A stretch of 64,000 nucleotides of DNA from Tachypleus tridentatus. Lineage: Eukaryota; Arthropoda; Merostomata; Xiphosura; Limulidae. The DNA lies in assembly GCF_004210375.1 (NCBI RefSeq), contig NC_134832.1, forward strand, positions 153,261,592 through 153,325,591, given 5' to 3'. Every line of letters starts with the position of its first letter. Position 1 is the stretch's first letter. Made by a program: the position numbers and the translations under genes. Of the stretch, positions 1-64,000 are shown in pieces. The notes below the pieces were generated by a model that saw only the letters and a program-made list of their open reading frames with translations, made no database searches and had not been told where the DNA came from.

Positions 1-610
1 CTTTTATTTGCTTGTTGTTAAGTACAATGCTACAAAATAAACTACAGTTGAATTTGCTCATTACAGGTATTGAAATCCAATTTTTGTGATTATGGAAAAA
101 AACAATAAATATTAAGATAAGGAAAAAGTACTTAAAGGTTTTTATTTTCCAAAACAATGCCTTACACAAAATATAGAAATTTCACAATCTAAAAAAAAGT
201 ATAGGAATATTAAATTATACAATTTTAAAAGGCAAAACTAAATATTAATTATCAAATCTTACAGATTTTTCGAACAGGAAAAGATACGTTATACCCTAAC
301 GAGGGTAGACCAAATAATATATTAAAATACTTGGGATTTTAAAAATTTTTTGCGACTAATATTATTGTAGCCATTTTACTGATATTTTATATTTTGTAGA
401 TTAATTTTTGCACAAATATATTTGCAGTGATCTAAATTTGGAAAATTTAAATATACATTTAGATACTGTATGTTTAAACCTTTTTAAGTGTTATATGAAT
501 TCCTTACGTTCATTTTGCTTTAAAAGTGTATGGGTTGTTATCGTTAGGTTTAGCATAACCTTATCTTGAGCAAGTATACTTGAACTGTTGAAATATACGA
601 TAAAATTAAT
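1..610. other. upstream of BRF2, nothing recognised
   Basis: AT-rich sequence with no open frame of note and no recognisable repeat. It should contain the BRF2 promoter and 5' UTR, but I see no clear core element. Confidence 0.6.
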
Positions 611-673
611 ATGTCGCCGAACTGCCCGAGTTGTGGAAATGATACCGTAGAGAGGAGCGCATATTACGCTCAG
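611..673 (+). CDS. BRF2: BRF2 exon 1 (first half of zinc ribbon)
   Basis: Twenty-one codons starting MSPNCPSCG and ending at CAG|GTAAAC. The exon holds only the first CxxC pair of the zinc ribbon; the second pair is 3.35 kb away in exon 2. It was found by looking upstream for the missing zinc ligands, since exon 2 alone opens in the middle of the ribbon. The 5' UTR boundary cannot be seen. Confidence 0.9.
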
Positions 674-3600
674 GTAAACTGAATTATATTTCTTAGCTTA
701 GAAATGGTGTGAAATATTTCTTTGTCTACAAATTTAAGTTTTGAAGTTGAGCAAGAAGTGTTGGAGTTAAACTTTATCCTCTAGCTAAAAGTCAGTACGA
801 CAAAAGCACAACACCAAATAGTCTACAGTACTAGTACTACTCAACTACTATTATATATATATATATATATATATATTACACATGACCTCTTACTTTCCTT
901 TGCATTCCAGTCTATTCATATTTTTGTAGTTGAAGAGTGGGAGCATAAACTGAGAAAGTTTCATCAAAATTAACTTCTACAGTAGTGTATTTATTGACAA
1001 GTGTAAAGCCAATAATACCAGTACAAACAACATAAAGTGAAGAAGTGTACCTAGTTATAAAATGGTGAAAGAGAGAGTTAAGGTTTTTGGTATATACTAA
1101 TGCCAGTGGAAATCACAAGCTGCATCTGCTACTGATTGGGAAATGAAGCTTCAGTCATTCATGAATGTGAAGAGTTGTTGTTTGTAATGTTTAGAGTAGA
1201 GTGTTGTTTGAAAGATCAAGTGTTTCTGAAAGGGTACGACAAAAACCTTCATTCCTGAGATTAAAAAAGGGTGAAAAGTTGAAATGTATTTCTTTTTTTA
1301 GACAGTGTACTGTCTCATATCTCAGCTGAACATTTATATGGGATAATGTATTGTCATGTATCTACCACTAAATGTAATAGAGCCAACAGGCCAGGAAGTG
1401 ATTTAAACATTTTATCATCTGTATAGGAAACTTCTTCAGACACTCTTATTGGCTGATATTAAAAAAGTGTGCTTTTTCAGGTTTCTAAAATCTCTTAATA
1501 TTTTTACATTGTGATCAATTTTTGGAGTTCTTTTAAAAATATGATCCAGAAGGTATTAAATAAAATTTTTAAATTTCATCTGAAGAAGAAACAAGAGATG
1601 AAGAAATCCTTAGATTGTGATTTAAATATCAGAGAGTAAATGAACTTTGTCACTAGACTATTTTCTGTTACCAGAAGAGTAGATTGTAGAATTGTTTAAC
1701 AATAAGAGAACGAAAATTATTGTTTTAAGGAACCATCACATGATCAGGTTTGAAACATCTGTATGTAAGGCTGATTTGGTTTAAAAACCAGAAACATAAA
1801 ATAACTGTCAATCAGTCATTCCTTGTGGAAATAAGTTTTATGGTTGTGTACATGTGTACGTAGTAGTGGTATGTACTCAGTTGTTTAGTGTGTATTATAC
1901 AGGCTCAGTTGTTTAGTGTGTATTATACAGGTAAATTGAATCATTTCTTACTTGTCCTCCACTGGTACAGCAGTTAAATCTAAGGATTTACAACACTAAA
2001 ATCAGGGTTTGATTCCCCTTGGTGGACTCGGCAGATAGCATGATGTGGTCCTGCTGTCAGAAAAACGCATGCAAACGCATATTTCTTACTTATGCCTTAA
2101 ATAACTTTTATTGGCATTAACTGTATGTATTAATGGTACTGTAATATATATATATATATTCATTTAAGATATAACATTTTAATAATGTCCAGTTAGCTGG
2201 TTTTTGTTTATCTGGATCATTCTTGGTCCCATTTAGTCCAAGTAATTGGTGTTGTACTGTATATGTTCATAAATGGCTACATCTTTAAGGGCTACTTTTT
2301 CTTCTGTCACATAGATATTGCGTGTTCCTGTGTTAACCCTCTTTTGACTGTTCCTGTATTAAAACCTTGCATCTTCTATTGAGCTTAGATTTAACAAACC
2401 TTTCTTTACCTCTTTGTATATTTTCATTATTAACATTAACTTGGAATATTTAGATTTGTAGTTCTTTTATTTATTGACTTATATTTAAAAACAAGTTGGG
2501 CCTAAAGTACCAGTTTTGATGCTTGAAGTGTAAAACTATTTTATTAGGTATGTGTCTCATGCTGATCCTCTCTGTCTCTAGAAGTTACCATGTTGTTTAT
2601 GGATTGTTACAGCAATATTTTGATTTGTTATGCGAACTTTAATTTTTTTTGAGAGACTTTATTTTTGTGGCTGTTTTTTATATTATGTTTTTTTCATTCG
2701 TATTTTAAGATTTAAATGTTGTATTTACTTATAACTGTAACAAATAAAATATAAGTAAGATTTAAACTACATATGTGTTTATATACTGGTCAGCAGTTGT
2801 AACTGTTTTAGTGTAAGCACCTGAGGAAAGCTGGAGATTAAAATTTTGTGCTACTTGTAAATCATGGTTGTTAATTTATTGAGTGTTATTTACTGAATCT
2901 GTTTTGAAATTATATGTTAACTTGATCCCTATTTCATTGAAGTTTCTTTAAATATACATTTATTCTGATTTAATTGACTAATTTATGTTTTGTTCTTATA
3001 TCGCTTTGATAACACACCATTAAATAAAATGACATGCAGATGTTCAATGGACCAAAATTTACCTAACATTATTCTACACTACATGAGTTTGAATAATCTT
3101 TAAGAATTCTATTTTGATTTACTGCTTAGAAAGTGTTAATTAATTGAACTTGTGTTATTATTCTTTGTAACTACTAGTTTGCTGGAAAAACAGTAATTAT
3201 TGTACATGAAGTCAACAGTAATTTTTTTGATGCAAGATTATATTTTAGCCTCCTAGTGTTGATTCTGACTTAAGTCACACTGCACTTTCTATTTCTTCAT
3301 ATTTAATGATTTAGTGTATCCTTGTCTTATTATGATTTCTCTTTTAATTAAAATGGTAATCTAACTTGTGTATGTTTTTGTTCTAGAAGTTAATATTTTG
3401 AATTTTGTATTCATATATACTGTAGTCACTTAGTTGGTATTTTGTTGTTTCTAATTAGATAACATTTTGTGATACTGTACTAATATCATTAAGAAACAAT
3501 CATGTGTCATTTTATGTTAATTAGGTAGAAGTTTAGCCCTAATATTTTTCTTGATAGAGAACATACCACTGTAATATATTCTGCCTCCCTGTTTTTTCCT

Positions 3601-5159
3601 GTTATAATTTTATAATATCAGGTAGGTGCATCACAGCTCTGTCTTTCTGCTAAAATCCTGTTACAATTGAGGCTGTATGTTTAGAAGCTATACATGAAGT
3701 TAAATGTTTGATACTAAACACTTGTAGTAAGGATATTTGTGTTTACAATTTTCAGATGTTTGTTTTCAGAAGTTTATTTGTTTTTGTCTTTCTACAATAT
3801 TAAAGGTTTTTGTATATGTACAAAACCTTTTGCAGAAACATGCTTTAAAAGCTTGGTGAATATATTACATGTGGATATTATTCTGTATGACTTAATAAGT
3901 ACTGAGATTCAGTATCAAGTTACATAAAGGTATGGAAGAGATTTAATAAATGGTATACACATTTTATAAAGACATAAAATTGACAACAGTTTTGAGAAAC
4001 AAGATAAACTGAATCCTTTTTACAGGATCACCTTGTGTGTACATCATGTGGAACTGTTGTTGAAGAAGGGAGCTTTGAGAATTCGTCATTACTGGATGGG
4101 ACAACGCTTGTACCCACAAGCAGAAACAAACATGCTTCATCTGTACAGCTGAGTATTAAAAATGTACCAAAATCATTCTTCCAGATAGCTTATTACAATA
4201 GAACAGGAAAGAAAGTACAGGCTGGTTTAAAGAAATCAAAAGACTTGGCTTCTGCTTTTAAATTTAATCAAGATATGACAAATGAACTTACAGATTTATA
4301 TTCTGAACTTGTAAAGACTGAAGTGTTTTTTTTTCGTAAACAGAAGGTAAAGGAAATCTTAGCAGGCTGCTGCGCTTATAAAGTTATGAGAGAAAGAGAC
4401 ATAGCCATATCTCTATCAAGCATTTGTAACTTTTTAGGCTGCACTGCCAGTGAATTCAGTTTCATATATAAGCAGTTTTTGAACATTTCTTCATTTAAAA
4501 TTATAAGTACCAGTGCCCAACAACTAGTTCCAGCTGTTGTAAGTGACCTGAAACTACAGGAAGAAGCTGAAGATGTCACGAAGAAAACGTTGGAGATTAT
4601 TAACTTAGCCGAAAAGTTGGGGTTCACCAGTGGTCGAACAGCAACTCCCGTCGTTATTGGTGCTGCATTTTTGGCTTGGCAGTCTATGAATATTCAAAGA
4701 ATGAAAACAAGTTTCCAGAGGTTTTGTTCTATTGTGGGGCTTTCTAAGTTGGTGACAGCTAATCGTAGAGCCTCAGAATTAAAGCATTTACTGGTGGATT
4801 TGGGTAAACAAATTCCTTGGTTAACTGCAGATAGAGTAACAGTTGCAAATGTTATATTGCACATAGACTCAATCATTAAATATTCACATGCCTTCATAAA
4901 AGATAAGTCCAAATTGACAGATAAAGAGAAGAAAGGTAAAAACGAAAATCCTGATGCTGCTGTTAGCTCTAAACGTGGACTCGTACAAGGAGGACCTTCA
5001 GATGACTCTTGTAAGAAACAAAAGAAAGGACAACTTAGTTATGAAGCAGGTTATGTCAGTGATGATATATCTGATAGTGAGATTGAAAGTTATATCAAAT
5101 CAGACACAGAAATTAAAGAATATGAAAAATTACTTAGTAAATTTGAACAGAAATCATAA
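611..5159 (+). CDS. BRF2: BRF2, TFIIIB subunit (two exons, join 611..673, 4026..5159)
   Basis: The spliced product is 398 residues, against about 419 in human BRF2. In the known family, BRF2 replaces BRF1 in the TFIIIB used at gene-external RNA polymerase III promoters (U6, 7SK and similar), where it binds TBP on DNA with BDP1 and SNAPc in the nucleus. Seen here: an N-terminal zinc ribbon with C5-x2-C8 and C26-x2-C29, then two cyclin-like repeats carrying the family runs LAGCC (first repeat) and FLAWQS (second repeat), then a Lys- and Ser-rich linker. The C-terminal acidic block ISDSEIE (369-375) is identical to the human block as I remember it. The ATG at 611 is the only start that supplies the first CxxC pair. 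Splicing is phase 0 with consensus CAG|GTAAAC and TTTTTACAG. No frame damage is seen. BRF1 is excluded by the short length and by the BRF2-specific C-terminal block. Confidence 0.93.
851..877. repeat. (TA)n microsatellite
   Basis: An almost pure alternating TA run of about 27 bp inside BRF2 intron 1. Confidence 0.9.
1876..1931 (+). repeat. 28-bp tandem duplication
   Basis: Two adjacent perfect copies of a 28-bp unit that begins CTCAGTTGTTTAG and ends TATACAGG. Each copy ends in a CAG|G that resembles a 3' splice site. Confidence 0.9.
1954..2080 (+). mobile_element. tRNA-derived SINE, family B
   Basis: A diverged copy of the SINE best preserved at 20235-20355. It keeps the A-box-like segment ACTGGTACAGCAG, the B-box-like GGGTTTGATTCCC and the tail block GGCAGATAGC. 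Several substitutions show it is old. Confidence 0.8.
4026..5159 (+). CDS. BRF2: BRF2 exon 2 (rest of zinc ribbon, cyclin repeats, C-terminus)
   Basis: The exon starts at GATCACCTTG (Asp22) straight after a pyrimidine-rich ACAG acceptor and runs open for 377 codons to TAA. It supplies Cys26 and Cys29 of the zinc ribbon, both cyclin-like repeats and the C-terminal acidic motif. A start at the GTG of codon 25 would lose the first half of the ribbon, so the spliced form is preferred. A cysteine at residue 350 lies 18 residues before ISDSEIE, close to where human BRF2 has its redox-sensing cysteine. Confidence 0.93.
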   Translation, partial: DHLVCTSCGTVVEEGSFENSSLLDGTTLVPTSRNKHASSVQLSIKNVPKSFFQIAYYNRTGKKVQAGLKKSKDLASAFKFNQDMTNELTDLYSELVKTEVFFFRKQKVKEILAGCCAYKVMRERDIAISLSSICNFLGCTASEFSFIYKQFLNISSFKIISTSAQQLVPAVVSDLKLQEEAEDVTKKTLEIINLAEKLGFTSGRTATPVVIGAAFLAWQSMNIQRMKTSFQRFCSIVGLSKLVTANRRASELKHLLVDLGKQIPWLTADRVTVANVILHIDSIIKYSHAFIKDKSKLTDKEKKGKNENPDAAVSSKRGLVQGGPSDDSCKKQKKGQLSYEAGYVSDDISDSEIESYIKSDTEIKEYEKLLSKFEQKS

Positions 5160-6536
5160 AGAAGGAAATACATTTTCTTCAATTTTTGTGATTTTTGTTT
5201 ATTTTCAATGGATAAGTTGTAATAAGTATTTTAACAACAATGAATAACTTAAAAGGAAACAGCGTCATTTATGAAAGTTTATGGTCGTATAGGAAATCGT
5301 GGTAAGTGCATGTATGTTTATGCTATGCATTTTACTTTTTAAACGTTGCATTAGATGGAAGTATTAGCACTGATTAATCATAGAGCTTTGATGTACTTTT
5401 TCATTTCTATGCTATATTGTTTTTAAATTATGAACCAGTTACTGTTTCAACTGATATCACATGACATGATTCAGGACTAGTTTTATTTCTTCCATATTTT
5501 CCTGATATATTGGTGGTTTATGATGCCTTTGAAAACTATCAACATATTAATTCTGTTTATCAGTAACAGTTTCTGTGACCACATGGTTGTTATTTCCTTT
5601 TGACAGTTTATCCAGTTGTATTACTTCAGAAGGAATTTACCCCACTATTTCATAATGGTTTCCATTCAGTGAGAAATATCTCGATAGGAGACAAACAGAG
5701 TTTTACGTTCTTGCATTTCCCTGGTTGTTTTTCATCCACATTCTATTGGTATATTAATTGTAACTACAAAAAATGCTGTCTTCTTGGACAGTAATAACTA
5801 AAAGTACTTAAGGTGACTTACAGCCAGTTAGTTTTGGTAAACATATTATGATCTTTAGGGTATAATTTGAAAATATTATTTTCTGTTTTTGACATTGGGT
5901 GGACTGTTTTGTGATGTTCATGTTCTCAATGTTTTAATACTTTATTTTTTTCACTAAAATTTTGATTGCAAGAGAAGATGTGTTACTACCTTGACTGCTT
6001 CTCATTCTGAACTTCTGTCAGGGTTCATTGTTATTTTAGAAGTGCTGAAAGTTTCAGATAAGAGCCTTTATACCATAGAATAAATCATACACATTGAATT
6101 TTACTCTGGCTATGTTAAGAAATTGACTTGTGCAGTTGATACATTTTGTTTACTGAGAGGTTCCAGTATATCTTAAAAGTGAATTTGGATAACATAAAAT
6201 AAAAATTTGCCATTTTGTGATGTCTTTGGCATCCAGGTTGCATCTGGTTGCAATTTTTTAAAATGAGAATCTCTTACTGTTGACATCTTTGTTCACATCA
6301 TTGTTAATACTTGGACCCACATTTCTGTTGTCCATGGTAGTCCTAATTATTACGGTATTGCTGCAGTGGTCAACACACCATATAAATTACAGGGATGTTT
6401 GGGGTTGTGGAAAGTTTATTCAGAAAATTACAAAACAAAAAGACTTTCTTTTAAGAGACTCCATATTTGAATGGATTTGTTCAGTTGTGACTTGCACTAC
6501 ATACACCTCTACAGTTGTAAAAATTCTAGTACTTAT
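5160..6536. other. BRF2 3' flank, no gene seen
   Basis: AT-rich sequence after the BRF2 stop that probably includes its 3' UTR. Short open frames at 5600-5794 and 6280-6552 have no recognisable domain and are not called as genes. Confidence 0.55.
6079..6203 (+). other. candidate polyadenylation hexamers for BRF2
   Basis: AATAAA occurs at 6079-6084 and again at 6198-6203, about 0.9 and 1.0 kb past the BRF2 stop. No AATAAA was seen nearer the stop. Such hexamers are common by chance in AT-rich DNA, so this is only a suggestion of where the 3' UTR may end. Confidence 0.3.
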
Positions 6537-6697
6537 GCTGGTTCTTCATTAGAATCAATCTTCTGGAAGTGTTCTTGTGTTGGTTCTCCATGAGAGTCGA
6601 TCTTCTGGAAGTGTTCTTGTGTTGGTTCTCTGTGAGAGTCGATCTTCTGGAAGTGTTCTTGTGCTGGTTCTCTGTGAGAGTCAATCCTCTGAATGTG
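6537..6697. repeat. 42-bp minisatellite, about 4 copies
   Basis: A tandem repeat of a 42-bp unit containing GATCTTCTGGAAGTGTTCTT and GGTTCT(C/T). Since 42 is a multiple of three, the unit makes a 14-residue repeat open frame on the minus strand, which I regard as an artefact. Confidence 0.85.
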
Positions 6698-7485
6698 GAC
6701 TGTAGAATGCCTTTTCATAATTAATGATGTGGTGAATTCTTAGCCTTGCATAGTGTTGAGGTATTTTATGCAAATGTTAGTAGTCCATGCTGTTACAAAA
6801 TTACCTCACAAAATAAACTTAAATTCTTAATATGTAAAACTAATTGAAGGATTTGTCTGGTATTACTGCTAATTACTTAAAAAAAAAAAAAGGATGTAAG
6901 AAAAACTAAAGATACATGAAACCATAAACATGGATTTTGTAAAATCAGCTCTTCATTCTAAGTTATAAGAAATAAACCCAGTTGTGGATATGTTAAGAAA
7001 ACAGATTAACACTGAAAATAATTACTGGTACTTAAAACAATGCGAGGATCTGAGGGTTAAGTGTGGACTTTAGTTAGCTCTAAGTTTAAACTTCACCTAC
7101 AAGTAATTTAACTCTTTAGTAAGCTTATTTATAAACATAAGTAGTTTTGGGCATATAGTGAGACAGTTTACTTAGTATTTATGATTTGCATTATTATTAT
7201 TAAATTGCACATGTAAAAATTTGTATTTATGTATTTTTTGATGCTGAAAATTATAAACAAAAATTCAGCAGACATCTACAGAAGCACAATAAAGTCTTTG
7301 TTACTTAGATATTTGAACTGAAACCTTGATCTGCACGTAATACATTTATGTACCAGTTACAACTATTACCAGGCTTTAGCTAAATGTAATGGCTACTACC
7401 TAATGTAAATAAGTTTTTGATCTGAAGATATCTTAAGGAAACACTTTACTGCTGCACCATCAAGATTTATTGTGGAGTTCCTGAA
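6698..7485. other. intergenic, nothing recognised
   Basis: AT-rich DNA with a short A run near 6880. No gene, RNA or repeat family was recognised. Confidence 0.5.
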
Positions 7486-9480
7486 AGGGTTGTGTGTGTA
7501 GTAACCCTTCGATGACACTTGAATGAAAATAGTGGCGTTTTCTGGACAGAGACACTTAAGACCAAGAGGGAGAGTTTACTAGCAAAGAGAGGTGTCAAGT
7601 TTTAAAAGAGTTCCTGCTTTAACCTGGTGCCTCAGGCCACTTGAATAGATAGTACTCCTGATGAATCAGTCTTGGTGAAAGGGAAAATGACTGAGTTTCT
7701 ACTAAACTCAAAGAATTTCATCATTCAGAGCACAGCAACACCAGCTGTAGTCAAGATCACTGGAGTGGATGGACAGATGTTGGACATGTCACTAGTAGAC
7801 TTCTATTCAGCATTTGTCTTCATGCATCTATGATGACTACTGTAATCCATGGGATGATGTAAAGGTTTTCCATGACATCACTGGTAGCTCATGATAGCGA
7901 GATCATGTGTGGTTGTACAATGAACAACCTTGAGTATTTTATCATCATAGACCAAAACCTGACTACCCATTGGGGTATTGGAGTTCCTGTGATTGGATAT
8001 CTCATACAGAACTGAGGACTTTGGTAGCTTTCTTTCCTGACATCCATCAATATTATACAAGAAAGGACCTGTGATCAAGGCTAAGCATATCATACCTATA
8101 ATGTTCAAGAGGATATCAAGATAAGACCTAGAGACTAGTTCCAAAAATGTATTAAGTAAGTTACTTGTTACTTCCTGGAATGAAAGGACTCGGGATCTGG
8201 CATAGCATAGATGGACACTTGAATAAGGAGTAGCAAAACAAATGGGAAACCATTCTTCATGACAAGAAACCCACTTTGAATAAAAATGCATCTCAGAACA
8301 GCTGATATGGGTTTTAACACTTATTGATAAGCAGATAACAATGTTTTGACCTTTCTAGGTCATCTTTGTTAATCTGAAGATGACCTATGAAGGTCAAAAC
8401 AGTGTTCTCTGCTTATCATTAAAAGTGTTAATACCAGTACCAGCCATTCTGAGATACAGATGGGAAACCAGCTGTATCCTGTTTCAATCCAATAGAGAAT
8501 TGGATGATTCATTATGATGAGATTGAGGATCAGGACTGAGAAACTGGCTACATGTGCAGATTATCTGTATCAATAGGATGAGAAGATACCCAGCAATGAT
8601 GTGCAGATTGGGAAGACATTCTGATTAATATGTTCATTGAAGATCTTCCCAATAAGCTAATGACAGAACTGGGGAGTAAAGGACATCACCACTTTCACAG
8701 AAACTGTCTGTTATGTCATACTTTTAAGTGATCACTTCAAACCAGTCATAAGAGACAAGTGTAATGGCAACTCCATTGGTGGATGGTGTGACTGGGTACC
8801 TTTACTACAATAAACTAAATCCATTGGAGGGTTAACAACCACCCACCTCAAGATGGCAATGTGAGTTGAACACACTGTTCTCCAGTGAGTGGGCAGGTGT
8901 GTGAAAATCCTCCCATGGGGTATTTGCTGCATCAGGATCTGTTCACCAGATATACATACCACAGAAAGATGCACCAATGAAGTATGTGCCATCTCGAGGG
9001 TACATGTAAATTAAAGGTCCACCCATGGAATACATATTGCAGCCAATGTCCCTGCCTGGAAATCATCTTTGTGAACAATGAGGCATCTGATGAGCTTGTA
9101 GACTTTCTGCAATAGTGAAGAAACTGCCCATACTTTATGGCAAAGCTATTGGCTCCATCTGACGGTTTAGCAGATGCTCACAAACACTCAATGTCAGCAC
9201 TTTATCAAGGAATAAATTTGTCAGTGGTATTAATACTGACCACTAAATAGGCAGGTCTTGGTAGATGCTCTGACAAATGCTTCAGAACATTCAGAACAAA
9301 TGATGGAGTTGATGTTGGGATTGTCTACTGGCTCGAGGAACAGCAGCTTACAGCTTCCATCCAAGAGTTTAGTGGCCAGCCCAGCTCTTTCAAAGTTGGG
9401 TTTGGCTTGGCATATGTTAACAAAGGCACAAGGGTGCAAAATTGAAATCCTGGTAAATTGGCAAGAACCCTAGTGAACTG
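7486..9480. other. degenerate coding-like tract, origin unknown
   Basis: About 2 kb with clearly more G+C than its surroundings and many short open frames on both strands (for example 7878-8291 minus, 8732-8992 minus, 9258-9473 plus), all broken by stops. The composition suggests a decayed retroelement or pseudogene, but I recognise no domain on either strand. A palindromic Penelope-like tail (8258-8457) sits in the middle. No function is assigned. Confidence 0.4.
8258..8457. mobile_element. palindromic Penelope-like element tail
   Basis: Two inverted arms of about 80 bp (roughly 8291-8369 and 8373-8454) match each other closely. Each arm carries a GACCTT..TAGGTCATCTT block and TGATAAGCAGA. 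The left side ends in GAAACCCACTTTGAA, as do the segments at 59138 and 36552. The same arrangement ends the Penelope-like element at 36541, so this is read as a terminal fragment in tail-to-tail inverted form. Confidence 0.65.
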
Positions 9481-10570
9481 CTATGAGTTGGGTAGAATAG
9501 TAAATTTGAAAGATGAAATATTTGTGTTAGATCATATGAGTAATAATAAATAAAATTATGCATGATCTATAGTTATTATATTAATTTATAGAATTATATT
9601 TATAAATATTATTGTGTGAAAAATAGTAAAATTGTCAACCTTATAATTTTAGTTAAAAATACTGCTTCTCACAAAATTTATAAAATGCCATGTGTAATTT
9701 TTGAAGAGTACTACTGAAACAATTGTTATGGCTTGTTATAAAATATTCTGAATTATGACAAATTCTAATAAATATGATGAGTTGTGATAGCTGATGTTAT
9801 ACTATATTTTCCTTGAAATGTTTGTGTCAGAAAATTTATAATTTTAAAATAAAATTGGTTTATTGTGAACCTTGGTGGAAAATACTTTTATGAAAACAAT
9901 GTTTAAAACGGATACTGTTATATTTGTTGAATTTATTTGACACCTGGATCTGTCATATAGATATGCTTAGCTGTGTAAACAAATTTGATATGTCTAGCAC
10001 TACCATGTCGTCAATATACTCACATGATCTGTGGATTTATAAAGCCTTACAGTGGTCTTTCTTTGAAGAGTTGTGTGGTGTAGTAATATTCAAGTTCAAA
10101 AATAAATAAATAATCTGCTTGTGAACTGAAATTGTAATTCATCATTGTGCTAAGTGTCTGTTCAAGAACGTGTGTGGTAATCCATAATTGTGCTGAGTTT
10201 CTGCTTAATGACATGTATGCTGAAGGACGTGTGTAATAGTCCGTCATTGTGTTAACTGTCTGTTTAAGGGTGTTTGTTGCCAAGCAAATAACATTATTGC
10301 TTGTATGATTTCTTTCAGTGTAAAGGACCAATAATTATTTATTAGTATTACCAAAAGTGTATTTACTATAAATTAGCAATTCAATAATTTACCATTGTTG
10401 TGAAAATATCTATTATTATTTGCAGACGTAAATTCTTCAACGACTCTGTATAAGAAACTAAATGTTTCAGCAGATTTAGCTTTGAAATGTTATAACTTTT
10501 GTTTACCTTACAGAAAATTATCAATAACTGTGTAGATTAGTACCTGTTCTTTCTCTTAGTTACAATATAC
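9481..10570. other. intergenic with faint short repeats
   Basis: AT-rich. Between about 10135 and 10275 a segment containing CATTGTGCTAAGTGTCTG recurs three times in diverged form (an old tandem repeat of about 55-60 bp). No gene was recognised. Confidence 0.5.
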
Positions 10571-10765
10571 CTATATTAATGTGATATTTATATATCAAAT
10601 TTCTTGCGAATTGATGGTGGTGGTCATGTAGTATTTACATATCAAACGTGTTATGAACTTATGGTCATATTAATATAGTGTTTTTTTATACCAAACATCT
10701 TGTGACGTGATAGTCATATTAAAATGGTATTTTCATACCAAACGTCTTATGAACTGAAGGTCGCT
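10571..10765. repeat. diverged tandem repeat of about 45-60 bp, 4 copies
   Basis: Four imperfect copies containing TTTATATATCAAATTTCTTG, TTTACATATCAAACGTG, TTTTATACCAAACATC and TTTTCATACCAAACGTC, each followed by a GAAC/GACTGAT-GGTC-like segment. Confidence 0.65.
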
Positions 10766-11006
10766 ACAGCAACTGACGTTTATTTCTCAACTTAAAACGT
10801 TCTGTTCAGCTCTAGATGAAAACATTGGTAATTCTGACATATTATAATCGTCTGAACGTTTATTTGGGTTAAACCCTGTTTGTACCTTTCAAAATACCAT
10901 TGATCTGCACAAGATGTCTAGCTTTGTTCTTACAGACAAGGAATCTTTCCCGTGTGTTGATTTCTGAACGTGCTCGATAGTGCCAATCACAGCTGGATAT
11001 AATATA

Positions 11007-12475
11007 CTCTTCAAAAAAAGAAACGCAAAAGGCAGAATATGAGACAACTTGTTAACAAGTTTATTCCGGGTAGTTCTGTATGATGTGTAAAACTTTGCAC
11101 ATTCACTGCTGAATATCTAAAGTCTGCAAAGGCGAAGTTCACGCTCACTAGGTGAAGTTTAACGTCAATAACGAGTATGCCCCCCCGTGAGCATCAATAA
11201 CTGCTTGGCATCTTGGTCCATGAAAGCGATGAGATGACGAATTACATCCTGTGGAATGGATGTCCACTCAGCCTGCAAAGCTGCTGCAAGCTGAGGTAGA
11301 GTGTGCGGTTGAGGTTGTCGCCGTCGCAGACATCGGTCCAACTCGTCCCAAAGATGTTCGATGGGGTTTAAATCTGGCCAGGGAAGAACGTTGATGTTGT
11401 GGTGTCTCAAGAAGACAGTGGTGAGTCGGGCTGTGTGAGGACGGGCGTTGTTATGTTGAAAAACGTCGTTGACGTTCACCATGATGGGTTGCACATGGGG
11501 CCTGAGAATCTCGTCGACGTATCATTGAGCCGTAAGATTCCATCCAATGTGCAAAAGGTCTGTTCTGGCATTGTAGACGATGGCAGCCCACATCATGACG
11601 CTGCCACCTCCAAATCTGTCAACATCCTGCACACAGTTTGCTGCAAAACGTTCACCTCAGCGACGGTAAACACGGGTTCTTCCATCCTGCCTACGAAGCA
11701 TAAAACGTGATTCATTGCTGAAACAAACATGCCTTTATCGTCGATTAGGCCATACCCGATGTGCCCGAGTCGACTGCAGCCGTACTTGACGATGTTGTTG
11801 GGTGAGGATGACGTTTCTGACTGGATGTCGAGGTCGGATTCCTGCATCTCGTAGACGGTTGCGTACGGTCTGAACGGAAATCCTACGCAGCCCTGGTATG
11901 GTTGAGGCAGTAGACGTTGCAGTGGTGGTCCAATCCCGAAGGTGACCTAACCGGATGTAGCGATCTTGTGCGGGCGTGGTCACACGTTGTCTGCCAGATC
12001 GTCGACGGTCACGAGTTGATCCATGTTGTTGGTGACGATTCCGCAGCCTTGTGATGGCGCTTGGGTGGACATTCACAGCTCTGGCAACATCTGATCGAGA
12101 TTCGCCTGCTTCCAAGCGACCAATGGCGTTGTTGCGTTGTGCTTCTGTCAGTCTTGGCGTAACTGTATTGCGTGTCGGTGGCTTAACACTGAGCTATGGA
12201 AACCGAGAACCCGTCACTTTTATAGGGAGTTTGCATATGTTGCACTTGCAGAACATGCAGATCTCTCAAACAAATTTATTGGAAACGCATGCGTTTTGGC
12301 GAAAAATCCGATGTTTTCCTCCGTTTTCAAAGTGCACAACTTTTATTGTCATTTTGGTCTGACAATCAGTGCCTTAACACGTGTAACATCACATACTCTG
12401 AGCTTGTAACGTTATTACTTATATTTCTCTTTAAAATAACAAAAATATCCCTTTTGCGTTTCTTGTTTTGAAGAG
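11007..12475 (-). mobile_element. Tc1-like DNA transposon (1469 bp)
   Basis: Terminal inverted repeats of about 27 bp begin CTCTTCAAAA and run to AACGCAAAAGG with one mismatch between ends. TA target duplications flank the element at 11005-11006 and 12476-12477. The interior holds a Tc1/mariner transposase remnant on the minus strand. Structurally it is a full-length element; only the transposase is broken. Confidence 0.9.
11165..12185 (-). pseudogene. Tc1-like transposase, inactivated
   Basis: The minus-strand reading gives an N-terminal helix-turn-helix region (SRSDVARAVNVHPSAITRL), then the catalytic domain ending with LNPIEHLWDELDRCLRRR. In the family, a DDE triad cuts and joins DNA at TA sites. 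Here the first Asp position reads FSNESRF and the second reads QHNNARPHTA, so both aspartates are asparagine; the glutamate in NPIEHLW remains. In-frame stops interrupt the middle, and no ATG is found where the N-terminus should begin (AAG lies there). It is therefore an inactive copy. Confidence 0.85.
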
Positions 12476-12479
12476 TATT

Positions 12480-13285
12480 TTTTACATCCAGCTTTACTGA
12501 AACTTACAGTAATAAAAATATTGGTTTTCTATGCCATAATACATGTATATCTCATTCCTCTGTATACTTATCTAAGGATTTTAACGACTTTATAATAATA
12601 AAACACAGACATCCTCGTGTCTTAAAGGAAACCATTTCCTTGTAAAATTAATATTCTTATAGAGAAGCGATCCTTTTGAGAAAAGTAAAAATCAGTTTTA
12701 ACTTCACATTTTAGCATTGACAAATAAAATACTGTAAATATTGAGTAAAAGTACTGTTACTTTAAAAAATATTCACTCAAGTAAAAATTATTAGTATTGT
12801 CATTGATGGCTACGTAAGTAAAAGTTAAAACTCGAGTTTGTGGAGTACTTGCAGCGACAATACAGTGAAAAGTATCAACAAAAATAACAGAATTGTTTAA
12901 AAAGCCTCCATCCAAACAAAATTGACATGTAAAAGGTACTAACAAATACATACTCAACAAACTTTATTTTTATTAAAACAATCATTAATACAGTCTGTGG
13001 TACAGCTCTTCACACGCTGTAATTATCGATTACCTTGAGCAACAGCTGATGTTCATACTTTCTACTGTACGAATTAATTCGTTGTTAACAATAGTCCAGA
13101 AGAACTAATGCTCGCATGCTCAACTTCACCGGATTTCCCACTGTTGTTTTCAGTGAAAATAAGTCTTTCAAATAAGAATATGGGCGATTATTTCTGTCGC
13201 ACGTGATAGTCACAGTGGAACGAAGTTATCTCAGTGAACATAAGATATAAAAGTGGACGCGTTTTGTTCCTGCTCAGCAAAACGC
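12480..13285. other. intergenic, nothing recognised
   Basis: AT-rich sequence between the Tc1-like element and the next SINE. No gene or known repeat was seen. Confidence 0.5.
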
Positions 13286-13287
13286 GA

Positions 13288-13408
13288 AATACAGTGGCTT
13301 GTGATTGTCTTCGGACTTGCAGTGCTAGAAACCGGATTTCGAAACCCGTCCTGGGTAGAACACAAATAGCTCATTGTGTAGCTTTTTGCTTGTGTTAAAA
13401 AACAAACA
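13288..13408 (+). mobile_element. tRNA-derived SINE, family A
   Basis: A copy of the family seen at 18454-18582: a CAGTGGCTT A-box-like start, an ACCGGATTTCGAAACCC B-box-like block, and a tail containing AGAACACAAATAGC and GTAGCTTTTTGC. Confidence 0.75.
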
Positions 13409-14270
13409 ATCCACCTTTATTTTTTTTATTCTGAATAGGAGAAAATCGTTTTTTAATCTTTCAAAGCGATATGATATTTTTCATTAAAGTTTTAATGTCT
13501 CAGCCTTCCTGTTTTTCTAAGGAATAAACAAAATCCAATGTTTCACTTTTAATTTTGCTTTAAAATACGCACATTTTGTGAACTTCGGAAAGTTATTTAA
13601 CCAATTTCCAAAATGGGAACAATTATTTTTTATGGTACAGGCCCAGAAAGATGTCCATGATATTTGCTTTTAAAAATTGAGCTATATTCATCAAAATTTC
13701 TGAGATCTGAACTATGATTTTTTATAAATAATTCGACTACTCTTGATTTGTTTTGATTACTGAGGATAAATAATAGAAGAGTCACGAGTAAGAAGGAATT
13801 TTCAATTAAAATTCTCAATTATAGATGGCCTTCACGGATTGTTTTTAAATTTAGTTCTTTGATTTTATTGAAATCTTACTATTTCAGTATTGTCGTAAAC
13901 AAAACACTGTTGGAAACTTTACTTCCAATACTATTTTAAAAAATGCATTTTTACGCCATATTTCTCTTTTAACATTCCAAGACTACAAACTTAGTATTTT
14001 TCACAAGTTTTGCGAGAAATTCTTTTCAATGTTATACAACTAGAAAGATACACCTGATGCTCCCTTTTCAAAATGCAACCCTTTTTGTTAAACTCTCAAT
14101 TTTAAACTTCAAATTCTCAGGAATAAGAGTAATTCCTTATTTAAGTTTTGGAAGCAATGTAATATATTTTTTAAAGTAGTAAATTTTTTGAGTTTCACTT
14201 GTTATAACAACTAAAATTGCAATCGCAAATTTCACTTTTAATGTTGTATTAAAATACGCACTTTTTTGCG
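13409..14270. other. intergenic, nothing recognised
   Basis: AT-rich sequence with recurring phrases such as 'TTAAAATACGCAC' and 'TTTTTCAAAATG' that also occur at about 14250, 14040, 18650 and 19240. This suggests diverged copies of an uncharacterised dispersed repeat across 13.4-19.3 kb. No coding sequence was recognised. Confidence 0.45.
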
Positions 14271-14396
14271 GTAGCCTGTTAGTACAGCGGTAAGTCTACG
14301 AATTTACAACGCTAAAAACATGGGATCGATTCGCCTTGGTGGATTCAGCAGAGAGCTATATTTGATTTATTTGCTATATAAAACACACACATACGT
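14271..14396 (+). mobile_element. tRNA-derived SINE, family B
   Basis: Contains GTTAGTACAGCGGTAAGTCT, TTTACAACGCTAAAA and a B-box-like GGGATCGATTCGCC, then GGTGGATTCAGCAGAGAGC and an A/C-rich ACACACACATACG tail. Confidence 0.85.
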
Positions 14397-15196
14397 AGAC
14401 GTTTTTGCGTATTTGCAAAAAAAATAAAAATACCAAGGCTACGCTTGGGGTTTTTCAAACATTACGTAAAATTTTGTTTTTCAAGTTATTCAATTAGAAA
14501 AATGCATGCGATGTATGCTTTCGAAACTGAAACCCTTTCCGTCAAAATCCCAAGATTTAAGCCTGTATTTGTTAAGAATATTTCTATTAACTTCGATTTT
14601 ATTTTAAAGACGAAGAAGAGCAAGCAGTTGTAATTTTCAAAGAAATTCATTTCAACATCTAGAGGGCTACTACGGTTTCTTTCCAAATTTAATCCAACGT
14701 AATTTTTTTAGCCATATAAAATAAAACTGTTTTAAGATTTAGAAGCTATATAATATTTTTCATTAAAGGGCTATTGTTTAATCTTGCTCTGTATCTCAGG
14801 AAAAGGTACAACGAAAATTTTGATTCTAATTTTTTGTTAAAATATGCCCTTTTTGCGTGTTTGAAAAAAAGATATTTTGATATAAAAATGACAATTTCTA
14901 TATTGCATGTATTAGATTGCCCAGAAATAAATGTCATTTTTGAACTGTGAAGTTTAGAAAAGTATAAACCAGTGTTGTAAAGCATGCTTTAATCAAAATA
15001 AGCACCATTTGCTTCAACACACTTTTGCCACCGTGTAACAATGCTGTTCATGCCCCTACTGTAGAAATCAAAGTTTCTGTAGTCAGTGAACTGCCTGAAA
15101 GCTTCTTCTGCAGCTACCTGGTTTTGACAGCGTTTATTTTTCAAAAAGTGCTTAAAGTGCTTGAAAAAATGAGATATCTAGGGAAAAGGGGGAATA

Positions 15197-16103
15197 CGAG
15201 GGCTGTTCAAAAAATACGCGGACTGACGTCATAAAACAAAATGTACTTTATTTAGAAGTTACAGGTCTGGGACTCCTTCAAAGTACTCTCCTCCCCAACG
15301 CACACACTTATCCCAACGGTGTTTCCACTTGTTGAAACAGTCCTGGTACGCTTCTTTTGTAATGTCCTCCAGCTCCTTCGTCACATTTGACTTAATCTCG
15401 GGAATCGTCTCAAATCTTCTTCCTTTCAAGGGTCTTTTGAGTTTGGGGAACAAGAAAAAATCACAAGGAGCAAGGTCAAGTGAGTAGGGGGGGTGGGGAA
15501 GAACAGTGATTGAGTGTTTGGCCAAAAACTCACGAGTTCTGAGGGCTGAATTTCGCAGCAACGCGGTGCATCTTCAATTTTTCGGTCAAAATCTCGTAAC
15601 AAGATCCAACTGATATCCCACACTCTTCAGCAAGCTCCCTGACAGTCAGACGTCGATTTGCCCGCACCAGGGTGTTGATTTTGTCGACGTGTGGGTCGTC
15701 AGTTGACGTGGAAGGACGTCCAGGACGCTCATTATCTTCAATGGACTGTCGACCATCCTTAAAACGTTCATGTTACTTGAAACATGCCTACGTTTCATAG
15801 CAACATCACCGTAAGTCGTGTTAAGCATAGCAAAAGTTTTAGTCGCAGATTTTCCAAGTTTAACACAAACTTTCACAGCAAGTCGTTGCTCCTTCAGGTC
15901 ATTCATTCTGAAATCCGCCAAACGAAAAAATCGCACTTCACTTAAAACCGCGTAGCTAATACACAAATGAAGATATCTGCAATCAGGAAATGGCGTCGTA
16001 ATCAGCTGATCTGTACGAACCTAGCGACACCAAGCGGATTCCCCTGGAACCAACTGGAGCCGCGCAATTCAAACAGTCCGCGTATTTTTTTGAACAGCCC
16101 TCG
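15197..16103 (-). mobile_element. mariner element (inner, nested)
   Basis: Inverted ends start CGAGGGCTGTTCAAAAAA and continue ATACGCGGACT; TA duplications lie at 15195-15196 and 16104-16105. At 907 bp it is shorter than the usual 1.3 kb because the middle of the transposase is missing. It lies within the outer mariner at 14912-16739 and so inserted later. Confidence 0.88.
15259..15906 (-). pseudogene. mariner transposase, internally deleted
   Basis: The minus strand starts at ATG (15904-15906) with MNDLKEQRLAVKVCVKLGK, an N-terminal DNA-binding part. After frame breaks it jumps to the C-terminal part REFLAKHSITVLPHPPYSLD and then LAPCDFFLFPKLK, where APCD holds the third catalytic Asp of the DD34D triad. 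The first two catalytic Asp regions are absent. It ends EYFEGVPDL. The copy can make no active enzyme but keeps both ends, so it could have been moved in trans. Confidence 0.82.
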
Positions 16104-16741
16104 TATGGTGTATGAGGCATAACGTCGATTCCCATTTCGTTCATTTTTTGGAGCATCATCCATGATAGGTGTCACAACGCCGATTTTGTTGATCTTCAGG
16201 CAGGTCATGCGGAACCCACTTATCCAACGTTTTCGTCTTTCTAATCACAATCAGGTGGTTGACAATGCTTAATTTACTTGTGCCTAGCTTTTCTGCAAGC
16301 TCGTGTACTGTTGTGCGAGGGTTCGTCTCAACTGCTTCCCTTAATGTGTTTTTATCTAAGGATGGCTTCCTTCCACGATTTTCGTGGATTTCTAGACTTT
16401 TATTTCATGCTGAAACCTTTGTAATCAACGCTTAACTGCACGTTCAGTAACAGATCCATGACCGAATGCTTGTTTGATGTTCCTTGTAGTTTTGGTAGTT
16501 TTTCATCCAAGTTTGAAGTCGTAGAGGAAAATCAGACGAAAGTCCTTTTTCTCCATACTGACTTGGGGTTGCAAAACTTACTCTGAATAGAGTTGAAACA
16601 GCAGACAATTAAGACACCAACTTGAGAATTTGTAAGCGACAAACGTTGAATTAAACCAATCAACCAACGATAAGTTACTCAATATTCAGCTTTTAAATGT
16701 CATCATGAGAATTCCGACATTTATTTCTGGACAACCTAATA

Positions 16742-17595
16742 ATTTAAAAAAAGCTATATTGTAACATGGTCATGGGTTGACTTGCAGGCAGATCGAGTAG
16801 ACTTAGCTGTTGGAGGTTCGAATAATATTACCTGCTGTTACATGAAATATTTATTTTAAGTGAAGTGCGCGAATAGAGCACGCAGGTACTAACTCGAGGG
16901 TTTACAGTTAAAATAAAGCGAAGAGACATGAGACTAGGACTTCCAATAACACTCTTTATTTAAGTAATCAAACACTTAATATTTACACAAACATAAATAT
17001 ATTCAGTTTATCTTTATTCATGTTTATCGCAGGGAATCATTTAAACTCTATTAACATGATGACTGATGTTTAAGAAAGAATGTCATTAAAAATACTTACA
17101 AAGAGCTTGGGCGAGAAATAGCGTTTCTAATAACGGTAAGAGACATTTTCTCTCTTTCTTCTTCTATGAGATGAGCTGAGATGTAAATGATCAGATCAGT
17201 TCGGATTGCTTGCTAGATTTTGAATATTTTGGCATCTGTTCTAGGACCTTTTATACTAGATGAGGGGGGAATTGTCGGCCTATTCATAGTACCATGGTGC
17301 CAGCTCGCTTCCTGTTTATGATTTCGTAAGCTTGTTAGTTACTAATAGTTCATACTGACGCTTCATCAAATGGTCAAGGTTTCTTTCTTGTTTACGAACT
17401 TCTAAGTTTGTTTATTAACCATTCTTTAAAAAATAATAGTCTACACTGCAACGTCTGTCCACTGTCCAAAGTTCTTGGTTTAAACGTCCAAGTTTGCATT
17501 ATCCCTTTTAACTTCGACAGTGTCAATTCACTTCAACTCAAACATACAACGGACAGTTTCTCATCTTGATAGTGCCTGTCTGTTCCAATCTGAAA
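16742..17595. other. intergenic, possible LTR-like or unknown repeat
   Basis: No coding sequence. A stretch at about 16900-17300 has a mixed composition unlike its neighbours (AATAAAGCGAAGAGACATG, then TTTTATACTAGATGAGGGGG), as can be seen in solo LTRs, but I cannot find a matching second copy or clear ends. Confidence 0.3.
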
Positions 17596-17596
17596 T

Positions 17597-17690
17597 GCAA
17601 TGGCCAGGTGAATTAAGGCGTTCGATTTGTAGTCGAAGGGTTGTGGATTTAAATCACCGTCGCACCAAACATGCTCCCTCTTTCAGCGAG
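17597..17690 (+). mobile_element. tRNA-derived SINE, family C, 5' part
   Basis: The head of a tRNA-derived SINE in + orientation: GGCCAGGTGAATTAAGGCG, a B-box-like GGTTGTGGATTTAAATC and CGTCGCACCAAACATGCTC. It is cut off where the inverted copy at 17696-17964 starts. Confidence 0.75.
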
Positions 17691-17695
17691 ATTGG

Positions 17696-17964
17696 CTTGT
17701 TTGTTTTCAATTTTGCACAAAGATACACGATGACTATCTGCGCTAGCCGTCCCTAATTTAGCAATGTAAGACTAGAATGAAGGCAGCTAGTTATCACCAC
17801 CCACTGCCAGCTCTTGGGCTACTCTTTTACTAATGAATACTGGGACGGGCCGATATTTTATAACGCCCGCACGACTGAAAGAGCAAGCATGTTTGGTGTG
17901 ACGGGGATTCGAATCCGCGGGTTACGAGTCAAGTGCCTTCACCACCTGGTCATACCGGGCCGAC
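17696..17964 (-). mobile_element. tRNA-derived SINE, family C, near full length
   Basis: Read on the minus strand it starts GGTCGGCCCGGTATGACCAG, has a B-box-like GGATTCGAATCCCC (as complement) and continues through GCATGTTTGGTG-like and CTAATTTAGCAATGTAAG-like blocks to a tail with GCGCAGATAG and CTTTGTGC. With the copy just before it, the two heads form a large inverted repeat. Confidence 0.82.
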
Positions 17965-18453
17965 CAATCTAAACAAATAGTGGATATTTTTCAGCGACTT
18001 TTTATGAATTTCTGTTTTAAATAATTCCTCTGTTGTCCTTGATACCGCCAGTTCTTCATAAACTAGCTATAAATTATTCACATGGCAACAAGTTTCACAG
18101 GCATGTCTCCTTTTGCTGTTGTTATTATATAAACGTCATTGCCTTGAACATGTTTTCTTGTACTTTACTATTTTCTGTTTATCATAACAACTACTTATAC
18201 GAGGCATCCAAATATCTAGCGACGCCTCAACATAAATTATTTCATATTAGTTGACGACAAAGATGGAATTAATGAATTTTTGTTAAAATATAACCCTTTA
18301 CTGGAATATTTTTAATTTTATGTATCATTTATTTCTAGGCCTGCATATACGAGGTGCATTAAAGCGTCACATATTATGATAAAGTTAAAATATAAATATG
18401 CAGTTGAAAAATCCTTAGAAAATGCTGTGCATATTGCTTTGGTACTTTTCAAA
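17965..18453. other. intergenic, nothing recognised
   Basis: AT-rich DNA between two SINE copies; nothing recognised. Confidence 0.5.
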
Positions 18454-18582
18454 TGCCCCCAGTGGCTCAGCGGTATGTCTGCGGACTTACAACGCTAAAA
18501 ACCGGGTTTCGATACCTGTGGTGGGCAGAGCACAGATAGCCCATTGAGTAGCTTTGTGCTTAATTCAAAAACAACAAAAAAC
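18454..18582 (+). mobile_element. tRNA-derived SINE, family A
   Basis: The best family A copy: GCCCCCAGTGGCTCAGCGGT (tRNA head with A box), a B-box-like GGGTTTCGATACC, then the tail GCACAGATAGCC and GTAGCTTTGTGC, which can pair GCACAGA with TTTGTGC, and an A-rich end. Confidence 0.9.
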
Positions 18583-20223
18583 ATCAACTTTTCAAATATT
18601 TCGTGAAAAAGTTATTTCTTGTTACTTAGAGAGAAAGATGCACTTCATATATGTATTTCAAAATGGAACTCTTTTCATCGAAGCTTACAACATTACAGCA
18701 TTGACATCTCATGAATATTATAGCTAACTGCGATTTTACTTTACGTATGAAAAAGGATAAACAATAGGAAGGTTAAAAAATCATGCTATTAATGAAGAAA
18801 CATTCACTCGATGTACACTTTTCAAAATAGAACTGTTTTGTAAAACAATTCTAGGATTTAAGCCTTGATTTGCCACAAGTATTCCGACTAATTTACTTTT
18901 ACTTTAATTCTCAAGAAAAGACAAACAATGGAATGGTTTGTAAAAATAGGAATTTTGGATTAAAGTTTACAAATTTAGAAGGCCATTACTGTTTGTTTCC
19001 AAATTCATTTCACCTTTAAATTTATTTTTATTCTGGTTGAGAATAAATTCATTGAAGTCATAAAATGTTTTAAAATTTAGTATTTTCTTAGAAATACAAA
19101 CACAACTGAAGATTTCACTTTCAACTTTGCATAAAAATAAGTAGTTTGCGTGATTGAAGAAAAAGTTATTTCTTTCTCAAAATTACTAAGGCTATGCGTA
19201 CGGCATTTTACAAAAATTGATGTACTTGATGTACGTTTTTCAAAATATAACCCTTTTGATTTAAATTTCCAATATTTATTACAAAATTTGATGTGCCGAA
19301 TCATGGAGTTTAGTCAAATTAAAAGTAGGCAATTTTTCTGGCAAAAGATGAAAGTTGAAAAACATATTGGGAAAGGTCCGGCATGACCAGGTAGTTATGG
19401 TGTTCGACTCGCACCAATTCTTCAACGACTGTCTGTCACCGTCTCTAATTTTGAAAGTTTGACTTGAGGGAGGGCAGACAGTCAGTTAATTTCACCCCGT
19501 GACCCTTTATTCATGCATGTAAAGTGCGAGGGATGTTTGTGGTATCTCACGAATTTTAATACAGCTCGACAAATTGAAAATCAAGAGATCGAAAACAGGG
19601 CCAACCAACTCTCCTTGGGAAAATAAAGTGCAGTTTTCTAAATTAATATTAGGATTCTTTAGGATGTAACATACAGGCGGAGTATGACTTGCTGATTAGC
19701 ATTCTTAAAATGTGAATCCAAAGGTTTACAGTTCACAGAATATCGCCGAAAAAATGCGCTCTGCACTTTGTAGCCCTGAATGAGAGAAAGTCAAATAACT
19801 CTTGATAATCAGGCAAACGTAGCCCATGACTTGGTAGTGGGTTTCATTTGCTATCTGCTTTCTCTTTTATTTACCATTTCAATATTAGAACGACTAGGCA
19901 CACGCACTATCTGCGTATTTCACGCAAAAAACAAACATACCGGCTCCCAATGGATGAGGCTCAGTGCTTGGGGCAGTGCTTTGATTTGTCTCTTTCAGTA
20001 GGCAATTTGTCCATGCCATCGGAAATTTGTATCTGAAACAAATTGTAACTATTATTTTTGGCCTCCAGATACAACAATAACATATTATTGAAACTCATCA
20101 TCTTAAATTGTCCGTTTCTTTGATATCCAAACAAGTCTATATCCTCCTAGTGATAATTTGATGCAAAACTGTAGATATTGTTCTTATGAGCCATCACAAC
20201 TTCACAACAGAATACGAGATTTT
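18583..20223. other. intergenic with SINE fragments
   Basis: AT-rich. A fragment at about 19373-19418 (GTCCGGCATGACCAGGTAGT) is the head of a family C SINE. The rest shows only the weak 'TTCAAAATG' type recurring phrases noted upstream. No gene was recognised. Confidence 0.5.
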
Positions 20224-20234
20224 ATTAATCTCAG

Positions 20235-20355
20235 GCCCCCCGCTAGTACAGCGGTATGTCTCCGGATTTACAACGCTAAAATCAGGGGTTCGATTCCCCT
20301 CGGTGGGCTGAGCAGATATCCCTTTGTGGCTTTGCTATAAGACAAACACAAACAC
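20235..20355 (+). mobile_element. tRNA-derived SINE, family B, with perfect target duplication
   Basis: The best family B copy: GCCCCCCGCTAGTACAGCGG, GGATTTACAACGCTAAAATC, a B box GGGGTTCGATTCCCC, then AGCAGATATCCC and GGCTTTGCT, which can pair AGCA with TGCT, and an ACAAACACAAACAC tail. An 11-bp direct repeat ATTAATCTCAG flanks it at 20224-20234 and 20356-20366, showing target-primed insertion and recent age. Confidence 0.95.
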
Positions 20356-20366
20356 ATTAATCTCAG

Positions 20367-20622
20367 TTTTTTTTTTTTTTTTTGAATTTCGCACAAAGCT
20401 ACTCGAGGGCTATCTGTGCTAGCCGTCCCTAATTTAGCAGTGTAAGACTAAAGGGAAGGCAGCTAGTCATCACCACTCACCGCCAACTCTTGGGCCACTC
20501 TTTTACCAACGAAAGGTGGGATTGACCGTCACATTATAACGCCCCCACGGCTGGGAGGGCGAGCATGTTTAGCGCGACGCGGGCGCGAACCCGCGACCCT
20601 CGGATTACGAGTCGCGCGCCTT
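20367..20622 (-). mobile_element. tRNA-derived SINE, family C
   Basis: A minus-strand SINE beginning at its A-tail (a T run at 20367-20383). On the minus strand the head contains the anticodon-loop-like GACTCGTAATCC (CGT, Thr-like) and GGGTCGCGGGTTCGCGCCC. Its tail reads GCACAGATAGCC then GTAGCTTTGTGC. It abuts the target duplication of the preceding SINE. The 5' acceptor-stem end is missing. Confidence 0.88.
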
Positions 20623-22439
20623 ATGAGTATTTATTATGAAAAAGGCGTATAAAATTTGATCGAGTTTCATTTATTTAATACGTATGTGTAGGGGGCTGAA
20701 GCATCGTTAAGCAATTGAGATAGTAAGGTAAGAGGTAAAATGAACGTATAATTTATTTGTGTTTTAAAAACATCACCTTTAAATTCAAAATGTATGAAAT
20801 GCTGTTGTTACCTTATAATTTATAATGCTGTTTTCGGAAGCAGCTAAGTTAATGCCCATTTTAAAAGTTGTACAAGTAGTAAAAGTTTCGCATATTTTTG
20901 TTAGTGTTTATTCGTACTTATTATTAGCTTAAAATTAAGGATGGCTAGTGCAGATAGCCTTGATGGTTAGGTAGTTTTGCGCATTTATCTGAAAACGAAC
21001 CAATTTCAATACAGAATTGAGCCTTCTCTACTTTATTTTACTTTTCATGGCTCAACGTTAGTACTGGCCTGATATTACACTTTATTGTTAGTTTACACTT
21101 TTAGTCTGCAGTGATGTCACCCACTAATGTATAACTATAATATTAATAGTAATATGAATAAGGTGCAACAATAGTGCATTTTTGTACAAAATTCAAGTAT
21201 TTTAGAAATATTGAAGAAATTTGTTTTTGCAATGAGTTATCACAGAAATCTGAGAGAGCTAATGTAACACATTAGTGTAATGGATGGCTGAATATTGAGT
21301 GTTTGCTTTAATATTTTGATTAATTCATACATTTGATTTATTGTTTTTTGTTGTTTTTTTCAAAATAGAAAGTGGTAATATTTATTTCCCAACCTCAGGT
21401 TGCTTATATATTTTGTATTTCCAAAAACAGAAAAAGGAAGTAACTGAACCACCAGTCAGAATGCATTTTTCTTTGTTTATGATTTGAGATGTATTTTCTG
21501 CTTGGTTTTCTTCTTTTGGAGAATACAGTTGCAACACAGTCCTGGTTCGAAGCATTTTTGAATATAACATAAGTATATTATACTTACAATATGTAGTCTG
21601 TTTAAGTATTAAGTAGATTATTTTCTGTTTTGTAATTATTTACAGTGATTTGTTTTGAACATATTAATGGCTTGAAAGGTATCTTTGCAGTTGACAGTTT
21701 TTGAAAAAGGTGGTTTATTTTGTTTACCTACTGTTCTATCAGCAATATTTTTTTTTCACAAACTCATAATTGGAAAACCTAGTATAGTTTAAGATCTACC
21801 TTGGTATGTGTTGTTACATCCTGTGAAAACCAGTGTGTTTTTTCTAAGACTAAAATTGTATAGACTTTCTTTGCAAGAAGATAACTGTGCACTTTTGTAC
21901 TTGTTTGAAAGTTTAGTGTTTGTTTATACAAATTGTCATTAAACACTTTTAGTAGTTACTTGTGCATCAAAGGTTGATTTTGAATTTGTGGTATTTCTGT
22001 ATTAAAACACCTTTATTTTATAAGTGAAGATGTAGGGTTAAGCTAGAGCTGCTAAGGTTGAAAAATTAGAAGAAGAAAAACATTTTTCTAGATATATATT
22101 CTAATCTAGGATAGTGAAAGGAAAGGTATTTATAACATTAACTTTATTTTAATAAGATGCTAGAAGATTTTAAATTAACAAATGTCACACTGATTTTTAA
22201 AAAGGGAAGTAGTGTTTAAGAAATTAAAAGATGGACAACAAGGTAACATTTGGTCCTTCAAGGTTGTCTCTGCATACTCCCCATTGTGGAAAAAGTGAAG
22301 CAAATACATCTTTTATCTTTCAGGAAATTAACAATTTTCATGCACTGGGATTGATGTGAAACATGTAGATACTAATCTTTTAGCAATAAGTATTGAGAGG
22401 TTAAAATACAGAAACCCAATAATGTTGGTCAGTAGACAG

Positions 22440-22580
22440 TGGACAAGTGCCCAAAGATAGGAGAATTTTAGTAATGCTACTCCTGTTTTTAAACAGGGTG
22501 ATAAAAGTTGCCACAGAAGTTATAGAGCAATTAGTATATTTGTGGTGAGAAAAATCCTAACTATACCGAGACTAATCTTC
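22440..22580 (+). mobile_element. CR1-like LINE fragment (start of reverse transcriptase)
   Basis: The + strand reads approximately NATPVFKQGDKSCHRSYRAI, which resembles the 'VTPVFKKGDK..YRPIS' entry to the CR1/L2-type reverse transcriptase. Too short and damaged to classify further. Confidence 0.5.
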
Positions 22581-24022
22581 CTATGGTGTCAAGCCAAAGA
22601 CTATGTCATTGGATTTGTAGATGCACATTATAAATTTTATTGAACTATGATTTTATGAATTTATGTCAATAAGTTTTCTATCAAATTGTAGATTATAATT
22701 AAAATTTTAACATCATACGACAATTTCTTAATTTTAAAGTAAATGTTAAAAAAACCAACAAAATATCAATGTTTGTGATGCCCACATACAAAATCTGAAG
22801 TTTCTAAAAGCCCAAATTACCAATGTTAGAAAGCTAGAATATAAGGTAAGAAATTCATATCTTTTCTATTTTGTGAAATAATATAGTTATTGAGTCAACC
22901 AAAGTGGTCCTGCCCACCTCTTACATTTTTGAAAATGCTTACTTATGTCTACTTTGCCCAGTGAAGTTTATATAACCAATTGAAAGATCAGAATGACCCA
23001 TAGTGGTTTTATCAGCCTCTACGAAGTATTTATGTGGGAAACCCATTCTTTTAATGGTAGATTTCAAGTGAGACACTCGTGAGATCAAAAATTCTTTTAG
23101 ACCTAAGTATAACTTAGTTACTAAGCTTTATAAATTATAGTGGAGTGCTATGGTATTGATATGTAATTTATGATTTTTTTTGGTAATTTAAAAATTTGTA
23201 TGTAAAACATAAAATATTTTGTTTCACATTCTCTATGTGTGAAATTTGAAAGGCTTAGCAATTAATGGCAAGTAGCAAATGAATACAAAGTTCATAACTA
23301 GAAGAGATAGTTGTTTGCTGTACTTTATTTATTGATTTGCATTTTAAGAGAAATAAATGAAATTTAATAACTTGTTTATAAATAGTAGTAATATATATAT
23401 ATATACATGAATAACATAACCAAAATGTGATTGTATTTTATAAAATACTGGTGCACTAGAACACAGCTAAGACAAGTCACATGCATCACATCATTCAATT
23501 TCTGTAACGTTAGACACTGTTAAAAGATCAATGAAATAAAAATATTTTTAGGTATAATGTTACAAAATTTAAGTTATTTAGGCTAAACATTTGTGGTTTC
23601 TTATTCATTATAATTTGTAGTCATTCTAGAATGAAAAAAGCATAATTTTTATTTCTTTCCTGATTTGTCATGGTGGTTGTGAGGTTGATTAAATTTATGA
23701 AACCCATATAGAGATACAGTAGTGAAAATAACAGATAAAATGTAAGTTTTTATTTTAAGAAATGCTCGATAATTATCTGGAGGTTATCAAAAAGTTATAC
23801 ATGTTTCATATGTGAAATTTGACAATTTTCTGAAATATAAAAGTACTTTTAAAATCAAAATTATTTTGCCTGTCAGATAGTCAACATTCAAATATAAAAA
23901 ATTCACAACAATTTATTACAAAATGTTAAAATTAAAAATCCAATACTCTGTGTATAAATGTCTTGTAATGTTGTGGAGGTATGTGTACATTTTAGTTATA
24001 GAAGATTACTTTGGAGAATATA

Positions 24023-24045
24023 GGGTGGGTGGAATCCACCCACCC
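24023..24045. repeat. perfect hairpin, 11-bp arms, 1-nt spacer
   Basis: GGGTGGGTGGA, then A, then TCCACCCACCC. It is G/C-rich in an otherwise AT-rich region. Confidence 0.9.
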
Positions 24046-24582
24046 ATAGCAAAAGGGTTATTATGTATAAAATGCATTTAAATACCACAAACCCATCCTG
24101 TTTCATAGTCACTCTGTGGGGCCTGAAAAACACCTAAACTTCACATCAAAAAAAGTAATTTACATTATGCAAATCACTAATTAAGCCTAACTTGAAATAC
24201 CAGTTTTGATCTTACCTAAGATATGATAGTAGCAAGGGTTTAAAAGTCTGTTTACAATAATATGTTTTCTGATAGTAGGCTTTAGAGGTGAATTTTCTGT
24301 AGTTTACAAGACCATCCAGGGAACTGATAGGGTAAAGACTACTCCTTTCTTGATGCTGCTCACTAGGAATAAAGATTTGGAAAAGACAGGCTTAGCTCCA
24401 TTTAACAGTTTTAATTTTTTATAGTATGAGTGGCTAATGGAATGAGTTCTGTCAGCAGTAATGGTGGTGGTTAATACCTTCCAAGAGTTTAAACTGAGAA
24501 ATTAATAGTTTCCTAAAGAGTAATTAGTGGATGTAAGTTATGAGTGAATGAAGATAGCCTTTATGGACTAAGTGGTCTCTTA

Positions 24583-26285
24583 TTGTCTATGTATGTTGTG
24601 TTCAAGTCATGTGTAGGGTTGTTAATGTTGTACTCATTATTGTTGTCTATGTATGTTGTGTTCAAGTCATGTGTAGGGTTGTTAATGTTGTACTAATTCT
24701 TCTTGTTGTCTATGTATGTTGTGTTCAAGTCATGTGTAGGGTTGTTAATGTTGTACTCATTCTTCTTGTTGTCTATGTATGTTGTGTTCAAGTCATGTAG
24801 GGTTGTTAATGTTGTACTCATTCTTCTTGTTGTCTATGTATGTTGTGTTCAAGTCGTGTAGGGTTGTTAATGTTGTACTCATTCTTCTTGTTGTCTATGT
24901 ATGTTGTGTTCAAGTCGTGTATGGTTGTTATTGTTGTACTCATTCTTCTTGTTGTCACGTATGTTGTGTTCAAGTCGTAGGGTTGTTAATGTTGTACTCA
25001 TTCTTCTTGTTGTCTCATGTATGTTGTGTTCAAGTCGTGTAGGGTTGTTAATGTTGTACTCATTCTTCTTGTTGTCTCATGTGATGTTGTGTTCAAGTCG
25101 TGTAGGGTTGTTAATGTTGTACTCATTCTTCTTGTTGTCTCGATGTTGTGTTCAAGTCGTGTAGGGTTGTTAATGTTGTACTCATTCTTCTTGTTGTCTA
25201 CGTATGTTGTGTTCAAGTCGTGTAGGGTTGTTAATGTTGTACTCATTCTTCTTGTTGTCTACGTATGTTGTGTTCAAGTCGTGTAGGGTTGTTAATGTTG
25301 TACTCATTCTTCTTGTTGTTCACGATGTTGTGTTCAAGTCGTGTAGGGTTGTTAATGTTGTACTCATTCTTCTTCTTGTCTATGTATGTTGTGTTCAAAT
25401 CATGTAGGGTTGTTAATGTACTCATTCTTCTTGTTGTCTACGTATGTTGTGTTCAAGTCGTGTAGGGTTGTTAATGTACTCATTCTTCTTGTTGTCTATG
25501 TATGTTGTGTTCAAGTCGTGTATGGTTGTTATTGTTGTACTCATTCTTCTTGTTGTCTACGTATGTTGTGTTCAAGTCGTGTAGGGTTGTTAATGTTGTA
25601 CTCATTCTTCTTGTTGTCTATGTATGTTGTGTTCAAGTCGTGTAGGGTTGTTAATGTTGTACTCATTCTTGTTGTCTACGTATGTTGTGTTCAAGTCGTG
25701 TAGGGTTGTTAATGTTGTACTCATTCTTCTTGTTGTCTATGTATGTATGTATGTTGTGTTCAAGTCGTGTATGGTTGTTATTGTTGTACTCATTCTTCTT
25801 GTTGTCTACGTATGTTGTGTTCAAGTCGTGTAGGGTTGTTAATGTTGTACTCATTCTTCTTGTTGTCTACGTATGTTGTGTTCAAGTCGTGTAGGGTTGT
25901 TAATGTTGTACTCATTCTTCTTGTTGTCTCATGATGTTGTGTTCAAGTCGTGTAGGGTTGTTAATGTTGTACTCATTCTTCTTGTTGTCTACGTATGTTG
26001 TGTTCAAGTCGTGTAGGGTTGTTAATGTTGTACTCATTCTTCTTGTTGTCTATGTATGTTGTGTTCAAGTCATGTAGGGTTGTTAATGTTGTACTCATTC
26101 TTCTTGTTGTCTATGTATGTTGTGTTCAAATCATGTAGGGTTGTTAATGTACTCATTCTTCTTGTTGTCTATGTATGTTGTGTTCAAATCATGTAGGGTT
26201 GTTAATGTTGTACTCATTCTTGTTGTTGTCTATGTATGTTGTGTTCAAGTCATGTGTAGGGTTGTTAATGTTGTACTCATTCTTC
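24583..26285. repeat. 61-bp minisatellite, about 28 copies
   Basis: A tandem unit of 61 bp containing TGTTGTGTTCAAGTC, GGGTTGTTAATGTTGTACTC and TTCTTCTTGTTGTCTA. The + strand is almost all G and T with few A or C. The outer copies carry CATGTGTAG and the inner ones CGTGTAG, with several short deletions (for example at 25390-25430). Open frames reading LLMLYSFFLLS and similar follow from the repeat and are not genes. Confidence 0.95.
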
Positions 26286-27639
26286 TGAACAAAAACCTAC
26301 AGAGCATAAGTTATTAGAAATAAAGATTTTATTCATTTGGATATTTTGTTTGGGTGTTAATTTTATGGTTAATTTCCCAGAACCTGAAAGGGATATTGTG
26401 TTTGTAAGAACTCCATTACTTCCTTGTTTCTGTGGTCAGATTGGGGATATTAATCATAGTCTGATATTTTTGAAACTCTTGGAGCCCAGAAATTCTACCT
26501 TGCTTTTTCTTACATTTGGTGATTAACAGAACTATTTGGATATTTTTTGCACTCATATTTTTAGTTATATCTTTGTTACCTTTTGACTTAAACGTTTTCA
26601 GATAGTTTCTCATTTGCACAATATTACAGAGTCTTGAGATAGATATTTTGAAAATCTTAATTATCTTTCAGAAAGTTTTGATGGTCTTGATATGAACTAA
26701 GTTGGTTCATCGGGCAGTGTTTCCAATAACTATTTCAAAAGGTAGTTGACTGGTAGATACGGATGCTGTCAATCACTGACTGGCTGTAAAGTCTATGTGA
26801 TGAGCAGCTGTCTTCATACATATTTGTAGTCTCAGTTTGAATAGAAAAGTTCACCATAATATTACATCTCAGCTCTGAATTCTCCACATCTGACTTTTCT
26901 AACATCACAGAATGCTAGAGTATCAACCACATCAAAACACACACTGTGCTTAATTACAAGGAAGAACCTAATATTTGAACCTCCTTCATCCTTGATATAC
27001 TGAAAAAATCAATAAATTTGTAAACCTATCAGAGAAACTTACCTATATCTGAGAATTCTTAGATTCTATACTAAAACCCTTTAAATGATTTTTTATAACC
27101 AACAGAAAAAGCAATTTTTATCTCTGTTTAATTGTTAAAGTCATTGTTTAGTCTTTGTGCTGTTATTTCTTTGTTAGCACAATTGTTTGGCATGTGATGA
27201 ATATATTTTGGTGCTCTGCATGCTAAAAGAACATTTCAAACATATTTTTAAATTGTCATGAATTCCAAATAAATCATATAAGTTTCAGAACATACTATTT
27301 TGATGATGTATGTTTTGTATTATAAAATGTTTGAAAATAACATGAATTCTTTTTCTTGAACATTAAAATTTGTACTAGAATGCAAAATAACTCAAATATT
27401 CATTGACTGCTACAGATCTTTGTATTTAAGAGTATATTATGGGTGTATTAAGAGTGGACAGGTTTCAAGCAATGAACATTTCATTTTGAGTTCTGACCAG
27501 TAAGATAGTTGGTAGTTTGCCATTGTGACCATCATTAACTTAGCAGAAAGCTGATTTATGGACTTTGTTGATCTATTAATCAGTTACGTTCAACCAATCT
27601 TTCTATTTTTATATGTTTTTTGTAGATATTTTCACAGTA
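26286..27639. other. intergenic, nothing recognised
   Basis: AT-rich DNA without recognisable gene, RNA or repeat. Confidence 0.5.
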
Positions 27640-28270
27640 TTATTCCTTTAATATGATAGACATCTTGAGGTACAAAACGTTTTATTTACTTTTTTAATCC
27701 TGAACTGTTCTACATGAAAATTCATCGAATGTGCAAAATAGTGTAAAACATGTAACAAGCTGAATACTGTTTGGTAAGTATTTTTGTAGACAATTAAAAC
27801 TAAATAATTTATTGACCATTCTTTCACGTATGTCATTGGTGTAAATCGGAAAAAGTAAAGGTCCAAGACTGAGCCATGAGATACCAAACTTGTGACGTTA
27901 ATCCAGTTTGACTGAACTCCATTTGTAAAAATACTCTGCTTTCTTCCACCTAGCCACTCTTATATCCAATTAGCTAACCTATACTCCACACCTAAAGAAG
28001 GAATTTTTCAAGACTTTTATGTAGCACCTTCCCAGATGCTTTCTGCAAATCCAGATACACCAAATCTACACCTTTGCCCTCATCTACATAAGCAACCTTT
28101 CCAGAGATTGTCAAAAGATTTGTAAGGCAAGATTTTTCCATGGTGAAATCATGTTGACCATTCAGTAAAGTTATAAACTTTGTTAAATGATTTTACAAAG
28201 TATCTTTTATTACTCTCCAAATCTTTTCCCACAACTGATGTAAGGCTACTATAGAGTTCCTAATAACCAT
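27640..28270 (-). mobile_element. CR1-like LINE fragment, reverse transcriptase
   Basis: On the minus strand, and across frame breaks, it reads FHHGKSCLTNLLTISGKV, then DLVYLDLQKASGKVLHKSL, LANWIKSWLGGRKQ and GVQSNWINVTS. This is the order of the middle reverse transcriptase motifs of CR1/L2-type LINEs; the usual 'DFQKAFDKVPH' block is recognisable but mutated. The YxDD motif is not found. Dead copy. Confidence 0.72.
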
Positions 28271-28719
28271 ACATGTTTGATTATTTCCAGGCACTCTTCC
28301 ACCCTGGACGATACTTATTTGGAGCTGTATAATTGTTAAGTTTTGTCTGACAAGCCAGGAAGATCTGCTGCTGTAGGTTACTTGAGAGATAAATTGGCCA
28401 CCTTACTATTCCAGGGAATCCATAAGTGAGTATCAATTACAGTAGTCATTGTAAGTCAAGAAAACATGGGCTAGGCTGTCTGGTTATAGCACTCTGTGAC
28501 CTGTTGAAAGCCTTGTTGTAAATGAGTATATAGGTTTTGGCCTATTCGAAACTCAAAGTAGAAGCACTTCCATCAAAATTAAGGGATATTTGTGGGTTAT
28601 CAGTCTGTAACTAGCTAGGCTGCTCAGGTGATTGTTACTTGCATTCATCATTTTCATGCTCTAAATTTGTTTATCTTGAACATTTAAAAATTTATCTTTA
28701 AACATTTTCCACATTAGCT

Positions 28720-28960
28720 CTCCTAAACACACAACAGATGATTCTTGTTGCATTCTTTATTTAAACTTGTAACTGAAGTATGTTTATTCTTTACCTCCAT
28801 ATGTAGCTCCTCGAACCTACCTTTCTCTATATCATTAGCCCCTATATGCACATCTGCTAGACCCATTTATTATATTTCTTACTGTCAGTTATATTCTATA
28901 CCTGTGCCCCTGGGTAACATAATCTTATTCTTTTTTAATACTATTTGTATTTTTCAGTAT
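28720..28960 (-). mobile_element. CR1-like LINE fragment, esterase-like part
   Basis: The minus strand reads ADVHIGANDIEKGRFEELHM, resembling the 'VHIGTNDI' block of the SGNH esterase-like domain found in ORF1 of some CR1-type elements. It lies on the same strand and on the correct 5' side of the reverse transcriptase fragment at 27640-28270, so both may come from one internally deleted element. Confidence 0.5.
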
Positions 28961-31337
28961 TTGTAAAGCTAGTTATTCTTTTATTATTTAACCTAAATTA
29001 CCATACATTACAACATTAATAATGTTAACAAATATCAAATTGTTCAACTTTCTAACATCTTTTCTCTTCTGTAGTTCCCTCTTAAAGCTTATAACAGTTT
29101 ACATCTGTTTATACTGTTACTTCTCTGAAAAAATGTCTTACTAAAAATCCAACTACACAAGTTGGAAATCATTAAGCAAAAGGTAACTTGCCTAAGTGTA
29201 TTGAATGATGTAACATCCTACCTGCTGGCGAGCATATTCCATGAAAAGTTTTTACTCATTATGTGCTTTTCCTTATGTTACCTAATATAACCTTGCAGGT
29301 TTCTAATTTTTACGTTTTTAGTTCCTTTTGTAACAATAGATAAAGAAGATACATGAAAAACAAAAAGTATAGTTTTTCTGTGGACCTCTTATTTTTATGC
29401 TTTTGGTTTCTGATAAAATTTAAGCTTCTTTCTTTTCTTCCTAATTATAGTATTAGTATACAAAATATTTTTATTTACTTAAATAATGCATCTAAGAACA
29501 CAATAACACATACAAAGCAGACAATGTCCCATAACTTATAATTTAATTGGCTTTCTTGCTAAGACAAAAATGACTTCAATTTTTTCTGCTGGTCAATCTA
29601 AACACTATGAGATAAACTTCCTAAAGTAAGATGAAATTTACATGTACAGTGCTATCTTGTTTTCAATATATTGAAAATATGGTAACACTGTATGTCATTC
29701 ACATTTTGCTTTCTGATTTGTTATAAATGATGTTGAATGAATGCCGAAGAGAATTATTGGTCATTAGTGAAAAGATGATGCAACAGGTGGGTGGAACCAG
29801 TGGGTCTAATTTTGTAGTTTTTGACCTTGTAAACAAATAAGATTGAAGGCAGTAAAAATTAGACTTTGCCTTAGTAATACCTGTATTCTAATGAGCAAGT
29901 TACTTCTAAGGTCTGTACTTCAGAGACATGTAATAAAAAAAATCATATAAGGGAAAAGACCAAGAGAACTCTCATGTCAGGAATATTAAGTATTTTTTAA
30001 ATATTTAGTTTTAAAACTAAGAACATAAACCTTGTGTAATAAAATTTGTTTTATTAACTGTGTTTTTATGCCAAGTTGATTTTTATACATTGATAATAAA
30101 GTAATTTAATTAAATTTGAAATATATCTGTGTAAAACTGGCCAAAGTTAAACAAAGGAAGTAATAAAGAGAAATAATGGCAGATTACTTAAAAACACTAA
30201 TTTTGATAATTTGGTTATTTTTGTGTTTTGTGATTCTAAACTATTAAGTTGGTTAAAATTTGAAATAACCTAAAATAATTTTGAGAAATCATAATAGCAA
30301 TATTTCTATTACTTAGATAGGTGGAATAATTGAAAACCCAGTAATCTGAAACATGAACTTCACTTTTTTTGTGACACTAATTGCTGATAGTAGATAATTT
30401 ATAATATTAATCAATTCCCTAGCTATGGGTATAAATTAGAATTTTGTTGAAGATATTTTAGGTGATGTTTTCAGTCATGTCACAAATAGAATGTGAAGCA
30501 GAGAGCTCCTTACAATACTACAACTAATATTTTAAATGGTGTAGATAGGTTAATATCATACTTATTGTAATTCTGTTGGTTTTGAGGAGGTAGGTCATCA
30601 GGATGATTGTTAAAAATATTGACCTATTCTAGATGGTCAGTCTTGTGCTTTGTATCATTCATGATGTCTAAGAAAAACTCAACTACATGTACCTGTTCTA
30701 CTATTATTGAGATGCTGCACAAATCAATTAATGGATAACTAATTTGTAGTATTTTAGTTGTGACAAGGCAAAACCATTGTTATATAGAATAATGTCATCA
30801 ATCCTTCTCCAATTTAATTTTTGTGCTTTCAAGGAAGTGCTCATTATTTCTTTTCAATACCTAGATATAATTTCGAAAGGTCTAGTGTTCAGTGGGAACC
30901 TCTAGTGTATTTATAATACAACCTAAATGCATTAGCTAGTATATGAAACATAAGTGTTGTTGAGACCAGGTGGGCAAAACCAATATCAAAATTTATGTAA
31001 CCAAAAATTCAAAAACAAAATTATTATTATTGTTGTATGTTTTTCTCTTTTTAATTTTTAAATTTAGAAATGGTAATCAGATCAAAAGGTTTGTTATATA
31101 AAAAATATGTTGATCTCAATTGTGGTCTTGGCCTGGACAATGTATCTGGTATGAAATATTATTTATTTCTCAGTTGCTAAACATAAAATTTGTTCATATG
31201 CAATGTAGAAGTATGTAGACTTTTCACACGGGCTTAAAATATAATTTTGAAACTTAGAAAATATACAGTAAATATTTACTTGTGTATTGCTTCTTTATGT
31301 TGCTATAAATTCAATTTATAACTGTTTTTCTTTGCAG
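28961..31337. other. upstream of KANSL3 exon 1, nothing recognised
   Basis: AT-rich DNA before the first coding exon. KANSL3 exon 1 begins with a 3' splice site, so a 5' UTR exon and the promoter should lie somewhere upstream, but I cannot place them. Confidence 0.5.
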
Positions 31338-31351
31338 ATTTATTTTCAATC

Positions 31352-31593
31352 ATGCCTACTGATTCCCCAGTAACTTCGGAGTCAGACGATATTCCTGCTG
31401 AACCTACAAAATTAAATCCAATAGAATCATTTCTACATCTGCTTTCTGGGCAAGAAAAGGAACCCAATGTGATTACAATGGACCATTGTTATGCTAAGTC
31501 ATGGAATGCATACCCAGGTGCTGGACATGCAAGACCTGCCAAACTGCTCTTCATGAAAGATGTGCCTCGCCTTCCATTAGTAGATCACACAAG
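31352..31593 (+). CDS. KANSL3: KANSL3 coding exon 1
   Basis: The exon is entered through TTTGCAG at 31331-31337; its first 14 bases are taken as 5' UTR because the ATG at 31352 starts a sequence of the expected length before MDHCYAKSW. No in-frame stop lies between 31338 and the ATG, so an upstream coding start is not excluded. It ends CACACAAG|GTAAGG within a codon (AG|T). The last 23 bases are the seed of the 57-bp array that follows. Confidence 0.88.
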
Positions 31594-34500
31594 GTAAGGT
31601 AACTAGCACTATACACAATATATTGTTCTTCCATTAGTAGATCACACAAGGTAAGGTAACTAGCACTATACACAATATATTGTTCTTCCATTAGTAGATC
31701 ACACAAGGTAAGGTAACTAGCACTATACACAATATATTGTTCTTCCATTAGTAGATCACACAAGGTAAGGTAACTAGCACTATACACAATATATTGTTCT
31801 TCCATTAGTAGATCACACAAGGTAAGGTAACTAGCACTATACACAATATATTGTTCTTCCATTAGTAGATCACACAAGGTAAGGTAACTAGCACTATACA
31901 CAATATATTGTTCTTCCATTAGTAGATCACACAAGGTAAGGTAACTAGCACTATACACAATATATTGTTCTTCCATTAGTAGATCACACAAGGTAAGGTA
32001 ACTAGCACTATACACAATATATTGTTCTTCCATTAGTAGATCACACAAGGTAAGGTAACTAGCACTATACACAATATATTGTTCTTCCATTAGTAGATCA
32101 CACAAGGTAAGGTAACTAGCACTATACACAATATATTGTTCTTCCATTAGTAGATCACACAAGGTAAGGTAACTAGCACTATACACAATATATTGTTCTT
32201 CCATTAGTAGATCACACAAGGTAAGGTAACTAGCACTATACACAATATATTGTTCTTCCATTAGTAGATCACACAAGGGTAGGTAACTAGCACTATACAC
32301 AATATATTGTTCTTCCATTAGTAGATCACACAAGGTAAGGTAACTAGCACTATACACAATATATTGTTCTTCCATTAGTAGATCACACAAGGTAAGGTAA
32401 CTAGCACTATACACAATATATTGTTCTTCCATTAGTAGATCACACAAGGTAAGGTAACTAGCACTATACACAATATATTGTTCTTCCATTAGTAGATCAC
32501 ACAAGGTAAGGTAACTAGCACTATACACAATATATTGTTCTTCTATTAGTAGATCACACAAGGTAAGGTAACTAGTATAATACACAATATATTGTTCTTC
32601 CTTTAGTAGATCACACAAGGTAAGGTAATTAGTATAATACACAATATATTGTTCTTCCTTTAGTAGATCACACAAGGTAAGGTAACTAGTATAATACACA
32701 ATATATTGTTCTTCATTTAGTAGATCACACAAGGTAAGGTAACTAGTATAATACAAAATATATTGTTCTTCCTTTAGTAGATCACACAAGGTAAGGTAAT
32801 TAGTATAATACACAATATATTGTTCTTCCTTTAGTAGATCACACAAGGCAAGGTAACTAGTATAATACACAATATATTGTTCTTCCTCTAGTAGATCACA
32901 CAAGGTAAGGTAACTAGTATAATACACAATATATTGTTCTTCCTCTAGTAGATCACACAAGGTAAGGTAACTAGCACTATACACAATATATTGTTCTTCC
33001 TTTAGTAGATCACACAAGGTAAGGTAACTAGTATAATACACAATATATTGTTCTTCCTTTAGTAGATCACACAAGGTAAGGTAACTAGTATAATACACAA
33101 TATATTGGTCTTTCTCTAGTAGATCACACAAGGTAAGGTAACTAGCACTATACACAATATGTTGTTCATCCTTTAGTAGATCACACAAGGTAAGGTAACT
33201 AGCACTATACACAATATATTGTTCTTCCATTAGTAGATCACACAAGGTAAGGTAACTAGCACTATACACAATATATTGTTCTTCCATTAGTAGATCACAC
33301 AAGGTAAGGTAACTAGTATAATACACAATATATTGTTCTTCCTTTAGTAGATCACACAAGGTAAGGTAACTAGTATAATACACAATATATTGTTCTTCCT
33401 TTAGTAGATCACACAAGGTAAGGTAACTAGCACTATACACAATATATTGTTCTTCCTTTAGTAGATCGCACAAGGTAAGGTAACTAGCACTATACACAAT
33501 ATATTGTTCTTCCTTTAGTAGATCACACAAGGTAAGGTAACTAGCACTATACACAATATATTGTTCTTCCTTCAGTAGATCACACAAGGTAAGGTAACTA
33601 GTATAATACACAATATATTGTTCTTCCTTTAGTAGATCACACAAGGTAAGGTAACTAGTATAATACACAATATATTGTTCTTCCTTTAGTAGATCACACA
33701 AGGTAAGGTAACTAGCACTATACACAATATATTGTTCTTCCTTTAGTAGATCACACAAGGTAAGGTAACTAGCACTATACACAATATATTGTTCTTCCTT
33801 TAGTAGATCACACAAGGTAAGGTAACTAGTATAATACACAATATATTGTTCTTCCTTTAGTAGATCACACAAGGTAAGGTAACTAGTATAATACACAATA
33901 TATTGTTCTTCCTTTAGTAGATCACACAAGGTAAGATAACTAGTATAATACACAGTAGAGTGTTTTTTATTTACTAGATCCCACAAGTTAAGGTATCTAG
34001 TACTTGCACAATATATTGTTTTTTCTTTCTTTAGTAGATTGCACAAGGTAAGGTAACTAGTGTAATATACAACAGATTGTGTATTATACAATCTCAACGG
34101 GTGTTGTGAACATTGTATCTGATACTGGTGTTTGGGTATAGTGCTCACGAAACCCTGGCATTACTGCTGCAGTATCCTTATTTGGCATTGTAGTTCATCT
34201 CCTCACAGGGCTCCATGGTGGATGGGCACCTTAATATTCATTTTTTATTATGGATCCTCCAATTACAAATCTTAATAGAAGAGTGAAAAACCAGTCTGTA
34301 AGTAAACGATCACTTATTGAAAATTCTGAGCAGCAATCCTCACCATCTTTACCACCTGTTGTACATCATTTTTTTATACTACATTTTCTTTCAGACAAAC
34401 CTTTATGGCAAATGTCTCCCTTTTTCATTCAGAAGGGACTAGAAGGACTTGCTGGTTTTCCAAAGTCACTAAAGAAGCTTCGATCTGGTGACATATTGGT

Positions 34501-37500
34501 GGAAACATTCACACCTGAACACAGTGAACTCCTCTTGCATTCAAAGAAAATTGGGGATATACCTATTGAGGTTACACCTCCTGCTACTTTGAATTCATCA
34601 TGAGGAGTTATTGTTGAGAGGGATTTGAAGAACATCCCAGAGTCGGAGATTCTCACTGGTTTCTTCACCCAAGTAGTTTCTGCAGTGAGGCGTGTATCCA
34701 CTGCCAAAGATGGAATTATGGTGCCAACCAGTGTCCTCATTCTCACATTTACGTCACCACATCAGCCTTTCTCCATCAAGGCAGGTTATCTGAATTACAG
34801 AGTGCAGCCATACATTCCAAACCCCCTCATATGTTTCCAGTGTCAGTGGTTTGGTCACTCGAAGACGTCATGTCGAGGTTCTTTGCCGTGTGCTTGTTGC
34901 AGTGGCAAAGACCATGATGCCTACGAGTGTAAATCAGACCCTCATTGCATCAATTGCAATGGCTCTCATCTGTCCTACTTTCGTTCTTGCCCTTGATGGT
35001 TGGAAGAGAAAGAGATGTAGCGTTTGAAAAGATTGAAAATATTACTTACCCTGAGGCTCGAAAATTGCTGTCCACCACCTTATCTCAGAACGTATGCTGC
35101 TACACTTCATTCCAGAACTGTAGTGGGAGTGTAGACAGATCTCCCTGTACCTCCAAAGGAATTGTTCTCCAAACAGATGAAAAGTCTCTTAACCTCAGTG
35201 GTTAAAAAAGTTGATGAATCAACTTCAACACCTATTTCTGTCCTTTACATACATTTCCCAGATTCGTATCCTGTGGTTCCAGGTACAGACAATTCCTTGG
35301 ATAATTTTTTTCTCCCACCCCAAGATGCAAAACAATCATTCTTTTATGTCTTCAGTCACTGGACTCCCAACAGCAAAGACCTGCTCAATCGATCCAGGGC
35401 AATATCCATGGAGGTCTACAGACGTCCCTCAAATAAGGACAGTTAGGAAAAAAAGACGTGGTTGTAAACAGAAGGGTTCTCTAATCAATATGCCTGCACG
35501 TAAATAAAAGTGGCCACTCTGATACAATGGAACTGTCGAGGTTTATGTTCTAATCTGCATGACATCAAAGCACTGATTGCTTACTACCATCCTGTATGTC
35601 TTTCTTTACAGGAAACATTTCTGTAATCTGCCAATACAGTCACCTTTAGACAGTTTTCTTTGTACAGAAATGACAGGCTGTGTGATGGATGAGTGTCACT
35701 GTTGGCTGTTTAATATGTGCCCATCCTGTCTTTGCTACTTGTCACACCCTTGGAGCCTGAAGCCATTCGTGTCTCCTTGGGTCATGTCATCACTGTTTGT
35801 TTTCTTTACCTGTCCCCTGGAAAGACATGATGAATCAGGCCTTGATGCTCTCATTGAACAATTGGCATCTCTCTTTTTCATCCTAGGGTACTTTAATGGA
35901 CATCATCTCTCTGGTGAAGTGCTGATATTGATAGAAGGGATTGCTCTGTAGAGCGTAAGCTCTCTGATCACAACCTTTCTCTTTTCAATACTGGTTCTTC
36001 TACTTATTTTCATGCACCTAGTCAGTCCTTCACTGCTATTGATCTCTCAGTTTGCTACTCTTCATTATTCTCCCATTTTTCATGGAGGGTTGACAATAAT
36101 CCACGAGGCAGTGATAATTTTCCTATAATTTTGAGAGAGACTGGCTGTGGTCCATGCCACCCGACCCACGTGCCCTGGTGGAAGCTGGATAAGTCAAACT
36201 GGCCCTCTTTCGCTGCTCTCACAGAACTTGATCCTGCTATCGTGTGCAAGCCATCAAAAGATGACTGTGTGACAGCAGCAACTGACTGTATTATACAAGC
36301 AGCTGCTCAATGTGTTACTAAAACCTCAACATGTTTTCCACTATATCCTTGTCCATGGTGGAATCCTGCCTGCCACATGGTATGGAAGCCTCAAAAGCTG
36401 GCCTGAGATACTTTCCTAGGTATCCCACACTCTCGAACTGCATCTCTTTCCAGTGGGCCTGTGCACGTGCTCGGTGGGTAAGACGTCAAAGCCAGAATGA
36501 ATCTTGGATTAATTTCAGAACTGGCATATTTTCTAATCAGTGATGTCGAGAAAACCCACTTGTAGAGAAATATATATGTAAAAATGGCTTGTTTGGGTTG
36601 AGAAATTTTGTTACGTAGAGGAGTGAACAACGTTTAGACCTTCTTTGGTCATCGTCAGGTTCACAAAGAAAGAGAGAGGTAACTGACCTGTAGCTGACCA
36701 CATGTTTGAAAGGGGTTGTGTAACTGAGTGTTGGAATGTAGAGGGTGGGCTTAGATATTTGAATATATAATTTTATATTATTATTTATTATATTATTTTG
36801 TAATATAGATTTTAAGGTGTTCCTTTGTATTGGTTTATTTCAAATGTTTTTATTTCTAAGGTTGGAATGTACCTATTGCGAAGTTAAGTAAATGTATCTC
36901 GTCTGTGTTTAATTTTCGGTCAGATCTGTTAATTATGAGGTAAGTCAACTGTTTTTCTTGGTGTCTTTTCTGTTGTTTGCATCTTAGTTTTTCTAGTATA
37001 CGGCATCCCCAAACCTCATAAACCAGATTGTCCATTACGACCAATAATGTCCACATATGAATCATTTAATTACAATCTTGGTAAATACATAGCATGGGCA
37101 TTCTCCAGATATGTAACATCAGCCAGCTCATTCATCAAAGACTCTTTTAATTTCAAGTATAATCTAAATCATCTTAATCATAAAGCCGTAATGGCCAGTT
37201 TTGATGTTATATCCCTCTTTACAGAAGTTCCAACCACTGAAGCCTGCAAGATAGCCTTAGAACTCTATATCCGAGACCCTAACCCAATTATAGACATTCC
37301 CAGCAACCAATTAGCAACCCTCATAGAATTCACCACGATAAAGACAAACTTCATGTTCAACAACCACAACTATATACAAACAAATGGCCAAAGCATGGGC
37401 AACCCAGTATCACCAGTTTTAGCCAATATTTTTATGACACAAGTTGAAACGCAAGCAATTAACACAGCATTACATCCACCATTACACTGGTACAGATATG

Positions 37501-40500
37501 TAGACGACATGATTGCGGGATTCAGATCTACAGAACACACACTTAATTTTCTCAATCACGTTAACATCCCAACATCAACTTCACAGGTGAACAAGAAGGA
37601 AGCAATCAAATATCATTTCTTAACCTCAAAATTACAAGAACCGATACACAATTTAAAACAGAAATCCACAGAAAAATCACCCATACTGGACTATACATTC
37701 CTTGGGACTCAGCACATGAAACAAAACAAAAACTCAACGTACTAAGAAACCAAATAAATACACCCATAAAACTATGCTCACTAGATAAAATTAACAATGA
37801 ATTAGACAAAATAAAACAATACTTCATTAACATCAATAAGTTTCCTCCACAAACTGTAGAAAACATTATACACACACACCTAGACATTGAGCAAAATCAA
37901 CCAACAAAAGTAAATATATCTCACGAATCAAAAAATCACGAAACCACATACTGCTGCATACCATATATTCCTGACATCAGCAGACAAATAACCAAAAGTT
38001 GGCAAAAACTAGTAACAAAATATGACATTCCAGTTAATACCAAATTTATTCAAAAACCAGGCACAAAACTGAGGTCTATACTATGTAAAAACTACACTGA
38101 CAAACATCACACCAACATTATTTATGAAATACAATGTGTTTCCTGCCATGATTTCTATGTTGGAGAAACAAGTAGAAAAATGGAAACCAGATTTAAAGAA
38201 CATAAAAAGCCACCTTCACACGTTTTCGAACACTGCAAGTCAAATAAACACAACATAACCGTAGAAAACACTCAAATACTAAATAAAGAAACAAACAAAC
38301 AAACGCAATATTAAAGAAGCCTTACTTATACAACAACTTAAGCCCAGAATAAATCAGTACAAAGGAACACCTTTGTAACTATATAAAAAAATATAATAAA
38401 ATAATAACATAAAATTATATATTCAAACATCTAAGCCCATCCATATAAATAGGAATGGAAGAATAGTTCAAAATATGTTCAGCAAATAATACAGTATTTC
38501 CAATCAGGAGTGTCTGCTTTTCTCAGTTGACTTAAAGATAGGCCACATGTGGGGACTGTAAGAAGCCATGGTGGGATGGGCTGACCAGTGGATACAGTAA
38601 TATTATCCAAGGACAGACTAAATTCATCGAACTGCACCTGAATACAAAGGCCAAAAGGAGGTGACTGTGTGGGCTCTGCCATGGTTTGTTGTGCTTTGGT
38701 TGTTGCATGCAGAATCCCCTCTACAGTTTGTGTTCACTGCTGAACTGTATGTTATTTCTCTTGTCCTGGATCACATAGAAGCTAAGCAGTATTCAAACTG
38801 CACTACTTATACTGATTTGCTTAGTTCTTTACTGGCCCTGGAATTGTTTCACGTTAGTTCTCATCCTGTTTTTGCCAATATTCAAAACTGACTGGCCCAT
38901 TTCTCTTTCACATGTACTTCTATCCAGTTTTTTTGGATGCCTGGCCATGTTGGTATTCATGGGAACGAGCTTGCCAATACTGCAGCTAAGTCTATCTCTT
39001 CTGGCACTATCACCACTATGCCTTTCCCATACATGGATTATGATTGTATATTCAAGGTGCGGCTCCATGCCAATTGGCAGTCAACTTGGAGGGAGCAATG
39101 TGAAAACAAGCTTTTCCAAATAAAACCCTCTATTGGACTTTGGCTGTCTTGCTTTTGGAAAGAGAAAGTTGTTCTAACTAGGCTACGCATGGGTCACAGT
39201 TGTTTAACTCATTTTTATGTTTTATCTGGGACTGATGCCCCAATGTGTTGTTTATGTAAAACTTGGGTCACAATAAGCCACATTTTAATGTCTTACTGTC
39301 ATTACAATTCTCAACGACGGCACCATTTTAAACATGTTTTGTCCCAAGGTTTATCCATAATGTTAGACAGTGTTTTTGGCAGTGGGGGCACTGTACACCT
39401 AAAAAATGTTTTTAGTTTTTTAAAGGCCATTAATTCTTTTAATGCTATTTAAGGTTTTTAAGTTATGAGTTGACCTGTTTTTAATGTGATTCCCTTTTAA
39501 GAATTAAAGAACATCTAGTTCAATTTGAAATTAAAAAATGGCTTTAGTGTTAAATAACTTGAAACCAGGACTTGAAAGGCCAACTTCAGGTGTCTAATGC
39601 TCATGTTTGAACTACCCGTTAGTCATCCTGGAGAGTTATAATAATTCAAACGTTGCTACAAGTCTTTTAAAACTTGTATTACTTTACTTTCTGAAAATGG
39701 CCATATGGTCAAATGACTTGAAACCAGGACTGGAATGGTCAACTTCAGGTAACTAATGCTGATTTTTGAACTTACCCATTAGTCATCCTGGCGAATTATG
39801 AAAATTACAATTATGCCACAGAAAGTTCTTTACAACTTGTATTACTGTAGTTTTTCTCTTACTGCTGTAGATATAAAAATTGGATTTAATGCTATTTATG
39901 TTTTTAATTTAAAATTTAAACTTTGTTTTGTATTACCTTAATATCCTTTTATAAATTTTAATAATTTTACTTTAATTTTAACTTTTTACCAGATGTTTGG
40001 CACAGATAGCCTAGCTGCTTTGTGCCAACCAATCAATCACACAAGATAAGGTGACTAGTATAATACACAATAGATTGTTCTTCCTTTAGTAAATCACTCA
40101 AGGTAAGATAAATAGTAATACACAATATATTGTTCATCCTTTAGTCGATCACACAAGGTAAGGTAACTAGTACAACACACGATAGATTGTTCTTCCTTTA
40201 ATAGATTGCTCAAGGTAAGATAACTAGTATAATACACAATATATTGTTTATCCTTTAGTAGGTCACAGAAGGTGAGGTAACTAGTACAACACAGGATAGA
40301 TTGTTCTTCCTTTAATAGATTACTCAAGGTAAGGTAACTAGTATAATATGATAGATTGTTCACCCATTAGTGGATCACACATGGTAAGGTGACTAGTATA
40401 GTACACAATAGATTGTTCTTCCTTTAGTAGATTGTAGAAGGGAATGTAACTAGTATAATAGATGTAACCCTGTAATTTCAATAGTGACATATGGAACTTT

Positions 40501-43500
40501 GTTTTTGGGGCCTGGATGAATCTCATGATAATGAACAATGTTGTTCTCTACTGCCCATGATTAGATTTCACATTATCTGGTTGAAGAGCATACCTGTTCC
40601 AGATCCGCATTTGGGTTTATTATTGTATACCAGTATTGTCTGCTTGTTTTTCTACTCGGACACTTTCTGTACAAATCTTACTCTTACCAGCTACTCCAAG
40701 TGCTGAATGTAGGATTTAAACCAAAATGTGGGTAGTGCTGTGTTTAAGAACTTTACATTTTTCTGTGCTGAAAATCTGAAATTCTATTTTTGACAACTTA
40801 CCTCCTGTGCTATACCACCCTTTTTCCCCACAATAATCAGTGTTTGGCCTTGATAATATTGCTTGTTTGAAAAATGTGAATAAGAAAAAATAATGGACTT
40901 TAATTATGGACTGTGTATAAAGGGTGCATTGATGCAGGTGAAGAGGGTCACAAGATTTAAAATCAGTAAGGGAAATATAGTGAGGTATAAAAACTCGATC
41001 AAGTGAGGCAGAATTCATACTACTGATTAGTTGGGCAAAGAAGAGAAAATTTCCTAAGGTTAAATCTAAAGTGTGAGGGGAGGTTAGTTTTATTAGGAAT
41101 ACACGATCAGTTTAGGAAAATGTAAACATGTATATTATGTTTTATTTTGTTATTTTAAATTTGTAACTTTTCTCTTTAATGACTTCCATGGAAACAATAA
41201 CTGTTTTGAGTTTCATAATATTTGTTAGTTAATTTTTGAAAGAAAGCATGCCAAGAACAAATTTTCTTGTTTTTGATGATAAAACAATGTCTACACAAAA
41301 CATTTCTGTATGACTAACTCTCAAATTATTTATTATAGTATGAGTTGAAAGGTCAAGTAGAATCTTGTCAGTGTATTCTTTACAATTTCTAAGTTATAAC
41401 ATTGAAAAGTGATCAATGGATTTAATGGTTACTTTGTATAAATGAATATATATAGATGTTTTATGTATGTACAGTTATGTGAAAAAGTTAGGACACCCTA
41501 TGAAAGCCTGTGTATTTTTTGTAACATTTTTGGATATATAGATATTTAATCTCAATTTTAACAACACTGAGATATTATAGGAATATAACTAAACAATTAA
41601 AACTGAAGAAAAGACTTTTCAAGATCTTCTGTAAATGTCATGCTACATAAAGCATATTCTGAGGAAAAAGTTAGGACACCCCCACATTTATTCCCACTTA
41701 AAATGGCTCAATTCACACACAGGTTTATCACACCAGGTGCACATGATTAGAAGATCGTTACTCAGCATTTTAAATGAGGCTTGCCCTATTTAATTTGGTG
41801 TGCTCCTGACTGTTGAAGTGAGAGTGAGCACCATGATGAGAGCCAAAGATCTGTCTGAGGCCTTCAGAAAGAAAACTGTAGCAGCTTATGAGTCTGGTGA
41901 GGGATTTAAAAAGATCCCAAAGGATTTTGAAATCAGCCATTCCATTGTCTGGAAAATAGTCAACAAGTGGAGGGCTTTTAAAACAACTGCTAACATACCC
42001 AGGTCTGGTCATCCAAGCAAGTTCACCACAAGAGCAGACTGCAAGATGCTAAAAGAGGTCTCCAAACACCCTAACATGTCATCATGGGACCCAAAGCGGG
42101 CTCTGGCAACTGTTGATGTGAAAGTGCATGCCTCTACAATCAGAAAGAGACTGCACAAGTTTAACTTGCATGGGAGGTGTGCAAGGAGGAAACCTTTGCT
42201 CTCTAAGAGAAACATCAAGGCCAGACTGAAGTTTGCCAGAGAGAACATAGACAAAGACCAGGACTTCTGGAATAATGTTCTTTGGGACATATGATTCCAA
42301 AATTGAATTATTTGGACATCAGAACAGAGGACATGTTTGGCATAAATCAAATACAGCATTCCAGGAAAAGAACCTCATACCAACTGTGAAGCATGGAGGT
42401 GGAAGTGTCATGGTTTGGGGCTGCTTTGCTGCAGTAGGACCTGGACAGCTCACAATCATAGAATCCACCATGAATTCTACTGTGTATCAGAGGGTGCTTG
42501 AGGAACATGTGAGACCATCTGTAAGAAAATTAAAGCTGAAGCGGAACTGGACCCTGCAACACGACAATGACCCAAAACATACCAGTAAATACACCAAGGA
42601 CTGGCTGAAAACTAAGAAATGGAGAGTCCTGGAATGGCCGAGTCAAAGCCCAGATCTTAATCCCATTGAGATGCTGTGGGGTGACTTGAAATGGGCTGTA
42701 CATGCAAGAAACCCCTCAAACATCTTACAGCTGACAGAATTCTGTATTGAGGAGTGGGGCAAACTTTCTTCAGATTGATGTCAGAGACTGGAAGATGGCT
42801 ACAAGAAGTGTCTCACTGCAGTTATTTCAGACAAAGGGGGTAACACTAGCTATTAGGGGGTAGGGTGTCCTAACTTTTTCCTCAGTTAGAATATGCATTT
42901 TTGTAGCATGACATTTACAGAAGATCTTGAAAAGTCTTTTCTCCAGTTTTAATTGTTTAGTTATATTCCTATAATCTCTCAGTATTGTTGAAATTGAGAT
43001 CAAATATCTATACATCCAAAAATGTTTAAAAAATACACAGGCTTTTCTAGGGTGTCCTAACTTTTTCACATGACTGTATGTATGGATGGGTGAACTTGGT
43101 TCCAGTAAGGTTGTGGTGATTAGATATTAATTGTCATCATGTCCAGTAGCCTGTACAGTCACTTAAGTCTAACTATTAATTAGTTTTTACATAATAAAAT
43201 ATCTCTCCCATATTTTGTCTGCTAAACTGCTGCTACCTGCAGGGAACTCCTTAGAAGGATGTTTTTCATATTTTGGTAGTGGCTTTTTTTTATGTAAATC
43301 TGGTGCACTGTTCACATGATTGACGTCTTTCCCATTGGTACTGGAACCAAATGGCTATTTATTTATAAAGGGGGAATGTTAAAAGGTACCATTTTTTAAA
43401 TGAGTATGTATGTGAACTTTTTAATTCGAGTACTTGACCAGCCCCCCAGTATATCAGCAGTGAGTGGGGCTTAACCCTAAACTTTTGGGTTAATTTCCAT

Positions 43501-46500
43501 TGTAAACATGGTTAAAAATAAATGAGTAAATACTTGGCTATCATGTAAAAGACATGTGGTTAAAATGTAAGCAGTTGTGTTTTGTTATACACTGTTTTTG
43601 TTTTCTGATGGAGTTTATTTGACCTGTTGGTGTTTTGTGTTAGTTAAATTTGTTTATTTTAAGTTTGATAAACACCTTTTTAATGCTGTTTCTTTTAGTT
43701 TTTCTAATTACTATTTTTTAGAATTATCAAAGAAAATATATTAGATTTTTAATTGTACTTTCTTTTTACTTTTGTTAGTGAGAAAAATGGCAAAGTTGAT
43801 ATTGAAACAGTACCATCAAAACTTGTCATGCCCATCGACAGTAATAAAGTTCGAGGGCTAATGACGGAGTGTGAACGCCATGTTCGTTTGATGCGGAAGC
43901 AAGATGTGCCAGATGACTGGGAAGATCACATAAACAAGTTAGTTCTGATAATTGTATGGGAAGATCACATAAACAAGTTAGTTAGTTTGTGTGGGAAAGT
44001 CACACAAACAAGTTAGTTTTGATAATTGTGTGGGAAGATCACACAAACAAGTTAGTTTTGATAATTGTGTGGGAAGATCACACAAACAAGTTAGTTTTGA
44101 TAATTGTGTGGGAAGATCACACAAACAAGTTAGTTTTGATAATTGTATGGCAAAATCACATAAACAAGTTAGTTTTGATAATTGTGTGGGAAAGTGACAC
44201 AAACAAGTTGGTTTTGATAATTGTGTGGGAAAGTGACACAAACAAGTTGGTTTTGATAATTGTGTGGGAAAGTGACACAAACAAGTTGGTTTTGATAATT
44301 GTGTGGGAAAGTGACACAAACAAGTTGGTTTTGATAATTGTGTGGGAAAGTGACACAAACAAGTTGGTTTTGATAATTGTGTAGGAAAGTGACACAAACA
44401 AGTTGGTTTTGATAATTGTGTAGGAAAGTGACACAAACAAGTTGGTTTTGATAATTGTGTGGGAAAGTGACACAAACAAGTTGGTTTTGATAATTGTGTG
44501 GGAAAGTGACACAAACAAGTTGGTTTTGATAATTGTGTGGGAAAGTGACACAAACAAGTTGGTTTTGATAATTGTGTGGGAAAGTGACACAAACAAGTTG
44601 GTTTTGATAATTGTGTGGGAAAGTGACACAAACAAGTTGGTTTTGATAATTGTGTGGGAAAGTGACACAAACAAGTTGGTTTTGATTATTGTGTGGGAAG
44701 ATCACACAAACAAGTTGGTTTTGATAATTGTGTGGGAAAGTGACACAAACAAGTTGGTTTTGATAATTGTGTAGGAAAGTGACACAAACAAGTTGGTTTT
44801 GATAATTGTGTGGGAAAGTGACACAAACAAGTTGGTTTTGATAATTGTGTGGGAAAGTGACACAAACAAGTTGGTTTTGATAATTGTGTGGGAAAGTGAC
44901 ACAAACAAGTTGGTTTTGATAATTGTGTGGGAAAGTGACACAAACAAGTTGGTTTTGATAATTGTGTGGGAAAGTGACACAAACAAGTTGGTTTTGATAA
45001 TTGTGTGGGAAAGTGACACAAACAAGTTGGTTTTGATAATTGTGTGGGAAGATCAAAGTGACACAAACAAGTTGGTTTTGATTATTGTGTGGGAAAGTGA
45101 CACAAACAAGTTGGTTTTGATAATTGTGTAGGAAAGTGACACAAACAAGTTGGTTTTGATAATTGTGTGGGAAAGTGACACAAACAAGTTGGTTTTGATA
45201 ATTGTGTGGGGGAAAGTGACACAAACAAGTTGGTTTTGATAATTGTGTAGGAAAGTGACACAAACAAGTTGGTTTTGATAATTGTGTAGGAAAGTGACAC
45301 AAACAAGTTGGTTTTGATAATTGTGTGGGAAAGTGACACAAACAAGTTGATTTTGATAATTGTGTGGGAAAGTGACACAAACAAGTTGGTTTTGATACTT
45401 GTGTGGGAAAGTGACACAAACAAGTTGGTTTTGATACTTGTGTGGGAAAGTGACACAAACAACTTGGTTTTGATAATTGTGTGGGAAAGTGACACAAACA
45501 AGTTGGTTTTGATAATTGTGTGGGAAAGTGACACAAACAAGTTGGTTTTGATAATTGTGTGGGAAAGTGACACAAACAAGTTGGTTTTGATAATTGTGTG
45601 GGAAAGTGGCACAAACAAGTTGGTTTTGATACTTGTGTGGGAAAGTGACACAAACAAGTTGGTTTTGATAATTGTGTGGGAAAGTGACACAAACAAGTTG
45701 GTTTTGATACTTGTGTGGGAAAGTGACACAAACAAGTTGGTTTTGATAATTGTGTGGGAAAGTGACACAAACAAGTTGGTTTTGATAATTGTGTGGGAAA
45801 GTGACACAAACAAGTTGGTTTTGATAATTGTGTGGGAAAGTGGCACAAACAAGTTGGTTTTGATAATTGTGTGGGAAAGTGACTCAAACAAGTTGGTTTT
45901 GATTATTGTGTGGGAAGATCACACAAACAAGTTGGTTTTGATTATTGTGTGGGAAAGTGACACAAACAATTTGGTTTTGATAATTGTGTGGGAAAGTGAC
46001 ACAAACAAGTTGGTTTTGATAATTGTGTGGGAAAGTGACACAAACAAGTTGGTTTTGATAATTGTGTGGGAAAGTGACACAAACAAGTTGGTTTTGATAA
46101 TTGTGTGGGAAAGTGACACAAACAAGTTGGTTTTGATAATTGTGTGGGAAAGTGACACAAACAAGTTGGTTTTGATAATTGTGTGGGAAAGTGACACAAA
46201 CAAGTTGGTTTTGATAATTGTGTGGGAAAGTGACACAAACAAGTTGGTTTTGATAATTGTGTGGGAAAGTGACACAAACAAGTTGGTTTTGATAATTGTG
46301 TGGGAAAGTGACACAAACAAGTTGGTTTTGATAATTGTGTGGGAAAGTGACACAAACAAGCTGGTTTTGATAATTGTGTGGGAAAGTGACTCAAACAAGT
46401 TGGTTTTGATAATTGTGTGGGAAAGTGACACAAACAATTTGGTTTTGATAATTGTGTGGGAAAGTGACACAAACAATTTGGTTTTGATAATTGTGTGGGA

Positions 46501-49500
46501 AAGTGACACAAACAAGTTGGTTTTGATAATTGTGTGGGAAAGTGACACAAACAAGTTGGTTTTGATAATTGTGTGGGAAAGTGACACAAACAAGTTGGTT
46601 TTGATAATTGTGTGGGAAAGTGACACAAACAAGTTGGTTTTGATAATTGTGTGGGAAAGTGACACAAACAATTTGGTTTTGATAATTGTGTGGGAAAGTG
46701 ACACAAACAATTTGGTTTTGATAATTGTGTGGGAAAGTGACACAAACAAGTTGGTTTTGATAATTGTGTGGGAAAGTGACACAAACAAGTTGGTTTTGAT
46801 AATTGTGTGGGAAAGTGACACAAACAAGTTGGTTTTGATAATTGTGTGGGAAAGTGACACAAACAAGTTGGTTTTGATAATTGTGTGGGAAAGTGACACA
46901 AACAAGTTGGTTTTGATAATTGTGTGGGAAAGTGACACAAACAAGTTGGTTTTGATAATTGTGTGGGAAAGTGACACAAACAAGTTGGTTTTGATAATTG
47001 TGTAACATACCAATGAAAGACAGTTATCCTTTTCACAAGAATTGACTTATGGTTAAAAGGTATTGTGCTTTTTGTTATTGTGTGTAGTGTTTCAGTATTG
47101 TAATAAATATCTTCATATTTAAAGAAATAGTAATTTTTTAATACTAGTTTTCACTCACAAAAGAGTAGCAATTGACAGTAACTTGGTTCAGCATATTTCA
47201 GTAGAAATGTAACTCTTTTACAGGTTCAAAAGTTCTGTTTAATTCTCTGTGTTTTGCTTCAGTCATTTCATTACGTATCCATGAAACTATACATGCTATA
47301 ACTTGTAAAATACATGTTTCTTCACAAAACTTGGTATGTTTTGTTTACTGTAAATATATGGAGCTATAGTCTTTACTATTCTAAGTGCAAAGTGAGATTT
47401 AAATATACTTTTTGTTATTTTGTAGTTTTCAAATTTCATACAACTTTAGAAATGAATATAAAAATGTTTTTCACTTTGTATTTTGTGTTATGTTTTTACA
47501 CCCTTGATTGATCTTGTAACTACAAAAGAAAAGCCATTCTCCTTTTTGTCTTCCTAAATTGACTACCTGTTGTTACAGACAGTTTACACTTTTTATTATG
47601 ACAGCTAAATATAATGCAAATCTCCTGGTTATTGAGATTTATTGTTTACTGTCAGATTAACACTAAAATAAACTATTACTGTAGTTAGCTTTGTTTAAAC
47701 ACAGTTAATAGAACATTTTGTTAAATTACTTCATTCTCCATGAGTGAAATGTGGTTGTGCTGTCAGGTATCTTGTTGTTATTCATTTTTTCTTATTTAAC
47801 TTTAAAAGTAAGTAACTTGTACATTTTATTTACATATAGGTCTTGTACCTTTTTTGTTTTCTTGTTGTCTCAAAGTTAACCATATTTGTTGATAGTACTT
47901 TACTCAATTTTTATTTATTTTAAATATGCAAATTAAGTAACAAAATATCAAAAACAATGAAGAATTGTCCTAAAACTGTTACAGTTTACCTGGTTAATGT
48001 AATATCCATGATAGCAAAGTGTGTGATTGACACACTGTAACTTAAAACTGATTGTGCAAATGAGCTGGCCTTGAAAGAAAATACATATTGATCTATTCTT
48101 TCTATAGATAATTGAGTAGCAAATGTCACAGAGAATTAGATATATACAGCATGTGCTTTGAGGGGAGCATGTAAGTTTCAATTTATGGCTAAAGAAAGAA
48201 GAAGGGATGCTATAAATGTTTATTTTGACTTGGGGATGTCTATTGTACAAGTGTGTAAGTGCTTGTAGACTTGGAAAATAAAATAAGGAAAAAATAAAGT
48301 GTTTAATTTGTAGAGAAGAAGTGTCACATGATACAAAAAGTGAATATTGAAAACATATTTAATATTTCCTTTTCAAACTAAAAACCACCACCCATTGGTA
48401 AGTCTACAGATTTACATTGCTAATCTCAGGGGTTTGATTCCTCTTGGTGGACTCAGCAGATAGTCCGATGTGGCTTTACAATAAGAAAACACACACATAA
48501 ACTAAGAAATTCAAACTCATAATAAAAGTTTAATTATAATGTATGTTTTGTTGCAAAGTTTATTGACACACATTGACAGTGACGCACTGTAATTAAATCT
48601 TGAATGTAATTCTGAAAAGTCTGTGTTATGTGCCCCAAGGCCTGGTTGTATTTGTAGTTTGCCTGAACTTTTAACCCTTGTTAGACTTTTCAGTGTTTTA
48701 AACATGTTAGTTATTGGGTTTTAAGTACTGGAAACACCTGTCTATTGTTTTTATCAGGATGAAACTTAGCATGATTCCTAACTAAACTCTGACCAAAAAA
48801 TGTTTCAAGCCCAGAATTCTTATTTTGTGTTATGGTTTGATCAGATTTTTAACTGGAAGAAACATTAGCAGCTTCACCATATCTTTAGTAATTATATAAT
48901 TTATTCCATTAAAGTTAGGTTTGGATATTTTTAGTTATGCAGGTTGATCTGAATATTTACATTTGTCAAGATTAGTTATAAGACAGTTTCCTTATAGAGT
49001 TTGAAACAACCTGAGTTTGTGCTATGTCGTAAATGTCCCTCATTATGTGATATAACATTATTATTATGTGGCTGTAGCATAGATATTTATTTATTTAGTA
49101 AAATAAAAATGTATTTTTTGAGTTCAAGTTGATGTAGTTATAAAACAAATTGTGTGTTTCAAAGATTGTGGTGTTATATTTTATGTACTCAAATATAGTT
49201 GATTTTTTGTTCTTCATATACTTAAGTAATTATTTATTGTTTTTGTAATCCCATTACTAGTGGCTGTAACTGTGGCTATAACATAAAATATGTCTGAACA
49301 AAAATTGTGTTCATAACATAACATTTAAGGTAACTTTAAGTTATAAATTGGAATTATTTAAAAAACAGTAAAAATATGTCACACTTTTGTTTCTTTTCTT
49401 TTGTTTATAAATTTTTAGATGAGTGAACTGTTAACAATACTTGTGTTTTATGCAGTTAATTTATCGGGAACTAATGATTGTTTCATACAGTTAATGTATC

Positions 49501-52500
49501 AGGAACTAATGATTGTTTCATACAGTTAATGTATCAGGAACTAATGATTGTTTCATACAGTTAATGTATCAGGAACTAATGATTGTTTCATGCAGTTAAT
49601 GTATCAGGAACTAATGATTGTTTCATGCAGTTAATGTATCAGGAACTAATGATTGTTTCATGCAGTTAATGTATCAGGAACTAATGATTGTTTCATGCAG
49701 TTAATGTATCAGGAACTAATGATTGTTTCATACAGTTAATGTATCAGGAACTAATGATTGTTTCATACAGTTAATATATCAGGAACTAATGATTGTTTCA
49801 TACAGTTAATATATCAGGAACTAATGATTGTTTCATACAGTTAATATATCAGGAACTAATGATTGTTTCATACAGTTAATATATCAGGAACTAATGATTG
49901 TTTTATACAATTAATATATCAGGAACTAATGATTGTTTTATACAATTAATATATCAGGAACTAATGATTGTTTTATACAATTAATATATCAGGAACTAAT
50001 GATTGTTTTATACAATTAATATATCAGGAACTAATGATTGTTTTATACAATTAATATATCAGGAACTAATGATTGTTTCATACAGTTAATGTATCAGGAA
50101 CTAATGATTGTTTCATACAGTTAATGTATCAGGAACTAATGATTGTTTCATACAGTTAATGTATCAGGAACTAATGATTGTTTCATACAGTTAATGTATC
50201 AGGAACTAATGATTGTTTCATACGGTTAATGTATCAGGAACTAATGATTGTTTCATACGGTTAATGTATCAGGAACTAATGATTGTTTAATACGGTTAAT
50301 TTATCAGGAACTAATGATTGTTTAATACGGTTAATTTATCAGGAACTAATGATTGTTTAATACGGTTAATTTATCAGGAACTAATGATTGTTTAATACGG
50401 TTAATATATCAGGAACTAATGATTGTTTCATACGGTTAACTTATCAGGAACTAATGATTGTTTCATACGGTTAACTTATCAGGAACTAATGATTGTTTCA
50501 TGCGGTTAACTTATCAGGAACTAATGATTGTTTCATGCGGTTAACTTATCAGGAACTAATGATTGTTTCATGTGGTTAACTTATCAGGAGCTAATGATTG
50601 TTTCATGCGGTTAACTTATCAGGAGCTAATGATTGTTTCATACGGTTAATATATCAGGAACTAATGATTCTATCTACATTTATTTTCACAGGTAGGAAAG
50701 TCTTTGTCAGTGTTCACAGTAATAGTAGTCCTTTGTGTTTATTTTGTGCTGTTATTGGTTAAATGATTGAATGGTTTATACGCTAATACTTGTATCTTAC
50801 AAGTTTGTAATAGAGTCAGTGATGAATAGAAAAGTTTGACTTGTATATTTATTTTCATACTTATTAGTTCACTTTTAACAGAAGTCAGAAACTTTCCGTT
50901 ACAGGAAAGGGTGGTCAGTTGCTCAGAATAGGTTGTTCAATAAAATAGTGAAGATACTGAACACGGACCGTTTAGCTCGTCTTACCTATGAAGGCACTAA
51001 TAATGAACCGGTCATGAGACGGCTTGCTGTTGACAAGACAGCACAAAGAATTCGCCAGGTTTTCTCATCCTTCTCTTGGGTATGTGTTTTCTGGCTATTA
51101 TTCATCATAACTAATAGATATCTTCAAGCTGTTAGTAATAGCCCTTAGTACTAGCATTAGCCACTGCAGGCAATGTAAAGATATTGAACACCCATTGGTA
51201 TATGGTAATAAACAAATGTAATGGATACTACAGTTGAATAGTGTAGTACATTTATTAATGGAGTTTTTTTCACCTTCATCTCTATGAATCACACAGTTTA
51301 AGTTTGCCTATAATGTTATATGTAGAATTATAACACGAGAAACACAATAACCTTTCTCAACTATTTTATGTACAAGTTGATCACTGATGTTTTAAGTAAT
51401 TGTAAATGCAATCATTTTAAATAATTTATTGTTTAAAAGGTATTTTGTTAAATGGTTGGGTAACAGAAAAAAAGTCTGAGAAATGTAAGAATGCAAGCTA
51501 TTGTATGTGACTAAGGGTAGATTGGAGATTCGTATGAAATTCTTACCTTGGAATATATCATACCCTTGATGTACCACAGATAAAACTTCTTGTAATTATA
51601 AAGTTTACTGTTTATTAATATAAATTGAATCTATGTTTTATTATTGGATGTGAAAACCAGAGAGAAAAACTGATTAAGGCTTAATGTTCTATCATTATAG
51701 GTGTGTTTAACTTTGAGAAGGTTTTAGAATGAAAACAAGTAATAAAAAATGAATATGATGCAGGTTTGGTAATGTCATAAAGTACAGAAACATGACGGGA
51801 CAAAACTATACAAAATTCACTACGTAAGTAGCCAACTCTTTCTAAAAATAACATTTATTTACAACTAAATATTGGATTACTTTTGATTGGCATGAATTCA
51901 GATTTAAATAGAAGCAATTAAACTGAATAATGTCATTAATCTTAAGAGTGGCTTATTCCAATAAGCTTGTAATGTTGATTTAGTGGCTTCTTATTTTGGG
52001 ACTTTTTATAGTTTTATGTATTCATCCCAACCTTGTTTCTGTACAAGGCCTTTTATAAAAAGGTATGACTGGATCATACTAATTTTTATTACATGTTTCC
52101 ATTCTCTTTCTTTTAAACAATACCAACAAATATTTTATAATGAACGGCAGTTGCTAAAGGCAGCAGTTTTAGCCTGGCATAATGATTTATCTTAACAGAC
52201 ATCATTTGTTGAACTGAGTGAAACACAATATTGCTTCTGTACTCCACAAGTTAAAATACAACACTTTGGTGTATAAATTATAACAACAACTTCCACCATT
52301 GGAGAGCTAGCCCTTCTGACACCAGAGTTGGAACATTTGGCTGTTACACTACTCATCAGTTCTTTAGTGATGTTTTTTTGGCTAAACCGAAGGTCTTTAT
52401 GTAGTGACAGTGTGAGAACAAAATGGCTGAAGCATGTTATGCATAGCTCATAAATGTCTCTTGGATGGTTATAAGAAGAGATTTGAAACTATTATGGATA

Positions 52501-55500
52501 ATATGCATCAGCCATTTTTTTTTCTCATTCCATTCCTGCATATTAAGCACTACCCTATACAATGACTGATGACCTCTGATGGCCATTGTATACCTTGCTA
52601 CATAAATTGTATGTTTGAAAGGAGTGTTTAACCTTTATCGTGGTTTGTTAATGCCTGAAAAAAGTGCTTGATAATTGTTTTAGAATATTAGTTGAGTTCT
52701 AAAATATTGTTTAAAGAACATTTTATTGTGTTTTATGTATGTACTTTTTGTGTCATTTAAAGTTGCAAAAATAAAACCTTAAAAATTAAAGTACAGTAAG
52801 ACCAGTGACAAATACTTTTATCTGTTGTTGGACAATACCATATAAAACACTTAAAAACAACCAGAATCTGAGAATATTGGTTTGTAAGTTATAAAGTTTT
52901 GTCAAAGGTTGGAAGCATGTTGGGCCCAAGTAAAGATAACACTGCTCTGGGGTGTATTTAAATTTTTTTTTCTTTATTTTGATTATGCATTTCAAGATAT
53001 TTACGTCTCATGTAAATTCTGCAGAAGAATAAATTTTATGCAATTGAAAATTAGAGGTGTACCAATACTGATAGTGTGTTGGACATTTGGTTAATATTAC
53101 TTATTGTAAAATTAGAGTTAAAATTACTTTTTGGTAACAATACTTGTTTATTAAGATGTTATATTGTTTTGCAAGAATTGTGTTTCCATGTTGTTATCAT
53201 TAGTGTAATCACGTGAAATGTGTATTTTTAAACTTCTGGGATGGAAGAAATTACTGTTGAAATTTCTTTATTAAAAAGAAAAGGTGACAGTATTGATATA
53301 AAACCTTGTAAATAATGGAATGAAAATAATAAGTAATTTATTTAAACTTTCAGGATGACAAGCTTCTTCTGTGGCTTTATCAGACAATAGTTGAAAACCT
53401 TCCATTTCCTTACTTGGCAGCTTATTTGGATGTCTTACAAACTTTAAAGTCAAAAGTAAGGTTCTTTAGTTTTATTCAAAATCAGTTTGGTTTGTGTTTG
53501 AAAACTAGTGCAAGTGTTTAGTTTCTACTAGTATTATTGAAGAATCCAAAGATTATCAGTGTAGGAATACGTCGCACAGTGAGGTTAACACGTTGGAAAA
53601 AAACTACCTCGTTAATTGAATCATCACTGAACAGGGAATAGTTTTAATATGAAAAATAATGACACATGGGTATCATAAGGAATTTCATCATAGTAGAAAT
53701 AATTAAGTCTATTTAATTAATATTAAAGTCTATTAACTCTAATTAAAACAATGAAAATTTTCTTTTGAAAAATGAAAACTAAAAGTTTACTGATTAAAGA
53801 AAAATCCATCTAATTTAAGTTGCACCATCTTTTTTTTTTTTTTCCCTCCTGGAGTTCTCAGTAACATTTTCTAAGGCTTGTTGGTCATTAATGCTGCACT
53901 CTACGTCTGGATCATGATTTGTAATTAAGTTTCCACTGCTCTAAACATTTCTTCAAGTTCCTGTAAGGGAAATTCTTTTTCCCACTTTTCACTAGCACCT
54001 TCTTTACTCTGGACTTTCTTCTTCTTCCTCATATGTCCGATCTTGGTCTGAGTTAAGGAACGTATCATTGTTGAGAGCTTGAGAATGTGCGTCAGTGTCC
54101 TCTCGAACATTAGCCACTTCCAAAGACTCGAATCCAAGATTGAGTCCAGTTTTGATGACATCTTCAGAAACATCCCTAATTTTGGACTCAAAGCCACAGG
54201 AATCACTTACGCAATGAGGCAAAACATGCTTTCATACTGCTCTCATGTTACTCTTGCTTTGAACCATGCTTCGTTGATGTTGTGATTTTTTCCAGAATTC
54301 AGGCAAAGATAGTGCAGCTTCTCTAGTTGTGGCCTTCATTGCTTGAGAAAAAGTTTGCCTCTAATAATAAGCTTTAAATGTCACAATGACACCTTGATCT
54401 GTTGGTTGCAGTAGAGATCTATCAGGTGGAAGAAAATGAATTTTGACATTTTTTATTAAAGTCGCAAAGTACCATTGGATGGCCTGGTGCATTATCTCAT
54501 AACAACAAAGATTTAAAGCTCAATTTGTTTTCGTTGCAGTAATGTTCAACTGCAGGACAAAAATAACTCTTTAACCAGTCTTTAAACAAAGTTTTCGTGA
54601 CTCATGCTTTGTTATTTGTAAGCCAAATAAGTCATCTTTGCATGGCTGCTAAGTGCTTGAGGGGTTTGCTCATAATACACAAGCATGGGTTTTAATTTTA
54701 AATTGTCAGATGTATTTCCACCTAACAAAAGTGTCAAACAATCTTTTGATGCCTTATAACCTGGCTGAGTGTTTTCATTTTCTGATAGAAAAGTTCTAGA
54801 AGGCATTTTTTTCCAAAATAAACCCGTTTCATCAACATTATAAATTTGGTTATCTTTGTACCCACCTTTTTCAATAATTTCTATAAATTCATTAGGAAAT
54901 TTTTCATCAGCATCTTTGTCTGCACTTGAGTTTTTGCCTACAATGCGAATATTATGAATCAATGCTTTTTGTATTGATTATTTTACAGTTCTTACAGATG
55001 ATTCATTTATTCCTTTGTATCATGCGATTTGGCAAACGAAGCACCTTCTTCATGGCACTTGATGATTTCAAGTTTCTCTTTTAGTGTAAACCATTTACAT
55101 TTCTTTGATTCTGTATCATCACACTTTCTTTTTTCACTCATAATAAAGGGATCTGTAAAAATATCAAGAAGGATACACCCATGCTCAAGAAGAAACAGCT
55201 GACCTTAGATTTGTACTTTACAGTATATAAATGTGCATGAGCTTGCAGAAAGATCTAGAATAAGTGAGTGACACAAATTCATGGAGATCATTTCAGAAAA
55301 ATGTCAGCCATAATAAAAAGGACCCAGGGACATGTACATATATAAATACAGCTGTATTGTAGTGAATCATTCGGTACTAATTGAATCATCAGTTGGAAAT
55401 TATAAACCACACTATAGTGAATTCTGTATTGATTGAAGCTGTACTGTGCGAGGTATTGCTGTACTAAGTAGTTATGTAAGTCGAGAGTGTAGATATAATT

Positions 55501-58500
55501 GATTAAATTATTAAGATTGATGTTAACCTTTTATGTTGATAAAAGTAGTGTACATATATTAACTACATGGAAATAACTTAATCAGTTGGTATGTGTCTCC
55601 TGCAGCTCGTACATTTAAAAAAAATAAGATGGGTGTGCACTATCTTCATAGCTTTTTCAACCACTACATTATTCTAACATGGTATCAATTTTCCTGTTTT
55701 CATTTATATTCTGTTTTTTAAAGTAATTATTGATTACCCGTGATTTTTTCATTATACGTTTTTTGAATGTAACCAGTTTGACAAGAAACATTGCTTTATC
55801 TGAAAAAGGTAATTTGGATGAATTGCTAATGTTGACTAAATATTACCATATCATTACCATTATTGTTTTTCAAATGTGCAGTAATCCTACATTGATTTCT
55901 GTAAATAAAATAATTTAATAATGAAAAGAAGTTTTACAGTTATTTGAGGGTATTAATACTTATATTTAAAACCTATTAAGACTATAATTAGAAACAATTA
56001 AGTAGCCAGTTAGCCAATTCATTTACGTACAATGTTTAAATAGAATTCACATCAAAAGGATATTCCTTAAAGATTTGAGTCATCAGGATGTTTTGAAATT
56101 TACTGTTTCTATTCACTAAAGAGTAAACTCACGTAATTAAAATCTCAAATTTACAGCTAGTGCAAATCAATAAAAAATTTATGTATCAGAAAGTTAAAAA
56201 CAATGTAATTAGAGACAAAAACTTGTATCAAAGTAAGCTACTTGTATTCAATAATGACAAAACCTTCTCCAAATATTTTACATTTCTTACTGTATTAAAC
56301 TTATTACAAAGTTTTTTGTTCCCCATTCAACCCATTTCCAAATTGTATAATCTTACTTTATTACAAATCATCTAATGTCTTCTTACATAAGAAAATTTCT
56401 GCAGTTTTCAAACAGATGTGATTTTAATGCATGTATTCCAGTTGGTGCAAACCTTTTCCATCCATCTTTTTGCCATAGGGTTGCTCTTTCTCTTTCATAT
56501 GTATGACTGGCTTCTTCTAACTCATTCCACACAGAAGTCAGCCTGTCATAATCTCAGTTCCTTCTCAAAACTGCTCAGATAGGTTGGTTGATCTTTTTGG
56601 TGAAGTCCTTCTTTTGTTCTACCTGGTTCCTTGTTTATTTGGGTGTTTTCTTATGTATCCATCTCATTTGGACCTAACTTTATCTTGTTTAACTGTTCTA
56701 AGGCACAGGCTGTTTTGAATCACCTGCTTGTTCACTTGCTTTCTACTCATGAGGTTCTGTAACTCTTGGGGGTGTGGTCTTTGCAGACTCCACTCGTACC
56801 CCTGGACCAGGTTCATAGGAGGTCCCTACCATGGGTCCTTCACGACCAATGGCTCTCTGTTTGGGTATCTTTGGACTCTCCCATTGAACTTTCTTTCTAT
56901 CTTGTGATGGTTGGTCACAGCTTATTTTTTGGTGGGTGTTTTGCTTTTTTCTTCACAGCTAGATTTAAATTTGGTCACAGATCACAGATGCATTCCTTTG
57001 GGACTCGGGTGCATGGTTTGACCACTGTGTGGCTTAAGGTCATTAGTCCATGGGGACACGTTATCTTTCATTCAACTTCCTCAATGTTTTTATTGTTCAT
57101 TTGGCTTTCAATCGTTTCTTCCTTTCTCCAGGGATTCCACTTTTAAGAATTCCCTCGGGTGTATACAAATGAGATCCCTGTGTTTCTCTTCTTGTTCTAA
57201 AAGTTTTGAAGCTTTTAGTAAACATCACAAATCCATGAATATATGGTGTTAGTGTTGACTGCTCAAAGTGCAAAGTGATTTTCATGTTCAAATTAAAAAT
57301 ACTTTTCTTTATCAAAAAATTTCAAGTTTAATTTTCATAGGTTTTAAAATCTCCCATTTTTCTATTATTTTCTGTGTCCTATCTATATACAGGGTCAATT
57401 ACTATGACTGACCTTACTTCCACCACAAAAATGTAAGGATGGAAAAATACAAAATGAAATAAGTAGTATTGTTCTATTGTTGTTATTACTGACTACAAAG
57501 TATTGTTCTATTGTTGTTATTACTGACTACAAAGTATTGTTCTATTGTTGTTATTACTGACTACAAAGTATTGTTCTATTGTTGTTATTACTGACTACAA
57601 AGTATTGTTCTATTGTTGTTATTACTGACTACAAAGTATTGTTTTATTGTTGTTATTACTGACTACAAAGTATCAGTTTCTTTTCATGACAGTGGTTGCA
57701 ACAACACTTGTTGAAGGTAATAAAAATGCACTAGTAGGAGGGGCTACTCTGGTAGGTTTGTTAAATATTTTGATGTCTCAGCAAATAAAAAAGTGGGAGG
57801 TTTTTATTTTACATTTTAGGTTGTAAATATGACACAAACAAATAAATATATTTTAGGTTGTAAATATGACACAAACAAATAAATATATTTTAGGTTGTAA
57901 ATATGACACAAACAAATAAATATATTTTAGGTTGTAAAGATAACACAAACAAATAGAATATATTTTAGGTTGTAAATATGACACAAACAAATAGAATATA
58001 TTTTAGGTTGTAAATATGACACAAACAAATAAATATATTTTAGGTTGTAAATATGACACAAACAAATAAATATATTTTAGGTTGTAAATATGACACAAAC
58101 AAATAAATATATTTTAGGTTGTAAATATGACACAAACAAATAAATATATTTTAGGTTGTAAATATGACACAAACAAACAAATATATTTTAGGTTGTAAAT
58201 ATAACACAAACAAATGAATATATTTTAGGTTGTAAATATGACAAACAAATAGAATATATTTTAGGTTGTAAATATGACACAAACAAATAGAATATATTTT
58301 AGGTTGTAAATATGACACAAACAAATAGAATATATTTTAGGTTGTAAATATGACACAAACAAATAGAATATATTTTAGGTTGTAAATATGACACAAACAA
58401 ATAGAATATATTTTAGGTTGTAAATATGACACAAACAAATAGAATATATTTTAGGTTGTAAATATGACACAAACAAATAGAATATATTTGCATTTTTTTC

Positions 58501-61500
58501 AAATATTTTCTTTTAATGAATTAAAGCATATGTAATATTAAACTTTAAATTATGTTGTGATGCCAATTGTATTAACATACAGTGATGATAAAGTATTGGT
58601 AATTATCTCTTGAAAATAATTAAAACTTCATGACCTGCACCCTTTGACCTGTTCTCTGAGAGAGAATTAACAGAAACATACATAATAGTAATACTTCAAT
58701 TACTTACAAGTTAGGATAGTCACTAACAGTAAATAATTGGAAAGCCTAACTGTGATTAGTTGATTGTTTTTACAATTGAAACTTTAGATGTAATTTCAAT
58801 TTATCAGTTATTGGAATAATTTAAAATAAGTGATTATAATAACTAATTTTGATTAATTGATAATTTTCACGACTTTAGTTGCTGCTCAGTGGTGTTCAGT
58901 GAAATTCTTAGTGGTAGCTCCTAATAACATACAACTTGAGTACATACAAACTCCACAAATATGAAAATTAATTTGACTAATTACTGTTGTGGTCCTTCTG
59001 TATTTTTCATAAAAGATGAGAAATTTAAACCATGTTTTATTATCAATGCTGTAACGCATAAAAATACAAAATTACTTAGTATGTGGACTGCATTGTGTTT
59101 AATAGTTTAAACCATGTCTGTACATCCTTGATGATAAGAAACCCACTTGAAATAAAAATGTATCTTGGAATGGCTGGTATGGGCATTAGCACTTTTACTG
59201 ATAAAGCAGAGAACAACATTTTGACCTTCGTAGGTCATCTGCAGGTTGATGTCAATAAGGAACGTCTATACGTGTGTACTACATAAAAACAAATACAACT
59301 GTTAATTTAGGGATAAATTTATTTCAATTTGTTCTATGTTGGATTAGTTACAGAATAACATAAGCTTTTTTAACTTGTTTTATTTAACAATAAGACATAC
59401 TTGTTTGTTTCTAACTTGTTTTATTTAAGAAAAAGACATTCCTGTTTGTTTCTAACTTGTTTTATTTAACAAAAAGACATTCCTGTTTGTTTCTAACTTG
59501 TTTTATTTAACAATGAGACATACCTGTTTGTTTCTAACTTGTTTTATTTAACAATAAGACATTCCTGTTTGTTTTTAACTTGTTTTATTTAATACAAAGA
59601 CATTCCTGTTTGAATTGTGTAATTTTGATTGAAAATGGCCAAAATTTAGAAGCTCGACAAAAATGAGATACGTGTAACATTTTGACAGCACAAGTGTTAA
59701 TTTTTTGTCCTGTAATCTTTAAAATCAGTCTTATAAGTCTGTGAAGAGTGAATCTGAAACTGGTGTTTGGTGACAATACTTACCTGGAGATGCATATTTA
59801 AATTTACACATTTTAATTTTATCAAACTTGTTATAATTATAAACTGGGTTTATTCCAGTTGTGAGACTGTCATCTAATTTTAGCAGGTTCCAATTATGGG
59901 ATCCTCATTTTCAAACTCATGACATGTCTGCAGCTTATAATTTATTTTAATATGTTAATTGTATTGTTAAGTAAACTTGAGTGTGTTTTCTTTTTAAATG
60001 CATGATGTTTTTTAGGACTGATAAATCAGTAAGTAAGTTGTTAGTAATCTTTAGAAACATATAAAGTATAATAGTAATAATAAATAAAAATAGTACATTT
60101 TTGGAATATGATAACTTTATAATACTTTTAAACATGACTCATACTGCAGCTGGTTATGTTTGAAATGATATCTATTGTTTTACCAATTTTTAAAAGTTTT
60201 ACATAAGTAAAACATACATCTAAGTCAAATGGTTAGAACTTTCACATGTTGCAAACAGCATCGTTTGGTGTGGTCCTTTTTAACAGGTTCCAAGTTTGAT
60301 GGATAGGTTTATGAATCATATCCAGTCTAGTCCTGTGTGCCAGTCAGGACCAACAAGTAGTGACGCTCTTAACCTACTGTTAAAAAGACCGTGGGACCCT
60401 GTATTACACATGCTGAACTTGTACAAACCTGTAAGTATTATGATGTTCTGTGGTTTGAATAAATATACAGTTTTCTAGAGTTAATAGAAAGTTCTTATAC
60501 TAGTTTCTAGTAATGTGAATAAATTATTTTGAACAGCAAAATAGTCAGTTGTTTGAGGTAATTATATGACTTTTTCTTAAGTAATCATTACCCCTTATTG
60601 TCACAATAGTAATAACCTAAAAAATATAACCTGGATATTGTATTGCTTCACTATATCCTCCTCTACAACCAGATATAAACAACAAATACATGATGAATAT
60701 TTGTAAGTAACATGTTATCATATTGTAATTCTTCATCTTATATTGAAACTTTATAAGTTAATAGTAGAGAATCAGTACAGGGCCACAATTCGTTTTCTGA
60801 AACCTTTCGGGCCAATTATGTTTCGGAATTTAGAATTTTTCGGATTTTAGAACAAACGTGTCACCCAAGTAGGGTCCAGAGCAGCACCCCATAATCATGT
60901 ACAGTGGTAGTTCTGACATCGTTTTCTTCAATAAGACACCGCACAGACACTGCACGATTAAGCTTCTACAATAACTCCACTTTCTGTGTTATTGATAATG
61001 TCAGATGCTTCCTTTTCTCACTGTTGCCTATTGGGGTATCTGCAGCTCACAGTAAAATTAAAAACAGTCACCAAATAAAAAGCAAGAAAAAATATCAGTA
61101 GACACGTGTGACCAGCTGAGACACAGCTGGTACACGCTGCCATGTCACTCAGGTGTGATGTGGGTCTGGAGTTGGGTCATCTGTTTTTCTGACATTCCAG
61201 ACTCCACGAAAAAAACTTTAGTTTTTGGAGCTTTTCGAATTTCGGAACTTCGGATATGAGATTGTGGACCTATACTGTGAATCGGTATGTGTTACCTTTG
61301 ATAGATTTCATGGTCCTGAACAAATCCAGTCATTTTACGATAAGTTGGGTTTTATATTTTTAGTCTAAATGTTTTGTTACTTATAGTGTTGATGTTAGTC
61401 ATTTCATTATAAAGACATTTGAAAGACTATTGGTAGATTGCAAGCATTGCATATTAAATTTGGATCATAATTTTATAGAGAGACTCAAATCTGTTGACAA

Positions 61501-62570
61501 TAAATACATATGAAGTACAAATGGTAAAAGTGTCTATTTTTTGTTTTGCATGTTTGATTAAGATGCATATACTGTAGGAGATATGTTGTTTGGTTATTTC
61601 CCCTTCCCCCTACTTTTGAAAGTTTGATGGGATGTACAAATCTACTTTCTGCATGATAATGTACAGTTCTAATCAGCTGATTTTATTCAAATTACACAGG
61701 TCATTTACGTTAGAGGTGGGAATGAACCATAATTTAGGGTCAAAGATCAAGGTCATTATTTCATGAAATAGTAATTTGGTTTGTAAGAAAACATTCAGAA
61801 TGTAAACACACACACACACACACACACACCTTATTTATTAACCCACTAAACAGAAACAACAGCAAAGCATAATGCTGATGGGATTGCCCATTCAGCAGAT
61901 GGACAACTTTATGTTTGATAAGCAGAAAATTCTAGTACATACTACTCTTAGCTATGGAGTGTCTGAACTTAGTCTTTATTGTAGAATTTGTCTGCCCTTG
62001 ATGGATCAAAAAGTTATTCCATAGTGTGCACACAGTTTCACTGAAATATCTACAGCAGTTTGTATGTAGCCACACATTTTGCAGTAGGCTTCATAAAACC
62101 TGTTAACTGAGCTAAGGTACTAAAAACAGCTGTAATTTTGTTTTTAGGTTATGTTGCATGTTTTTTTTTTTGTATTCTTTAGTCAAGTGGAGGAAGCCTG
62201 AAATTACCGACAGTAATAATTCTGTTTTAATATTGGTGATACATATTACTTCATTTCTCAGTGTGTTGCATGAATGTCATCTCAACAAATTAGTGAGCAT
62301 TGGAATGTCTATTATTTAGAAACAGTTTAATGAATAAATCTGTGATTTTAGAAACGACTTCCCAACAACCCTTTTCTGATAATGACACCGAATGGGCCAG
62401 CAGTGTCTTGGAGCAGTCAGTCCCGTCGTATGAGATTTTTACACAATCAGTTGTCACTTATGGGTAAACTGATAACAGTGTCATCCCCTTTGTCCAGTGA
62501 AGTGAAAAGAGCTGATATCAATCCGTGTTTGGAAAATATCATTAGTGCAGTACGAAACAAAGTAGCAGAG
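31352..62570 (+). CDS. KANSL3: KANSL3 (NSL complex subunit 3), 5' part; six coding exons, continues beyond window
   Basis: Join 31352..31593, 43779..43937, 50905..51079, 53354..53455, 60287..60430, 62352..62570: 1041 nt, 347 codons, no stop. In the known family, KANSL3 is a subunit of the NSL complex with the acetyltransferase MOF/KAT8 (H4 acetylation at promoters) and also binds microtubule minus ends in mitosis. Recognised by an ordered series of conserved blocks: MDHCYAKSW (43-51), MTECERHV, DDWEDHIN, DRLARL (155-160), NEPVMRRLAVDK, LAAYLDVLQTLKSK and LLKRPWDP (257-264), all in the same order as in the human protein as I remember it. The alpha/beta-hydrolase-like segment and the rest (human about 900 residues) must lie to the right. 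Introns 1 and 2 start inside exon-derived minisatellites. Confidence 0.93.
31571..34080 (+). repeat. 57-bp minisatellite containing the KANSL3 exon 1 splice donor, about 44 copies
   Basis: The period is 57 bp. The first unit is the end of exon 1 itself: CTTCCATTAGTAGATCACAC then AAG|GTAAGGTAACTAGCAC, and nearly every later unit repeats that donor. The first 17 or so units, next to the exon, are almost identical and keep the exon's CTTCCATTAG; further units drift to CTTCCTTTAG and ACTAGTATAATAC, and the last two (33960-34080) are badly worn. As 57 is 19 codons, the minus strand is open for 865 codons with a 19-residue repeat; this is not a gene. Confidence 0.97.
34250..34997 (+). pseudogene. 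LINE ORF1 (gag-like, zinc knuckles)
   Basis: Starts MDPPITNLNRRV. The segment GLAGFPKSLKKLRSGDILVE and then RVQPYIPNPLICFQCQWFGH matches the layout of I/Jockey ORF1 proteins. Three cysteine knuckles follow: CFQCQWFGHSKTSC, CACCSGKDHDAYEC and CINCNGSHLSYFRSC. In the family this protein binds the element's RNA. One in-frame stop (TGA at about 34601) breaks it after LNSS, and the frame continues after it. Its end is uncertain because further stops follow SCP. Confidence 0.8.
35508..36540 (+). pseudogene. LINE ORF2 endonuclease part
   Basis: The + strand reads TLIQWNCRGLCSNLHDIKAL and CLSLQETFL, the opening motifs of AP-type (exonuclease-endonuclease-phosphatase) endonucleases of LINEs, which nick the target. 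Later LSDHNLSLF and PWWKLDKSNW-type blocks follow, up to ARARWVRRQSQNESWINF, the usual linker to the reverse transcriptase. Many stops and shifts interrupt it. The sequence breaks off where the Penelope-like element begins. Confidence 0.75.
36541..38455 (+). mobile_element. Penelope-like element with inverted 3'-end copy
   Basis: The body on the + strand (about 36990-38455) encodes a reverse transcriptase and a GIY-YIG endonuclease. The first 300 bp (36541-36850) are an inverted copy of the element's 3' end: its complement of GTGGGCTTAGATATTTGAAT and AAGGTGTTCCTTTGTATTGG matches the segment at 38330-38440. The element is therefore tail-to-tail, as is common in this group. The 5' part of the ORF is lost. 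Confidence 0.85.
36990..38379 (+). pseudogene. Penelope-like reverse transcriptase with GIY-YIG domain, frameshifted
   Basis: Reverse transcriptase motifs in order: YGIPKPHKPDCPLRPI, SFDVISLFTEVP, NGQSMGNPVSPVLANIFM and the catalytic YRYVDDM (near 37495). After a frameshift near 37640 the reading continues LYIPWDSAHETKQKLN to the GIY-YIG domain IIYEIQCVSCHDFYVGETSR and METRFKEHKK (about 38115-38215). A second shift in an AAAC run near 38300 gives an early stop. In the family the GIY-YIG nuclease makes the target nick. The N-terminal part is absent. Confidence 0.85.
38490..39452 (+). pseudogene. LINE ORF2 RNase H and C-terminus
   Basis: Reads ESPLQFVFTAELYVISLVLD (the RNase H 'TAEL' start), then FFWMPGHVGIHGNELANTAA (the RNase H end motif), then a C-terminal region with CCLCKTWVTISHILMSYCHY and a stop near 39450. 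Stops interrupt it (for example after FANIQN). The reverse transcriptase that should precede it is absent. RNase H at this place points to the I/Jockey group of LINEs. Confidence 0.78.
39552..39870 (+). repeat. 160-bp direct repeat in LINE 3' UTR, 2 copies
   Basis: Two copies, offset 159 bp, each starting AAAT(A/G)ACTTGAAACCAGGA, with TAGTCATCCTGG in the middle and AACTTGTATTACT at the end. Confidence 0.85.
40031..40462 (+). repeat. 57-bp minisatellite, distal worn copies (about 7.5)
   Basis: Continuation of the 57-bp array beyond the LINE, with units such as CACACAAGATAAGGTGACTA and AGTAGATTG. Alternate units resemble each other more than neighbours (a 114-bp dimer across about 40088-40320: TACAACACACGATAG versus TACAACACAGGATAG). 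Donor-like AAGGTAAG persists in several units. Confidence 0.9.
40463..41470. other. KANSL3 intron 1, nothing recognised
   Basis: AT-rich intron sequence between the distal array copies and the Tc1 element; nothing recognised. Confidence 0.5.
41472..43076 (+). mobile_element. Tc1 transposon of vertebrate type (1605 bp)
   Basis: Ends start CAGTTATGTGAAAAAGTTAG (left) and the complement of CAGTCATGTGAAAAAGTTAG (right), with TA duplications at 41470-41471 and 43077-43078. The inverted repeats run about 200 bp and hold a second AAAAAGTTAGGACACCC block inside each end (41670 and 42868), the IR/DR arrangement. The two arms match closely, so the copy is young compared with the other elements here. 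Confidence 0.93.
41833..42856 (+). pseudogene. Tc1 transposase with one frameshift and a stop
   Basis: Starts MMRAKDLSEAFRKKTVAAYE with a paired-like helix-turn-helix (SHSIVWKIVNKW) and continues KHGGGSVMVWGCFAAVGPGQ, LQHDNDPKHTS (second Asp) and SPDLNPIEMLWGDLK (Glu). A one-base insertion near 42286 shifts the frame exactly at the first catalytic Asp, which would also read Tyr in the shifted frame; a further TGA follows KLSSD at 42777. Otherwise it is full length (about 340 residues) and unusually close to the Tc1 transposases I know from fish, frogs and lampreys. Confidence 0.9.
43079..43778. other. KANSL3 intron 1 end, nothing recognised
   Basis: AT-rich, ending in a pyrimidine-rich TTTTTACTTTTGTTAG acceptor. 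Confidence 0.6.
43779..43937 (+). CDS. KANSL3: KANSL3 coding exon 2
   Basis: Entered through TTTTGTTAG, completing the split Ser codon, then EKNGKVDIETVP to MTECERHVRLMRKQ and DDWEDHIN. It ends AACAA|GTTAGT with a split Lys codon (AA|G) that is completed at 50905; this junction restores the human order EHVN..GW..AQN. The donor is weaker than that of exon 1 (T at +3). The last 19 bases are the first part of the 39-bp array. Confidence 0.9.
43919..47003 (+). repeat. 39-bp minisatellite containing the KANSL3 exon 2 splice donor, about 79 copies
   Basis: The first unit is the exon end itself (GGGAAGATCACATAAACAA|G). Early units (to about 44160) keep GAAGATCAC and GTTAGTT; later ones read GGGAAAGTGACACAAACAAG then TTGGTTTTGATAATTGTGT and are highly uniform. 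Each unit repeats the AACAA|GTTNGT junction. The period is 13 codons, so most frames stay open on both strands (runs to 572 codons, e.g. WESDTNKLVLIIV), which are artefacts. Length variants occur at 43977-44011, 45050 and 45210. Confidence 0.97.
47004..48383. other. KANSL3 intron 2, nothing recognised
   Basis: AT-rich intron DNA; nothing recognised. Confidence 0.5.
48384..48498 (+). mobile_element. tRNA-derived SINE, family B
   Basis: Contains TTGGTAAGTCTACAGATTTA, a B-box-like GGGGTTTGATTCCTC, GGTGGACTCAGCAGATAGTC and an ACACACACAT tail. Confidence 0.85.
48499..49454. other. KANSL3 intron 2, nothing recognised
   Basis: AT-rich intron DNA; nothing recognised. Confidence 0.5.
49455..50669 (+). 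repeat. 35-bp minisatellite with 3' splice-site-like units, about 35 copies
   Basis: The unit contains AGGAACTAATGATTGTTTCA then TACAG|TTAAT. CTAAT resembles a branch point and TTTCATACAG a 3' splice site. Variants come in blocks of like neighbours: TGCAG (49590-49700), ATATATC (49770-49880), ACAATTAATATATC (49900-50060), CGGTTAATG, TAATACGGTTAATTT and CGGTTAACTT (50430-50650). It ends about 235 bp before exon 3. Confidence 0.96.
50905..51079 (+). CDS. KANSL3: KANSL3 coding exon 3
   Basis: Begins after TTCCGTTACAG and completes the Lys codon from exon 2. It reads KGWSVAQNRLFNKIVKIL, DRLARL, NEPVMRRLAVDKTAQRIRQ and ends FSSFSW at TGG|GTATGT in phase 0. The earlier CAG|GTTTTC site within it would cut off the conserved SFSW. 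Confidence 0.92.
51080..53353. other. KANSL3 intron 3, nothing recognised
   Basis: AT-rich 2.3-kb intron with no recognised element. Confidence 0.6.
53354..53455 (+). CDS. KANSL3: KANSL3 coding exon 4
   Basis: Thirty-four codons in phase 0, from DDKLLLWLYQTIVENLPF to LAAYLDVLQTLKSK, between TTTCAG and AAA|GTAAGG. This block is one of the best conserved in the protein. Confidence 0.93.
53557..55466 (-). mobile_element. Tigger/pogo-like DNA transposon, decayed
   Basis: The ends share CAGT..AG.AATAC.TCGCACAGT as inverted repeats (53557 and 55466). The interior is a minus-strand Tigger transposase remnant. The exact ends and TA duplication are worn, so the limits are good to a few bases only. 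Confidence 0.75.
53935..55141 (-). pseudogene. Tigger-like transposase remnant
   Basis: The minus strand starts at ATG (55139-55141) with MSEKRKCDDTESKKCKWFTL, then a CENP-B-like helix-turn-helix (KEKLEIIKCHEEGASFAKS). Across several stops and shifts come YKDNQIYNVDETGLFWKKMP (first catalytic Asp), LTLLLGGNTSDNLKLKPMLV, KTLFKDWLKSYFCPAVEHYC and DNAPGHP (second Asp). A C-terminal acidic region follows. Too broken to be active. Confidence 0.75.
56400..57180 (+). mobile_element. DIRS-like retroelement fragment (pol)
   Basis: The + strand, across shifts, has LGVWSLQTPLVPLDQVHRRS, LPWVLHDQW and WWLVTAYFLVGVLLF, then LVTDHRCIPLGLGCMV and a late FLPFLQGFHF-like end. The order resembles the end of the reverse transcriptase and the RNase H ('VTDAS..GWGA') of DIRS/Ngaro elements. 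Badly decayed; the family call is tentative. Confidence 0.45.
57467..57673 (+). repeat. 34-bp minisatellite, 6 copies
   Basis: The unit contains GTATTGTTCTATTGTTGTTA and TTACTGACTACAAA; the copies are almost identical. Confidence 0.95.
57813..58489 (+). repeat. 37/38-bp minisatellite, about 18 copies
   Basis: The unit contains ATTTTAGGTTGTAAATATGA and CACAAACAAATAAATAT. The latter half of the array has an extra base (AAATAGAATAT). Each unit carries TATTTTAG|G, a 3' splice-site look-alike. It shares TGACACAAACAA with the 39-bp array. Confidence 0.95.
59125..59260 (-). mobile_element. Penelope-like element tail fragment
   Basis: Carries GAAACCCACTTGAAATAAAA, TGGAATGGCTGGTATGGGC, CTGATAAAGCAGAGAACAA and GACCTTCGTAGGTCATCTGC in the order seen at 8258-8369. 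On the minus strand the CTGCAGATGACC...GGTC block comes first and GTGGGTTTCTTATCATC last, as at the 36541 end of the larger element. Confidence 0.65.
59371..59612 (+). repeat. 41-bp minisatellite, about 6 copies
   Basis: The unit contains TAACTTGTTTTATTTAACAA and AGACATTCCTGTTTGTTT, with minor variants. Confidence 0.93.
60287..60430 (+). CDS. KANSL3: KANSL3 coding exon 5
   Basis: Forty-eight codons in phase 0, from VPSLMDRFMNHIQSSPVC to LLLKRPWDPVLHMLNLYKP, between TTTTTAACAG and CCT|GTAAGT. The LLKRPWDP run is shared with the human protein. Confidence 0.93.
60773..61277. mobile_element. MITE-like non-autonomous DNA transposon (505 bp)
   Basis: Ends CAGTACAGGGCCACAAT and the complement of CAGTATAGGTCCACAAT form a 17-bp inverted repeat with 2 mismatches. 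Both sub-terminal regions carry repeated TTTCGGAATTT-type phrases in opposite orientations. There is no transposase. Superfamily is not certain, because I do not see a clear target duplication. Confidence 0.7.
61805..61829. repeat. (CA)n microsatellite
   Basis: A CA dinucleotide run of about 25 bp. Confidence 0.92.
62352..62570 (+). CDS. KANSL3: KANSL3 coding exon 6 (last one inside the window)
   Basis: Seventy-three codons in phase 0, from KRLPNNPFLIMTPNGPAV to CLENIISAVRNKVAE, ending GAG|GTATGT. SRRMRFLHNQLSLMGKLI lines up with the human SRRHRFWQSQLSCLGKVI. The next exon, which should hold the hydrolase-like nucleophile region, lies beyond the right edge or in the unrecognised final 1.4 kb; I found no further exon up to 64000. 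Confidence 0.93.
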
Positions 62571-62839
62571 GTATGTTTTTGGTTGCTGTAAATATAATTC
62601 TTATATATGAGGGTTATTTTTTTATTAGGGCTTTAATTTCAGTTTCTTTTAAACTGCACATTACATGTTTGTCAACAAAAATCTCTGGAGTTCTTACTAA
62701 CAGTCACTACATTTTCTGGTATTTTCAAAAGTTTTCTGAATTCTTAAGACAATCTATCAGTACATTAGAACTTTTTTTTTCTTTCTTATTTGTGCCATAA
62801 TTTTGTGTTCTAACTTCCATATAACATGATGTTCTGGGA

Positions 62840-63680
62840 CAACATGGAACCATTTTGGGAGTCCCTTCTTCTAAAATAAACTTAAGCTAGTAATAAATAA
62901 AATAGAACATCAAAATCCTAAAGCCAGTCTTAATCATTCATATTTGTGTCAAAGCTTCTCTTAAAGTCACAATATTTGTGTCAAGCCTTCTCTTAAAGTC
63001 ACATTTACTGCTTCTACATCTGAAGGCAAACCATTACAAAGATAAGCCACCCTGTTAAAAACATAAGTGTCTTAGCTGAAGATGATTCATACCCTGCCAG
63101 AATATATATTTTTTGTTCTCTAGTCTTACTATCATCACCACTGAAAATGAAAAAAGATGATCCTATAATTTCCCTTTACAATCTCAAACACCTCAATTAT
63201 AACTTCCCTGAATTAAGGATGAACACAATATCCCATATGTGGTCTAATAAGTGACCAATATAATGAAATCATACTCTTTTGACTTGTATTCAATATTTAT
63301 GTGGAAACAACCTAAAATTCTATTTATCCTGCCACTAGCAACAGCACACTGATTGGATGGGCTTAGAGACTGATGAATTATTATGCCAAGACCCATTTTC
63401 TTCATAACATTGTTAAAGTTATTCCCATCCAAATTATACTTAAATTCAAAATATGTTAACAAACATGAATTATCTTATATTTATTATAATTAAATTGGTT
63501 GGTTGATTTGATGTTTTATGGTGCAAAGCAACTGGGCTATCTGTACCATTTATTCACCCAACTCACTAAATGATTTAAATCATTTTGTAAATCAACAGCA
63601 TCCTCTTCACAGCCAGCAACACCCAACACCTTTATTATCAGTAAATTTGAGTAATTTATTGACCATTCCTTCATCTATGT
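62840..63680 (-). mobile_element. CR1-like LINE fragment, C-terminus of ORF2
   Basis: Minus strand: DIDEGMVNKLLKF (end of reverse transcriptase) near 63670, then LGIIIHQSLSPSNQCAVASG, RINRILGCFHINIEYKSKEY, LIRPHMGYCVHP and VFNRVAYLCNGLPSDVEAVN near 63030. This is the usual order after the reverse transcriptase in CR1/L2-type LINEs. A 32-bp tandem duplication lies at 62940-63004, and an inserted tail fragment at about 63495-63547 splits it. Confidence 0.72.
63495..63547 (-). mobile_element. I/Jockey-type LINE 3' tail fragment
   Basis: The minus strand reads GGTACAGATAGCCCAGTTGC then TTTGCACC and an A/C-rich AAATCAACCAACCA end, matching the LINE tail at 39999-40038. It lies inside the CR1-like fragment. 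Confidence 0.6.
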
Positions 63681-64000
63681 CAGTGGTGCTCTAAACTTTT
63701 TGAGTCAGGGGCCACGAACAGACTTCTCGTAACCGTTGGGGGCCACAAAAAAGTGAAGATTAAAATCGTCCCACAGTTGTTTCACACAAGATGGACATCA
63801 CATTTAAGAACACACAAATAACGATTACATCAAAGAGTTTGCACATTATTCTAAGAAATGTTATGATATGTCAACTGTTACAAGGTCAGTGCGATGGATG
63901 GTGTTGCATGTCATCTACGAGCTTAGAAATGTCCGACTTGATGTTTGACATTGAAAGACGCAAGACTGCTTCCAGATGATCATCAGTCAGCTGATTGCAA
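63681..64000 (-). mobile_element. hAT transposon, 3' end (continues beyond window)
   Basis: The end CAGTGGTGCTCTAAACTTTT followed by GGGGCCACG is the common hAT-type inverted end (CAGTGGTTCTCAAAC in many genomes). On the minus strand 63886-63999 encodes the end of a hAT transposase-like protein. Confidence 0.65.
63886..63999 (-). CDS. hAT transposase-like protein, C-terminal end (partial)
   Basis: Thirty-eight codons, CNQLTDDHLEAVLRLSMSNI to SKLVDDMQHH and a TGA stop. The QLTDDHLEAVLRL segment resembles the C-terminus of ZBED5/GTF2IRD2-type domesticated hAT transposases and their mobile relatives. The start and catalytic part lie outside the window, so intactness cannot be judged. Confidence 0.6.
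   Translation of the reverse strand, partial: CNQLTDDHLEAVLRLSMSNIKSDISKLVDDMQHHPSH

Follow-up and report, generated by a model that had tools for sequence, protein, structure and literature searches.

How is a splice donor chosen when the end of an exon, donor included, recurs dozens of times in the intron behind it? A 64-kb window of the Tachypleus tridentatus genome (the window being the whole stretch of DNA analysed, in whose own coordinates positions are given) raises this question at the gene KANSL3, where about 40 identical donors compete, no second copy of the gene was found and only the first donor is predicted to give the full-length protein, which makes the locus a natural test of donor choice. 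Its scientific value lies in a clash with what has been described elsewhere: where two 5' splice sites are comparable, splicing prefers the intron-proximal one by a mechanism that is not known according to the relevant part of PMC6002489, and this preference predicts use of the last donor, contrary to the first-donor use that we propose.

The KANSL3 gene and its 57-bp array

The attribution of the gene to KANSL3 in a first-pass annotation was borne out. Six exons with GT-AG borders (Table 1) join into 1041 nt, or 347 codons, with no internal stop, and a Pfam search matches exons 3-5 to the helical domain PF23154 (KANSL3_1st) with an E-value of 3.1e-11, above the curated cut-off; the frame is still open at the sixth exon, the last one found within the window. 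The first coding exon alone matched no Pfam family, and presumably belongs to KANSL3 given its frame, its position and the human protein. What the same annotation called exon 1 is probably exon 2, since it starts at 31338 behind a good acceptor, which makes an untranslated 5' exon upstream probable. The join of exons 2 and 3, DWEDHINK-KGWSVAQ, agrees with what we take to be the human KANSL3 sequence; a longer join with nine more residues scores 45.4 versus 42.4 bits in Pfam, but was not preferred because its donor scores -8.

A second KANSL3 copy was not found in the host genome by protein and first-exon searches: the first coding exon has a single match, and all six matches of the joined protein (E<=0.01) fall inside the window. 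Hence there is no relative without an array in this genome with which the locus could be compared. A PDB search with the joined exons gave no match. The horseshoe-crab identity of the host is, on sequence evidence, backed by 19 matches to the coagulin (coagulogen) family PF02035 (best E 1.5e-25; none in 14 control genomes), a family that we take to be restricted to horseshoe crabs.

Table 1. Coordinates of the KANSL3 exons, arrays and associated features in the window.
Feature	Position	Strand	Description
First coding exon	31338..31593	+	ATG at 31352; preceded by acceptor ttttctttgcag; 256 nt; from GT-AG borders and frame
57-bp minisatellite	31571..34060	+	TRF: period 57, 43.6 copies, 96% matches, score 4230
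First donor GTAAGG	31594..31599	+	Among donors 1-4 tested, the only one keeping the frame open
Transposon-like DNA splitting the 57-bp array	34061..40035 (ends approximate)	+	About 6 kb
Diverged rest of the 57-bp array	40036..40460	+	7.5 copies, 4 AAGGTAAG sites; DNA matches of 82 and 86%
Second coding exon	43779..43937	+	Donor CAA/GTTAGT; from GT-AG borders and frame
Second junction array	43918..47003	+	39 bp, about 79 copies; 20 bp of exon end and 19 bp of intron
Third coding exon	50905..51079	+	No array at its end
Fourth coding exon	53354..53455	+	No array at its end
Fifth coding exon	60287..60430	+	No array at its end
Sixth coding exon	62352..62570	+	No array at its end

At the exon-array border the sequence reads ...GTAGATCACACAAG/GTAAGGTAACTAG (the slash marks the splice junction), after which the same 57 bases follow over and over, each unit comprising the last 23 bases of the first coding exon and 34 bases of intron. 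The earlier description thus stands with respect to the composition of the unit, with a border that is drawn from the frame and the GT-AG signals, to the approximately 44-fold tandem repetition of exon end and donor (43.6 copies by TRF), and to the exon ending at 31593 with GTAAGG starting at 31594. The perfect donor that it had assigned to every unit is present in 40 exact copies of AAG/GTAAGG rather than in some 44, the remainder including one GTAAGA. More precisely, the exact AAGGTAAGG occurs 42 times on the plus strand of the window, 40 of them in the array (from 31594 to 34048) and two at 40158 and 40329. Reading 44 units at a spacing of 57 bp gives the exact donor in 39 of them and the variants AAGGGTAGG, AAGGCAAGG, AAGGTAAGA and AAGTTAAGG in four more; the last unit is off register. 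The core AAGGTAAG is found 47 times on the same strand, with 41 occurrences in the array, four in the remnant at 40 kb and two elsewhere. The recurrence of exact AAGGTAAGG in the array is not due to chance. Three of the nine positions of the donor core vary among 42 units, compared with 20 of 57 over the unit. A genome search with 230 bases of the array returned at least 16 matches, all in the array or its 40-kb remnant. In the seven units inspected, a pyrimidine-rich tract (72-89% C/T) ending in TTAG or TTTAG lies 13 bases before the donor, and from tract and donor together tiny exons, or an intron within the units, are conceivable.

The array is split by transposon-like DNA, in which 36939-37742 is an open frame for reverse transcriptase (PF00078, E 1.5e-10); three further frames of this segment put to Pfam had no match, and frames here other than the reverse transcriptase presumably resemble LINE proteins. 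Since the remnant behind the insertion is more diverged, the array appears older than the insertion. Apart from copy 13, the first 17 copies are identical, while copies 18-42 share 49-57 of 57 bases with the exon copy, which suggests that the exon-adjacent block was homogenised after the insertion.

In the frame of the exon the array reads ...VDHTR and then a stop. Joining the first donor to 43779 leaves the frame open through six exons, whereas donors 2, 3 and 4 each lead to a product that ends at 81 residues; because TAA directly follows the first donor in the exon frame, every later donor of the array also gives a stop. The claim that all donors but the first bring a stop therefore holds by direct joining for donors 2-4 and by the position of this TAA for the others. 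On the minus strand an open frame of 869 codons runs across the array (31551-34160), which a gene finder could call; it is probably an artefact, since 57 is divisible by 3 and that strand of the unit is free of stops. The 39-bp array likewise yields long open frames, on both strands.

A second array at the next exon

The second coding exon ends in ...GACTGGGAAGATCACATAAACAA/GTTAGT and runs directly into a 39-bp array, whose start was placed at 43928 by TRF (78.8 copies) and at 43918 by eye, taking 20 exonic bases. Within 400 bp of exons 3-6 the best copies of the exon end match at 13-15 of 26 bases, compared with 26 and 25 for the two exons with arrays. The donor here, CAA/GTTAGT, is weak, scoring 4.4 versus 11.3 for the first donor of the 57-bp array under a matrix built on human frequencies. 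The anchor AACAAGTT[AG]G occurs in 71 copies, of which the first seven read GTTAG, as in the exon, and the other 64 GTTGG. The copies next to the exon are thus the divergent ones, the reverse of the 57-bp array, where the exon-adjacent copies are uniform. The consequences of donor choice differ as well, as donor 2 would keep the frame open and insert 13 residues, while donors 3 to 8, which were tested, lead to stops.

The origin of a minisatellite from an exon-intron junction, as first proposed for the 57-bp array, is supported. For that array, whose exonic part codes for PLVDHTR, we infer that the direction was from exon to array. The same direction is better supported for the 39-bp array, since its exonic part codes for DWEDHIN, which we take to be conserved in human KANSL3.

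Junction arrays elsewhere and their base rate

Other junction arrays were sought with whole-genome patterns of three successive donors, and the figures that follow hold among the matches listed. First, triple AGGTAAG gave 11 array places, all on contig C1 up to 9.93 Mb; the 5' side was read for ten, and at three of these the array starts at an exon end. They are a duplicated pair (L097 and L098) at a start-codon exon, MADDEREEYR, known as an open frame alone, and an array (L099) at the end of a TPR-like exon, whose match to TPR_2 (E 0.0074) falls short of the curated cut-off. The latter exon was called DNAJC7-like, a name that is our assumption, because a DnaJ-domain exon (PF00226, E 4e-12) and a further DnaJ-like frame lie downstream (L101). 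Second, CAGGTAAGT arrays were located at 21 places up to C3:114.66 Mb, which group by sequence into 17 families, and one place per family was read; for L108, L109, L111 and L115 the array start was outside the stretch or was not judged. In the other 13 families, three arrays start at an exon end, one possibly does (L106) and nine do not, including one (L105) whose array lies about 400 bases behind an exon-like end. The first of the three (L113) lies at an NPC1-like exon (TIGR00917, E 3.6e-25), whose match to the family extends to residue 61 of 62 submitted. The second (L107) adjoins a frame open for at least 85 codons that has no family above cut-off and a single weak PDB match (E 0.44), and the third (L116) a short open exon behind an acceptor, with no family. 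Over nine cases measured, L106 included, 6 to 23 bases are shared on the exon side.

Judged from these sequences, junction arrays recur in the genome, with two homology-supported cases outside KANSL3, the NPC1-like and the DNAJC7-like exons, and three further ones at exons known as open frames alone. Together with the array in the next exon and the human precedent discussed below, this makes the locus less singular than it had first seemed.

Recurrence does not, however, imply that exons are targeted, because match counts of donor patterns are close to those of backward controls and the myosin exon-match ends sampled lay outside arrays. Over the whole genome, triple AGGTAAG had 5062+6479 matches versus 7194+2794 for the pattern read backwards, and triple CAGGTAAGT 168+226 versus 141+267; the listed matches of the latter control contained one duplicated array. 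Counting places rather than matches in the first 6.61 Mb of C1 gave 9 for the donor and 4 for the control, which are small numbers. For the base rate at exon ends we took 86 PF00063 myosin matches, dropped the six weakest and examined 60 of the remaining 80, letting match ends stand for exon ends: none of the 60 was covered by a TRF array, and in one case a 62-bp array (L077, C7:10346248-10346608) starts within about 10 bases past the match end, just outside the junction. The 264 kb around the window are dense in arrays, with 42 TRF rows covering 31.4 kb, an array of about 50 kb excluded. A unit donor scoring at least 11 was seen in 4 of these 42 rows (two arrays, two rows each) versus 0.27 expected from non-array DNA and a single row under the reversed matrix, a post hoc comparison that includes the KANSL3 array itself. 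Exon-directed birth of arrays was thus not supported.

With 42 arrays in 264 kb, the chance of an array edge in a given 25-base exon end is about 0.4%; assuming some 200,000 exon ends in the genome, random birth is expected to yield hundreds of exon-end arrays and, in a few genes, two of them. The observations are accounted for by arrays born at random in a genome rich in them, together with selection keeping the real donor.

Donor choice and its possible explanations

Donors borne by a minisatellite have a human precedent in IFI6 (6-16, G1P3), whose repeat unit is presumably about 12 bp. Its minisatellite contains multiple splice donor sites (Turri et al. 1995, NAR 23:1854, as cited in parts of PMC2572611 and PMC4526556), and two downstream units serve as donors, yielding three mRNA species, in the account given by the latter. 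As in IFI6, the KANSL3 minisatellite overlaps the exon-intron border, drawn here from frame and GT-AG signals, and its units carry donors; unlike IFI6, the units are of 57 and 39 bp, the copies number about 44 and 79, there are two arrays in one gene, and later donors of the 57-bp array bring a stop. The section of PMC4974935 on potato RdRp describes intron gain through tandem duplication; tandem duplication within KANSL3 likewise alters the intron structure of the gene, but it has multiplied an existing donor, and no new intron was seen. In exon 1 of oestrogen receptor alpha two comparable 5' splice sites are paired and the intron-proximal one is used (PMC6002489, in the part concerned); donors of equal strength also compete in KANSL3, although there are about 40 rather than two and the first alone is predicted to give full-length protein. 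Literature searches found nothing joining minisatellites with the horseshoe crab genome and nothing on VNTR repeat units as splice donors in alternative splicing; one on minisatellite, splice donor and exon-intron boundary gave a single result, concerning ABO blood type. The main text of the mangrove horseshoe crab genome paper (PMC7210998) does not contain the terms tandem repeat, minisatellite or satellite.

The explanation that we favour, with a probability of about 0.7, is that both arrays were born from junctions, that the first donor is productive through exon definition while later ones are decoys leading to nonsense-mediated decay, and that the arrays are most simply by-products of a minisatellite-dense genome, with no selected regulatory device needed. 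A segment of 57 bp that spans the end of the first coding exon would have been tandemly duplicated and then expanded inside the intron, and a separate 39-bp event at the next exon would have had the same outcome. Copies after the first would act as decoy donors, whereas productive KANSL3 mRNA would come from the first, closing a 256-nt exon defined by the upstream acceptor and exonic enhancers, and selection would purge variants that lose it. Some transcripts may take later donors; these would meet TAA at codon 82, a long way before the later junctions, and would probably be degraded by nonsense-mediated decay. Such arrays would be tolerated because the duplicated DNA lies after the real donor. 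Nevertheless, this explanation is weakened because the intron-proximal preference predicts the last donor, the first donor of the second array is weak, and the alternative join of exons 2 and 3 scores slightly higher in Pfam.

The same preference (PMC6002489, within the part cited) speaks for frequent use of the later donors, such that much KANSL3 pre-mRNA would go to decay and the array would set a low output, possibly by copy number. The 41 GT donors sharing the core AAGGTAAG and the stops given by donors 2-4 fit this possibility; however, no second gene copy was found that could buffer the loss, and for IFI6 three mRNA species, not dozens, are reported in that portion of PMC4526556, so that we hold it to be doubtful.

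Assembly error in the copy number would agree with the identity of 57-bp copies 2-12 to the exon copy, and with a gap of 500 N in the 50-kb array downstream, by which not all long arrays are resolved. We find it very improbable, since the window has no N, later 57-bp copies bear distinct variants, transposon-like DNA splits the array, and the 39-bp array is of the same design. Little more probable is the opposite order of events, in which the array came first and the exon was extended into a pre-existing intronic minisatellite; against it stand the presumed conservation of DWEDHIN in human KANSL3 and the NPC1-like exon, which matches its family almost to its last residue. Lastly, U1 sites can keep transcription from terminating early (telescripting), and the 57-bp array, which packs about 40 strong U1-like sites into the first 2.5 kb of a 12-kb intron, might offer U1 a binding platform close to where the gene starts, its donors acting as U1 sites rather than as splice sites. 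Yet the donor core is without clear extra constraint and the donors of the 39-bp array are weak, which leaves this the least probable of the explanations considered.

Returning to junction-born arrays with a productive first donor, it is tempting to speculate that hundreds of horseshoe-crab genes carry junction arrays with equal donors, that a first-donor rule based on exon definition overrides the intron-proximal preference, and that some later donors, for example in the KANSL3 39-bp array, add in-frame residues. Although we consider this extension unlikely as a whole, it would, if true, make junction minisatellites a source of protein variation as well. The KANSL3 locus offers a concrete path by which minisatellites invade gene structure, and as the further cases in the same genome differ in unit length, donor and frame, RNA could read out the rule of choice.

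Other features were seen around the locus. Within KANSL3, a 35-bp array of 35 copies occupies 49444-50669, in the intron before the third exon, and further intronic arrays lie at 57465, 57813 and 59367. Some 44 kb before the window begins (L026, 5666-6437), a 37-bp unit is repeated about 20 times, and its consensus has a strong donor, GAGGTAAGT; no exon was recognised where this array starts. Downstream, at 127-178 kb in window coordinates (L016-L021), is the array of about 50 kb mentioned above, which has a 33-bp unit and the 500 N in L018. On the plus strand of the window, 4008-5156 is an unbroken frame of 383 codons, whose product matches a BRF2-like cyclin repeat (PF21886, E 2e-23). An array of about 48 bp at G000:C1:1080861-1081633 (L092) has the unit TTCTTGACAG/GTAAGTTG, where a donor follows on an acceptor-like end, and in this we see a presumed likeness to recursive splice sites. 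Finally, GATCACACAA is common to the 57-bp and 39-bp arrays (31583-31592 and 44037-44046), and GACACAAACAA to the 39-bp array and that at 57813-58489; such shared words perhaps reflect chance or a shared instability motif.
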